Positions 1 through 40,557 of a stretch of DNA of 40,557 bases are shown piece by piece. The notes under the pieces were generated by a model. The model was not told the origin of the DNA. It ran no database searches and saw nothing but the letters and a program-made list of their open reading frames with translations. The DNA comes from Loktanella atrilutea. Lineage in GTDB: Bacteria; Pseudomonadota; Alphaproteobacteria; Rhodobacterales; Rhodobacteraceae. The stretch spans positions 1 through 40,557 of the forward strand of contig NZ_FQUE01000016.1 in the NCBI RefSeq assembly GCF_900128995.1, read 5' to 3'. A program made the translations under genes and the position numbers. Each line of letters starts with the position of its first letter. Position 1 is the first letter of the stretch.

Positions 1-95
1 TAACGCTCTACCTCTCCCGAACAGATCTCGGCGACGCCGGACGCCCCCAAACAGTCCGACTGGCCACCGAGTCTGACGTCCCCGGCATCGTCACG
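1..95. repeat. Terminal direct repeat, left copy (circular overlap)
   Basis: These 95 bases are identical, base for base, to 40463-40557. A coding frame (acetyltransferase) runs through both copies without interruption. The simplest reading is that a circular plasmid was written out with a 95-base overlap, giving a true length of about 40,462 bp. A biological terminal repeat is unlikely, because the repeat lies inside a gene and has no hairpin or phage-end features. Confidence 0.95.
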
Positions 96-536
96 CGGGC
101 AGCGGAAAACAAGCAGACCCTTTTCGAGATCGACCCCTTTTGGGAACAGCATTCCGATGCAGATGCCAGATTTACTGGCTGGATGAACCGAAGCCTGACG
201 CTGCGTGACCGGGACATGATGGTTATGGGGTCGCCGGAAAACCTGAATGGCTACGTGATCGCTCAGCCCGCTTCACGGCTGCATTTTCCGCCGGCGCACG
301 ACATCACCGGAACAGGTGTCATAGACGACTATTACCACCCGGACCTCGCCAACCCCACGGTTCTTGCAAACGATGGCGAGGGCGCGACCATGCTTCTGCG
401 CGCAGCCGAGGCCGCCTTTGCGGACAGAGGGATGGGGGCTGCATTCGTGGTTTGCCCCGCCAAGTGGCGCTCCAAAATCGCAATGCTCGATGCTGCGGGA
501 TACGAAACAGCCATGGTTTGGTCCATTAAGCGGTAA
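1..536 (+). CDS. Tandem GNAT-like acetyltransferase, 3' part (gene crosses the circle join)
   Basis: This is the C-terminal part of the gene that starts at 40003. Frame 3 is open from position 3 (Thr-Leu-Tyr-Leu-Ser-Arg) to the TAA at 534-536. Joining 40003-40462 to 1-536 gives 331 residues, twice a single GNAT domain and consistent with two fused GNAT-like lobes. The second lobe begins at about residue 165 (VRLATESDVPGIV, a typical GNAT beta1-alpha1 start) and ends with AGYETAMVWSIKR, typical of the final GNAT strands. The usual R/Q-x-x-G-x-A acetyl-CoA loop is not clear in either lobe, so the substrate is unknown and catalysis is uncertain. A smaller reading from the ATG at 183 would be only an internal fragment. 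Confidence 0.8.
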   Translation, partial: TLYLSRTDLGDAGRPQTVRLATESDVPGIVTRAAENKQTLFEIDPFWEQHSDADARFTGWMNRSLTLRDRDMMVMGSPENLNGYVIAQPASRLHFPPAHDITGTGVIDDYYHPDLANPTVLANDGEGATMLLRAAEAAFADRGMGAAFVVCPAKWRSKIAMLDAAGYETAMVWSIKR

Positions 537-815
537 CGCCCAATAAAATGTCCGTCTAAATAGCCTCCGTTCATGTGTACCGCAGCATCGGTCATAAAGG
601 ACTTAGAGACGCCATTCTCTGCACTTGCGCAGACCGCCAAAGAAGTCGGTTTGTTGAATGCTCGAAAAGGTTCGGTGTGCGGACCTTGCTGCCGTTTGTT
701 CTTCTAATATGATCGACCACTTGGTCTCAACCAGCTTGAAGCTTGCGGTTTCAGAAGGCTGCTGCCCACCCGGCATGCCTAGGCACGCCGTGCAGGCCTT
801 GTGCGCCGAAATGTC
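537..815. other. Intergenic, nothing recognised
   Basis: About 280 bases lie between the convergent acetyltransferase and the small periplasmic-protein gene. I see no convincing gene, repeat or T-tailed hairpin. Short open frames here lack ribosome sites and family resemblance. Confidence 0.5.
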
Positions 816-1217
816 TTAGTCGGCGGGGTATACCAAACACGGATCAAGAATAATCTGTCGTTCAGCATTTCTGTTGTAGCCGCCAGCAAAGCGGACGATC
901 TCGTCCGAAGCATCGTGATCATGATAGGTGATACACATGACCTGAATATCCTCAGGCTCACACATGATGAGATAGGCCAGTGCTCCGTCGAAATGGTTCT
1001 CAACTATGGCACCATCGATAACCATAGATATTCGACCACCGTAATCAGGTACACGGTCGATCCAATCAGCCATAGTCTCGCATGTCGCTGGCGTCCCAAA
1101 CCCTTCGCCTTCACGAAACGGTCCATCTTCATCAAAGTGGGGTTCGTTCTGTGCTGAGACTGGCGTTGCTAACATTGCCATCAAGCCAAGAAGTATCGTC
1201 GCATTTTTGTACTGCAT
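816..1217 (-). CDS. Small secreted or periplasmic protein, unknown function
   Basis: A 133-residue protein whose first 22 residues form a classical Sec signal peptide (MQYKNATILLGLMAMLATPVSA, likely cleaved after VSA). The mature part is acidic with four cysteines (in PATC, LIMC, QVMC and LDPC), compatible with two disulfides in the periplasm. I recognise no named family; the C-terminal pattern VRFAGGYNRN...LDPC resembles small uncharacterised periplasmic proteins of Rhodobacterales. It is divergent from the LysR gene at 1391 with 173 bases between them, the usual arrangement for a LysR regulator and its target. Regulation by that protein is an inference. Confidence 0.7.
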   Translation of the reverse strand: MQYKNATILLGLMAMLATPVSAQNEPHFDEDGPFREGEGFGTPATCETMADWIDRVPDYGGRISMVIDGAIVENHFDGALAYLIMCEPEDIQVMCITYHDHDASDEIVRFAGGYNRNAERQIILDPCLVYPAD

Positions 1218-1351
1218 TTTGCCTCACATTGTTTTTGCATTGCGCACCTGCGATCCGCTGTCTGACAACAGGTCATGGTGCGTATGAAGGTCGGGATACA
1301 AATTAATTTCTTGCTGAAACTGAATAGTTGGTTGCAGGCATACAGACAAAC

Positions 1352-1371
1352 GACTATTTCTTGTAATAGTC
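1352..1371. promoter_or_regulatory. LysR-type operator dyad
   Basis: A 20-bp inverted repeat, GACTATT then six bases then AATAGTC, ends 19 bases upstream of the lysR ATG at 1391. Its centre fits the T-N11-A pattern of LysR-family boxes. It lies between two divergent genes, so it probably serves autoregulation and control of the 816-1217 gene. Confidence 0.55.
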
Positions 1372-1390
1372 ATTAGAAAAATTTGGTCGC

Positions 1391-2278
1391 ATGGATCGGC
1401 CCAACCTTCCTTTAACGGCTCTACGCACATTTGAAGTCGCAGCGCGACAGGGGAGCTTCACTGCAGCAGCGATTGAGTTGTGCGTGACGCAAGCTGCCGT
1501 CAGCCATCAGGTAATTGCCTTAGAAAAAAGCCTTGGCGTAACCTTGTTCAAGCGAAGTTCAGCGGGCCTCATTTTGACTGACGAGGGGGGTGCCCTTTTG
1601 CCCGTCCTGACCGAGACATTTGATCGGGTCGGACATGTTCTCGATCGGTTTCTAGACGGGCAGTACCGAGAAACACTTCACGTCGGCGTTGTCACGACTT
1701 TTGCCGTTGGCTGGCTTTTACCACGGGTAGAAGATTTTGCGCTCCAGCACCCGGGTATCGATCTGCGTATATCAACCAACAACAATCGCGTTGACCTGAC
1801 CCGCGAAGGGCTCGATATGGCGATCAGGTTTGGAGATGGGTCCTGGCCTGGACTGACGAATACGCCCCTGCTAGCCGCACCGTTGACGCCGCTTTGTGCA
1901 CCAGATGTCGCTACTCGACTTCATGTCCCAGCAGATCTGCTGGGTGAGCAACTTTTGCGATCATACAGATCGGAAGAATGGTCCGTCTGGTTCTCCCAAA
2001 ACGGACTTAGCTGTCCTGCCCTGCGCGGACCGGTCCTAGATTCATCTCTCGCGCTGGCCGAACTGGCAGCAGAGGGATTAGGCGTCGCACTCTTGCCCTC
2101 GCGCATGTTCGCCAATCACATCAGAAATGGTCGCCTCATCCAGCCGTTTCCGCTCGAAGCCTCAACAGGTCACTATTGGTTGACGACAATAAAAGCGAAG
2201 GCCGTATCGCCTGCCATGGAGATGTTCGCTCATTGGCTCATGTCGATCGCGGGTTTGAGCGCGGAAGAACAAAGTTAG
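1391..2278 (+). CDS. LysR-family transcriptional regulator (GcvA/AmpR-like)
   Basis: A 295-residue regulator of normal LysR length. Residues 8-66 form the winged helix-turn-helix (LRTFEVAARQGSFTAAAIEL, then TQAAVSHQVIALEKSLG). Residues 92-290 form the two-lobe effector-binding domain (HVGVVTTFAVGWLLPRVEDF, then GLDMAIRFGDGSWPG). The phrase AIRFGDGSWPG and the overall pattern are typical of the GcvA/AmpR subgroup. The ATG at 1391 places the HTH at the usual distance from the N terminus. It is divergent from the small periplasmic-protein gene with a dyad operator between them. The effector is not predictable, and no beta-lactamase or glycine-cleavage gene is nearby. Confidence 0.88.
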   Translation: MDRPNLPLTALRTFEVAARQGSFTAAAIELCVTQAAVSHQVIALEKSLGVTLFKRSSAGLILTDEGGALLPVLTETFDRVGHVLDRFLDGQYRETLHVGVVTTFAVGWLLPRVEDFALQHPGIDLRISTNNNRVDLTREGLDMAIRFGDGSWPGLTNTPLLAAPLTPLCAPDVATRLHVPADLLGEQLLRSYRSEEWSVWFSQNGLSCPALRGPVLDSSLALAELAAEGLGVALLPSRMFANHIRNGRLIQPFPLEASTGHYWLTTIKAKAVSPAMEMFAHWLMSIAGLSAEEQS

Positions 2279-2745
2279 GTCTAAAACGCAGATATCTTTG
2301 CAGGGATCCAGTTGGATTTAACGCACGAGAAGCGTTTGGAACATGACAAAATTGCTGCAGTTTGGGCTCGGTCCCGACTTTCGCCGCAAATGTCATGAAT
2401 GGCCGCTTTGGACAAAAACCCCTGGTCACAATATGCGGGACAAATACGGTCGTTTTTGTCCCCTTGCCCTACCTCTCGAAATATCAGCATCTTGGTCGGG
2501 TCAAAATCCCCACGCAAAACCGCGGATGTTCTGACACGTTTTTGACCCGCTTCCTTCCGCGACCAAGACCCGACCGACTTTACGCAGCATGCGAGCTTCT
2601 GGCTATATGCTTGCATGATGGTGCAGCCTTTACCGGCCCGATTCGACATAGGCCAAAAACACCATTTAAGGGCGTGCTGTGTCACCACATAAAGAACTTT
2701 AATTTTTTTTAAAACGTATATATATTTTATTTAAATCCAAAAATA
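2279..2745. other. Long intergenic region with a recombinase-like site and AT-rich promoter segment
   Basis: No gene is supported in these 467 bases. A 135-codon open frame on the minus strand (2281-2688) resembles no family I know and lacks a ribosome site. The region holds the 28-bp palindromic site at 2589-2616 and a very AT-rich stretch at about 2695-2745, immediately upstream of the endoglucanase gene, which probably contains its promoter. Confidence 0.5.
2589..2616 (+). other. Candidate tyrosine-recombinase core site, copy B
   Basis: Left arm ATGCGAGCTT, 8-base centre CTGGCTAT, right arm ATGCTTGCAT. This is the shape of a tyrosine-recombinase crossover site: two inverted 10-bp arms around a 6-8 bp centre. 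It matches the site at 11183-11210 in 23 of 28 positions, in the same orientation, and that second site sits just upstream of a tyrosine recombinase gene. Site function is inferred. Confidence 0.55.
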
Positions 2746-3831
2746 TTGAGTAGGGCTTTGCTCAAGAATTTCAAATTCAAATTGACCCGTCGTAGCGCGA
2801 TACAAGGCTGTTTTATATTTTCTTTTTCTATCGTGAGACCCTCTTCTGGATATGCCGAAAGTAATGTGCCGACAAACCAATCCATCCTCTGGCCGACTTG
2901 GAAATCCAGATTCCTCTCGCGTGACGGCCGAATAGTTGATGCACAAAACGGCGGCATAAGTCATTCAGAAGGTCAGGGCTACGGTGCGCTTCTTGCACAG
3001 GCGAACGGCGATCGTGAGGCTTTCGACCGTATCGAGGCTTGGACGCGGGCGAATCTGTTAGTCCGGCAGGATCACTTGATGGCGTGGCGCTGGCACCCTG
3101 AGAGGGGGGTGGCTGGTCAGGATTGGCAATCCGCTACCGATGGAGATCTGTTTCGCGCTTGGGCGCTCCTACGCGCACAACGGGACTCCGGTTGGACCGG
3201 TATGGGGGACGCCGTCAGCAACATTGCCCAAGATATAGCGTCGCTTTGCATCCAACCTGATCCGCGCGAGCCAAGCGCTCCACTTCTGACGCCGGGAGCA
3301 GAGGCGCGGACCGACCAACAGCGGGTCCTGATTAATCCGTCATACATTATGCCGCGGGCCCTACGTGAGCTTGGGCTTGCGGCAAACCAGCCAAATCTGA
3401 TCGCCGCAGCCGATCACGGTGAACAGGTGTTGTCTGAGCTCGCGGCCCTTGGGCCTATACCTGACTGGATCGACGTGAAGCCTGATGGCTTTGTGACAGC
3501 GCCAGAGTATGGGCGCAGTTCTGGCTACGATGCACTGCGCGTCCCACTTTTTTTAATTTGGTCAGATAGATTCAACCATCCTGCGGTGGCACGTGCGGCG
3601 GCTGAGTTTGCGACTGCAGACACTTTGGGTCATGTTGCTGTTTTAACGACTTCAGATAGCGGATTGGTCGCGCAAAGTAACCAGCGGGGATATCTTGCGA
3701 TTGCCGCTCTCGCTAACTGCGAGCCACTCAATATCTCGCGGTACAATCTGCATCGCCAATCTTACTACCCAGCGACATTGCAACTTTTATCCGAAGTAGC
3801 CGAAAGGGAATCGACAAGCTGTCGCGACTAA
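2746..3831 (+). CDS. GH8 endo-beta-1,4-glucanase (BcsZ-like), exported
   Basis: A 361-residue glycoside hydrolase family 8 protein. Catalytic features are visible: E75 in HSEGQGYG (general acid), D132 in SATDGDLFRAWALL (substrate-binding Asp) and D262 in SGYDALRVPL (matching the catalytic Asp of BcsZ). The N terminus has a basic segment with twin arginines (KLTRRSAIQG) followed by a hydrophobic stretch and SGYA-E, so it is exported, perhaps by Tat. The start is weak: TTG at 2746 (or 2758) with no clear Shine-Dalgarno. The gene leads an operon with an HlyD-like adaptor and a GT2 synthase. In cellulose and related glucan systems such hydrolases trim nascent polymer in the periplasm, and that role is inferred here. 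Confidence 0.85.
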   Translation: MSRALLKNFKFKLTRRSAIQGCFIFSFSIVRPSSGYAESNVPTNQSILWPTWKSRFLSRDGRIVDAQNGGISHSEGQGYGALLAQANGDREAFDRIEAWTRANLLVRQDHLMAWRWHPERGVAGQDWQSATDGDLFRAWALLRAQRDSGWTGMGDAVSNIAQDIASLCIQPDPREPSAPLLTPGAEARTDQQRVLINPSYIMPRALRELGLAANQPNLIAAADHGEQVLSELAALGPIPDWIDVKPDGFVTAPEYGRSSGYDALRVPLFLIWSDRFNHPAVARAAAEFATADTLGHVAVLTTSDSGLVAQSNQRGYLAIAALANCEPLNISRYNLHRQSYYPATLQLLSEVAERESTSCRD

Positions 3832-3875
3832 TGCGTCGGGCAGCCATCTACTTACATCGTCAACGCCACTCTAAC

Positions 3876-3920
3876 TGCAAATTTTTGACACATAAGCACG
3901 TTATCCAAATGCAAATTTGC
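3876..3920. promoter_or_regulatory. Possible internal promoter/operator between GH8 and adaptor genes
   Basis: TGCAAATTT occurs twice (3876-3884 and 3910-3918). The second copy is part of the perfect 10-bp palindrome GCAAATTTGC (3911-3920). A TTGACA hexamer lies at 3885-3890, but no good -10 box was found at the proper distance. The 109-base gap makes a second transcription start or an operator possible. Confidence 0.3.
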
Positions 3921-3940
3921 CAGCATCAGGAAGTTTTAGC

Positions 3941-5110
3941 ATGAAGTACAAACGTCTTTTGCTGGGAGCTTTGGCCATTATCGTCGCCTTGTGGATCATT
4001 GTCGGGGAGCAGATGTCAGGCGCGAGTGCGGATGCCTTTATCAATGCCCGTTTGGTGACGGTCCGCAGTGATGTCGCCGGCCAGATCGACATGGAACGTC
4101 GCGCCCTTGGTGCGAAAGTGGGGCAGGGCGAAGTTCTAGCCTCGGTTACAGATCCGCTGGTCGACAATATTCGCCTGAACGATCTAATAATGGAGCAGGA
4201 CTTTCTATTGTCGGAGCTGGCGCGTCTGACTGCGTATCGGATCGCGACGCAGGATGTTTTGGGCAAACTAGAGAAGAGATCTGCAATTTTTTCGCGCCAC
4301 CGGATCGAAGAGATCGAGATCATGTTGGACCATGCGAAGGATCGTCTTTCGTTGATCGAACAACTCGGTACGCTCGAGCCAGAGACAGATGCGGTCTTGG
4401 ATGCTGTTGGGGCTCCTAACGATGCGTTGCCGGCCGAACCGCGCTTTCCCGCCCTTGCGCTCAATCACGCCCGAGAGCGTGTCGCAGTGCTGGAAGTCGC
4501 CTTGCGCGCGGCACAGGCGGGTGTTTTTTTGGGGGATGGCTACAACGATGCTCCCAACGCGGAGCAACGCGCGGTGGAGTTGAGGAGCGAATTTGCAGCC
4601 ACGGATGCCTCCATCGCGGATGTTGAAGCCCGGCAACTGGCTGTCGCCTCCCGTATCGGTCGCGAGAGACAACGCGTGAATGGATTGACGGGGGGCGATA
4701 TTGCCGCACCGGTCGATGGCTTGTTATGGGAGGTTCTCGCAGCCGATCAAGAGCGTGTCGAACGAGGTGATCCAGTGGTCAGAATGGTCGACTGTGGGTC
4801 CATTATGGTCAGCCTGTCGGTTAGCGAGGGGATCTACAATACCTTAACGATCGGTCAGCCCGCCAAATTCCGCCCCTTAGGTAGTAGCCGTGTCTATGAC
4901 GCGACGGTGTCGCGATTGGCAGGTGCCGGTGCTGCCACAATCTATCGGAACCTGGCAGTCGCCCCCAGCCAGAAGCATCTTGAACGCTACGATGTGACGT
5001 TGCTCGTTTCGGGTCTTGCGACCGATCCAGAGTTGTCCTGCGCCATCGGTCGCACAGGTCGTGCGTTCTTTGATCGCCGCCCCCTCGATGGCTTACGTAA
5101 GCTCTTCTGA
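3941..5110 (+). CDS. HlyD-like membrane-fusion (periplasmic adaptor) protein of glucan synthase operon
   Basis: A 389-residue adaptor anchored by one N-terminal membrane segment (residues 4-22, LLLGALAIIVALWIIV). It has the split lipoyl domain of the HlyD family: first half around SDVAGQIDMERRALGAKVGQG, second half around DIAAPVDGLLWEVLAADQE, with a long helical hairpin between (residues 80-230). The beta-barrel part follows (VSLSVSEGIYNTLTIGQPAK). The ATG at 3941 is chosen over an upstream TTG because AGGAAG lies 7 bases before it. The gene overlaps the GT2 gene, so translation is coupled. A GT2 with an HlyD-like partner is the arrangement of bgsB-bgsA, the mixed-linkage beta-glucan pair of Sinorhizobium. 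Assignment to that type is inference. Confidence 0.8.
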   Translation: MKYKRLLLGALAIIVALWIIVGEQMSGASADAFINARLVTVRSDVAGQIDMERRALGAKVGQGEVLASVTDPLVDNIRLNDLIMEQDFLLSELARLTAYRIATQDVLGKLEKRSAIFSRHRIEEIEIMLDHAKDRLSLIEQLGTLEPETDAVLDAVGAPNDALPAEPRFPALALNHARERVAVLEVALRAAQAGVFLGDGYNDAPNAEQRAVELRSEFAATDASIADVEARQLAVASRIGRERQRVNGLTGGDIAAPVDGLLWEVLAADQERVERGDPVVRMVDCGSIMVSLSVSEGIYNTLTIGQPAKFRPLGSSRVYDATVSRLAGAGAATIYRNLAVAPSQKHLERYDVTLLVSGLATDPELSCAIGRTGRAFFDRRPLDGLRKLF

Positions 5111-7094
5111 TCCTATGTTTTATCCCCATATGACAGAGGTCGAGACCAGCGCGGCATTGTTGCTGTTCTTAATCGGTTGCGGGATAATTCTTCCTGTCAT
5201 CGTGAACCGAACCAACATCTGGCACCGGTCCACTATACTAACAATCGCAGGCCTTCTGGCGCTGCGCTACGCAGTCTGGCGCGTGACGCAAACTGTTGCG
5301 CCGTTTGGTTTTACCATTGATATGTTTGCCAGCTGGTCGCTCTTGGCGTTTGAAATGCTGGCACTGATCGGATCGATGAGCGCCTTCGTGATTATGTCAC
5401 GCATCACGCTGCGCAGCGATGAGGCGACGCGCCATGCAAAGTGGTGGGGAGACAAAAGTCCTCGGGTTGCTATTCTGATCGCAACCTACAACGAAACGCT
5501 GGACGTCCTGGAACGTACGGTCATTGGCGCAAAGTCATTGCGACATGACAATAAAGATGTCGTCATTCTGGATGATGGGCGGCGGGACTGGTTGCAGGAC
5601 TATTGTGCCAAACAAAGCGTTCGCTATGTCCGACGTCCGGACAACAAGGGATCGAAGGCGGGTAATATCAACTACACTCTTGGTCTGCTGGCCAAGGATC
5701 CGGTTCAACCAGATTTCATTGCTGTACTGGACGCGGACTTCGTGCCGCACCGAGGGTTCATATCACGCTCCATGGCGTTGTTTCATGACCCCGAAGTCGG
5801 CCTAGTCCAGACGCCACAGCACTTTTTCAACGCCGATCCAATCCAGCACAACCTTGGGCTCAGTCGGTCCTACCCCGACGAACAGAGGTTTTTCTTTGAC
5901 CACATGCAACCCTGTCGAGATGGCTGGGGGATCGCATTTTGCTGCGGCACTTCTTCTATGGTGCGCTGGTCCGCGATACAGGACATCGGAGGATTTTCGA
6001 CAGAGAGCATCACTGAAGACTTCATGCTGACCCTGACGTTACAGAACGAGGGCTGGACCAGTGTCTATCTGGCAGAGCCGCTGACAGAGGGTCTGGCCCC
6101 CGAAGGATTGAAGGAATACGTAACGCAACGCGCGCGCTGGTGCCTTGGCTTGATGCAGATTGCGCGATCGAACCTTGGTCCGCTTGGCAAGAACAAGCTT
6201 CGGTTCCGGGACAGATGGAGCGTCGCAGACTCGGTGTTCTACTGGTTGACCACTTTTCCATTTCGGATTGCCTCTGTCGTTTATCCGCTGCTGTACTGGT
6301 TCGGAAACATCACGGTCGTGAACGCAGATTTGCCGGATGTCATTGGCTATTTCGGAACTTATTATATTTGGATTCTGATTGTCCTGAACCTCCTGAGTCG
6401 GGGTATGGTTGTCCCCATCCTCAACGACGTGAGCCAGCTGATCGGGGCGATCGCGATCAGTCGCGCCGCGATCGTGGGGATCATCAAACCTAGGGGCCAT
6501 CCGTTCAGCGTTACTGCTAAGGGAGGTGACCGGTCTAAGGTTGTCGTGCAATGGCGTCTGATGGCACCCTTTGCGGCGGTGCTGTTTCTGACCCTACTAG
6601 GCCTCTTGATCGGTATTTTTTCTGACCGTTTCGCCTTTTCCGATGCCGGCGACGGCAAGTGGGTCGTGCTGTTCTGGAGCATCTATAACGTGATTGTCCT
6701 ATCGGTTACCGTCATCGCTTGCATCGAACTGCCTCGCAGGGAGAGACATATTGCGGACGAGCCGGAGCGAGCGACGTTTCTGACCGAGGGGCGCAGCCGT
6801 GATCTCTGGATTACGTCGCTGACGTCAGACACTGTCCGCTTACGCGGCACTCCTTATCCCGAAGGTACCCGCGGTCGCCTGCGGATTGACGATATCGGAG
6901 ACGTCGAGGCCTATGTGATCGCCCAATTGCCCGAAGGAGCTCGCCTGCATCTGCTGCCAACTGAAGAACAACGTGAGGACCTCATGCTTAGATTCTACGC
7001 TGACGACAACATGCCGGGGGTCGCGAGAGTTCGGAGCACTGCAATGATTGCGGATATCGCGCGGCGCTTGTCATTCAACGCTGGTCGATCATGA
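5088..7094 (+). CDS. Cellulose-synthase-like GT2 glucosyltransferase (BgsA/BcsA type)
   Basis: A processive family-2 glycosyltransferase, 668 residues from the ATG at 5088. Catalytic signatures: DD in VILDDG (162-163), DAD (215-217), TED (309-311) and QRARW (347-351), the full D,D,D,QxxRW set. Membrane helices lie at about 21-40, 48-70, 84-104, 384-447, 490-512 and 526-546. The C-terminal tail (551-668) occupies the PilZ position, but neither a clear RxxxR nor a D/NxSxxG motif is seen. That is unlike BcsA and closer to Sinorhizobium BgsA, whose tail binds c-di-GMP without a canonical PilZ. The start is uncertain (5088, 5115 or 5130; none has a strong ribosome site). No BcsB or BcsC is present. 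The product could be cellulose or mixed-linkage glucan. Confidence 0.87.
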   Translation: MAYVSSSDPMFYPHMTEVETSAALLLFLIGCGIILPVIVNRTNIWHRSTILTIAGLLALRYAVWRVTQTVAPFGFTIDMFASWSLLAFEMLALIGSMSAFVIMSRITLRSDEATRHAKWWGDKSPRVAILIATYNETLDVLERTVIGAKSLRHDNKDVVILDDGRRDWLQDYCAKQSVRYVRRPDNKGSKAGNINYTLGLLAKDPVQPDFIAVLDADFVPHRGFISRSMALFHDPEVGLVQTPQHFFNADPIQHNLGLSRSYPDEQRFFFDHMQPCRDGWGIAFCCGTSSMVRWSAIQDIGGFSTESITEDFMLTLTLQNEGWTSVYLAEPLTEGLAPEGLKEYVTQRARWCLGLMQIARSNLGPLGKNKLRFRDRWSVADSVFYWLTTFPFRIASVVYPLLYWFGNITVVNADLPDVIGYFGTYYIWILIVLNLLSRGMVVPILNDVSQLIGAIAISRAAIVGIIKPRGHPFSVTAKGGDRSKVVVQWRLMAPFAAVLFLTLLGLLIGIFSDRFAFSDAGDGKWVVLFWSIYNVIVLSVTVIACIELPRRERHIADEPERATFLTEGRSRDLWITSLTSDTVRLRGTPYPEGTRGRLRIDDIGDVEAYVIAQLPEGARLHLLPTEEQREDLMLRFYADDNMPGVARVRSTAMIADIARRLSFNAGRS

Positions 7095-7095
7095 T

Positions 7096-8187
7096 TTAAC
7101 GGCTTTTCAAAACCTGCATGCGGGCAAGAGAAGCCGATAATTGTGCCATCTCTTTAGTCCGGCTTAGGTCAGGAGGATAAATGTCTTTCCCCTCCGCAAT
7201 GTCTTCTGCTGATTGTCCGAGAGTTGCGATGGGCGAAATGAATACGCGCACGAAGACTGCAGTGAGTAGTGCCATAACGACCAACAGGTTGGCTATCAAG
7301 ATCATCCACTGACCTTTGACGGCTGCAACACTTCCACCAAATAAAGAACCGTCCAGACGGCCAACCAAACGCCATCCGAAGTTCGGTAGATCAGCGTACA
7401 GGATAGAAGGTACAAGCGACGAGAAGTATGTCTTCCCGTCCGGCCAAACTTCCCGTCCGTCCAAATCGGCACCAGACATGGATGACCGCAAGATCTGCAA
7501 TTCGTCTACATTGGGAATTTCATCGTCAGATGCCATAATGATCTGGCCATCAGCACTTGCCAGATACAGCATCAGACCAAGAGCCTCCGCTTGTTCGCGC
7601 AGATAAGCTTCTGCCCAGGCAAAGTTGATATGGACGCCTACCACGCCTAGCCTTTGGCCCGTTTCGTCAATGACTGGCATGGCGAGATCAACGAAGCGTA
7701 AGTCCGATGGTGCATCGGGGCTTAGGATCTTGGCCAGCAGAACGGCCTTGTGGACGTCACCTGCGTATGGCGCTTGCAGCCCATTGCGGAACCACGGCCT
7801 TTCGCTTACATCCGCACCGACCAGCAGGCCATCTGATGCGTCGAGCACCTTCCCGTTCACGTCCGCGAAACCGATCCAGCTGATCCGCGATCCGTCGCCG
7901 CGCATACCGTCCATCATACCAGTAATCCGTTGCGGATCACTGCTTGGGATATTTTGAGTCAGTGATTTTAGGTTGCGCCAGTCAGTGTGGAGACTTTGCG
8001 CCAGATTCTGACCCGCGGAACTTGCCCGAACCCGCACCGCAGTATCAAGTGCGCCATCCAACATTGTAGATGACTTCGTGAAGAGTAGGAATGCCGTTGA
8101 AAGTCCAACTAAAAAAATACCGACAGCCACAAATCCATAAACGGCCCGCGTTAAAGTCAACTGCGTGTAGGTTGGTGAATTTGGCAT
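7096..8187 (-). CDS. Membrane sensor with dCache domain and HAMP but no output domain
   Basis: A 363-residue inner-membrane protein: TM1 about residues 14-36, a periplasmic double-Cache sensor about 40-285 (SWIGFADVNGKVLDASDG, RPWFRNGL, GVVGVHINFAWAEAYL), TM2 about 292-312 and a HAMP domain to the C terminus (SPIATLGQSAEDIAEGKDI). It stops right after HAMP, where chemoreceptors, kinases or GGDEF proteins would carry an output domain. The stop lies 1 base from the stop of the GT2 gene (convergent). It follows the beta-barrel gene by 11 bases in the same operon. It may signal by direct contact with another protein, possibly the synthase, or it may be a truncated receptor. The downstream sequence is GT2 coding, so no lost domain is visible. 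Confidence 0.8.
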   Translation of the reverse strand: MPNSPTYTQLTLTRAVYGFVAVGIFLVGLSTAFLLFTKSSTMLDGALDTAVRVRASSAGQNLAQSLHTDWRNLKSLTQNIPSSDPQRITGMMDGMRGDGSRISWIGFADVNGKVLDASDGLLVGADVSERPWFRNGLQAPYAGDVHKAVLLAKILSPDAPSDLRFVDLAMPVIDETGQRLGVVGVHINFAWAEAYLREQAEALGLMLYLASADGQIIMASDDEIPNVDELQILRSSMSGADLDGREVWPDGKTYFSSLVPSILYADLPNFGWRLVGRLDGSLFGGSVAAVKGQWMILIANLLVVMALLTAVFVRVFISPIATLGQSAEDIAEGKDIYPPDLSRTKEMAQLSASLARMQVLKSR

Positions 8188-8198
8188 AGTCTACCCTT

Positions 8199-8789
8199 TC
8201 AGAACGTATTAATCGAGATACCCGCAAAGACAGCTGAAGAATCGAATCTGTAGCCGACGCGCAAACTGACAGGACTTCCTGTCAGACGCTTCGCAATTGC
8301 GAGGGATGTCTCAGTGTAGGTAGTACTTTCACCGTGAGAAAGTTCGACGGCCATTCCAGCCTGCGCGAAGCTAAACTGAGACAGCAAGAACCATGACGTG
8401 TCGATGCTGTTAAGGTCAGCTAGAAAATAAAGACTGCCAAACTTCGTCGGAATATAACGCTCTGAGGCGATCTTCAGGCCAAAGTCGATGGGGCCAGGCT
8501 TGCCATCGTTATGGGTCGTTCCCAAAGATGGACCGACCCGTACGGTGACGAGGTCAGTGCGAAATGGCAGCTTGTATGTTGCGTTGAGTCCTAACGCGTA
8601 GCCGCCTTCATATCTGACAGCACCACCGCCATAGGTAAGTTCCCCACGACCGATACTGACCGTCACTCCAGACGTCGTCCCTGACAGATCTGTCTGAAAA
8701 AATGTCCCATCAGCATTGGCCCCTGAAGCAAAAAAAATCGCGGCCGAGCAGAGTCCACCACACAAAAGACGAGCGAATTTTGTTCTCAT
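8199..8789 (-). CDS. Small outer-membrane beta-barrel-like protein
   Basis: About 196 residues from the ATG at 8789 (a GTG at 8822 would add 11). The Sec signal peptide is clear: MRTKFARLLCGGLCSAAIFFASGANA, cleaved before DGTFF. The rest alternates polar and hydrophobic residues in beta-strand style with glycine-rich turns (GVTVSIGRGELTYGGGAVRYEGGYALGL) and ends in ISINTF, the terminal aromatic expected of an outer-membrane barrel substrate for the Bam complex. It is first in an operon with the Cache-HAMP sensor and converges on the glucan operon. An 8- to 10-strand barrel fits the size. A role in letting polymer through or anchoring it at the outer membrane is possible but unproven. Confidence 0.65.
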   Translation of the reverse strand: MRTKFARLLCGGLCSAAIFFASGANADGTFFQTDLSGTTSGVTVSIGRGELTYGGGAVRYEGGYALGLNATYKLPFRTDLVTVRVGPSLGTTHNDGKPGPIDFGLKIASERYIPTKFGSLYFLADLNSIDTSWFLLSQFSFAQAGMAVELSHGESTTYTETSLAIAKRLTGSPVSLRVGYRFDSSAVFAGISINTF

Positions 8790-8822
8790 ACTCTGTGGGA
8801 AACCTCTAGATGTCTTACTCAC

Positions 8823-9083
8823 CCGCGCACCCCAAACATCGCTCCAATATCAAACTACCGAAAAGCCCACAAAAAATCAAGAATCCAAGTTCCGAGAGCC
8901 TGCAGAGGAATTATAGTTACATCGTGATTATGAAGCGCATGGGCGAATCGCGGTGAAATCTTAATCGAGACTAAATCAAACCCGGCCCGACTCTTTGGGA
9001 TGCAGCCGGATCAATGACGTTTTGCGCAAGGCTGCGGGACTTGAATCTCGTGTGACGACTGCTTGGGTAATTAAGCAATGAAG
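8823..9083. other. Intergenic, nothing recognised
   Basis: Upstream region of the beta-barrel operon on the minus strand. No gene or repeat is supported. It must contain the promoter for the 8789-7096 operon, but no convincing -35/-10 pair was found. Confidence 0.4.
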
Positions 9084-9305
9084 CTAAGCTGCAACCCCGT
9101 GATGTAGAACTCTTTGTAGTGGAACTAAGATCGAAAGTGTTGAGCCTTGGCTTGGCTGGCTTTTAATGGTGATAGTACCTTCCATCCGGTCAACCATACG
9201 CTTCACGATGGGCATACCAAGTCCTGTTCCGCCGTAAATTCTCGGGTTAACCCCGTCAGCGTGCTTATAAAGCTGCAGTGGTAGCGCATTTCTAAATTTT
9301 ATTAA
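9084..9305 (-). pseudogene. Histidine-kinase C-terminal remnant (HATPase_c)
   Basis: The minus-strand frame open from about 9305 to the TAG at 9084-9086 encodes the end of a GHKL ATPase domain. It reads LYKHADGVNPRIYGGTGLGM, continuing PIVKRMVDRMEGTITIKSQP and then GSTLSILVPL. GGTGLGMPIV is the G2 box, and the phrase around it matches the C termini of sensor kinases. There is no start codon, and the N, G1 and kinase dimerisation parts are absent; a TAA lies just upstream at 9306-9308. This is therefore the tail of a kinase different from the intact one at 9545-10969. The coding remnant gives way abruptly to very AT-rich DNA at about 9300, which marks a likely insertion or deletion breakpoint. 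Confidence 0.75.
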
Positions 9306-9544
9306 TTATTTTATTTTCAGTAGTCCGCGATGAAAATTTTACTTTACGATGAAGATATTCGGCCTGATCATTAAATAGGATTGCTAAATGATTCTAATTA
9401 TAGAAAAATATTTCCCAGATAGCTCTTATCGATATATTGTGGTATCGTGTGTGCAGTTAAATATTTATTTGAGAAATAAAAAAACTTCTTACTGGTGATA
9501 TTGAGTGATGAAAGTTTGGTTTCTGATTTATAAAGTCCAGACGT
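9306..9544. other. AT-rich intergenic segment downstream of the kinase
   Basis: A strongly AT-rich stretch between the kinase remnant and the intact kinase gene. No gene was found. The base composition matches the adjacent kinase gene and differs from the rest of the plasmid, so it probably arrived with that gene. Confidence 0.45.
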
Positions 9545-10969
9545 CTAATTTGCATGCACTGTAGGTAAAGTTATCCAAAAGGTAGTTTCATAATTTTGCT
9601 CTGATTTATAGTCTATTTTTCCAGACATCAGCTCAATGAGGTCTTTAGAAATTGCCAAGCCCAGGCCACTTCCTCCCTTATTTCTTATTAAGTGATCAGC
9701 TTGTTGCGAGAATGGCTCAAACATTCTTTTTCGAAAATCCTTCGATATGCCTCTTCCATTGTCTCTTACCAAAACTTTGCAATCATAATTACCATGCAAT
9801 ACGCTGATATGGACATTTCCACCAGGATTCGAGAACTTAACGGCATTAGATATAATATTTGTCAAAACCTGCTTGAGTCTTAATGGATCTGCATGAACCA
9901 TGACGTTCAGATCCGGGACCTCAAGTGTAAGACTGATATTAAACTTATGAGCAAAAGGCTCGCTGTCAGTAGTTACCTGTCTGACGATGTCCACCATGTC
10001 AAGGAATTCCATTTCTACCGAAAAATGACCAGTTCTGAGCTTTTGAAAATCAAGAAGTTCGTCGACAACCTGAATAAGCCGCGCAGTGTTTCGCTGTGCT
10101 ATGCCGATAAGTTTATTTATCTTTTCTGAACTCATTTCGTCTACAGATTTAGTTAGAAGTCCAAGTGCACCGTATGCTGCTGCGAGTGGCGTACGGAGCT
10201 CATGACTGACGGTTGCAACGAAATCGTTTTTAAGTTCTTCAACGCGCTTTTCCTCGGTAATATCAGTCATCGTACCAAGCAAATGCACAGCTTTCCCTTT
10301 TTCGTCACGCTCAGTCACCCTCAGGATTGATTTCATCCATCGCCATGTACCGTCCTGAACTTTCATACGAAAGACTGCCTCAGATTTTTCTGATAATCCT
10401 TCGATACACTGCGCATCGCTGGAAACAACGAATTCAAGATCATCCGGATGAACACGAGCGTGCCACTCTGCATCTGAATCTGAATCGATAATATCCGAAA
10501 TTCCAAGCAAATCATACCAAGTCTTCGAGGCGAATCCGGCGCCAGTAAGAAGATCGGATTCAAAAACGCCAATCCGACTACCTTGCAATGCAAGACCCCA
10601 ACGCTTTTCTTGATCTTCGACTGTCCGTAAAGCCTGAACATATTCTGTAACATCAATAAAAGTTAAAATGTTAAGCGTGCCACTGCTTGTGTCAGGTAAG
10701 TGATTTAACTTTATATTGTAATATTTTTTGTTTCCGGTCTTAGATGTTGTGGTTAATATATTTCTTTTGCTATCATAAAATTTACCTTCAGTAGTTGGTT
10801 CACTTGTAATTGATAGATTTGGGGTTAGCTCTCTTATATTCCGATCAAGAATAGATTTGCAGTCGACCGCTAGAATCTTGGCTGCCCTTTCATTACAAAA
10901 AATGACTCCACCGGAATTATTAAATACTACGACGCCGTTTGGTGAGCTTTGCACAATGTCTCGGAACAT
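9545..10969 (-). CDS. Cytoplasmic PAS-PAS sensor histidine kinase (orphan)
   Basis: A 474-residue kinase with no membrane segment. PAS domain 1 is about residues 1-115 (SSPNGVVVFNNSGGVIFCNE) and PAS domain 2 about 120-240 (ending in the PAC-like GTMTDITEEKR). The HisKA domain carries H256 in ATVSHELRTPLAA. The ATPase domain has N box NIISNAVKFS, G1 VRDNGRGIS, F box FEPFSQQ and G2 GGSGLGLAIS. All catalytic motifs are intact, but no response regulator is nearby, so its partner is elsewhere in the cell. The gene is much richer in A and T than its neighbours, suggesting recent transfer. PAS sensing of a cytoplasmic small molecule or redox cue is expected for the family; the ligand is unknown. Confidence 0.88.
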   Translation of the reverse strand: MFRDIVQSSPNGVVVFNNSGGVIFCNERAAKILAVDCKSILDRNIRELTPNLSITSEPTTEGKFYDSKRNILTTTSKTGNKKYYNIKLNHLPDTSSGTLNILTFIDVTEYVQALRTVEDQEKRWGLALQGSRIGVFESDLLTGAGFASKTWYDLLGISDIIDSDSDAEWHARVHPDDLEFVVSSDAQCIEGLSEKSEAVFRMKVQDGTWRWMKSILRVTERDEKGKAVHLLGTMTDITEEKRVEELKNDFVATVSHELRTPLAAAYGALGLLTKSVDEMSSEKINKLIGIAQRNTARLIQVVDELLDFQKLRTGHFSVEMEFLDMVDIVRQVTTDSEPFAHKFNISLTLEVPDLNVMVHADPLRLKQVLTNIISNAVKFSNPGGNVHISVLHGNYDCKVLVRDNGRGISKDFRKRMFEPFSQQADHLIRNKGGSGLGLAISKDLIELMSGKIDYKSEQNYETTFWITLPTVHAN

Positions 10970-11182
10970 TACTTTAACTTCGCTTTGGTTAAATCCAAAT
11001 AAACAGTATCGGGCAGTTCTTATCTTTCATCAGCCCTGCCAACGTACTTTTCTTGTATCTATTGCAGTCTACAGATTAGACCCCAAAGGAAAAAGTGCGT
11101 GCTGTGACGGTTGATAAGTTTGCTGTGTCTAATGCGTACTGTCATAGCTAACGAGCCAATCGTGGAGACAAACGCTTCTATG
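10970..11182. other. Intergenic between divergent kinase and recombinase
   Basis: This segment together with 11211-11329 forms a 360-base gap. No gene is supported; a 66-codon open frame at 11111-11311 lacks a ribosome site and family resemblance. It must hold the minus-strand kinase promoter. The recombinase-like site at 11183-11210 lies inside the gap. Confidence 0.45.
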
Positions 11183-11210
11183 ATGCGAGCTTTTTGGTAT
11201 AAGCTCGCAT
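11183..11210 (+). other. Candidate tyrosine-recombinase core site, copy A
   Basis: A perfect 10-bp inverted repeat, ATGCGAGCTT and AAGCTCGCAT, around the 8-base centre TTTGGTAT. It lies 119 bases upstream of the recombinase ATG at 11330. The geometry is that of a tyrosine-recombinase crossover site. Copy B at 2589-2616 has the identical left arm, a right arm with 8 of 10 matches and a centre with 5 of 8. It is not a good terminator because no T-run follows the stem. Confidence 0.6.
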
Positions 11211-11329
11211 GGCGGCCGATAGGGTGGAGCTATATAAAACAGGGGTTTCATGGGTTCTTTGCGCTTTGGATCTTCCACGATGCGTGCTTTCCCGCCATGA
11301 TACGTGTGTAGCGTGCAAGGATTAGCCCC

Positions 11330-11974
11330 ATGACAGCTCCTCCGAAACCGGCCTGGAACCGCGGCAAGGTGGTGGGCAAGAAGCCGCCCCTCACCCCCGA
11401 CGAGGTCAGCCTGATCCGGCTGCTGCTGCGCCAGGACAGCCGGACGCAACCGGCGGCGGTGCGGGATCTGGCGCTGTTCAACGTCGCCCTCGATACCTGT
11501 TTCCGGGGCTCCGACCTGGTGCGGCTGCGGGTTGCCGATGTGGCGACGCCCCTCGGGGTGCGCGAGATCGTCGAGATCCGCCAGAAGAAGACCGGGACCC
11601 GCAATGCCCGCCCGGTCCAGGCCCGGCTGTCGGCCGTCACCCGGGAGAGCCTGCGGACTTATCTGGCTACGGAAGAGCGGCCGCTGCACAGCTGGCTGTT
11701 CACCGGTCAGGGCGTGCGGTGGTCGCACTCACACCTGAGCGAGAGCCAGCTCTGGCGTCTGTTCAAGGGCTGGCTGGTCCGGGCCCGGCTCGATCCCGCC
11801 CTCTACGGGCTGCACTCCCTGCGCCGCACCTTCCCGACGTACATCCACCAGCAGACCGGCAATCTGCGCGCGGCCCAGCTGTTGCTCGGCCACGTCAGTA
11901 TCGAGAGTACCAAGGAGTATATTGGCACCGAACAGGCCGAGGCGCTCGATATCGCCCGCAAGTACCATCTCTGA
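11330..11974 (+). CDS. Small tyrosine recombinase/integrase
   Basis: A 214-residue tyrosine recombinase consisting almost only of the catalytic domain, like the FimB-size enzymes. The catalytic set is complete: R59 (CFRGSDLVRLR), K86 or K87 (QKKTGT), H162-x-x-R165 (LHSLRRTF), H188 (LLGHVSI) and nucleophile Y197 (STKEYIG). The ATG at 11330 has AAGGA 8 bases upstream. There is no N-terminal arm-binding domain, so it probably acts on a simple core site without distant arm sites. That fits the perfect dyad at 11183-11210. Its GC-rich composition contrasts with the kinase next to it. Possible jobs are cassette excision or integration, or multimer resolution; the sequence alone does not decide. Confidence 0.9.
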   Translation: MTAPPKPAWNRGKVVGKKPPLTPDEVSLIRLLLRQDSRTQPAAVRDLALFNVALDTCFRGSDLVRLRVADVATPLGVREIVEIRQKKTGTRNARPVQARLSAVTRESLRTYLATEERPLHSWLFTGQGVRWSHSHLSESQLWRLFKGWLVRARLDPALYGLHSLRRTFPTYIHQQTGNLRAAQLLLGHVSIESTKEYIGTEQAEALDIARKYHL

Positions 11975-12088
11975 AGTCGATGCAGACTCGGTTGGAGAAG
12001 CGGGATTCCGGAACAAGCCCCGCGCGGTCCAAATGCATGGCTGTTCTGCCGAACCATGTTGGACAAATTAACGCTCTATTTTTTGACG

Positions 12089-12616
12089 TTATCTGTTGGT
12101 AGCACGAGGAACTTGCGGACTATCGACTTGAGGCTCTGGCGCTACTGATCCAGCAGCTTGGCCTGTATATTTTGCAACACGGTCTGGCTGGGTGATGAGC
12201 AGCACGATTAGCGTGATGATTAAGGTGAAAGCCCATGCCACCACGTTCGTAACTATCGCACGTATCGGGCCGGTGCTGCCCGAAATGTGCTGCTTAATTT
12301 CTGACGTTCGCGCCTCAAGCGTGTTCAAAACGGCCGATTCTTGGATCTCCGCTCGAGCTTCATCAATCGATATAGAAGCAAAATTCTCGAGGCGCTGAGC
12401 AGCCGCTTCTCGATAAAAGCGCACTTTGTCGGGAGATGGGTCCTTCGGCACCCCTGAGATGCGGGATCCTTCCAGAACATCCTCTTTGATCATTTTTTTG
12501 TATAAGGCATAGGCCATCAGGCCGATGGGATCATCAGCGTCGCCTTCTGTCATTTTGTCGAAAGCTGTACTGTATCGAGGGCGATCAGAGTCCGGTTCGC
12601 CGCCCCCTTCGCTCAT
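12089..12616 (-). CDS. Single-pass membrane protein of unknown function, second gene of small operon
   Basis: 175 residues. The N-terminal 120 are soluble and acidic (SEGGGEPDSDRPRYSTAFDK, then helical segments). One strong membrane helix follows at about residues 121-145 (AIVTNVVAWAFTLIITLIVLLIT), then a short proline-rich tail. It starts with ATGA overlapping the stop of the 60-residue gene at 12613, so the two are translationally coupled. I do not recognise the family. Position beside a mobile-element remnant and the ietAS stability/defence pair suggests an accessory role, perhaps an effector acting at the membrane, but nothing in the sequence proves that. Confidence 0.65.
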   Translation of the reverse strand: MSEGGGEPDSDRPRYSTAFDKMTEGDADDPIGLMAYALYKKMIKEDVLEGSRISGVPKDPSPDKVRFYREAAAQRLENFASISIDEARAEIQESAVLNTLEARTSEIKQHISGSTGPIRAIVTNVVAWAFTLIITLIVLLITQPDRVAKYTGQAAGSVAPEPQVDSPQVPRATNR

Positions 12617-12795
12617 GCTGGTTGTTCAGACTTAGTGCGTTCGATAGCGCGTCTGAATACATCCTTACGTACAACACGAACCGTCTTGCCATTCGGAAGA
12701 GTCATACTGCGAACCACCTTCACGTTGCCTGTGCGCGGCACAGTTTTCTCGTTGCTCTTCGACTTGCTATCGTTCGTTCGTCTGATGCCAAACAT
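12613..12795 (-). CDS. Small basic protein, first gene of small operon
   Basis: 60 residues, highly basic (MFGIRRTNDSKSKSNEK and later RVVRKDVFRRAIERTKSEQ). A beta-hairpin-like middle, NVKVVRSMTLPNGKTVRVVR, is followed by a helix. GGAGGG precedes the ATG by about 8 bases, so the start is firm. Upstream lie two palindromes (12807-12818 and 12819-12835) that look like operators. A small basic protein in front of a membrane protein, with operator dyads, recalls antitoxin or regulator plus effector pairs. No known antitoxin fold is recognised, so that is only a suggestion. Confidence 0.6.
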   Translation of the reverse strand: MFGIRRTNDSKSKSNEKTVPRTGNVKVVRSMTLPNGKTVRVVRKDVFRRAIERTKSEQPA

Positions 12796-12806
12796 TTCGA
12801 TGCCCT

Positions 12807-12818
12807 CCGTAATTACGG
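12807..12818. promoter_or_regulatory. Perfect 12-bp palindrome upstream of small operon
   Basis: CCGTAATTACGG is its own reverse complement and abuts the ribosome site of the 60-residue gene on the minus strand. A regulator bound here would block transcription or ribosome access, so an autoregulatory operator is plausible. Confidence 0.4.
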
Positions 12819-12835
12819 TTCAACATAGTGTTGAA
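12819..12835. promoter_or_regulatory. 17-bp dyad next to the 12-bp palindrome
   Basis: TTCAACA, three bases, then TGTTGAA: perfect 7-bp arms directly upstream (minus strand) of the previous palindrome. Two adjacent dyads in a promoter region suggest cooperative repressor binding. Confidence 0.4.
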
Positions 12836-12906
12836 GATACCCTTTTACATACACAAGCAATATTTTTGTTGTGTCTTGCATAGCGTAATCGGGGAGGCGT
12901 GGTCGT

Positions 12907-13250
12907 TCAGGTGGGGTAGTTCCACCGCATTAGCTCATCGACGTCAGCACTGGGTCAGTAGCCGGCGATGCACATCAAGGTCAGCGTCAGCCAGGCGACG
13001 GGGTCGACGCCGTTCATTTTACAGGTCTGCAGGAGTGTGGCGATCGTGGCGCACGTCCGGTCAACACCATCCGATCCGGCGAAGAGGCTGTTGTTGCGTG
13101 GATGGTCTGGGCTCTGATGACACGTTCGACGATATTCGAACCCAGCTCGACGCGGCTGTCGATCAAGAAGCGCTCGAAGATCTGACGGAGCGTCATGGCG
13201 TAACGCAGCACTTCTCCCAGCTTCGACTTACGAGATTCTCCAATTTTCAC
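12907..13250 (-). pseudogene. IS66-family transposase (TnpC) C-terminal remnant
   Basis: The minus strand from about 13250 encodes SKLGEVLRYAMTL...FERFLIDSRVELGSNIVERVIRAQTI, the end of the IS66 TnpC catalytic core with the conserved glutamate in NIVERVIR. A frame shift then moves the reading to AGSDGVDRTCATIATLLQTC, KMNGVDPVAWLTLTLMCIAG, a TGA, and finally DELMRWNYPT before the TGA at 12907-12909. Only about 110 codons of roughly 500 survive, with a frameshift and an internal stop, so it is dead. The remnant abuts the 3' end of the ietS-like gene at 13257. Confidence 0.85.
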
Positions 13251-13256
13251 TATAAT

Positions 13257-15512
13257 TTAGGATCTCCGCTCGACTGTGATATCTTGCTCAATAACAGCAC
13301 TTTCAACAAATGCACCGAGCTGTCGAACGACGGAATCATATGCAGCAGAGGTTTTTTCTGAAGATCTTAGAGTAAGTACAATAGCTACATTCTGGGGCGG
13401 TACTTTCCCTGTGCCTGGTAGAGTTGCCTGATACAGGTCTCGGGTATACAGGCGGGCACGCACACGAAATTTACTTCCAATTGTCGTTACACTTCTCATT
13501 TCTCGTTCATGGTGTCGAATGGGATTCCATTTGGAAAGTTCTGTTCGAGCTTCAGATTCCTTTAGTGTCGATTCTTTCATAGTTCCAAGAAGGTTGCTCC
13601 ACTTCTCGCCATAACCAGTTTCAGTTTTACCCCAAACTTTGTGTTGCAATGATACTTCAATTCGACTCGAAAAATAGTTAGCCATTCCGTACGGTGACAC
13701 AAGCGGATGTAGCACCGCTGTTAACGCACCGCTGCCTTTTATCTTTTCGGAATTTACCATACCGTCAGGAATGGGAATGTCATCCCAATGATACTCGAAA
13801 CCGGGCTGTAGCTGCCCGGTCCAGAGTAGCGTTACAGTCCCTGGGGGACATTCCCAAGGTGCTACGTCTATCCCTGGTGTACCCCAGCCCTTTCCTCGAT
13901 GATGCGACGGTGCATCAGCACGATTGATCAACAAAGCCTTAACTAGATCGGGTGTCGCACCACGAAGTTGCTCAAACGCGTGGGCTGACAGGGCGCTGTA
14001 AACTGCAGTTGGGAAACTAGTTCCGATGACGGTTTGTCCGCCAGCAACTGTGAGACTTGAATGACCAGAAAGCTCTGGTTTCAGCATACCCTGAGGACCT
14101 GGGCCAACGCAGCATTTCAAGCAGTGGTTTCCTACCGTGCCATGTTTAGTTGTCTCCCTTCCGCCGATTGTAAGTGCGGCCTCACAGTCCGCTGGTGGAA
14201 GCAGAGTATTGTTGCCCTTAGCTGCATTTCCGGCTGAAATTACCGGTAGACACTCAAAATTTCGGGCAAGAGATGCAATCTGGTGGCCGAGCGAGCTCAC
14301 AAATTCTGTTTCGTCTGACTGTTCGTAATTAAAAGATAAATTCCACACCCGAACGTCACGATGCCTCGACGCCATACGCGTCATCGCATCCAGAAGGTCG
14401 TCCTCGAGAATAACAGCATTGGTTCCACGACGCGGAACCGCCTGAATTGTACCAAACCGGCATGAAAATTCAGGCAGATCGTATGTCGGATTGATTCCTT
14501 TTGCATTGGCAACGAGAGAACTTACAGCATTGCCATGAAATCGATCTGCAATTGCGTCTGGGATAAGCGGAGCCTCCCTCCAAGCCTCAGCCGTTGCATA
14601 GTTTGGATTGTCGAATCCACCGTCAACTACAGCAACGACTGGCTGTAGGGGCAGATCGAAAGGAGCATCGGACGGTTCCGGCTTTAAGCTCGGCGCGAGT
14701 ATCAGTGGTTTCGCCGGGTCAATTCGGAATACAGCACCTGATGCGACGAGTATTTTGAGATTCTCCTTGGAGGGAACCTCAACTATTGCACGACCCACGC
14801 CTTCAGTCCGGCGATAGTTGCGGAGCAAACGGGCGACGCTCCCCGATGCAGATGAAGCTCTGCGCGCCAGCGAAGATTCGGGTGCTTCCGAGGCAGCGTT
14901 ATTTGCCTCAATTGTCATAATCGTACCGTCTGTGGTGAGGCGTTCGAAGTCTTTCAGAACGTTCTCCCGAGCCAAGTCATCGGCGTATGGACGAAGCCAC
15001 ACTATGAAGAATCTACCTCGTGCGCCCTCAACGGCACGATCCCAGAGTCTATCAATGGAATGACCACGCAGAATAGCTTCTGATCTATACGGCTGAATGG
15101 ATTTAACACGAGAAATGTCAGATCTGACCGCCCAATTCGTTGCCTGATAAATTAGATCGGCAATTTTTTTAAGGTGTGTGATGTCAATTTCAACAAGATA
15201 TCCATCGAGCATTGGGGCTACAAAACTGCAATCGAGAGATCGGGGCAAAATATCCTTTGGCCTATGAGTGGGCGCCAAAGAGTCATCAAACATGTGCACA
15301 TGCACCAAAAGACGACGGTCAGCATGAAGGGTCTCCGTAGCGAGTGTGTCCGCAATACTTCGCACCTCCCTTTCAAGCATTTTTTGCTGTTGCGATAGAC
15401 GCTCTATTTTTGTTGTCTCCTGCCCCTTTCCTCGTCCTTCGATTCCTTCCGGAACAGGCTCAGCGCGCAGTCTAAGCGCAGGGTTGAGGGCGGGTGAAGT
15501 GCTGTCAGCCAT
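13257..15512 (-). CDS. ietS: IetS-like subtilisin-family (S8) serine protease
   Basis: 751 residues with no signal peptide, so cytoplasmic. The S8 catalytic set is present: D297 in VVAVVDGG, H326 in RFHGNAVSSL, oxyanion N429 in VISAGNAA and nucleophile S499 in VIGTSFPTA. The first 290 residues form a family-specific N-terminal region with a short coiled coil (residues 32-60), and about 200 residues follow the protease. The gene starts 8 bases inside the end of the AAA ATPase gene. A cytoplasmic S8 protease coupled to an AAA ATPase is the ietAS arrangement, known as a stability and incompatibility locus on pTiC58 and reported as anti-phage. The protease is probably the toxic partner held or triggered by IetA. 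The 3' end touches an IS66 remnant. Confidence 0.88.
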   Translation of the reverse strand: MADSTSPALNPALRLRAEPVPEGIEGRGKGQETTKIERLSQQQKMLEREVRSIADTLATETLHADRRLLVHVHMFDDSLAPTHRPKDILPRSLDCSFVAPMLDGYLVEIDITHLKKIADLIYQATNWAVRSDISRVKSIQPYRSEAILRGHSIDRLWDRAVEGARGRFFIVWLRPYADDLARENVLKDFERLTTDGTIMTIEANNAASEAPESSLARRASSASGSVARLLRNYRRTEGVGRAIVEVPSKENLKILVASGAVFRIDPAKPLILAPSLKPEPSDAPFDLPLQPVVAVVDGGFDNPNYATAEAWREAPLIPDAIADRFHGNAVSSLVANAKGINPTYDLPEFSCRFGTIQAVPRRGTNAVILEDDLLDAMTRMASRHRDVRVWNLSFNYEQSDETEFVSSLGHQIASLARNFECLPVISAGNAAKGNNTLLPPADCEAALTIGGRETTKHGTVGNHCLKCCVGPGPQGMLKPELSGHSSLTVAGGQTVIGTSFPTAVYSALSAHAFEQLRGATPDLVKALLINRADAPSHHRGKGWGTPGIDVAPWECPPGTVTLLWTGQLQPGFEYHWDDIPIPDGMVNSEKIKGSGALTAVLHPLVSPYGMANYFSSRIEVSLQHKVWGKTETGYGEKWSNLLGTMKESTLKESEARTELSKWNPIRHHEREMRSVTTIGSKFRVRARLYTRDLYQATLPGTGKVPPQNVAIVLTLRSSEKTSAAYDSVVRQLGAFVESAVIEQDITVERRS

Positions 15513-16617
15513 TGTCAGCCTCGTTCAAAAGCCGAAGGGACCACTGTCGAGATACACCAAGAAGCTTAGCTATCTGCGGAGCGTTCAGGCCATGCTGTTG
15601 AAGATGTCGAGCCATTTCCTTGTTGTCCAATGCACCTTGCCGCCTTCGTTCTCCAGTATGGCCTTCAGACGTCCTTGCGTTAATAATGGCAGTCGTAACT
15701 TCACCTAAGTGCAGTTCATTTTTATTTAACAACATGCGCCGTCGAGCGGCCAGTGAAATTCGCTCGATATCTGCTCCTGTCAGGTTAGGTGAGATCACTG
15801 CCAGAATTTTACTAACACCTTCTGGGTCTTTGTCACCAAAGAGAAAATAATTCCACAGTGCTTCACGCACGGTTTCATTGGGCAGTCCTATTTCCAACTG
15901 ATAAGGAAAACGCCGCCATATTGCGGGATCGAGCAGCTGAGAGTGATTCGTCGCAGCTACAACTACAGCGCTATCGTCAAGCGAATCCAAGCCTTGTATT
16001 ACTGTATTTACAACTCGTTTTAGCTCCCCAAGTTCTTGACGATCATCGCGAAATTTGGCGACCGCGTCTATTTCATCCAAAAACAGGACTGCATTTTTAG
16101 TTGGAATAAAATCGAATACAGCCCGAACGTTTTTTGCGGTATCGCCGAGTAGTGAAGAGATTAAGCTGTCTAAGCGAACGACATAGAGAGGTCGGTTGAG
16201 TTGCGAGGCAATATGACCTGCGAGGAGGCTTTTTCCCGTCCCCGGCGGGCCGGACAGCATAATAGCAAGTCGCGATGCTATCCCATTCCTCGAAAATTCT
16301 TCTAAGTTTTGAGCGTCTGATACAAAATCAGCTATAGCCATATGCGCAGGTTCGTTGATGAATATCGGTGTCACGGGCCACTCCTGCTCTTCCACAAGCG
16401 GTAGTCGCGACTTCACGTCAACTGGTAGTTGCTCCATGTGGCCCGAGGCTCGTAAAGGTACCCCCTTTTTTCGCAACAGGCTCCGCAACGCCGTAGCCCC
16501 TTCTTCCTGACCATCATCTCCCATCACCCTCGCAATCGCGTTGGCCGCCTTGCGGACGCGTGGGTAGTCAGCGGCTAAGGCTGCCTCGACAAGTTCTATA
16601 ATTTTTTTCGGGTCCAC
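15505..16617 (-). CDS. ietA: IetA-like AAA+ ATPase with C-terminal helix-turn-helix
   Basis: 370 residues from the GTG at 16617. That start is chosen because AGGAG lies 5 bases before it and the protein then begins MDPKKIIELVEAALAADYPR; the open frame upstream is noncoding promoter DNA. The AAA+ core has Walker A GPPGTGKS (123-130), Walker B LFLDEID (178-184), sensor 1 AATNHS and the arginine pair in IWRRFPYQ. The last 40 residues (KEMARHLQQHGLNAPQIAKL, then LGVSRQWSLRLLNE) look like a helix-turn-helix, which could allow DNA binding and autoregulation. It is translationally coupled to the S8 protease. In the ietAS pair the ATPase acts as antidote or regulator of the protease; here that is inferred by homology. 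Confidence 0.87.
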   Translation of the reverse strand: MDPKKIIELVEAALAADYPRVRKAANAIARVMGDDGQEEGATALRSLLRKKGVPLRASGHMEQLPVDVKSRLPLVEEQEWPVTPIFINEPAHMAIADFVSDAQNLEEFSRNGIASRLAIMLSGPPGTGKSLLAGHIASQLNRPLYVVRLDSLISSLLGDTAKNVRAVFDFIPTKNAVLFLDEIDAVAKFRDDRQELGELKRVVNTVIQGLDSLDDSAVVVAATNHSQLLDPAIWRRFPYQLEIGLPNETVREALWNYFLFGDKDPEGVSKILAVISPNLTGADIERISLAARRRMLLNKNELHLGEVTTAIINARTSEGHTGERRRQGALDNKEMARHLQQHGLNAPQIAKLLGVSRQWSLRLLNEADNG

Positions 16618-16648
16618 GGAAGCTCCTGCTCGTCCTGCTCTTGGCTGG

Positions 16649-16677
16649 TATGTAAACAAAAATAACGATATTGACAA
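16649..16677 (-). promoter_or_regulatory. Sigma-70-type promoter for ietAS
   Basis: On the minus strand TTGTCA (16677-16672) and TACATA (16654-16649) are separated by exactly 17 bases, about 30 bases upstream of the ietA GTG. This is the best promoter match seen in this part of the window. Confidence 0.5.
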
Positions 16678-16706
16678 CAGAAAACATGAAGTGGTAGCCA
16701 TTATTT

Positions 16707-16720
16707 GCGCAATTTTGCGC
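16707..16720. promoter_or_regulatory. Operator-like dyad between divergent ietAS and small gene
   Basis: GCGCAA, TT, TTGCGC: a perfect inverted repeat in the 125-base region between the ietA start and the 68-residue gene. It is a candidate binding site for the helix-turn-helix tail of IetA. Confidence 0.4.
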
Positions 16721-16742
16721 ATCTTAGTCAAGAAAAGGAAAC

Positions 16743-16949
16743 ATGATGGCCAAGGGAACGATAGCACGGAGTGCTGGGACAGGAAGGTTCGTAACGAAGG
16801 CTCATGCGAAGCGGAGTCCAAACACTACGGTCGTCGAGCGGATCGGTGGTGGATCGACCAATGGGGCTGGTCGCAGCGCGATCAACGGCAAGTTTGTGGG
16901 CGCGAGCCATGTGAAGCGGCACCCTGGTACAACCATCAAAGACAGCTGA
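16743..16949 (+). CDS. Small basic protein with two internal repeats
   Basis: 68 residues, glycine-, serine- and lysine-rich, with ATG at 16743 preceded by AAAGGAA. It contains two copies of one motif: ARSAGTGRFVTKAHAKRSPNTT and, later, GRSAINGKFVGASHVKRHPGTT (short forms SxxxGxFVxxxHxKRxPxTT). Small proteins with this repeated G-x-F-V...R-x-P-x-T-T pattern are widespread on bacterial chromosomes and phages with no assigned function. It is divergent from ietA and shares its 125-base regulatory region. Confidence 0.6.
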   Translation: MMAKGTIARSAGTGRFVTKAHAKRSPNTTVVERIGGGSTNGAGRSAINGKFVGASHVKRHPGTTIKDS

Positions 16950-17112
16950 CGAATGGCTTGTCCCTAAGCGTGTCCGACCTTTCTCGCGGTTGGGCACGCC
17001 ACTACCCGCAAAATCAGCATCATCTTTCGCGAGTAGACGGACTCGAGCGACATTCAGCAGATCAGAATTTAAAAGTGGGGTAGTTCGCCCATTGGTTACT
17101 TTTCGGTCGCCA

Positions 17113-18462
17113 TCATGCGCGACTGATACTCTTGTATAGTGCACTCAACCCCTCATGCCGGACGCGAAACTGGCTCCGCCGCTTGATCACCGGCCGTGCT
17201 GATCCTGCGTCTTCCATCTTGATGCCCGGATCATAGTACACGCTTCCGGCTGAAATCGCCGCCAGCAGCAGGAGCACGTCAGTTCCTTCGCACAACTGCA
17301 CTACATTTCCATAGCTGTACTCCGGCGGGGGAAATTGCATCAGCGACGGTACATAGACAGCCTTAGCGTGCTTGCGGTTCCAGTGGGCCATGATCCCGCG
17401 GAAACCCCATGACGCTGCAACATTATCATCGCGGTCCAGCAGGACGATTCCGCCGTCGAGATCTGTGATCTTCCCCGTTGTCGTGTCGAACCCGTCAAGA
17501 CGCAGCATGAGGCCGGTGTCTGCGTGGAAATCACGGCTGGCGGTGTAGATCCCGCCGAAATTGATACGGTCCGCCTTTCCCGACTTATCGGCATAGCCAT
17601 AGCGGTGCAGAAACGCCGCAACGCCCTCTTCCCGGTACAGACCGCCAGTCGGTTCTGGTGTCATCAGGGTGACAGGGCTTCTCGCACGGTAGCTGGTAAA
17701 GTCACTCACCCCGTATTGCTTAACCTCCCACCCCATATAGTCCGGATCCGCGTAGCCGTTCGGAGCGATGCCCAGCTCGGCCTCCAGCGTATAGCCGCCG
17801 CCGTTGCGGGCGCTGTAGGGAGCCGGCACCCCTGCCCTGCCCATCTTCTGCGATGCGATCCAGCCTTTGGCATGAATGCGCCGGAGCGCTGCGAGCAGTG
17901 CGTCCTTCGGGTCTGTGCCGTCTTGGCGCAGTTTTTCCAGATCATGAAAGACGCCGGCCGTTTCGAGACTGGACGCTGCCGCGTCGAAGGCGTGGGCAAT
18001 GGGATCGTCGGCTGCAACGACCTGACCGAGGACGCGGCCATCGGCGCAGATCCCGAAGACCAGCACCCGGCCCTCGTCGCGCGACTTCATCAGGACATTC
18101 GGTGCACGTTCTGCTCCGCGCAGGAAGCCGGACATCCGTACTTCAGGATATTTCGGATAGAGGATCAGCTGCGCATCGGGCGCAAGTGCCAAACCATCTT
18201 CATCGAGCCAGAAGAAGCTTACCATGGCTTTGGCCCTGTCGCGGACGCTCCCCGCGCGGTCGCTGTCGTCGCCCTCGACCGGACCATGCGGAATGATGTT
18301 CAGAGCGCCAAAACCGCCGCCCAGATAAACTTGGTTCTTTGAGTTGTCATTGGGAGCAAGTCGTTTGGCGTAGAAGCGTACTGCCCCGTGGGCGGCCATC
18401 TGGTCAAGCAGGTGGGTAAGCGGTGTTATCAATCCATTGGCCTTATTCAATGCAGAATTCAT
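17113..18462 (-). CDS. MvaI/BcnI-family type II restriction endonuclease
   Basis: 449 residues from the ATG at 18462 (a TTG at 18471 is possible). The nuclease centre is visible: E229 in YTLEAELGIAPNG, then PDYMGWEVKQY with D241, E246 and K248, the PD-(D/E)xK motif of the MvaI/BcnI family. MvaI cuts CCWGG and BcnI cuts CCSGG. The Dcm-like methylase and Vsr 10 kb away favour CCWGG here, but specificity is not proved. The ATG lies inside the end of a decayed vsr copy, reproducing the normal vsr-REase overlap. Its methylase is not adjacent; it lies at 28488-29708 beyond the inserted helicase operon. A second, broken copy of this gene is at 27830-28074. Confidence 0.87.
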   Translation of the reverse strand: MNSALNKANGLITPLTHLLDQMAAHGAVRFYAKRLAPNDNSKNQVYLGGGFGALNIIPHGPVEGDDSDRAGSVRDRAKAMVSFFWLDEDGLALAPDAQLILYPKYPEVRMSGFLRGAERAPNVLMKSRDEGRVLVFGICADGRVLGQVVAADDPIAHAFDAAASSLETAGVFHDLEKLRQDGTDPKDALLAALRRIHAKGWIASQKMGRAGVPAPYSARNGGGYTLEAELGIAPNGYADPDYMGWEVKQYGVSDFTSYRARSPVTLMTPEPTGGLYREEGVAAFLHRYGYADKSGKADRINFGGIYTASRDFHADTGLMLRLDGFDTTTGKITDLDGGIVLLDRDDNVAASWGFRGIMAHWNRKHAKAVYVPSLMQFPPPEYSYGNVVQLCEGTDVLLLLAAISAGSVYYDPGIKMEDAGSARPVIKRRSQFRVRHEGLSALYKSISRA

Positions 18463-18580
18463 CTGAATCAAAGGACAGCCAGCGCGTCAGTGAGTCAATG
18501 ACATGACCGGTGACAGACCCCCCCTGCCTTTCAGGGCACATTCCCAGACAACGCCACAGCGCCAACTTGCGGCCGTAGCT
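18463..18580 (-). pseudogene. Decayed vsr 3' remnant
   Basis: This stretch is clearly homologous to 28080-28180, the end of the intact vsr gene. Both contain the phrases cacattcccaga and acgccacagcgcca and the codons for IDSL..WLS...EFCIE. The left copy has base losses that shift the frame (WRCLGMCPERQGGSVTGHV against WRCGVIWECALKGRGRLSPG). Only about the last 45 codons remain. Homology stops near 18580, which marks the left edge of the inserted helicase operon. Confidence 0.75.
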
Positions 18581-18700
18581 TCTATAAATGCAAGTTGTGC
18601 CGACTAAGCTGGCTTTATTGGACTTATCGACAGTGTGCTTTGTCCGGTCCACTTAAGTGCGCAGATCTTAACCCTGAAGGCATCTCGTCGGAGAGACCAG
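18581..18700. other. Junction segment, left edge of defence-operon insertion
   Basis: 120 bases between the end of vsr homology and the stop of the NERD-helicase gene. They contain ATGCAAGTTG, eight bases, AAGCTGGCTT (18588-18615), a degraded resemblance to the recombinase-type sites at 2589 and 11183 (15 of 20 arm positions against copy A). A 10-bp palindrome, CACTTAAGTG, lies at 18650-18659. Neither is assigned a function. Confidence 0.35.
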
Positions 18701-20440
18701 TTAAGACCTCCTCGCCTGAATGCGGCGGCCGAAATTCTCAGCCTGCCGCTCGTATGATTTGCGTTTGGCCGCGGGCACAAGAACGTGCAACAGTCCGCGC
18801 GCTCGAGAGAGGCCGGCATAGTGCAGCATAGACCACTTTGCGTCGCCGGTTTCCTCCATGTCGATCGCGATCACGACCTGCCGTTCCAGCCCCTTGAAGG
18901 CGTGCATGGTCGAGAAAAGGAGTGAGCCATTCCGGAGGGCGGTCTCATTTGAGGGATCAGCAAGCCGACGCCCCGCAATCTCGGTCCGTCCAGAGAGCAG
19001 CGAGTTCTCCCATCGGCGGGTCGACAAGATTGCAACGTCCCGAGGCGGGACGTCACGATCGAAAAGTTCGCGCAGGATCGTCTCGAGCTTCGCTACTCCC
19101 TCATCGGCGTTCGGATGATAGTGGACCTGGCACTGTGGTCCGTCTGGCGCTCCAGTAACCGCAAGGTCGATTCCTGACACGATCGATGCCTGTACCGCCA
19201 CCTGCCGCGTGTTCCGGCAATTCTCGAACAGGTCATCGAAGGCCGGGGCGCCCTCGGCGAGACGCTGTTCTACTAGATCCTGCGTCTCGACGCCATAAAT
19301 GTTCTGGAGCGGATCCAAGAAGATATGCCAGCAGCCGCGCCTGATGCCGTCACGCACGAGCAGGTCGAAAACATCCAAGTGCTCAGGGGTGAGGAGATCT
19401 TGGGCTTCGTCCACAACGAGTACATCCCACGGCTCCGACATCCGTGTGCAGAGCGCCTCAGCCGCGATCCCGGGAAAGCGCTTGGGGAAGAATTCGGGAT
19501 GTTCTGAATCCTCTGCCGCCAAACTGTCAAGCAGTCCGGCCGAAGCAATCAAGTCACGATAAAGCGCGTGGACGTGCCGCACTTCGAGCGTGGCAGCTCT
19601 CTGATCGCCCGCAAAGCCGTTGCGTATGTGACCGGCTAGCAGCTGGTTGAAGCACAGCATGAGCACTTTTTTCCCGTCAGCGGAGAGCTGCTTCGCACGT
19701 TCGAGCGCAATGACCGATTTGCCTGTCCCCGCGGCCCCGCGCACGACTGTGCGGGGGTTAGCGGCGAGACGACGTGACGTTCGGATCTGCTCGTTCGTCA
19801 GCTGGAGTAGCCGCTCGTCCACTCCGGTAAGATAGCCGCCGAGGCTCAGCGCCGTGTCGAGGTCGGGTCGCAGGATCTGCCGCGCAAGCTTGATCTCGTC
19901 CGGCTTGAGTCCCCGGTAAGTTTTTCCGCGCTTGTCGAGGCAGACGCCGTTCCAATGGCGTTGCAAGGCGGAAATGTAGTGCCCCAGCGTGTCGCGGAAC
20001 TGTCGCTTATCGAGCAAAACCTCTGAGACGATCTCAGCACCTTTCGTTGTAAATTGCGTGTAGGGCATAATCACGCCGAAGCCGAACAGCACGTCCTTGA
20101 AGGAGCCGGCTGCCCGCTGGAGCTGGTCGCGCACAGTGTTCATAGCGCCGGACGCCTGCTTCCACGGACTCTCATACTTGCTGTACGACCGGAAGTCGCC
20201 GGAGAAGGTCCACACACCGTCAGCGCACGAGACCTTACCTCCCTTGACTTCGAGCGCGAAAACGCCGTGGCTGGAAAGGACGATCATGTCCGCTTCTCCC
20301 CAGATTTTCGTCTCGTGACCGGGCAGTCCCAGCGAGTGCAGGATAATCCAGTTGTCGGGAAGCTCCCGGCCGAGTCGCTCGTAGACGAGCCGCTCGCTGT
20401 TCGGACAGTTCACCGGAACGTCGGGGATCAGGACGGCCAT
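18701..20440 (-). CDS. NERD nuclease-UvrD/Rep-like SF1 helicase fusion
   Basis: 579 residues. The N-terminal NERD domain (residues 12-130) carries the nuclease signature D51 (GEADMIV), E64 and K66 (FALEVKGG). The rest is an SF1 helicase: motif I GAAGTGKS (235-242), motif II DEAQD (344-348), motif V-like STMHAFKGLERQVV and motif VI YAGLSRARG. The start has GAGGAGG 4 bases upstream and overlaps the DrmB-like gene by 13 bases. It is last in a tight four-gene operon. NERD-helicase fusions are found in defence islands and probably process foreign DNA. In this locus it may substitute for the PLD nuclease DrmC of DISARM, which is absent. That substitution is inference. Confidence 0.87.
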   Translation of the reverse strand: MAVLIPDVPVNCPNSERLVYERLGRELPDNWIILHSLGLPGHETKIWGEADMIVLSSHGVFALEVKGGKVSCADGVWTFSGDFRSYSKYESPWKQASGAMNTVRDQLQRAAGSFKDVLFGFGVIMPYTQFTTKGAEIVSEVLLDKRQFRDTLGHYISALQRHWNGVCLDKRGKTYRGLKPDEIKLARQILRPDLDTALSLGGYLTGVDERLLQLTNEQIRTSRRLAANPRTVVRGAAGTGKSVIALERAKQLSADGKKVLMLCFNQLLAGHIRNGFAGDQRAATLEVRHVHALYRDLIASAGLLDSLAAEDSEHPEFFPKRFPGIAAEALCTRMSEPWDVLVVDEAQDLLTPEHLDVFDLLVRDGIRRGCWHIFLDPLQNIYGVETQDLVEQRLAEGAPAFDDLFENCRNTRQVAVQASIVSGIDLAVTGAPDGPQCQVHYHPNADEGVAKLETILRELFDRDVPPRDVAILSTRRWENSLLSGRTEIAGRRLADPSNETALRNGSLLFSTMHAFKGLERQVVIAIDMEETGDAKWSMLHYAGLSRARGLLHVLVPAAKRKSYERQAENFGRRIQARRS

Positions 20441-22320
20441 GCGGCCTCCTCGACGGCGTCGCCGAAGAACCCCGCGAAAGCGCCATCTGGCTCGCCGACG
20501 AGCGCGGTTCTGTCCAATTCGCGGTTGAAGCGCTCACACGCCGTTTCCGGCAGTAAGAGACAGCAATGGCATGCAGCCCCGCTGACCCGGTCGCCGGATT
20601 GTCGCGGATCGCTTTCAAGGCAAACGGGATCGCTGCCGCACCACGCGGCATTTGCCAGCGTCCGAAGCACGATTGGCTCCAGCAGGGCTGGCTCGGCCAG
20701 ACGAACGAGCCCTCCGAGGCTGCCCTCGGAATCAGGGGAGCCTGTGTAGACAAGGACGCCGTTCATAGGACGTCCTGGGTCGTCCGAAACGTACAGCCGC
20801 TCCCGGAGCGCCGACGCGGAGTAACCGCATTCGACGGAAATCTGTCGGATGAGGGCGTGCGCAAATGCGTGTACAAGCAGGAGGCGCGGCCCAATCGTGT
20901 AGTCCCGCTCGTAGCCTCGCTGCTCGGCAATCTGGCGGCTGCGCATCTCCAGGATGGCGGCCCGGGCCACGACGCCCTCATTGTCTGCGATCCAAGCGTC
21001 CACAGCCGTAGTTTTGAACCGCAGGAATATGCCCTCACCCCTGATCTCCGCGCCTGGAAGCCAGCTGCGCTCGGTCTTGGATAGTGGCGAAACCTTGCCC
21101 TCGGCGATAGCCTGTCGTACCCGGTCAGCGCCTACTGGATAGGGTTCGATACGCGAGAAGCCGGCAAGTGCCCGCACCTCTCTTAGTCGTGAAGCGGCCC
21201 CGATGAGGTCAAACCAACGCGCGAGCGCAGGCGGCGGCGCAAGCAACTCATTGCGGAATTGCGGTATGACCCCGCCGATAATTGGGTCGTCGCGGTCCTG
21301 CGAGAGGGCATCGTATTCCTGTTCGCGCGCGACCCGCTCGGTGAGTGAAGGCCCTCCAACTTCCTGCGAGCGCATTCGCAGGTATGCTGCCAGCAGTTGG
21401 TCAACAGATACGTTGTAAGTCTGGCTAACGCCGATGAGTACGGAAGGCAGTGCCGCCTCCGGCACTCCGTCCAAAAACATCCTAGACTGCTCTACGATCT
21501 GGCTCAGCGCCTCCGAGGCAGGAGGTATTGAGAGCGAGGAACCTACGACGGCGAAGTGCACATTGGAGGCACCACGTTGCAAAGCGCGGACGGGTTCTCC
21601 GCAGTCGGGCTGGTAGTCGTGGAGCCATGGGCGGAAGCCGTCGCAGCGCAGACCCATGAGCGCGCTCGCCCCGAACGCGGTACCTAAAGACTGGCGGGTA
21701 GGATGTTCGGGCGTGCTGCAGGAATCGCATTGCACATACAGATCGTCGAGCGAAGCCGAATGGCCGCGGGAGCCGAGCTTCAGGACGGGCCGGGGGCAAA
21801 TTCCCTCGTCCCGGCCGCGGTGTGCCCACCATTCCCAAGGGAAGTCGCTGAGGTGTCCTCGCCGGCAGGCAACCACAAAGCGGACCGGGTTCGTGTAAAC
21901 TTTACCGGTATGACCGGTGCAGCGTAACCTCGCGCCATCGTCGGCCAATTCAAATGGCGAACCCTCCCGCCCGATCCGATGGCACTTGGGGCATTCGTGC
22001 CACTTAGGGAATCTGACAGCGGGGGCGGCGCTGCGCGCGCGTACTTTCGTTGTCCCGGGGATCTGCTCTTTGACAGGACCGAGGCGGAAGTGGCTGACGC
22101 CCAGCATCGACTGTAGCCGCTCCTCTCCGATCCGAAGCGAAGGAACGGAGTTGATCCGCTCCCAGTCCTCGAGTCCCATCGGCATAAACGAGCCTTTCTC
22201 GAGATCGACAATCGCGCCGATGGCGAAGCCGGAAACGAGCTGGGATCGCCTTACCGTGCCGATCGGCTCGACGGCGTCTGTGGCTTGGGGCGCATGCGCC
22301 CCGCGTGGTCGTCTGCCCAA
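20428..22320 (-). CDS. drmB: DrmB-like DUF1998 protein
   Basis: 630 residues starting at a TTG (22320) with a perfect AGGAGG 7 bases upstream; that ribosome site is embedded in the last codons of the DrmA-like gene. Cysteine pairs suggest zinc sites (HECPKCHRIG, CDSCSTPEHP). The C-terminal DUF1998 region is clear: HAFAHALIRQISVECGYSAS, NGVLVYTGSPDSEGSLGGLV and GAACHCCLLLPETACERFNR. The last phrase is highly characteristic of DrmB. DrmB partners the DrmA helicase in DISARM, where the complex recognises and blocks incoming unmodified DNA. The gene is translationally coupled on both sides. Confidence 0.87.
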   Translation of the reverse strand: MGRRPRGAHAPQATDAVEPIGTVRRSQLVSGFAIGAIVDLEKGSFMPMGLEDWERINSVPSLRIGEERLQSMLGVSHFRLGPVKEQIPGTTKVRARSAAPAVRFPKWHECPKCHRIGREGSPFELADDGARLRCTGHTGKVYTNPVRFVVACRRGHLSDFPWEWWAHRGRDEGICPRPVLKLGSRGHSASLDDLYVQCDSCSTPEHPTRQSLGTAFGASALMGLRCDGFRPWLHDYQPDCGEPVRALQRGASNVHFAVVGSSLSIPPASEALSQIVEQSRMFLDGVPEAALPSVLIGVSQTYNVSVDQLLAAYLRMRSQEVGGPSLTERVAREQEYDALSQDRDDPIIGGVIPQFRNELLAPPPALARWFDLIGAASRLREVRALAGFSRIEPYPVGADRVRQAIAEGKVSPLSKTERSWLPGAEIRGEGIFLRFKTTAVDAWIADNEGVVARAAILEMRSRQIAEQRGYERDYTIGPRLLLVHAFAHALIRQISVECGYSASALRERLYVSDDPGRPMNGVLVYTGSPDSEGSLGGLVRLAEPALLEPIVLRTLANAAWCGSDPVCLESDPRQSGDRVSGAACHCCLLLPETACERFNRELDRTALVGEPDGAFAGFFGDAVEEAAWPS

Positions 22321-22321
22321 T

Positions 22322-25300
22322 TCAATTCCTCCTGGTCATAGTCTTGAGGACAAACGCCGTTGATGGCTCGACCTCACGCATTGAGTTGGGCGTTGGCCAC
22401 GCGAGCGCTCCCGGTATTGTTCCTTCCTCTGCTGACGTCATCAGATGAGGCTTGGTCCGCCCGTACGGAGCGGGGCGTTCCCAATAGACCAATTCGGTGC
22501 CGGATGCCCGCGCGTTCTGGCTGCGCATGGCCCACTCCTCTAGGATGGCGTTAAGGTCGTCAGACGCGTCATCCGCCTCCACGCCCTCGGACGATGTTCG
22601 GGCTCGGTGGCGGATAACCTCCACGAGCGCCAGTACGTCGTCGGTCTGCGCATCGAAGTCGGCGGCAGCACTGTCGTCGTCCATACCAGCCGACAGGTGG
22701 CGGACGGCCGCTGCGACTACCGCGTGGAGGGCCTTGTCCCGTGCCCGCGGGGCCCAAGGTGTTACACTAGTTGCCTCGACGCTGCGGTAGAGTGCACCGT
22801 GGTACCCAAGAAAGTGCTCGAAGTGGGAAATGTCCCGCGGACGTCCGAAGTTGTAGAGCGTGAGCACCATTCCATCGATACCACGGCCGACGCGGCTGCT
22901 GGCCTGGATGTACTCCGCTGTGGACTTCGGTTGCCCGTTCACAAGCATGAGCCCAAGGCGGGAGACGTCGACGCCGACCGAGATCATGTTCGAAGCAAGC
23001 ACCGCGTCCCGTGGTTCCGGCGTGAAGGGGTCCGTGCCGTCCATAAGCGGATGGCTTAGCTGGCCGAGGTAGTCAGGCAAGTTGCGTGACGCCACGCGGC
23101 TGCTGAGTTCGATTGCATCGGTCTCCAAAATACGGGGCTGCGACGCGAGGCGTCCGGCGAGGAACGCGATCTGGCGGGGAATATCGTCTTGGAGCAGGAT
23201 GTGCGCACCGCCAAGCTCGCGCAGACTATTGAAATAGAGGACTGTGGTCCAGAACGGGTCGGCAATCGAAGGCGGCGTGCCGATGCTCACCAGATAGCCA
23301 ATCCCTTGGAGCAGGGCCGCAGCCCCTGCCTGGAGCGCGAACTTGGGACTTCTTCCGGCCGAACAGAGGCCGACGTACAGCCGGTCGGGACCGTCCTCGT
23401 CCTGTACCGCAAAGAAGGAATCTGAGGCCTCGAAGCCTGAGGGCGGAAACTGGAGGACGGGCCGGTCGAAAAGCGCACGTACCTGCCGCGAGGCCTGTCC
23501 AATCGTAGCGGTCGATCCGATTACCTTAGGCCGGACACCCTCGTTGGTGCACAACATGTCCACAACGGTCTCGTACAACCCTGCCATCGAGCCGAGCGGC
23601 CCGGAAATGAGGTGGAGCTCGTCCTGGATGATCAGTCCGGGCCTGAGCCCGCCGTCTAGTCCAAACAGCGTGCGCAAGTCTCTGCGGCGCGGTAGTTGGG
23701 CGAATTTGTCGATAGTTCCGATAAGAAGGCTAGTCGGTGTCCCGTAAATGAAGTCATCGACGGTCAGCACCGGCAGCGGTTTGTTAGCTGTTTCGCAAGA
23801 AGCGTTGGCGCAGCGGATATCTATGCCAGTTCCCTGACCGGTCACCTTATAGCAGTTCACATCAAGGGCGGAGCCGCAGACGGGGCAGTCGAGCAGTTGG
23901 CATGGGGTCGACTTCGGCTGCTGGCCGTCGTGCTCGAGAGCCAAGGCATCAATCGCGGTGGCGGTGCGGTTTGGCGTAGCGTCGCCTCCAACGTAGAGGC
24001 CAAGCGTTATTGGGGCGTCGCCGAGGTCGCCGCGTTCGCTCCGGATCGCATCGCAGGCGCAGATCAGCGATGCCGCGCGCTGGAACTGCTGCACCGTCAG
24101 GAGCCGGAGCGTGTAGCGCATAAGGACGTCTACACCTCCCTCATCTCGGCGGTCTGCATCCGTAAGCCTGCGGTGAAGTATCTGAAATGCGGTAAGGCCA
24201 AGATAAGCCTCAGTTTTGCCACCGCCTGTCGGAAACCAAAGCAGGTCGACGTCGTCGCGGTCCGCATCCGCTGGATCGACGAGACCCGGCACAACCATCA
24301 GGAAGTAGGCCAGCTGGAAGGGGCGCCACGTGAGGGGGCCAGCCCGGTCGCCCTTCGCGCCGAACCTCGACTGGCGGTCCATTGCGGCGTTGGCTAGGGT
24401 GAACGCGGTCCATGCGTTGTCATCACGTACCAAGGTCGCGATCCCTGCGCGGATGCGCCGCAGAGCATCACTGCACCGCCCGAGGTTGCGTCCGGCAGCA
24501 GTCCCGAGTTCACCCTCGAAGTCGCCTGCCCGCGGCGTAAGGTCGGACCAGATCCAAGCTTCGTAGACGTCCGCGAAGCCTCCAAGCACTTTAAGGATTT
24601 CATCGCGGGCCCCGGCCCGGGCCAGCCATTCAGCTGATAGAGACTGAGGGTTGACTGCCAGAAACGACACAAGGCTGGGATGACCGGACGCGCTGGTGCC
24701 CTTTACCACGGATGTTGGCATCCACGTCGTATTGATGCTGGCGACCCTTTGCTCCGGTGTGGGCTCCCATGCGACTGCGATACCGTGGCCTACAGCATAC
24801 TCTAGGACGTTACGGTAGAGGAGCGCGGCGGACTGAGCATCCTCATCGGCGCCTGCAAACGAAGGTGTAGGCCGGGGACGAATCGCACCTTGGCCGGCTG
24901 GCGTCACCGCATTCACTTTGAGGCCTGACTGAAGCAGGCATAATTCGTCTCTCAGACGGTCCTCGGTCGGCTGCGCCTTGTTGATTAGCGTCACTGTGAG
25001 GATCTGCCGGCCGTCCGCAATGCGGCGTCGGATATGCAGCCGCACTGACGGATCGCTGACCTGCTGGCCGTCCGGTGCGATAAAGTCCTGAACCTTCCAA
25101 GTCCTCGCAGGGCCTGGCACGATCTCGTATTGGTATCCGAGTTGCCGCCGTGTCCACATCCGCCGCGGTTTACCGCCCTGCGTGCAGGCCTCGCGTTCTA
25201 CGGCCGTGTAGCGAGCAGTTTCGGCCGTTGAGACACGCACTGTGGTACCATCGTCGACGGCGAAGGTTAGTCCAAGTGAGCATGGCCGAACCGCGCGGTA

Positions 25301-25528
25301 ACCCGGCACGCCTTGGTCGCGTTCGCCATCAGCATCGGATGGCGACCCCTCATCCTGATCGTCCTCAGTCGCGTCGAGCGTTTCCCCCTCGGGCCAGAGT
25401 ATGCCAGTGACATAGGTGTCGACCGGTGCCGAGGGGATCTCTTCGTCTGCGGCGAGCGGCCCTAGCAAAAGCGCTCTGGCGATCTCCAGCAGCGCGGTAC
25501 GTGCGGGGCGATGGTCGGGACGTGTCAT
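22322..25528 (-). CDS. drmA: DrmA-like SF2 helicase (YprA type)
   Basis: 1068 residues. Helicase motifs: Walker A WFPTGGGKTEAYLGL (431-445), DELH box IIQDELHLISGPLG (634-647), motif III STATIG (672-677), and motifs V-VI SVGVDVSRLGL to QASSRVGRG (850-883). A four-cysteine insert (CPVC at 548-551, then IRCANASCE) sits before the DELH box, as in DUF1998-associated helicases. The first 400 residues are a family-specific region without known catalytic motifs. It overlaps the upstream UvrD-like gene by 4 bases (ATGA) and ends 1 base before the drmB start. Together with DrmB it forms the conserved DISARM core, but drmC, drmD, drmE and a dedicated drmM are not in the operon. Confidence 0.88.
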   Translation of the reverse strand: MTRPDHRPARTALLEIARALLLGPLAADEEIPSAPVDTYVTGILWPEGETLDATEDDQDEGSPSDADGERDQGVPGYRAVRPCSLGLTFAVDDGTTVRVSTAETARYTAVEREACTQGGKPRRMWTRRQLGYQYEIVPGPARTWKVQDFIAPDGQQVSDPSVRLHIRRRIADGRQILTVTLINKAQPTEDRLRDELCLLQSGLKVNAVTPAGQGAIRPRPTPSFAGADEDAQSAALLYRNVLEYAVGHGIAVAWEPTPEQRVASINTTWMPTSVVKGTSASGHPSLVSFLAVNPQSLSAEWLARAGARDEILKVLGGFADVYEAWIWSDLTPRAGDFEGELGTAAGRNLGRCSDALRRIRAGIATLVRDDNAWTAFTLANAAMDRQSRFGAKGDRAGPLTWRPFQLAYFLMVVPGLVDPADADRDDVDLLWFPTGGGKTEAYLGLTAFQILHRRLTDADRRDEGGVDVLMRYTLRLLTVQQFQRAASLICACDAIRSERGDLGDAPITLGLYVGGDATPNRTATAIDALALEHDGQQPKSTPCQLLDCPVCGSALDVNCYKVTGQGTGIDIRCANASCETANKPLPVLTVDDFIYGTPTSLLIGTIDKFAQLPRRRDLRTLFGLDGGLRPGLIIQDELHLISGPLGSMAGLYETVVDMLCTNEGVRPKVIGSTATIGQASRQVRALFDRPVLQFPPSGFEASDSFFAVQDEDGPDRLYVGLCSAGRSPKFALQAGAAALLQGIGYLVSIGTPPSIADPFWTTVLYFNSLRELGGAHILLQDDIPRQIAFLAGRLASQPRILETDAIELSSRVASRNLPDYLGQLSHPLMDGTDPFTPEPRDAVLASNMISVGVDVSRLGLMLVNGQPKSTAEYIQASSRVGRGIDGMVLTLYNFGRPRDISHFEHFLGYHGALYRSVEATSVTPWAPRARDKALHAVVAAAVRHLSAGMDDDSAAADFDAQTDDVLALVEVIRHRARTSSEGVEADDASDDLNAILEEWAMRSQNARASGTELVYWERPAPYGRTKPHLMTSAEEGTIPGALAWPTPNSMREVEPSTAFVLKTMTRRN

Positions 25529-27720
25529 TTTTTAGCCTTTCGCAGCTGGAAGTCGCCCGTGCCGAAAAGCCCAACGCCGAGCCACAGTCCACTCGTCCGT
25601 TCCGGGTCCCCGAGTCTAGACATATCATCCGAGGTGATCGTGCCCACGCCGGAGATGCGCAGATTCATGATGACGGGTGGCAGCGAGAGCCCTTTCTCGT
25701 AAAGGATCTTCAACAAATCGACTGACAGCTGGTTTGCCGTGCGCCCCATCAGACGGCCTGGTTTTTTGCCGTCCTGCAGGTGAATGTACCACACAGCCTT
25801 TGCGTCAGCGTATTGTTTGCACAGCATGACTTTGCGGCCGGCCAGTCCGCCAGCTTCGGCTAGGAGAAAGGACTGCAACTCCTCCACTCCCTCCTTATCG
25901 CCAAGTAGAGTTGGATCGGCGAAGCCGAGCGGGTCTATATCGCCACGTAATCCCATCTCCATATTGATCCACTTAAACGACCGCTGGCACAGCCTGCTGC
26001 GCCCGCCAGCGAACTGCCAGTGCCTAGGTGCTCTATGGATTGAATCAGCTGGCGCACGGTCAAGGGTACGTGCGGCGCGGGTCATAGCGACATATACGAC
26101 GCTCGCCCGCTCTCCCACTTCCCCTGATAGCTCAGTCTGGCCGTGTTTCTCATCCTCCTGCCCCTCTCGGGTGCCCAGCAGGGTGACAGCATCGAACTCC
26201 ATGCCCTTAGACTGGTGGACGGTGGTAACGATCACCCCGTCTTCGGCAACAAGCTGATCATCAGGGAAAGCGTCAGGCCAAGACAGTCGCATGCGCAGCT
26301 CAGTTACGTCGACCGAATTGTCTTCCTCACTGCCGCCAGCGGCGCGTGCGAGGCGGGACCACGCGACGTCCTCTTCGGGCAGATTCAGCCGGCTGCAGGT
26401 CGCATCGCCCCAAGCTGCCGCGAGATGTGCGTGAATCTTCCCAAACTGGGTACGTGTGAGCAACGTCGAGCGGAGCTTTCTCAGTAGGGCTCCGATCCAG
26501 GCAGGCGGCAGGGTGGCGTGCCCGCCAGCGTATAGCCTCACCGGCACCGCCGCTCCATCAGGCTCTGCACCGTAAAGTGACTGAAGGACGCGGAGAGCCT
26601 CACCATTTGTTTGCGTGAGGATGGCGCGGCTGCCGACTGTCGACGCCTCTAGAAGGACGCGCCCAATTGGCTGTGCGGGTGCAGGCAGCGCGGCAACCGC
26701 TGCCATCGTCACTCGGAACTTCTCCTCCTCGGGCTGGTCGCTGAGCAGAATAGCCCTAAGCGTCCTTGACATGTGGGCGAGCGGTGGATCGGAGCGGTAG
26801 TTCCGGGTGAGCTTCTTCTGCTCAAGCTCTTTACTGTAAATGCGGCACACCTCACGCCAGTATTCTAGCGGAGTAGGAAACGGTTCACCGTCGTCGCGCA
26901 TGCCGCGGGCAAAGCCGAAGATAGCTTGGGCCGGATCACCCAAGATCGTGAAGCCGCAACCCGGCTGTTCCGGGGGAGCCATCAGCGCGAGCAAAGCAAG
27001 AACGAGGTCACCCCGGACCCCGGGGAGATCTTGAAACTCATCTACGATGAAGTGTCGGCGATCGCCCATCAAAGTTCTAAGGTCGTCACAACGCGGTCCC
27101 TTTGCTATCTCGGTCAGCGCCGCAACATTCGCGTCATGCCCCCGTGTCAGCAGCGTGTGCGGCGCTTCACCAAGCAGCCTAAGCATCCGGAACGCCCAAG
27201 AATCGAAAGTGCGGACCGATAGGTGACGCAACTCCTCAACGACACGGGGGTCAGTTTCAACGATTTTGCCGAGCCGTCGCGTCAGCGTCCTCACGGCACT
27301 GCGGGAAAAACAGAGCACGAGTATTTGCCCGGGGGATAGCTCAGTCCGAACTAGGTTGGCGATGCGGCGTGCCGCCATCTCGGTCTTACCGGTCCCAGGC
27401 CCCGCTTCAACGAGCAGGCGGGCCGAAGCAGGTGCGGCCGCAATGTAGGACCGGACGTCGGATTCGTCTACTTCCGCTTGCTCCGTTCCCTCCTGTGCCA
27501 AGGGGACGTGATTGTCTGGTTTCAGTTTCTCCGTTTTTTCTTGTGCCGGTGAAACGAAATCGTCAAGCGACGGCCCATCAATGTCGATACGGCCGTTCTT
27601 GAGGCGCCACAACTGGCGGCGGAAGGCAACTGCGGGGCCGTCACAGACCTCCCGCAGCGGACGCTCGATCGTCTTTATGATACGACCAGCCCTGTATACT
27701 ACAACTTTTACGGTGCTCAT
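25525..27720 (-). CDS. UvrD-like SF1 helicase, first gene of the DISARM-like operon
   Basis: 731 residues from the ATG at 27720, preceded by GGAGGG; a GTG at 27768 is less likely. Motif I EAGPGTGKT (105-113), motif II VDEFQD (226-231), motif V region VIVTTVHQSKGMEFDAV and motif VI YVAMTRAAR identify an active SF1A helicase. The first 100 residues (VVVYRAGRIIKTIERPLREV...) are a separate small domain I do not recognise. The final 150 residues after the helicase core are also unfamiliar. It leads the operon and is coupled to drmA by an ATGA overlap. Having two SF1 helicases, one at each end of a drmAB operon, is unusual compared with described DISARM types. Confidence 0.87.
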   Translation of the reverse strand: MSTVKVVVYRAGRIIKTIERPLREVCDGPAVAFRRQLWRLKNGRIDIDGPSLDDFVSPAQEKTEKLKPDNHVPLAQEGTEQAEVDESDVRSYIAAAPASARLLVEAGPGTGKTEMAARRIANLVRTELSPGQILVLCFSRSAVRTLTRRLGKIVETDPRVVEELRHLSVRTFDSWAFRMLRLLGEAPHTLLTRGHDANVAALTEIAKGPRCDDLRTLMGDRRHFIVDEFQDLPGVRGDLVLALLALMAPPEQPGCGFTILGDPAQAIFGFARGMRDDGEPFPTPLEYWREVCRIYSKELEQKKLTRNYRSDPPLAHMSRTLRAILLSDQPEEEKFRVTMAAVAALPAPAQPIGRVLLEASTVGSRAILTQTNGEALRVLQSLYGAEPDGAAVPVRLYAGGHATLPPAWIGALLRKLRSTLLTRTQFGKIHAHLAAAWGDATCSRLNLPEEDVAWSRLARAAGGSEEDNSVDVTELRMRLSWPDAFPDDQLVAEDGVIVTTVHQSKGMEFDAVTLLGTREGQEDEKHGQTELSGEVGERASVVYVAMTRAARTLDRAPADSIHRAPRHWQFAGGRSRLCQRSFKWINMEMGLRGDIDPLGFADPTLLGDKEGVEELQSFLLAEAGGLAGRKVMLCKQYADAKAVWYIHLQDGKKPGRLMGRTANQLSVDLLKILYEKGLSLPPVIMNLRISGVGTITSDDMSRLGDPERTSGLWLGVGLFGTGDFQLRKAKK

Positions 27721-27829
27721 TAACCCTCCGGGAAGCAGGCTAACCTGTTCTGTTCCGGGCGCAATCACTTAAGCGATGCTAGTTCAAACGCCCGCACTGA
27801 AGTGTTCCCTTAAAACCTGACACGGATGA
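27721..27829. other. Promoter region and right edge of the defence-operon insertion
   Basis: About 110 bases between the operon's first start codon and the recognisable remnant of the restriction-endonuclease gene. It must carry the minus-strand promoter; no clear -35/-10 pair was identified. CACTTAAG appears here (27767-27774) and also near the left edge (18650-18657), too short to call an attachment site. Confidence 0.35.
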
Positions 27830-28074
27830 TGTGTCCCTTCGCAAAGCCCCACAATTAGCCCCATAGCTTTACTCTGGCGGGAGAACTGCATCAGGGAGGG
27901 TACTCAAACCGCCTTGGCATGCTTGCGATTCCGGTGGGCCATGATGCCTGGACAGAACATGATACGACTTCGTTGTCTTAGCGGTCGTGCCGCCCCGTGG
28001 GCGGCCATCTGATCAAGCAGGGGGGTAAGCGGCGTTATCAATCCATTGACCTTCAATGCAGAATTCAACTGCAT
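27830..28074 (-). pseudogene. Broken second copy of the MvaI/BcnI-type endonuclease gene
   Basis: The minus strand starts as the intact enzyme does: MQLNSALKVNGLITPLTPLL, then DQMAAHGAARP, against MNSALNKANGLITPLTHLLD in the intact copy. After about 35 codons it jumps to the segment GIMAHRNRKHAKAV and SLMQF...LCEGTH, which corresponds to residues of about 355-395 of the intact protein. About 300 internal codons and the 3' end are missing, and frames are broken, so it cannot be functional. The DNA matches 17310-17400 and 18400-18480 well but not perfectly, so this is an old or independently acquired copy rather than a recent duplication. Confidence 0.8.
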
Positions 28075-28495
28075 CAGAGGACAGCCAGCACGCCAGTGAG
28101 TCAATGTCATGGCCGGGTGACAGACGCCCCCTGCCCTTCAGAGCACATTCCCAGATAACGCCACAGCGCCAGCCGGCGGCCCGGGCCGCTGCCCATGTGG
28201 CAGCGTCCCGTTCCTGATTGCGCCCGATCTTGGCCCGCCAGAAGTCCTCACGGCTCTTAGGCCAGTGAAACAGCGGGCAGCTGTGTCCGTGCCAGAAGCA
28301 GCCGTGGACCCAGAGCAGCGCATGATATTTCGGAAAGACCAGATCCGGCCTGCCGGGGAGGTCACGGCCCTGCAGTCTGAATCTGAACCCCTGTGCGTGC
28401 AGTCCTTTGCGGATGATCAGCTCAGGTTTTGTATCCCGGCTGCGGATGGCCGCCATATTGCGGCTCCGGGTTGCGGGATCATGTACATCAGCCAA
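28013..28495 (-). CDS. vsr: Very-short-patch repair endonuclease Vsr
   Basis: 160 residues from a TTG at 28495. That start is supported because the protein then begins MADVHDPATRSRNM, like Vsr proteins generally, and the codon sits in the 8-base overlap with the methylase gene. Catalytic features match the family: D51 in LPGRPDLVF, H64 in VHGCFWHGH and H69. Vsr nicks beside T:G mismatches that arise when 5-methylcytosine deaminates in the Dcm context (CTWGG), so it protects sites methylated by its neighbour. Its 3' end overlaps the start of the broken endonuclease copy, the original gene order being methylase-vsr-nuclease. Confidence 0.92.
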   Translation of the reverse strand: MADVHDPATRSRNMAAIRSRDTKPELIIRKGLHAQGFRFRLQGRDLPGRPDLVFPKYHALLWVHGCFWHGHSCPLFHWPKSREDFWRAKIGRNQERDAATWAAARAAGWRCGVIWECALKGRGRLSPGHDIDSLACWLSSDAVEFCIEGQWIDNAAYPPA

Positions 28496-29708
28496 CTTTG
28501 CGCAGGTCCTGCCCTTCGGTCAGCGACAGAATATGCGGCCGCATCAGGCGGGCCACCTCGGCAAAAACCGGCACGGCAACCGAGTTGCCGAACTGTTTGT
28601 AAGCCTGTGTGTCCGAAACCGGAATCCGGAAGCTGTCGTCATAGCCCATCAGGCGTGCGCATTCCCGCGGCGTCAGACGACGCGGGTTCTGGCCCGGGCC
28701 ACGGCTGACGAGGATCTCAGAGCCGTCCTTGTAGTAGCGTGCAGACAGTGTCCGCGAGATGCTGTCAGGGGTCACCAGACCGAACCCGAACCCGTTGCCG
28801 GCCGCTTTGTGCTTGGCCGCGTATCCCTGCAGGTACTGCCAGAGCTTGTCGCTGAGCGTATATTTGTCGCTCACCTTTGCATCCGGACCTACTGTGAAGT
28901 GACTTTCCGGTACTTCAGTCCCGTCTTCGGGATGCAGAACGTCGCGCATACCACGCCCTGCCCTGCCGGCCAGAACAAGGTCATCGAAGGAAAAGCGGGT
29001 CTTTTCCCGGAAGCCGACCATAACGATCCGTTCGCGGTGCTGAGGTACGAAGTTCGCTGCATCGATGATCCGGGTATGCAGCGTATAACCCAGTTCCTCA
29101 GTCAGCTTGCGCCTGATCACATTAAATGTGCGGCCCTTATCATGGCTTTTGAGGTTCTTGACGTTCTCCAGCAGAAACGCCGCCGGGCGATGATGCATCA
29201 GAATGCGCAGCACGTCGAAGAACAACGTGCCCTGGGTTTCATCCTGAAATCCGTGCAACCGGCCTAAGGCGTTCTTCTTGGAGACGCCCGCGATGGAGAA
29301 TGGCTGACAGGGAAACCCGGCGACCAGAACGTCGTGCTCGGGGATGTTGGCAGCATCCACATCGCGGATGTCGCCTGCGATCGGCCGGTTGTCCGGAAAG
29401 TTGGCGTGATAGGTCTTCTGGGCAAAGGCATCCCATTCCGATGTGTAAACACAACGCCCGCCCGCACTGGCCATCGCTTTGCGCAACCCGCCGATCCCGG
29501 CGAAGAGATCGATGAAGGTGAAGGCTCCTTCAGGCTGTGCGCCCTTGTGCGTATCGATATGCATACGCAGCAGATTGATGACACCGTCCCGCGGCACTTC
29601 TTCGCCCCGTTTCCACCGGTAGACGTGGCCTTCAGAGTATCCGAGCACCTTAGCAGCCTCAGCAACACTCCAGCCCGTCTGCTGAACCAGCATTTCAAAT
29701 TCGGTCAT
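28488..29708 (-). CDS. C5-cytosine DNA methyltransferase (Dcm-like) with N-terminal HTH
   Basis: 406 residues. Residues 5-50 are a helix-turn-helix (WSVAEAAKVLGYSEGHVYRW) as in Dcm/M.EcoRII enzymes that repress their own promoter. Methylase motifs: I IDLFAGIGG (66-74), IV GFPCQPFS with catalytic C134, VI ENVKNL (181-186), VIII QHRERIVMVG and X GNSVAVPV near the end. The target-recognition region lies between VIII and X (about 230-330). A Vsr partner and an MvaI/BcnI-type nuclease point to CCWGG-type specificity. It provides protection for the nuclease 10 kb away and may also mark self DNA for the DISARM-like operon, which lacks its own methylase. The last point is inference. Confidence 0.92.
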   Translation of the reverse strand: MTEFEMLVQQTGWSVAEAAKVLGYSEGHVYRWKRGEEVPRDGVINLLRMHIDTHKGAQPEGAFTFIDLFAGIGGLRKAMASAGGRCVYTSEWDAFAQKTYHANFPDNRPIAGDIRDVDAANIPEHDVLVAGFPCQPFSIAGVSKKNALGRLHGFQDETQGTLFFDVLRILMHHRPAAFLLENVKNLKSHDKGRTFNVIRRKLTEELGYTLHTRIIDAANFVPQHRERIVMVGFREKTRFSFDDLVLAGRAGRGMRDVLHPEDGTEVPESHFTVGPDAKVSDKYTLSDKLWQYLQGYAAKHKAAGNGFGFGLVTPDSISRTLSARYYKDGSEILVSRGPGQNPRRLTPRECARLMGYDDSFRIPVSDTQAYKQFGNSVAVPVFAEVARLMRPHILSLTEGQDLRKVG

Positions 29709-29727
29709 ACGGTCAACGCTCCCAGTG

Positions 29728-29741
29728 CCCAGACATCTGGG
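29728..29741. promoter_or_regulatory. Dyad upstream of the methylase gene
   Basis: CCCAGA, CA, TCTGGG lies 20 bases upstream of the methylase ATG. It is a candidate operator for autorepression by the methylase's own N-terminal helix-turn-helix. Confidence 0.45.
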
Positions 29742-29750
29742 AATATTTTT

Positions 29751-29761
29751 GACACTGTGTC
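29751..29761. promoter_or_regulatory. Second dyad upstream of the methylase gene
   Basis: GACAC, T, GTGTC, an 11-bp perfect dyad 9 bases from the previous one. Together they mark the methylase promoter as a probable regulated site. Confidence 0.35.
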
Positions 29762-29866
29762 GCGATACCTCCCAAAATACAAGAACATTGTAAAAACAGA
29801 GCTGCTATATGGAGTAACTTTCGCCGCTGCAGGGCATCACAAACCGTCAGACCTGTGAAGCTTAGA

Positions 29867-30169
29867 CTATGACAGCCTCGCTTTTAGCCGCCGCAGAAAA
29901 TCCATGCGTTCGTGCAAAATGGCAATTATGACCGGATGGCTCTCGCCCAGCCAGACGATGTAATGATGCTGGCATTGGTGAACACGGACGCCGTCTGGCA
30001 ACTGGTCATTTACCCTGGAGCGCACCAGGCCATTACTTAAGGCTTCGCAACATGCCTCTATCTGATTGAAGTACGTCTCAGCCTGATTAAAGCCCCACTT
30101 GCGATAGGTATCATGCCAGATGTCGCGCAAATCTTCCTCGGCGGCTAATGTAAGGTCGTATGACTGCAT
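29867..30169 (-). CDS. parE: ParE/RelE-superfamily toxin
   Basis: 100 residues with the ParE fold pattern: LTLAAEEDLRDIWHDTYRKW at the start, then alpha-helical QAETYFNQIEACCEALSNG, then strands VRVHQCQHHYIVWLGESHPVIIAILHERMDF. ParE toxins poison DNA gyrase; RelE relatives cleave mRNA. The sequence resembles ParE more, with the typical ILHERMDF ending. It follows the antitoxin gene by 8 bases in one operon on the minus strand. On a plasmid this pair gives post-segregational stability. Confidence 0.87.
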   Translation of the reverse strand: MQSYDLTLAAEEDLRDIWHDTYRKWGFNQAETYFNQIEACCEALSNGLVRSRVNDQLPDGVRVHQCQHHYIVWLGESHPVIIAILHERMDFLRRLKARLS

Positions 30170-30177
30170 AGCTGCAG

Positions 30178-30444
30178 TTATAGCCCCGCCCGCTTGTGTG
30201 CGTCCCGCCGAATGTCCGCTATGGACTTCACAGAAAGCTCGCCGCGCCGGGCTTGCTCAATCCGCGGCTTAAGAAAATCGGCCAGGGCTACGACCGCTTG
30301 GGCCTCGCTCATGTCGTCCAGAGAAGGCGTGTCCCCTAGTGTCCGGCTCAATACATATTCTTTGATGCTTTCGCCTTTCAGCGCAGCAATGGCTTTCAGC
30401 TTTTGATGCTGCTCGGGCGTAATGTCGATTGAGAGTCTGGGCAT
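30178..30444 (-). CDS. parD: ParD-like antitoxin
   Basis: 88 residues. The N terminus MPRLSIDITPEQHQKLKAIA, then ALKGESIKEYVLSRTL, is a ribbon-helix-helix type DNA-binding domain. The acidic, proline-containing C-terminal half (SLDDMSEAQAVVALADFLKP...) is the toxin-binding tail. It precedes the ParE gene, as usual for such operons. It probably represses its own promoter in the region 30445-30521. Confidence 0.83.
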   Translation of the reverse strand: MPRLSIDITPEQHQKLKAIAALKGESIKEYVLSRTLGDTPSLDDMSEAQAVVALADFLKPRIEQARRGELSVKSIADIRRDAHKRAGL

Positions 30445-30521
30445 GAGATCAACCTAGCACGTCCTGCCACACAAAACAACATTTGTGTGGCTTGCCTTCA
30501 ACCCCTCCAAAGTATACATAT

Positions 30522-30606
30522 TATCTGGTATCTTTACTTATCCGGTAATTTTACATATCCAATAAATCAGCACATCCGGTTACTTAACATATCGGATAAA
30601 ATAAGG
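30522..30606 (+). repeat. Five 17-bp tandem repeats upstream of parA (candidate centromere/operator)
   Basis: Units start at 30522, 30539, 30556, 30573 and 30590, each exactly 17 bases. The best copy is TATCCGGTAATTTTACA, and most begin TATC or CATC followed by CGGT-like bases. The third and fifth are the most divergent. The array ends 10 bases before the parA ATG. Tandem short repeats at a parA promoter bound by a small partner protein are typical of type Ib partition sites, which act as both centromere and operator. Confidence 0.75.
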
Positions 30607-30616
30607 GGGGGGAGTT

Positions 30617-31285
30617 ATGCCCACAGTTGTCATCGCTTCGCCAAAAGGTGGGGCCGGAAAGTCCACTACGGCTGTCCTTTTGGGAACCGAACTTGCCCAT
30701 GCCGGTGCAAATGTTGTCATGCTGGACTGCGACCCAAACCAATCCCTGACTTTGTGGTCTGACAAAGGTCCAGTACCTGAACGGATCACCGTTCTGTCGA
30801 ACGTCAGCGAGTCCGACATCGTAAAAACAATCAAGCGTCATGACACAGACGGCCAGATCGTCATTGTTGACCTTGAAGGGGTGGCCTCCCGCTTAGTCTC
30901 GCGCGCAATATCTCAGGCTGATCTGGTCATTACCCCCATGCGAGCCACCACCTTGGACGCAACGATTGGTGTACGAGCTTTACAGCTTATTGCGGAAGAG
31001 GAGGAAGCACTGGACCGGAAAATTCCTCACGCTGTCGTCTTTACTATGACGAAGGCCATTAAGTCCAAGCAGCACAGCGGGATTGCGGGCTCACTAACCG
31101 AGCAGGGCGTGGATCTGATCAATCCCCCTCTGATGGAGCGCGCTGCCTTTTCTGCGCTTTTTGAGTTTGGCGGCGATCTGCATAGTATGCCCGCGCAAGG
31201 TAATATGGATAGAGCCATCGAGAATGCCGCGCAGTTTGCGCAAGCTGTATATCAACGACTAGCCGGTGAGGTGGAAAATGACTGA
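30617..31285 (+). CDS. parA: ParA-family partition ATPase
   Basis: 222 residues, the short ParA form without an N-terminal DNA-binding domain. The deviant Walker A motif KGGAGKST is at 10-17, preceded by the strand PTVVIASP, and the second aspartate box MLDCDPNQSLTLW follows. VIVDLEGVASRLVSRAI is the Walker B region. Short ParAs move plasmids by gradients on the nucleoid and depend on a small DNA-binding partner. The downstream 97-residue protein overlaps by 8 bases and is that partner. A 17-bp repeat array sits immediately upstream. Confidence 0.92.
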   Translation: MPTVVIASPKGGAGKSTTAVLLGTELAHAGANVVMLDCDPNQSLTLWSDKGPVPERITVLSNVSESDIVKTIKRHDTDGQIVIVDLEGVASRLVSRAISQADLVITPMRATTLDATIGVRALQLIAEEEEALDRKIPHAVVFTMTKAIKSKQHSGIAGSLTEQGVDLINPPLMERAAFSALFEFGGDLHSMPAQGNMDRAIENAAQFAQAVYQRLAGEVEND

Positions 31286-31571
31286 GAAGCCCTTCAATAT
31301 CGACCTTGGCCGCCTGAAGACGCGCGAAAAAGACAGAAGCGCACAAGCTTTAGAGAAGACGGATAAGGCAGGAGAAACCCTTGGTTTTGTTGCACGGGAG
31401 CCCCAAAAGAAGCGCGGCCGCAAACCAAGCCCCCGCACTGATCAGGTTCATGCCAAAGTAATGCCTGGTATTTCAGAAGAGATCGCCAACGAAGCAAGGC
31501 GTCGGGGCGTTCAGCAAGGGGTCATCATCGAAGATGCGTGGGCCATGTATAAAAACAAATCCGGTATCTAA
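31278..31571 (+). CDS. Small ParB-like partition partner
   Basis: 97 residues from the ATG at 31278, which has AGGTGG just upstream; an upstream start at 31266 is less likely. The first 60 residues are charged and probably disordered (NIDLGRLKTREKDRSAQALE; KKRGRKPSPRTDQ). The C-terminal 40 (VMPGISEEIANEARRRGVQQ, GVIIEDAWAMYKNK) look like a ribbon-helix-helix type DNA-binding domain. It is translationally coupled to parA. It most likely binds the 17-bp repeats on both sides of the operon and stimulates ParA. There is no sequence similarity to classical long ParB. Confidence 0.75.
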   Translation: MTEKPFNIDLGRLKTREKDRSAQALEKTDKAGETLGFVAREPQKKRGRKPSPRTDQVHAKVMPGISEEIANEARRRGVQQGVIIEDAWAMYKNKSGI

Positions 31572-31591
31572 AATTATCCGGTATTTTTTCG
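31558..31591 (+). repeat. Two more 17-bp repeats at the end of the par operon
   Basis: AATCCGGTATCTAAAAT (31558-31574) and TATCCGGTATTTTTTCG (31575-31591) share the core ATCCGGTA with the upstream array and the same 17-base pitch. They overlap the stop codons of both the partition partner gene and the convergent rep gene. The par operon is thus bracketed by the same binding sequence. Confidence 0.65.
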
Positions 31592-32647
31592 ATTCTGCAC
31601 CCATTTTCTGCAAAATCCCAGAAATGCTGCTTCGGGATTGCGGGGCGTCTCAGGTAACCATTTTCGCCACTCCCGCTCCAAATAATAGACGTCATGGCCA
31701 GACACGAGCATACGTGCAGTCTCGTAGACATCCGGATCAAGTTGCGGCGCTGTCGCCTGTGGCAACACCAATTTGACGCTCTGCCTGTTCGAAAAAACGA
31801 CCATGTCATCCTGCTCGTCCAGTTCAATGGAATAGTCAGGCATATGGTCATGTGACCGGTCTTCTAGGACAATATTCATGACCAAACGTCGAAACTCTCG
31901 AAGCGTGGAGTTCGACCCGCATTTTTTCTGAAGTAGCAGCAGACTAACCCGCCATTGTTTCTGTGCACCACAGTGTTTGCGCGCAATTTCATAAATGCGC
32001 CGTTCCAGTGGCTTACGGAGGCGAAAGTAGTCTCGATGGAGGGTCAATACCTCCTTTGACTGGATAGCATTAAATACCCAATCAGATAGCTTAACCTCCA
32101 CTTCCTGCATCCGCCCATCACGTGTTTCACGCACGATCTCGGCACTTTCGATCAATCCAAAAGTTCTAAATACTTCCTGACCGCCCGTCACAATGTTTGT
32201 ACTGATCCGGGTTCCAGCAAGCCTTTCTAAGGCTGCCTTCAATTGAGCATATCCAGATCCAGCTGTGTTACGATTGGTCGCAACCAGCATATCGAATGCA
32301 CGGAAACGAACTGCTGGAGAGACCTTTTTACCATCGTTGATAGCAGTCATAAGTTGACTGATGCAGTAAATCAAAATGTCCCTGTCATGTACGGTTGCAA
32401 GTCCGTCTACTGAAGGCTTGATCGCAATCTTTATGCCATTGTGTTCATACTCACGGACACGAGTGTCCGGCTTGGTCGAAAGTGAAAAAATCGGATGCTC
32501 CATTGAAGCCATATCAGCTTTAGGAACCGCATCAAAAATATCGCAAACGAAAAAATCCCCTTGAGGGTGCCTGTCTGGTAAAAGAGGGGAGCGGTTGACC
32601 GCGCTCTCATCAGGCAAAACTGGATCCTTTCGTACTTTCACACACAC
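31574..32647 (-). CDS. repA: RPA-family plasmid replication initiator
   Basis: 357 residues of the replication initiator protein A (RPA) type found on alphaproteobacterial plasmids. Recognised phrases include LPDRHPQGDFFVCDIFDAVP, KADMASMEHPIFSLSTKPD, GLATVHDRDILIYCISQL and ALERLAGTRISTNI. A winged-helix DNA-binding region is expected around 90-260 (LRKPLERRIYEIARKHCG). The start is uncertain: the GTG at 32647 lies at the edge of the first iteron and gives a family-length N terminus; no ribosome site is evident. The iterons immediately upstream would let the protein control both replication and its own expression. It is convergent with the par operon, 2 bases apart. Confidence 0.88.
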   Translation of the reverse strand: MCVKVRKDPVLPDESAVNRSPLLPDRHPQGDFFVCDIFDAVPKADMASMEHPIFSLSTKPDTRVREYEHNGIKIAIKPSVDGLATVHDRDILIYCISQLMTAINDGKKVSPAVRFRAFDMLVATNRNTAGSGYAQLKAALERLAGTRISTNIVTGGQEVFRTFGLIESAEIVRETRDGRMQEVEVKLSDWVFNAIQSKEVLTLHRDYFRLRKPLERRIYEIARKHCGAQKQWRVSLLLLQKKCGSNSTLREFRRLVMNIVLEDRSHDHMPDYSIELDEQDDMVVFSNRQSVKLVLPQATAPQLDPDVYETARMLVSGHDVYYLEREWRKWLPETPRNPEAAFLGFCRKWVQNRKNTG

Positions 32648-32767
32648 TAAAGTTCAAAAAGCTCAAAGTCACCACGATTCGTACTTTCACACACACTGAG
32701 CAATCTTTCGTACTTTCACACACGGTTCTTCGTACTTTCACACACGTTCTTTCGTACTATTACACAC
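32629..32767 (+). repeat. Five iterons of the replication origin
   Basis: TTCGTACTTTCACACAC occurs exactly at 32629, 32678, 32707 and 32729, and with two changes (ACTATTACACAC) at 32751. The last four start 29, 22 and 22 bases apart; the 22-base pitch is about two helical turns. The first overlaps the rep start. These are the Rep-binding iterons of oriV. Confidence 0.9.
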
Positions 32768-32902
32768 GCATGCTCTAAAATATCTCAACAAAATCAAAAT
32801 TTTACACGCGATATTTTTTGCTTAACACAGAGTCTAACACCTATTTAACACCCTCTTCGTTTTAGCAGCCTGTGGATAAGTCTCTTCCCAACCCCGTTTC
32901 GC
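32768..32902. other. oriV: AT-rich segment and DnaA box
   Basis: Downstream of the iterons a strongly AT-rich stretch (about 32773-32850, repeated TTTAACAC-like runs) is followed by a perfect DnaA box, TTATCCACA on the minus strand at 32871-32879. Iterons, melting region and DnaA box together define a theta-type origin. Confidence 0.8.
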
Positions 32903-33451
32903 TCAACTTCGGTTAAAGAACGCGCAGACGTAGGAGCTTGCACTGGTTTCCGTCCAGGTCCCGCTGAGAACACCGCAGCCAGCCGGAAACTGCGCGATGA
33001 AGCGCGGCACCGTCAGCGTCATGACCATCGCAAAGACGCCGACAGCAAATGCCATCCAGGGAAGCTTTGCCTTGAAAGCATCAATACGCCGTTCGCGCTC
33101 CGCAAGGCTCTGACGGTCCCGGTCCCTATCGTCATCCTTCTGCTTCAGGACAGTTACCGTCTGCCGGGTCTGATGATCGAGATCACTGATTGTCCCTTTC
33201 AGGTCCGAGAGTGAAACTTCGATCAGCTTCAGAGCCACTTCACCAACGATCTGTCCGTAGAACTCCGGATCGGTCTGCCTTTGTGCCGCGAAGGCCGCCT
33301 GGCGGGCCTCCGTCGTGGTCTTGTTCAGCCGCTCCAGAGCATCCGTCTGGGCGTCCACGCGATCAGAAACTGAGGCCACGACGGTGCCGATCATATCCAG
33401 CGTTTCGCGCAGCTCGCCGTCAGAGAGGGCAGGGGAGGTCTGGTCTGTCAT
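32903..33451 (-). CDS. Coiled-coil membrane protein of the mobilisation region
   Basis: 182 residues from the ATG at 33451 (the open frame extends to 33520, but no better start is seen). Residues 15-60 and 70-120 are helical with coiled-coil character (DRVDAQTDALERLNKTTTEA; LKGTISDLDHQTRQTVTVLK; highly charged DDDRDRDRQSLAERERRID). One membrane helix follows at about 130-150 (LPWMAFAVGVFAMVMTLTV), then a short periplasmic tail with two cysteines. Its position just after traG suggests a role in mobilisation. It resembles, from memory, DUF6118-type proteins found beside traG in Rhodobacterales; that match needs a profile search. Confidence 0.65.
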   Translation of the reverse strand: MTDQTSPALSDGELRETLDMIGTVVASVSDRVDAQTDALERLNKTTTEARQAAFAAQRQTDPEFYGQIVGEVALKLIEVSLSDLKGTISDLDHQTRQTVTVLKQKDDDRDRDRQSLAERERRIDAFKAKLPWMAFAVGVFAMVMTLTVPRFIAQFPAGCGVLSGTWTETSASSYVCAFFNRS

Positions 33452-33488
33452 CAGGTGGGGTCTTTCGAAACGGGGAGGGTGAGTGCGG

Positions 33489-35333
33489 TCAAGCGGCTTG
33501 CGCCACAAAGAGCCCCGCAAACTCAGGATCAGCGTAGTACCGCAGTTTCTGCACCACCGCCGGCGGCTGGCCCTGGATGCGGAGAAGCTGCACGGTGGAC
33601 GGCATCTGCATGATCTCGTCTGGCGTCAGCAGATCACGGCCGGTGAGATTGTGCGACGTGGACGGGTCCTCGCCGAGCTTCATGCTCTGCGTCTGATACC
33701 CGGTGGTTGCCTGACCCATGGTCTGGCTCAGCCACTTCGCGGTCTCAAAATCGTTGACACCGAAGACCTGCTGCACCCCGGCGTTGGCGATGAAGGTATT
33801 GGCCCGGGCCCCGTAAAGATCCTTCAGCTGGCTCATATCCTGCAGGATGGGCCAGAGCTGCAGCCCGTACCCCGCCATCAGCCCCATCGCGCGCTCGACC
33901 GCCTCCAGACGCCCCAGCGCCGCAAACTCGTCCAACAGGAACAGGGTCGGGGCCGTAGGGGCTCTCCGGTCGCCTGTGGGGCCTTGTCGCGGCTGTGACG
34001 CCATGGCGGCACCGTAGGGGATGTTCTGCGCGTCAGCGACGCCCTCAGAGGCTGTCAAGGCCGCTGAGGGCTCTGTACGCGCCTGTAAGAGGGCAGGGGC
34101 TGTCCTGAAGTCCGTGCGGCCCCTTGCGGGGGTTGTGGAAGCCGCGGTGGTGCTTTGCGGTCCTGCGGCAGCCTCAGCGTCCCGTGCAATCTCCTGCAGG
34201 GCCTGTGTCACCAGCAGGCGCAGCCAGCGCGCATAGGCATCGAGGCGGTTCGGCGGCAGCACGAGGAAGACTGAAGCGATCCGCTGGCGCAGTTCCGCAA
34301 AATGGAAGTCGGACCGGGAGGTCACGCTGATAATCCGTGGGCTGTCGAGAAAGTGCGTGTGGCGCTGCGCCGTCGAAAGCACCGAAGCTGCTTCGCGGTC
34401 CGCCTTGCCGAGGTGCCGGTTGGCCGCCCGTGCGATCAGACCGCCGGCTGCCGTGCTCTCCTGCATCAGCTCCATCAGCTTCGTGAAGTTTTCTGCCGAC
34501 AGGGTCAGGTACTCCCGGACCGTGGCGAGACACCGGCGCTCCGCATCCTCATGGGCGACGCAGAACATGATCAGCCCGCCGATCAGGGCTTTGGCCTCTT
34601 CGTTCCAGTGCGAGTCCCCGCCCTGACCCGCCGCATCCATCACCAGTGCATCCGCCAGAGAGCTCGCGTCATCGCCGAGATCGAGGCTGTCAGCCGACAA
34701 CCGGTCGAGCGGGTTATAGGATGCCGACGCCATGCCCGTCGCCCCGAAGGGATCGAGGATGAACACATCGCCAAAGGTCCCGCGCGCCGCCCCCGCGATC
34801 CGTGCGTTCTCGCCCTTGGGGTCGATCACCAGCACGGAGCGCTCCACCAGCAGCAGGTTCGGCAGGACGCTGCTCACACCCTTGCCAGAGCGTGTCGGCG
34901 CGAAGGTCAGCAGGTGGGCCGGCCCGTCGTAGCGCAGCAGCCGGCCGGTATTCGGATTGCGCCCGACAATCAGGCCGGTGCTGCCCTCCATTCGCGCAAG
35001 ATCTTTTTTGTCGGCAAACCGTGCCGAGCCGTGACTATCGCCCCGGCCGCGCCGGAGGCGGGCGGCAATGCCGGTATATTCTGTCCAGAGCCAGATCGCG
35101 ACAGACCAGCATGCGACGTAAACAACGAGAGCACCGGCCCAGCCCAGAACTGTTGCCGGATCATCGAAGGCGTCCAGTCCCAGCACAGCGCCCCGAAATA
35201 TCCCGAGCGCAAACAGACCCGCCAGTGTCGCCAGCAGCAGGCCGACGACAAGGTAGACCAGCATGACGGGTGCCATCACAATCAGCATGACCACACGCGC
35301 CACAGACTGGACCGCACCGAGCAGACCCCTCAT
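33489..35333 (-). CDS. traG: VirD4/TraG-type coupling protein
   Basis: 614 residues. Two N-terminal membrane helices (about 12-48 and 62-84) are followed by a cytoplasmic ATPase with Walker A APTRSGKG (145-152) and Walker B TLFLLDEFAALGRLEAVERA. Conserved C-terminal phrases include LQLWPILQDMSQLKDLYG and QQVFGVNDFETAKWLSQTMG. Coupling proteins bring the relaxosome to a type IV secretion channel. An Ala/Thr/Pro-rich segment of about 70 residues before Walker B (AAGPQSTTAASTTPARGRTD...) looks like a flexible insertion. The start overlaps the traD-like stop by 4 bases (ATGA type), so the genes are coupled. No VirB genes are present; the channel must come from another replicon. Confidence 0.92.
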   Translation of the reverse strand: MRGLLGAVQSVARVVMLIVMAPVMLVYLVVGLLLATLAGLFALGIFRGAVLGLDAFDDPATVLGWAGALVVYVACWSVAIWLWTEYTGIAARLRRGRGDSHGSARFADKKDLARMEGSTGLIVGRNPNTGRLLRYDGPAHLLTFAPTRSGKGVSSVLPNLLLVERSVLVIDPKGENARIAGAARGTFGDVFILDPFGATGMASASYNPLDRLSADSLDLGDDASSLADALVMDAAGQGGDSHWNEEAKALIGGLIMFCVAHEDAERRCLATVREYLTLSAENFTKLMELMQESTAAGGLIARAANRHLGKADREAASVLSTAQRHTHFLDSPRIISVTSRSDFHFAELRQRIASVFLVLPPNRLDAYARWLRLLVTQALQEIARDAEAAAGPQSTTAASTTPARGRTDFRTAPALLQARTEPSAALTASEGVADAQNIPYGAAMASQPRQGPTGDRRAPTAPTLFLLDEFAALGRLEAVERAMGLMAGYGLQLWPILQDMSQLKDLYGARANTFIANAGVQQVFGVNDFETAKWLSQTMGQATTGYQTQSMKLGEDPSTSHNLTGRDLLTPDEIMQMPSTVQLLRIQGQPPAVVQKLRYYADPEFAGLFVAQAA

Positions 35334-35734
35334 TGCCCGTTCCGATCGGTGCCTGCGTCAGAGGACGATATGGCGGAGGTCCCGGACGGGGCAGAGGTGT
35401 CAACGGCCGCACGACCGCCATCATCTTCAGCAGCTGTTCCTGCGCCGCTCTGTGCGTCCGTATCGGTGGACGGGATCTGCGCAGTGGCCGGGTTTGCCCA
35501 GTCATCGAATGCTTTGCGATCGTTTGGACGTGGCAGGTTGCGGATCAGGCGGTCGATCATGGCGGCGGCGTTGCTGTCACGTCCGGCGAGATCGAGGAGG
35601 GCCCCGCCGAGGATGACCTTGCGCCGCGTATCCATCTTGCGTTCCTGGGTGGCTTCGCGGTTCTTCAGGGCCTGCAGTCTGGCTTTGGCCTGGGCGTAGC
35701 GCTGTTCTGCCCGCTGAAGTTCTGTCTCTGCCAT
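35330..35734 (-). CDS. traD: TraD-like mobilisation accessory protein
   Basis: 134 residues from the ATG at 35734, chosen because GGAG lies 8 bases before it (an ATG two codons earlier is closer to that GGAG than is usual). The N-terminal half is a coiled coil (ELQRAEQRYAQAKARLQALK) leading to the family signature RKMDTRRKVILGGALLDLAG. That matches the short TraD proteins next to traG in Ti-plasmid-like transfer regions. The C-terminal 50 residues are Ser/Thr/Asp/Ala-rich and disordered. It is divergent from mobA across the oriT region and probably belongs to the relaxosome. Confidence 0.8.
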   Translation of the reverse strand: MAETELQRAEQRYAQAKARLQALKNREATQERKMDTRRKVILGGALLDLAGRDSNAAAMIDRLIRNLPRPNDRKAFDDWANPATAQIPSTDTDAQSGAGTAAEDDGGRAAVDTSAPSGTSAISSSDAGTDRNGQ

Positions 35735-35823
35735 TGTCATGTCTCCGCTTTTCCGAATGCGCTGAATTGAATGTAGGATTGCCAGATCAACCGCTAGCGT
35801 TTACCCGTGGGCCTGTAAAGGAC

Positions 35824-35836
35824 AAGGGCGCACTTA
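35824..35836 (+). other. oriT nick core (MobQ/RSF1010-Ti type)
   Basis: AAGGGCGCACTTA, whose complement TAAGTGCGCCCTT matches the nick-region consensus shared by RSF1010-, pSC101- and Ti-type oriTs. The small inverted repeat TTTAC...GTAAA (35800-35820 region) lies directly beside it, as expected for relaxase recognition. Confidence 0.7.
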
Positions 35837-36332
35837 TGCAAACTCTCCGCCTCCCTGCGGTCGTGCTGCGAGATTTGCGTGCGATCTCCCCGGGGTTCCA
35901 CCCCGGCCGACGGCCAACCCCTTCGCAGCGTACCGCTGCAATATGGAAGGGCGCACAGCCCCTTCCAGACCATCCCAGACCAACTTCAGCAGTTGGATTG
36001 CTGTCCACCGCAGGGCGCGGTGGAATGAAAGGCCTGCCCGGCCTCTCAAACTCTCCAGTGCCAACCTCAGCGGTTGGATCGCGTCCCGCCGGGTCTTGCC
36101 CGCAGCCCGACCGTGGTCCCGCGGTGCGGGCCGGTCTGCTGCAGGCGGCGCCCCTGCGAAAACGGCCCGGCGCCGGACCTCACGGTGCCGGTGCCATGCC
36201 GCAGGTCTGCCGGTGGCAGACCGCCCGTGCGGTGGTCCGGAAACCCCCGCCTTGTGCGGTGCAGGTTCCTGATACCCCGCAGGGACAAGCGCGTCTCTCA
36301 GCGACCCTCCGGGCCGCTTCGGACACCTTACC

Positions 36333-36380
36333 GTCTGTCCGCCGGCCCCAGCGATGTGGGGCGCGGTCCGGCGGACAGAC
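36333..36380. repeat. 13-bp perfect inverted repeat before mobA
   Basis: GTCTGTCCGCCGG (36333-36345) and CCGGCGGACAGAC (36368-36380) around a 22-base centre that itself holds CCCC...GGGG. A strong cruciform or RNA hairpin is possible 93 bases upstream of the relaxase start. It may bind a relaxosome accessory protein or limit mobA expression. Confidence 0.55.
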
Positions 36381-36473
36381 GACGCGGCACCCCGGGATCC
36401 GGCACAGCACGGATTCCGGGGCGCCGATCGCGCTGCGGCATGTCCATCATCCGGCCGCGGCGGGGTAGGGCGC

Positions 36474-37685
36474 ATGGCGAGCTACCACCTTTCCGTGAAG
36501 ACGGTGAAGCGCAGCGCCGGGCGCTCCGCGACCGCGGCTGCGGCCTACCGTGCCGGTGAAAGCATCGCCTGCGAACGGGAGGGCCGCGTGCACGACTACA
36601 CCGCAAAGAGCGGCGTATTGGAGACCTTCATCCTTGCCCCTGAAGGCGCCCCGAACTGGGCCCAGGACCGGGCCGCGCTGTGGAACGCGGCCGAGGCCCG
36701 GGAGACCCGGAAGAACTCGGTCACCGCCCGCGAGTGGGAGGTGTCGTTGCCCTCTGAGATCAGCGACGCCGACCGCGTCGAGATCACCCGCGACTTCGCG
36801 CAGGCGCTCGTCGACCGCTACGGCATTGCCGTCGATGTCGCGATCCACGCGCCGCACCGCGAGGGGGATCAGCGCAATCATCACGCCCACATCCTGACTA
36901 GTACCCGGCGGCTGGAACCGGAGGGGTTCACTGACAAGACCCGCGTGCTTGATGCAGCCAAAACTGGGGGCGTCGAGATCGAGGAGATGCGCGGTGTCTG
37001 GGCCGGCTTGCAGAACGCGGCCCTGGAGCGGGCGGCGGTACTGGAACGCGTGGATCACCGCTCTTTGGAGACTCAACGTGAAGCGGCACTTGAGCGCGGC
37101 GATGCGCTGGAGGCCGAGGCGCTTGACCGGGATCCGGAGCTGAAGCTGGGGCCGGCGGCGAACGCGATCGAGCGGCGGGAGATGCGGGCGGCGGAGCGCG
37201 AGGGGCGCACGTATGAGCCGGTCACAGAGCGCGGGGCCGTGGTGTACGCAGCCCGGCAGGCGCGGACTGTGTACAACGACATGCGGGCCCGAGTGCTGGC
37301 GGCCCGCGAGACCTACGCGCTGGAGCGTGATGCCGGGCGGGACCGGGTCAGTTCGGGTTTGGCAGCGCTCAGGGCTGCAGCCGGGCGGCAGGGGCTGGGT
37401 GATGGGCATAGCTTAGTCGAGGGGGCTGAGAAGACGGCGGAGCCGTTGGCGCGGGGGTCGATCCGGGAGCGGCTGGCGGGGATCGTGGCCCGGGACGTGG
37501 GTGCGACAGAGCTCAAGGCGGATGTGGAGGATACGCGTCAGAGGCTGGTGTCAGCGCTGGGACGGGCCGTGCCGGTGAAGGGGACGGAAATCGAGCTGGA
37601 GGACGGAGACGAGCGCGACGGCAAGGAAAAGGTCAGGCAGCGTGAAGGACGCAGTCTGGGAGACGATACCGGATGGAGCATTTAA
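36474..37685 (+). CDS. mobA: MobQ-family relaxase (MobA/MobL)
   Basis: 403 residues from the ATG at 36474; the longer open frame upstream is GC-rich oriT DNA. The start MASYHLSVKTVKRSAGRSAT is the hallmark of MobA/MobL relaxases. The probable catalytic tyrosine is Y25 (AAAYRAGE). The metal-binding histidines lie in IHAPHREGDQRNHHAHIL (H136, H137, H139). After about residue 200 the protein is a long charged helical region with no helicase or primase domain. It cuts oriT at the core near 35830 and stays on the DNA 5' end during transfer. The C terminus ends without further domains, so length is at the short end for the family. Confidence 0.9.
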   Translation: MASYHLSVKTVKRSAGRSATAAAAYRAGESIACEREGRVHDYTAKSGVLETFILAPEGAPNWAQDRAALWNAAEARETRKNSVTAREWEVSLPSEISDADRVEITRDFAQALVDRYGIAVDVAIHAPHREGDQRNHHAHILTSTRRLEPEGFTDKTRVLDAAKTGGVEIEEMRGVWAGLQNAALERAAVLERVDHRSLETQREAALERGDALEAEALDRDPELKLGPAANAIERREMRAAEREGRTYEPVTERGAVVYAARQARTVYNDMRARVLAARETYALERDAGRDRVSSGLAALRAAAGRQGLGDGHSLVEGAEKTAEPLARGSIRERLAGIVARDVGATELKADVEDTRQRLVSALGRAVPVKGTEIELEDGDERDGKEKVRQREGRSLGDDTGWSI

Positions 37686-37887
37686 GGGGGCAAGTTAGAT
37701 ATCGAACTCGAACGCCAAGTTTATTGATGGGACTATTCATTGAGGAATGGTTGAGGTACCGGCATCGGCGGGGCTATGGATGGCTGAATGGGTATCGCTA
37801 GCTGCATGCCCATGTAAGGGCGCACGGCGCAAACGGTCGTCGTTTTCGCCTGTGACATAAACGTATGAGTTTTGGCCTTGATCGACA
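37686..37887. other. Intergenic after mobA, nothing recognised except a short repeat
   Basis: About 200 bases without a gene. The 19-bp sequence at 37859-37877 recurs with one change at 38904-38922 in the same orientation, bracketing the next two genes. Confidence 0.4.
37859..37877 (+). repeat. 19-bp direct repeat, left copy
   Basis: AAACGTATGAGTTTTGGCC; the right copy at 38904-38922 reads AAACATATGAGTTTTGGCC, one mismatch. The pair brackets two small envelope-protein genes and may mark an insertion. Confidence 0.5.
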
Positions 37888-38283
37888 TCAAGGCAAATCT
37901 GATAACGAGAAACTGTACTCACAATCGACGTAAGCAACCTTGCCAATTCCACTAAACCCCGAGCCGCTCTCAACATGCAGATGGGCGCAGAATGAGAGTG
38001 GTAACTGGGTTTCCAGATCGGTTCCTGGGATCGTGTACGGCAAAAGGCTTCCAACCTCTGGTGCTCCGCACCTCGGATTGTTGCTCCAGTATCCAAGCAC
38101 TGAACCAGGGCTTAGGCTGCTCGCGCGGATGAACCTACCGTCCGGAGCAGTATGGCAAACTAGGTAACTCGCTGTGCAGCCTCGGTCGGAGCCCTTTCGG
38201 CATTCCGCTCGCAAGGTGACCGTTTCTGAAGACCCAACTGTAGGCGACAAGACCAGTGCCGCCGCGAAAACTAAAGTGCGCAT
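37888..38283 (-). CDS. Small secreted cysteine-containing protein, unknown
   Basis: 131 residues from the ATG at 38283, with GAGGGGG about 6 bases upstream. Signal peptide MRTLVFAAALVLSPTVGSSE, so periplasmic or secreted. The mature protein has six cysteines (in AECRKG, RGCTAS, LVCHTA, PRCGAP, SFCAHL, VDCEYS), enough for three disulfides. I do not recognise a family. It follows the gene at 38295 by 11 bases in one operon. A role at the cell envelope, perhaps with its membrane-anchored neighbour, is possible. Confidence 0.6.
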   Translation of the reverse strand: MRTLVFAAALVLSPTVGSSETVTLRAECRKGSDRGCTASYLVCHTAPDGRFIRASSLSPGSVLGYWSNNPRCGAPEVGSLLPYTIPGTDLETQLPLSFCAHLHVESGSGFSGIGKVAYVDCEYSFSLSDLP

Positions 38284-38294
38284 CAAAATCCCCC

Positions 38295-38798
38295 TCAAGA
38301 ACAGACTTGAGAAATCGCATCTTGCACAATTATAAGCTGCGTCTCAAGTTGCCTGATTGCCGTTTCTATGTTGGAGCGAACATCTGTTTCAATTGCAGCG
38401 GCCACCCGCTCGGATTCTTCCTGAAGGCTGGCTTGAAGCTGCTGCAGCCTGCCTTGAAGTACTCCGCACTGTGGGGACTGCTTATTCTCTGGCAGAGACT
38501 CGCTTGCAATTATCTCCGTCTCAGCCTGGATTGTAGATAGGTTTTGAACGATTGAGATTACACTATCGCCGTCGCCGTACACCCGTTGAAGAATAGATAG
38601 TGCGGCGTTCCTTCGTTCTGCATCTTCGATGGAAAAGCTATCAATCAGAAGTTTCGCTTGCTCTCGGCGAATTTCTTCTTCGGTTGCCTCACGATTCAGA
38701 ATGCTTCCTGGGTGTTGCACGAGAAAGAAGACGGCAATCGCTAAGCCTGCGGTTACCAACGTCTTGAATATCTCATTGATCAGCTTCGCAAGTTCCAT
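38295..38798 (-). CDS. Membrane-anchored coiled-coil protein, unknown
   Basis: 167 residues with one N-terminal membrane helix (about residues 9-28, IFKTLVTAGLAIAVFFLVQH). A long helical body follows, with strong heptad character from residue 115 (LQGRLQQLQASLQEESERVA, then IETAIRQLETQLIIVQDAIS). Two cysteines (QCGV and the C-terminal QVCS) could pair. The orientation of the body is not certain. No known family is recognised. It is first in a two-gene operon with the secreted protein at 37888. Confidence 0.6.
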   Translation of the reverse strand: MELAKLINEIFKTLVTAGLAIAVFFLVQHPGSILNREATEEEIRREQAKLLIDSFSIEDAERRNAALSILQRVYGDGDSVISIVQNLSTIQAETEIIASESLPENKQSPQCGVLQGRLQQLQASLQEESERVAAAIETDVRSNIETAIRQLETQLIIVQDAISQVCS

Positions 38799-38903
38799 GG
38801 CGTTAGCATAACCGAACGTGGCCGCGCGGCTAGTCTTTCCTGTTTGACAAAAACACCTTGCCAGAACCTATTCGCCAAAAATGGTGGATTCCGCCGGTGT
38901 CAG

Positions 38904-38922
38904 AAACATATGAGTTTTGGCC
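38904..38922 (+). repeat. 19-bp direct repeat, right copy
   Basis: Same sequence as 37859-37877 except for one base. It lies in the noncoding segment between the coiled-coil protein gene and the LysR gene. Confidence 0.5.
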
Positions 38923-38936
38923 GCCAACCACCCCTA

Positions 38937-38972
38937 ACCGGACCTCCGCTGCGGCCAGTGGTAAGGTCCGGT
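38937..38972. repeat. 9-bp inverted repeat downstream of LysR gene
   Basis: ACCGGACCT and AGGTCCGGT around an 18-base centre, just after the 3' end of the minus-strand LysR gene (stop at 38995). It could form a hairpin terminating or stabilising that transcript. There is no T-run after it on the minus strand, so a Rho-independent terminator is not convincing. Confidence 0.35.
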
Positions 38973-38994
38973 GAGCGGACCTTCCGGCCATTCC

Positions 38995-39882
38995 TTACCA
39001 ATTTTGCAGCGTCCGGTCTTGTTTAAACTCCGTGGCGATCCACTCCACAACTCCAAGCACGTCCGGTTGTCTTACATGCTCTTGCGACCAAGAAACGAAG
39101 AGCTGTTCGGTAGGCGGTCCTGGGCTGACCCACACCTCTACAAGACGTTTCCGCAATACATCGTTTTCAATAATGTAGGTCGGAGCGATGGCGACGCCGT
39201 GCCCCTCTATTGCTGCGTCCAGAGCCAGCGCAGATCGGTCGAAATTCAGCAGCTTGTGTCGGACGCGGTGCCCGGCCCCCTCGATCAAACCTTCCCATGT
39301 GCGATGCGCGTCCTGAAGTAGCGGTAAGGTCAGCACTGTCTCCAATTCCATCGGCCAATTGGGTCTCGGGAAGTCTGGGCTGCATACAGCGACAAGGCGG
39401 ATATCGGTCAATCGCCGCGCATTGTGAAACGGCCTTGGATCGGATGCTTTGCCTGGCCAGATGGCAATCTCGTTGCGGGCCAGGTTGCGTGTCAATTGCT
39501 GAGTGTGAACCTCGGTCCTGAGCGAGATACGAGGAAATCGGGCGGAGAAGACCTCCATACGCGGCATCAGCCATTTCGCCGCTGTGGACGACCCAAGGTG
39601 AAGCGTGATCTGCTCTCCATCTCGCCCAAGGTCGGTGGCCATCGTTTCGAGCGTGGCGAGGGCCTTGTCGACGGCCTCCCGGCAGCGCACACCTTCGGGG
39701 GTCAGCGTGACGCCCCGCGCCTGGCGTTCCAGAAGGATTTTTCCGAGGTCGATTTCGAGCTGTTTGATCCTTTGGGAAATAGCGCCGCGCGTCAGGTTCA
39801 ACTCGTCCGCCGCGCGCTGAAGGTTGCAGTGTCGCGCCACGCAAGCGAACACCCGAAGGGAGTTGAGGTTCATTTGCTTCAT
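38995..39882 (-). CDS. LysR-family transcriptional regulator
   Basis: 295 residues. Residues 4-62 are the winged helix-turn-helix (NLNSLRVFACVARHCNLQRA, then LTRGAISQRIKQLEIDLGK). Residues 90-285 are the effector-binding domain (ITLHLGSSTAAKWLMPRMEV; IAIWPGKASDPRP; ALDAAIEGHGVAIAPTYII). It belongs to the GcvA-like branch by its general pattern. The start is 39882, or the ATG three codons later. It is divergent from the acetyltransferase gene at 40003 with 120 bases between, so that gene is its likely target. No clear dyad operator was found in the gap. Confidence 0.87.
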   Translation of the reverse strand: MKQMNLNSLRVFACVARHCNLQRAADELNLTRGAISQRIKQLEIDLGKILLERQARGVTLTPEGVRCREAVDKALATLETMATDLGRDGEQITLHLGSSTAAKWLMPRMEVFSARFPRISLRTEVHTQQLTRNLARNEIAIWPGKASDPRPFHNARRLTDIRLVAVCSPDFPRPNWPMELETVLTLPLLQDAHRTWEGLIEGAGHRVRHKLLNFDRSALALDAAIEGHGVAIAPTYIIENDVLRKRLVEVWVSPGPPTEQLFVSWSQEHVRQPDVLGVVEWIATEFKQDRTLQNW

Positions 39883-40002
39883 CGACGGGGCCTAAGGCGT
39901 TAAGTTTTCTAAAGGCTCTCTCACATATCCTGTTTTGTCAAACGGACGGACCGCGTCGATAAAGGGTCAGAAGCCCACGCGATGCCATTGAGGAGCAATC
40001 AG

Positions 40003-40557
40003 ATGTCACACGCCGTTCGCATCGCCAGCACCGGCGATATACCACGCCTTGTTGATCTTCTTCTGCTGGACGCCAAGGAACGACATGTCATCGACCCAAT
40101 CCTGTGGAAGATAGCCGCGGATGCACCGGCACAGATTGAAAAGGCGCTGACCTTCGCGCTGACATCCGAGCAGCAGCCGTTCCGCCAGATATGGCAGGTT
40201 TCCGAGCGCAATGGAGCGATCACAGGCGTGATCCACTCGATGCGCCTTCCGGTGCCACCGATCTATGCGGGCGGACAAGGCGATCCGGGATTGATCCTGC
40301 CCGACAGCGCGGTCTCGCCCGACGCACCGGAGGGCACGGTCGATGCCCTTGTGTCAGCAGCGGAACGTGCCCTTACGGAGACCGGGGCAAAGATACTCTT
40401 GTCCAGCTATGTGACTGGCGAGCCTTGGCGAGACGTCTTTCAGGATCGCGGTTACGATCCGCTAACGCTCTACCTCTCCCGAACAGATCTCGGCGACGCC
40501 GGACGCCCCCAAACAGTCCGACTGGCCACCGAGTCTGACGTCCCCGGCATCGTCACG
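40003..40557 (+). CDS. Tandem GNAT-like acetyltransferase, 5' part (continues at position 1)
   Basis: The ATG at 40003 follows AGGAG by 7 bases and is preferred over the in-frame ATG at 39982, which has no ribosome site. The N terminus VRIASTGDIPRLVDLLLLDA is a GNAT first strand and helix. The lobe continues through GAITGVIHSMRLPVPPIYAG to SAAERALTETGAKILL and ends near FQDRGYDPLTLYLSR. The frame runs off the window end and resumes in phase at position 3, giving 331 residues on the circle. The gene is divergent from a LysR regulator. The substrate is unknown. Confidence 0.8.
   Translation, partial: MSHAVRIASTGDIPRLVDLLLLDAKERHVIDPILWKIAADAPAQIEKALTFALTSEQQPFRQIWQVSERNGAITGVIHSMRLPVPPIYAGGQGDPGLILPDSAVSPDAPEGTVDALVSAAERALTETGAKILLSSYVTGEPWRDVFQDRGYDPLTLYLSRTDLGDAGRPQTVRLATESDVPGIVT
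40463..40557. repeat. Terminal direct repeat, right copy
   Basis: Identical to bases 1-95. It shows that the sequence closes on itself; one copy should be removed when the circle is made. Confidence 0.95.

Follow-up and report, generated by a model that had tools for sequence, protein, structure and literature searches.

Which nuclease do DISARM-type helicases use when DrmC is missing? According to the available text of the paper on the DrmAB structure (PMC9142583), DrmC is dispensable in DISARM and often missing, the nuclease step is unexplained, and the authors suggest that nucleases are borrowed. An operon on a plasmid of Loktanella atrilutea bears on this question. The window, i.e. the whole stretch of DNA that was analyzed, is contig NZ_FQUE01000016.1, positions 1–40,557 (40,557 bp). 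Its minus strand carries an operon of four coupled genes, whose products are a UvrD-type helicase, DrmA, DrmB, and a fusion of a NERD nuclease to an SF1 helicase. We put the probability at about 0.64 that this operon is a DrmC-less DISARM relative that would attack invading DNA by the mechanism proposed below; judged from its genes, it is predicted to be most likely an anti-phage system. The operon belongs to a branch in which no DrmC was found, and it encodes a nuclease-helicase in DrmC’s place. If our reading is true, this branch would answer the question of which nuclease is used without DrmC.

The four genes and their coupling

25525–27720, minus strand: UvrD-type SF1 helicase, 731 aa from the ATG at 27720; Pfam UvrD-helicase/UvrD_C
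About residues 590–747 of the 747-aa UvrD ORF, minus strand: UvrD C-terminal domain, so far found only beside DrmA
22322–25528, minus strand: DrmA, YprA-family SF2 helicase, 1068 aa; PADLOC DrmA 2.9e-217
25286–25390, minus strand: acidic loop, DrmA residues 47–81, with 12 D/E and 3 K/R
20428–22320, minus strand: DrmB (OB-CON-DUF1998/MZB partner of DrmA), 630 aa, TTG start; Pfam MZB
18701–20440, minus strand: NERD nuclease domain and SF1 helicase fusion, 579 aa; NERD Pfam match at residues 15–109

The preliminary description had reported four tightly coupled minus-strand genes, and we confirmed this observation as a whole. All four ORFs were present with intact frames, and the junctions agreed with the reported spacing: a 4-base overlap between UvrD and DrmA, a 1-base gap between DrmA and DrmB, and a 13-base overlap between DrmB and NERD. 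Matches in PADLOC, NCBIfam, Pfam, and the PDB also bore out the identities first given to the genes (UvrD, DrmA, DrmB, and a NERD-UvrD-type fusion). DrmA scored 915.6 bits against NCBIfam DISARM_DrmAS, just under the cut-off of 950; DrmB scored 482.7 bits against NCBIfam DrmB_fam (cut-off 240) and 1.1e-71 against PADLOC DrmB. At E ≤ 0.001, genes 2 and 3 matched no PDB sequences other than Serratia DrmA and DrmB, 7s9v/7s9w (DrmA vs 7s9v_A, E = 4.5e-156; DrmB vs 7s9v_B, E = 2.3e-85). DrmA and DrmB are separate adjacent genes here, and such a split between YprA helicase and DUF1998 protein is, in the available text of PMC12458937, the feature of the DISARM-like branch. Promoter and terminator scans gave counts near those of shuffled sequences and were not used.

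The helicase motifs of DrmA were invariant in nine aligned sequences. The protein is a short form, with 46 residues before a shared motif vs 168–185 in the DrmD/DrmMI-linked (class 1) rows. Because five DrmC rows also have a short N-terminus (45–69 residues before the motif), this is no mark of the DrmC-less branch. The acidic loop sits where Serratia DrmA has its autoinhibitory trigger loop, and D+E exceeded K+R in the loop of 92 of 93 DrmA rows; the remaining row, L029, is cut there.

The UvrD gene matched Pfam UvrD-helicase at E = 2.1e-20. A mechanical ORF call places its start at a GTG at 27768 (747 aa); the ATG at 27720, chosen earlier, looks better because of the ggagggtta-atg just upstream and because model residues 1–16 have a pLDDT <50. 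Walker residues G125, G127, K128, T129, D243, and E244 (747-aa numbering) were invariant in the 38 members aligned of 61 in the cluster. The best PDB match of the AF2 model (pLDDT 84.9) was UvrD, and AddAB, AdnAB, and RecBCD were all among its fold matches. When at most 18 candidates were scored per genome, the C-terminal domain was found in 3 of 196 genomes, always adjoining DrmA; this search overlooked genome G132, whose UvrD gene adjoins DrmA. DrmA itself had a patchy distribution: of the 196 genomes from this order, 6 had it. We rejected the idea that the UvrD protein is a form of DrmE: it had no DrmE match in NCBIfam at 0.001, and no DrmE was found in the genome. A PADLOC scan of 30 relatives showed no DrmE among the 25 families listed of 68.

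The NERD-helicase matched Pfam NERD (1e-10) and SLFN-g3_helicase (4.6e-9) as well as PADLOC RTasNERD-Hel (5.8e-30), with weak PADLOC matches of its helicase part to Nhi and AbiO. The nearest folds of its AF2 model (pLDDT 88.9) were SLFN11, Upf1, and UvrD. Residues D51, E64, and K66, which the NERD domain had been said to retain, were present, and none of them varied among the 29 NERD-helicases aligned or in six more relatives; the cluster has 38 members, and L017, L042, and L070 are not in the alignments. These three residues, together with three Walker motifs, make the nuclease question accessible to direct test. The Walker residues are K438 in DrmA, K128 in UvrD, and K241 in the NERD-helicase.

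As first described, DrmC, DrmD, and DrmE are missing from the operon, and none scored over cut-off in its own genome. The class I profile DISARM_DrmC_I gave 37.8 and 25.3 bits vs a cut-off of 133, and the general PLD profile PLDc_2 matched only ORFs of 476, 576, and 750 aa; a DrmC elsewhere in the genome was rejected, the PLD matches being weak and below cut-off. The best DrmD score was 37.8 bits vs a cut-off of 610, and the DrmE profile NF038316 had no match. A PADLOC scan of nine window genes found no DrmMI (other window genes were scanned with Pfam only).

Gene order across genomes and the DrmA tree

A survey of gene order in other genomes covered 94 DrmA loci. The order UvrD-DrmA-DrmB-NERD was kept in 22 of them, a frequency that is biased because 80 contig loci were picked by likeness to the window DrmA. 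Counts leave out L096, whose DrmA ORF was lost in an overlap filter, and L020, on the same contig as L036. The DrmC, UvrD, NERD, and methylase clusters came from BLAST/Louvain grouping, spot-checked by Pfam and PADLOC. Records of the 22 loci are labeled Pseudomonadota, Acidobacteriota, Balneolota, Bdellovibrionota, Bacillota, Chloroflexota, and Actinomycetota; those outside Pseudomonadota are MAGs or uncultured, L085 excepted. Because the order is kept in distant genomes, it goes beyond chance. The gene next after drmB encoded the NERD-helicase in 21 of the 22 loci, and two loci had an intervening gene (L037 between UvrD and DrmA, L104 between DrmB and NERD). DrmB was over cut-off in 11 Pseudomonadota genomes, of which only the window’s own and G014 showed the order. 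DNA similarity to the close relatives L026, L027, and L029 formed one block over the four genes, from window position 18726/18774 to 27435/27468; outside the operon genes, the comparison with these three showed only short Vsr stretches, in L027 and L029. No match to the whole operon was found in plasmids at megablast sensitivity.

The operon’s UvrD cluster occurred in 59 of the 94 loci and DrmC in 10, but never the two together, and the NERD-helicase and DrmC likewise shared none of the 94. Absences of NERD and DrmC are weak in eight loci without either call, because <5 kb of sequence lies downstream of DrmA there. On a quick DrmA tree (made without bootstrap, L046 left out), a branch with an SH-aLRT of 99 separated the DrmC rows from the UvrD/NERD rows. 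UvrD-type helicases of another cluster, c39, are encoded divergently next to DrmA in L054, L063, and L084, and DrmC is present in two of the three loci; thus, a UvrD helicase as such is compatible with DrmC. The NERD-helicase was upstream of DrmA in 12 of the 94 loci and was not found near 30 of the 94 that have UvrD-DrmA-DrmB (some of these contigs end early), which would imply that another nuclease serves there or that cutting is non-essential. Downstream NERD changed 10 times on the tree, suggesting that it is an exchangeable partner. We concluded that a larger DrmC-less branch takes several forms and that the four-gene order is one of them.

The preliminary description had proposed a distinct DrmAB-based type with a NERD-helicase for DrmC. 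Conservation, the DrmA tree, and the finding of no DrmC, DrmD, or DrmE over cut-off support this proposal; its four-gene order is a weaker part, being one form among several. Two outcomes that it had set against itself did not occur: profile searches did not place the operon in a described DISARM class with drmC elsewhere, and the survey did not find the order to be without conservation.

As a separate observation, the Rhizobium/Rhodobacterales relatives have a ~1000-aa gene beside an SNF2-like gene. The L012 copy of this ~1000-aa gene had no Pfam or PADLOC family, and a nine-row profile gave no convincing PDB relative (best E 0.14).

The restriction-modification neighborhood and rival readings

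The operon’s plasmid is a defense setting, with restriction-modification (R-M) genes and an IetAS-like pair.

28488–29708, minus strand: C5-cytosine DNA methylase, R-M context; Pfam DNA_methylase 1.1e-82
28013–28495, minus strand: Vsr mismatch endonuclease, R-M context; Pfam Vsr 4.3e-33
27986–28181, no strand: direct repeat, left copy (vsr 3' end / REase 5' start), ~200 bp, brackets the operon
27857–27948, minus strand: remnant of a restriction endonuclease (REase) gene between Vsr and the UvrD gene, 82% to Gemmobacter L110:6072–6164, inside its REase gene
18377–18574, no strand: direct repeat, right copy (vsr 3' end / REase 5' start), ~200 bp, brackets the operon
17113–18471, minus strand: MvaI/BcnI-family REase, R-M context; Pfam MvaI_BcnI 2.2e-37

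The R-M locus was recognized earlier, and our matches agree: C5 methylase and Vsr lie upstream of the operon and the MvaI/BcnI-family endonuclease downstream. The REase is 87% to a Gemmobacter plasmid, the remnant is 80% to window positions 17328–17397, and the two repeat copies are 89–91% alike in three ungapped pieces. In the window, the operon splits the R-M unit between Vsr and REase, with the junction duplicated. On Celeribacter and Sagittula plasmids, methylase, Vsr, and REase directly adjoin one another, and the stretches examined carry no annotated drm gene. That is, because the R-M genes are contiguous on other plasmids and are here parted by the operon within a ~200-bp direct repeat, they are separable from the operon.

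This separability argues against a reduced DISARM class 2, in which the C5 methylase would be DrmMII, methylation would spare self DNA, and the UvrD and NERD proteins would be accessory; we regard that reading as unlikely. The methylase does score as DrmMII (2.3e-136), but it scores higher as an ordinary type II enzyme (PADLOC MTase_II, 2.5e-148). In the flanking sequence covered, a C5 methylase was present at 15 of the 22 loci with the four-gene order and at all 6 loci of the window’s clade. For other UvrD loci the figure was 14 of 37, for NERD-first loci 8 of 11, for DrmC loci 4 of 10, and for the remaining loci 7 of 14. These counts include cluster c9 (18 members), taken as C5 methylases on 10 of 10 members scanned. 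The expectation is <0.01 per 20 kb, an estimate from the family background (186 C5 methylase matches in 149 genomes, 84 of which have any). The 15 of 22 loci make a functional link possible, but the separable R-M unit weakens the earlier suggestion that the methylase could mark self DNA. Clustering in defense islands alone could yield the enrichment, however, and the neighboring methylases are of four clusters and on either strand. DrmE, not found in the genome, and DrmC, not over cut-off, also count against class 2. We concluded that the nearby C5 methylases lie outside the conserved block.

The locus could also hold two independent modules, a DrmAB-UvrD system and a stand-alone Nhi-like NERD-helicase, which we consider improbable. 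Loci with the NERD-helicase upstream of DrmA, or with none found near it, would fit such a pairing, as would the weak Nhi and AbiO matches; yet the NERD gene overlaps drmB in the window, directly follows it in nearly all loci with this order, and lies within the single similarity block of the three close relatives. The UvrD family includes repair enzymes and the operon is plasmid-borne, as would suit a DNA-repair or plasmid-maintenance set like MrfAB/YprAB that is not anti-phage. YprA-family helicases also include repair enzymes (PMC12458937, available text), but the split DrmA/DrmB and profile scores pointing to the DISARM branch, the patchy presence of DrmA, and the repeated R-M neighbors make a repair set very improbable.

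Proposed mechanism and known systems

In the DrmC-less DISARM relative that we favor, DrmA and DrmB would form a two-subunit YprA helicase. The acidic loop would hold DrmAB shut, and a phage DNA end that is single-stranded or recessed would open it by pushing the loop aside, a gating suggested by the Serratia DrmAB structure and by the position and acidity of the loop observed here. The UvrD-type helicase may dock on DrmAB via its C-terminal domain and load on or extend the opened strand, as is consistent with their co-occurrence. The NERD-SF1 fusion would follow and cut the exposed DNA, in the role normally assigned to DrmC, a PLD nuclease; the active-site residues of the fusion are intact. 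Together the proteins would work much as AddAB/RecBCD do, as a helicase-nuclease with several motors. Self DNA would be spared mainly by the closed state of DrmAB on duplex, and nearby C5 methylases may add protection. Tentatively, at slightly less than even odds, we extend this to the large DrmC-less UvrD-DrmA-DrmB branch, of which the literature searched gave no description either, where three motors and the NERD nuclease could be one machine degrading phage DNA from exposed ends, with partners swapped between lineages (NERD-helicase, sacsin-like/RadD-like helicase, HSP70-like protein, and DrmD-like helicase with methylase).

Nhi, Nhi-like, and RT-associated NERD-helicases work by themselves or together with a reverse transcriptase. 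They share with our fusion a nuclease and an SF1 helicase in one chain; unlike in Nhi and the RT-associated proteins, the gene here overlaps drmB. In AddAB, AdnAB, and RecBCD, a PD-(D/E)xK nuclease is joined by several UvrD-type motors. The likeness is of parts only, and the operon adds an SF2 DrmAB motor.

Membership in ARMADA, BRIGADE, or TALON was rejected on gene content. As given in the available text of PMC12458937, ARMADA type II shares with the operon a YprA-family helicase, a GajB/UvrD-like helicase, and a four-gene size, and differs in that its YprA helicase is fused to DUF1998, its SF1 helicase bears a RelE-like domain, and BrxHII-like and PglX-like genes are present. Here DrmB is separate, the RelE-like domain is absent, and no BrxHII-like or PglX-like gene was found among nine window genes scanned. 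TALON, in the same available text (PMC12458937), shares a YprA helicase, in its case ARMADA-like, with a NERD-type nuclease; it differs in having TPR-CSD and TBP genes as well as an inactivated RNase H-fold fusion, with no split DrmA/DrmB. The TPR-CSD and TBP genes were absent from the Pfam matches of 29 window ORFs scanned. An McrBC-associated DISARM-like cassette (PMC11090510) was rejected as well, its context being SWI2/SNF2 and PglX, with no UvrD or NERD in the available main text.

PADLOC, in the available text of PMC9252829, requires all of DrmA, B, C, D, and MI for DISARM type I and defines type II by DrmA, B, C, E, and MII. Because the operon lacks DrmC, DrmD, and DrmE, none of which is over cut-off in the genome, it falls outside both definitions, and detection rules that require DrmC, as these do, would not call it. 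With no description found in the literature searched, the operon looks like a new DrmC-less DISARM variant. It shares with DISARM classes 1 and 2 the separate adjacent DrmA and DrmB, the R-M neighborhood, and the acidic loop at the trigger-loop position; it differs from them in being without DrmC, DrmD, DrmMI, and DrmE and in having the UvrD helicase and the NERD-helicase.

The four genes and their products

The operon comprises, in order, genes for a UvrD-type helicase, DrmA, DrmB and a NERD-SF1 helicase (18701-27720, minus strand), with junctions of -4, +1 and -13 bases, which bears out the tight coupling claimed in the preliminary description. PADLOC identified both DrmA (2.9e-217) and DrmB (1.1e-71), and the Serratia DrmAB chains were the only PDB sequences matched by either protein (E <= 0.001). 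The window DrmB passed the NCBI cut-off for its family; DrmA scored 915.6 bits against the NCBI DISARM DrmAS model, under the cut-off of 950. The UvrD model (pLDDT 84.9) matched the folds of UvrD, PcrA and Rep and contained a well-predicted C-terminal domain past the helicase. The folds nearest the NERD-helicase model (pLDDT 88.9) were SLFN11, Upf1 and UvrD-like helicases. NERD residues D51, E64 and K66, described earlier as kept, were invariant, as was E49, in 29 of 29 aligned sequences (the alignments omitted three members of the 38-member cluster) and in six more.

A 20-row profile of the UvrD C-terminal domain matched in 3 of 196 genomes, always directly beside DrmA and never away from it, with at most 18 candidates scored per genome; the profile missed the divergent UvrD gene of genome G132. 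Nucleotide similarity to the Paracoccus (L026), Sphingomonas (L027) and Acetobacter (L029) loci ran from window position 18726/18774 to 27435/27468, inside the four genes. Beyond the operon, DNA matches in these three comparisons were limited to short stretches of Vsr (L027, L029). Similarity to locus L028 was broken into pieces across the operon and extended to the methylase and Vsr, on the opposite strand; L030 matched in pieces of the last three operon genes. Protein identities between the window and L026-L030 were 65-75% for DrmA, 52-66% for UvrD, 69-81% for DrmB and 62-78% for the NERD-helicase. The Acetobacter okinawensis DrmA consists of two overlapping ORFs (L029:10001-13206; 67 and 80% identity to the window DrmA), which points to disruption of the gene or to an assembly artefact.

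Gene order and descent of DrmA loci

We compared 94 DrmA loci including the window, a set biased towards its relatives: 9 plasmid loci taken from 85 records with a match, six stretches from 6 of 196 genomes of the order, and the best 80 of 588 confirmed GTDB contigs, less L020 (a duplicate of L036, Frigidibacter albus) and L096 (DrmA ORF lost in the filter). The survey of gene order, proposed in the preliminary description, found the four-gene order in 22 of the 94.

Architectures of the 94 DrmA loci (U, UvrD cluster; A/B, DrmA/DrmB; N, NERD-helicase; C, DrmC-type PLD nuclease; h, another SF1 helicase)
U-AB: 30
U-AB-N: 22
AB-C: 10
AB: 8
N-AB: 7
AB-h: 4
N-AB-h: 4
U-AB-h: 3
U-A?: 3
AB-N: 2
N-U-AB: 1

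The UvrD cluster was present in 59/94 loci, DrmC in 10/94, and both in none; nor did NERD and DrmC co-occur in any of the 94. The one member scanned from each DrmC cluster was a PLD protein, and PADLOC named neighbours in DrmC loci as DrmMI (L077) and DrmD (L023). Three Bacillaceae loci count against a simple rule of UvrD versus DrmC: each has a UvrD-type helicase of another cluster (c39), divergent from DrmA (L054:7828-9747, L063:8017-9864, L084:8020-9894), and the latter two also have a DrmC-type gene.

In a quick IQ-TREE of 93 DrmA rows (SH-aLRT support only), a branch with support 99 placed all 10 DrmC rows and 4 rows without a called partner on one side; the opposite 79 rows held every row with a UvrD or NERD cluster. 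The window's clade comprised six rows, all U-A-B-N (support 100). Because the fewest changes on this tree were 5 for UvrD and 3 for DrmC versus 10 for downstream NERD, DrmC and UvrD largely follow lineage, and the NERD partner has been swapped more often.

In a less biased survey of 398 Pseudomonadota genomes, 11 had a DrmB that scored over the cut-off. The U-A-B-N order occurred in the window's own genome and in one of the same family (G014). The nine others comprised three with DrmC (L122, L123, L124), two NERD-A-B (L128, L130), one A-B-h (L129), two DrmMI-A-B without a DrmC match (L126, L127), and one stretch too short to classify (L125). Given this make-up, DrmC-less forms are common, but the exact four-gene order is a minority form.

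Several loci carried further genes. In 23, mostly of Actinomycetota but also Sphingomonas L027, a gene of ~1600 aa (clusters c8, c17; L067:2995-8067, L041:3408-8120, L027:2883-7646 and similar) lay directly upstream of UvrD; its product has a C-terminal helicase (RadD-like in L067) and a weak N-terminal sacsin-type match. HSP70-like genes occupied this position in six loci labelled Bacillota and in a seventh labelled Synergistota (Pfam-checked in two: L050:6182-7621, cluster c36; L064:4405-5883, c35). A divergent pair lay beside UvrD in L012 (586-6479), L022, L033, L036, L039 and L040, encoding an SNF2/DpdE-like helicase (the L012 copy was scanned) and a ~1000-aa protein with no match in the searches run. 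In L022, where no NERD-helicase was called, a GHKL-type ATPase domain is fused C-terminally to DrmB (12022-14880). In L082, L091 and L098 a NERD-helicase precedes DrmA-DrmB and a ~1050-aa protein follows, with MzaA and MzaB profile matches in L082, the sole one scanned.

The R-M locus and its plasmid

The operon sits between the Vsr and endonuclease genes of an R-M unit:

17113-18471, minus strand: MvaI/BcnI-family endonuclease (REase)
18377-18574 and 27986-28181: duplicated vsr/REase junction, a direct repeat of ~200 bp, ~9.6 kb apart, 89-91% in three ungapped pieces
27857-27948: REase gene fragment beside the UvrD gene
28013-28495, minus strand: Vsr
28488-29708, minus strand: C5 methylase

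On Celeribacter and Sagittula plasmids the methylase, Vsr and MvaI/BcnI endonuclease genes form one unbroken block; in Gemmobacter Vsr adjoins the endonuclease, and the methylase stretch matches as DNA with no gene listed there. The stretches examined of these three held no annotated drm genes. The duplicated junction and the leftover REase fragment fit a scenario in which the operon entered a duplicated R-M locus by recombination.

A like R-M unit lies beside the U-A-B-N operon of Rhizobium TA1, and a methylase and MvaI/BcnI endonuclease lie near the A-B-h operon of a Photobacterium damselae plasmid. Elsewhere, five loci had EcoRII-type endonucleases and L060 an MvaI/BcnI endonuclease. C5 methylases (clusters c9, c13, c15, c18) occurred within the fetched flanks of 15/22 U-A-B-N loci (not counting the L012 dcm gene, cut at the locus edge), 14/37 other UvrD, 8/11 NERD-first, 4/10 DrmC and 7/14 other loci, and near all six loci of the window's DrmA clade; the background was 186 matches in 149 genomes of the family. 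C5 methylases are thus frequent neighbours throughout the branch, where they belong to several different clusters and can lie on either strand; they may serve the system or merely share its defence island.

The window is an entire contig (C38) of a 4.2 Mb genome. Its ends (1-40557) share an exact 95-base overlap, so it probably represents a circular plasmid of roughly 40.46 kb. Its genes include RepA, ParA, ParDE, TraG and MobA. Downstream of the REase, an AAA ATPase/subtilase pair with PADLOC matches to IetA/IetS (13257-16821) is likely a further defence system. A row of family 8 glycosyl hydrolase, HlyD-like and cellulose-synthase-like glycosyltransferase genes (2746-7094) is a possible exopolysaccharide cluster.

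Proposed mechanism and relation to DISARM

In Serratia, a trigger loop holds DrmAB closed and 5'-tailed DNA opens it; DrmC did not co-purify and was dispensable (PMC9142583). An acidic loop occupies the trigger-loop position in the window DrmA and in 92 of 93 rows in all, the remaining row being cut there. Before the shared motif, the window DrmA has 46 residues, DrmD/DrmMI-linked rows 168-185, and five other DrmC rows 45-69. The loop joins gene content, conservation and intact catalytic residues as observed features of the operon. Because of the Serratia behaviour and this retained loop, we propose that DrmAB would sense DNA ends, UvrD would extend the unwinding, and the NERD-helicase would degrade the DNA; complex formation, polarity, substrate and the defence role of the four-gene operon are what we infer.

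In the literature searched, largely open-access texts (including passages of PMC9142583, PMC11090510, PMC10853773, PMC12839542, PMC10952713, PMC10270631 and PMC9252829) without the original DISARM paper, no UvrD-DrmA-DrmB-NERD operon was described, nor did the parts and legends consulted of PMC12458937 describe such a class. That paper does report many uncharacterized DISARM-like classes within its DISARM-like clade. Within this literature scope, the operon is best read as a variant of the DISARM kind, not as a categorically new system.
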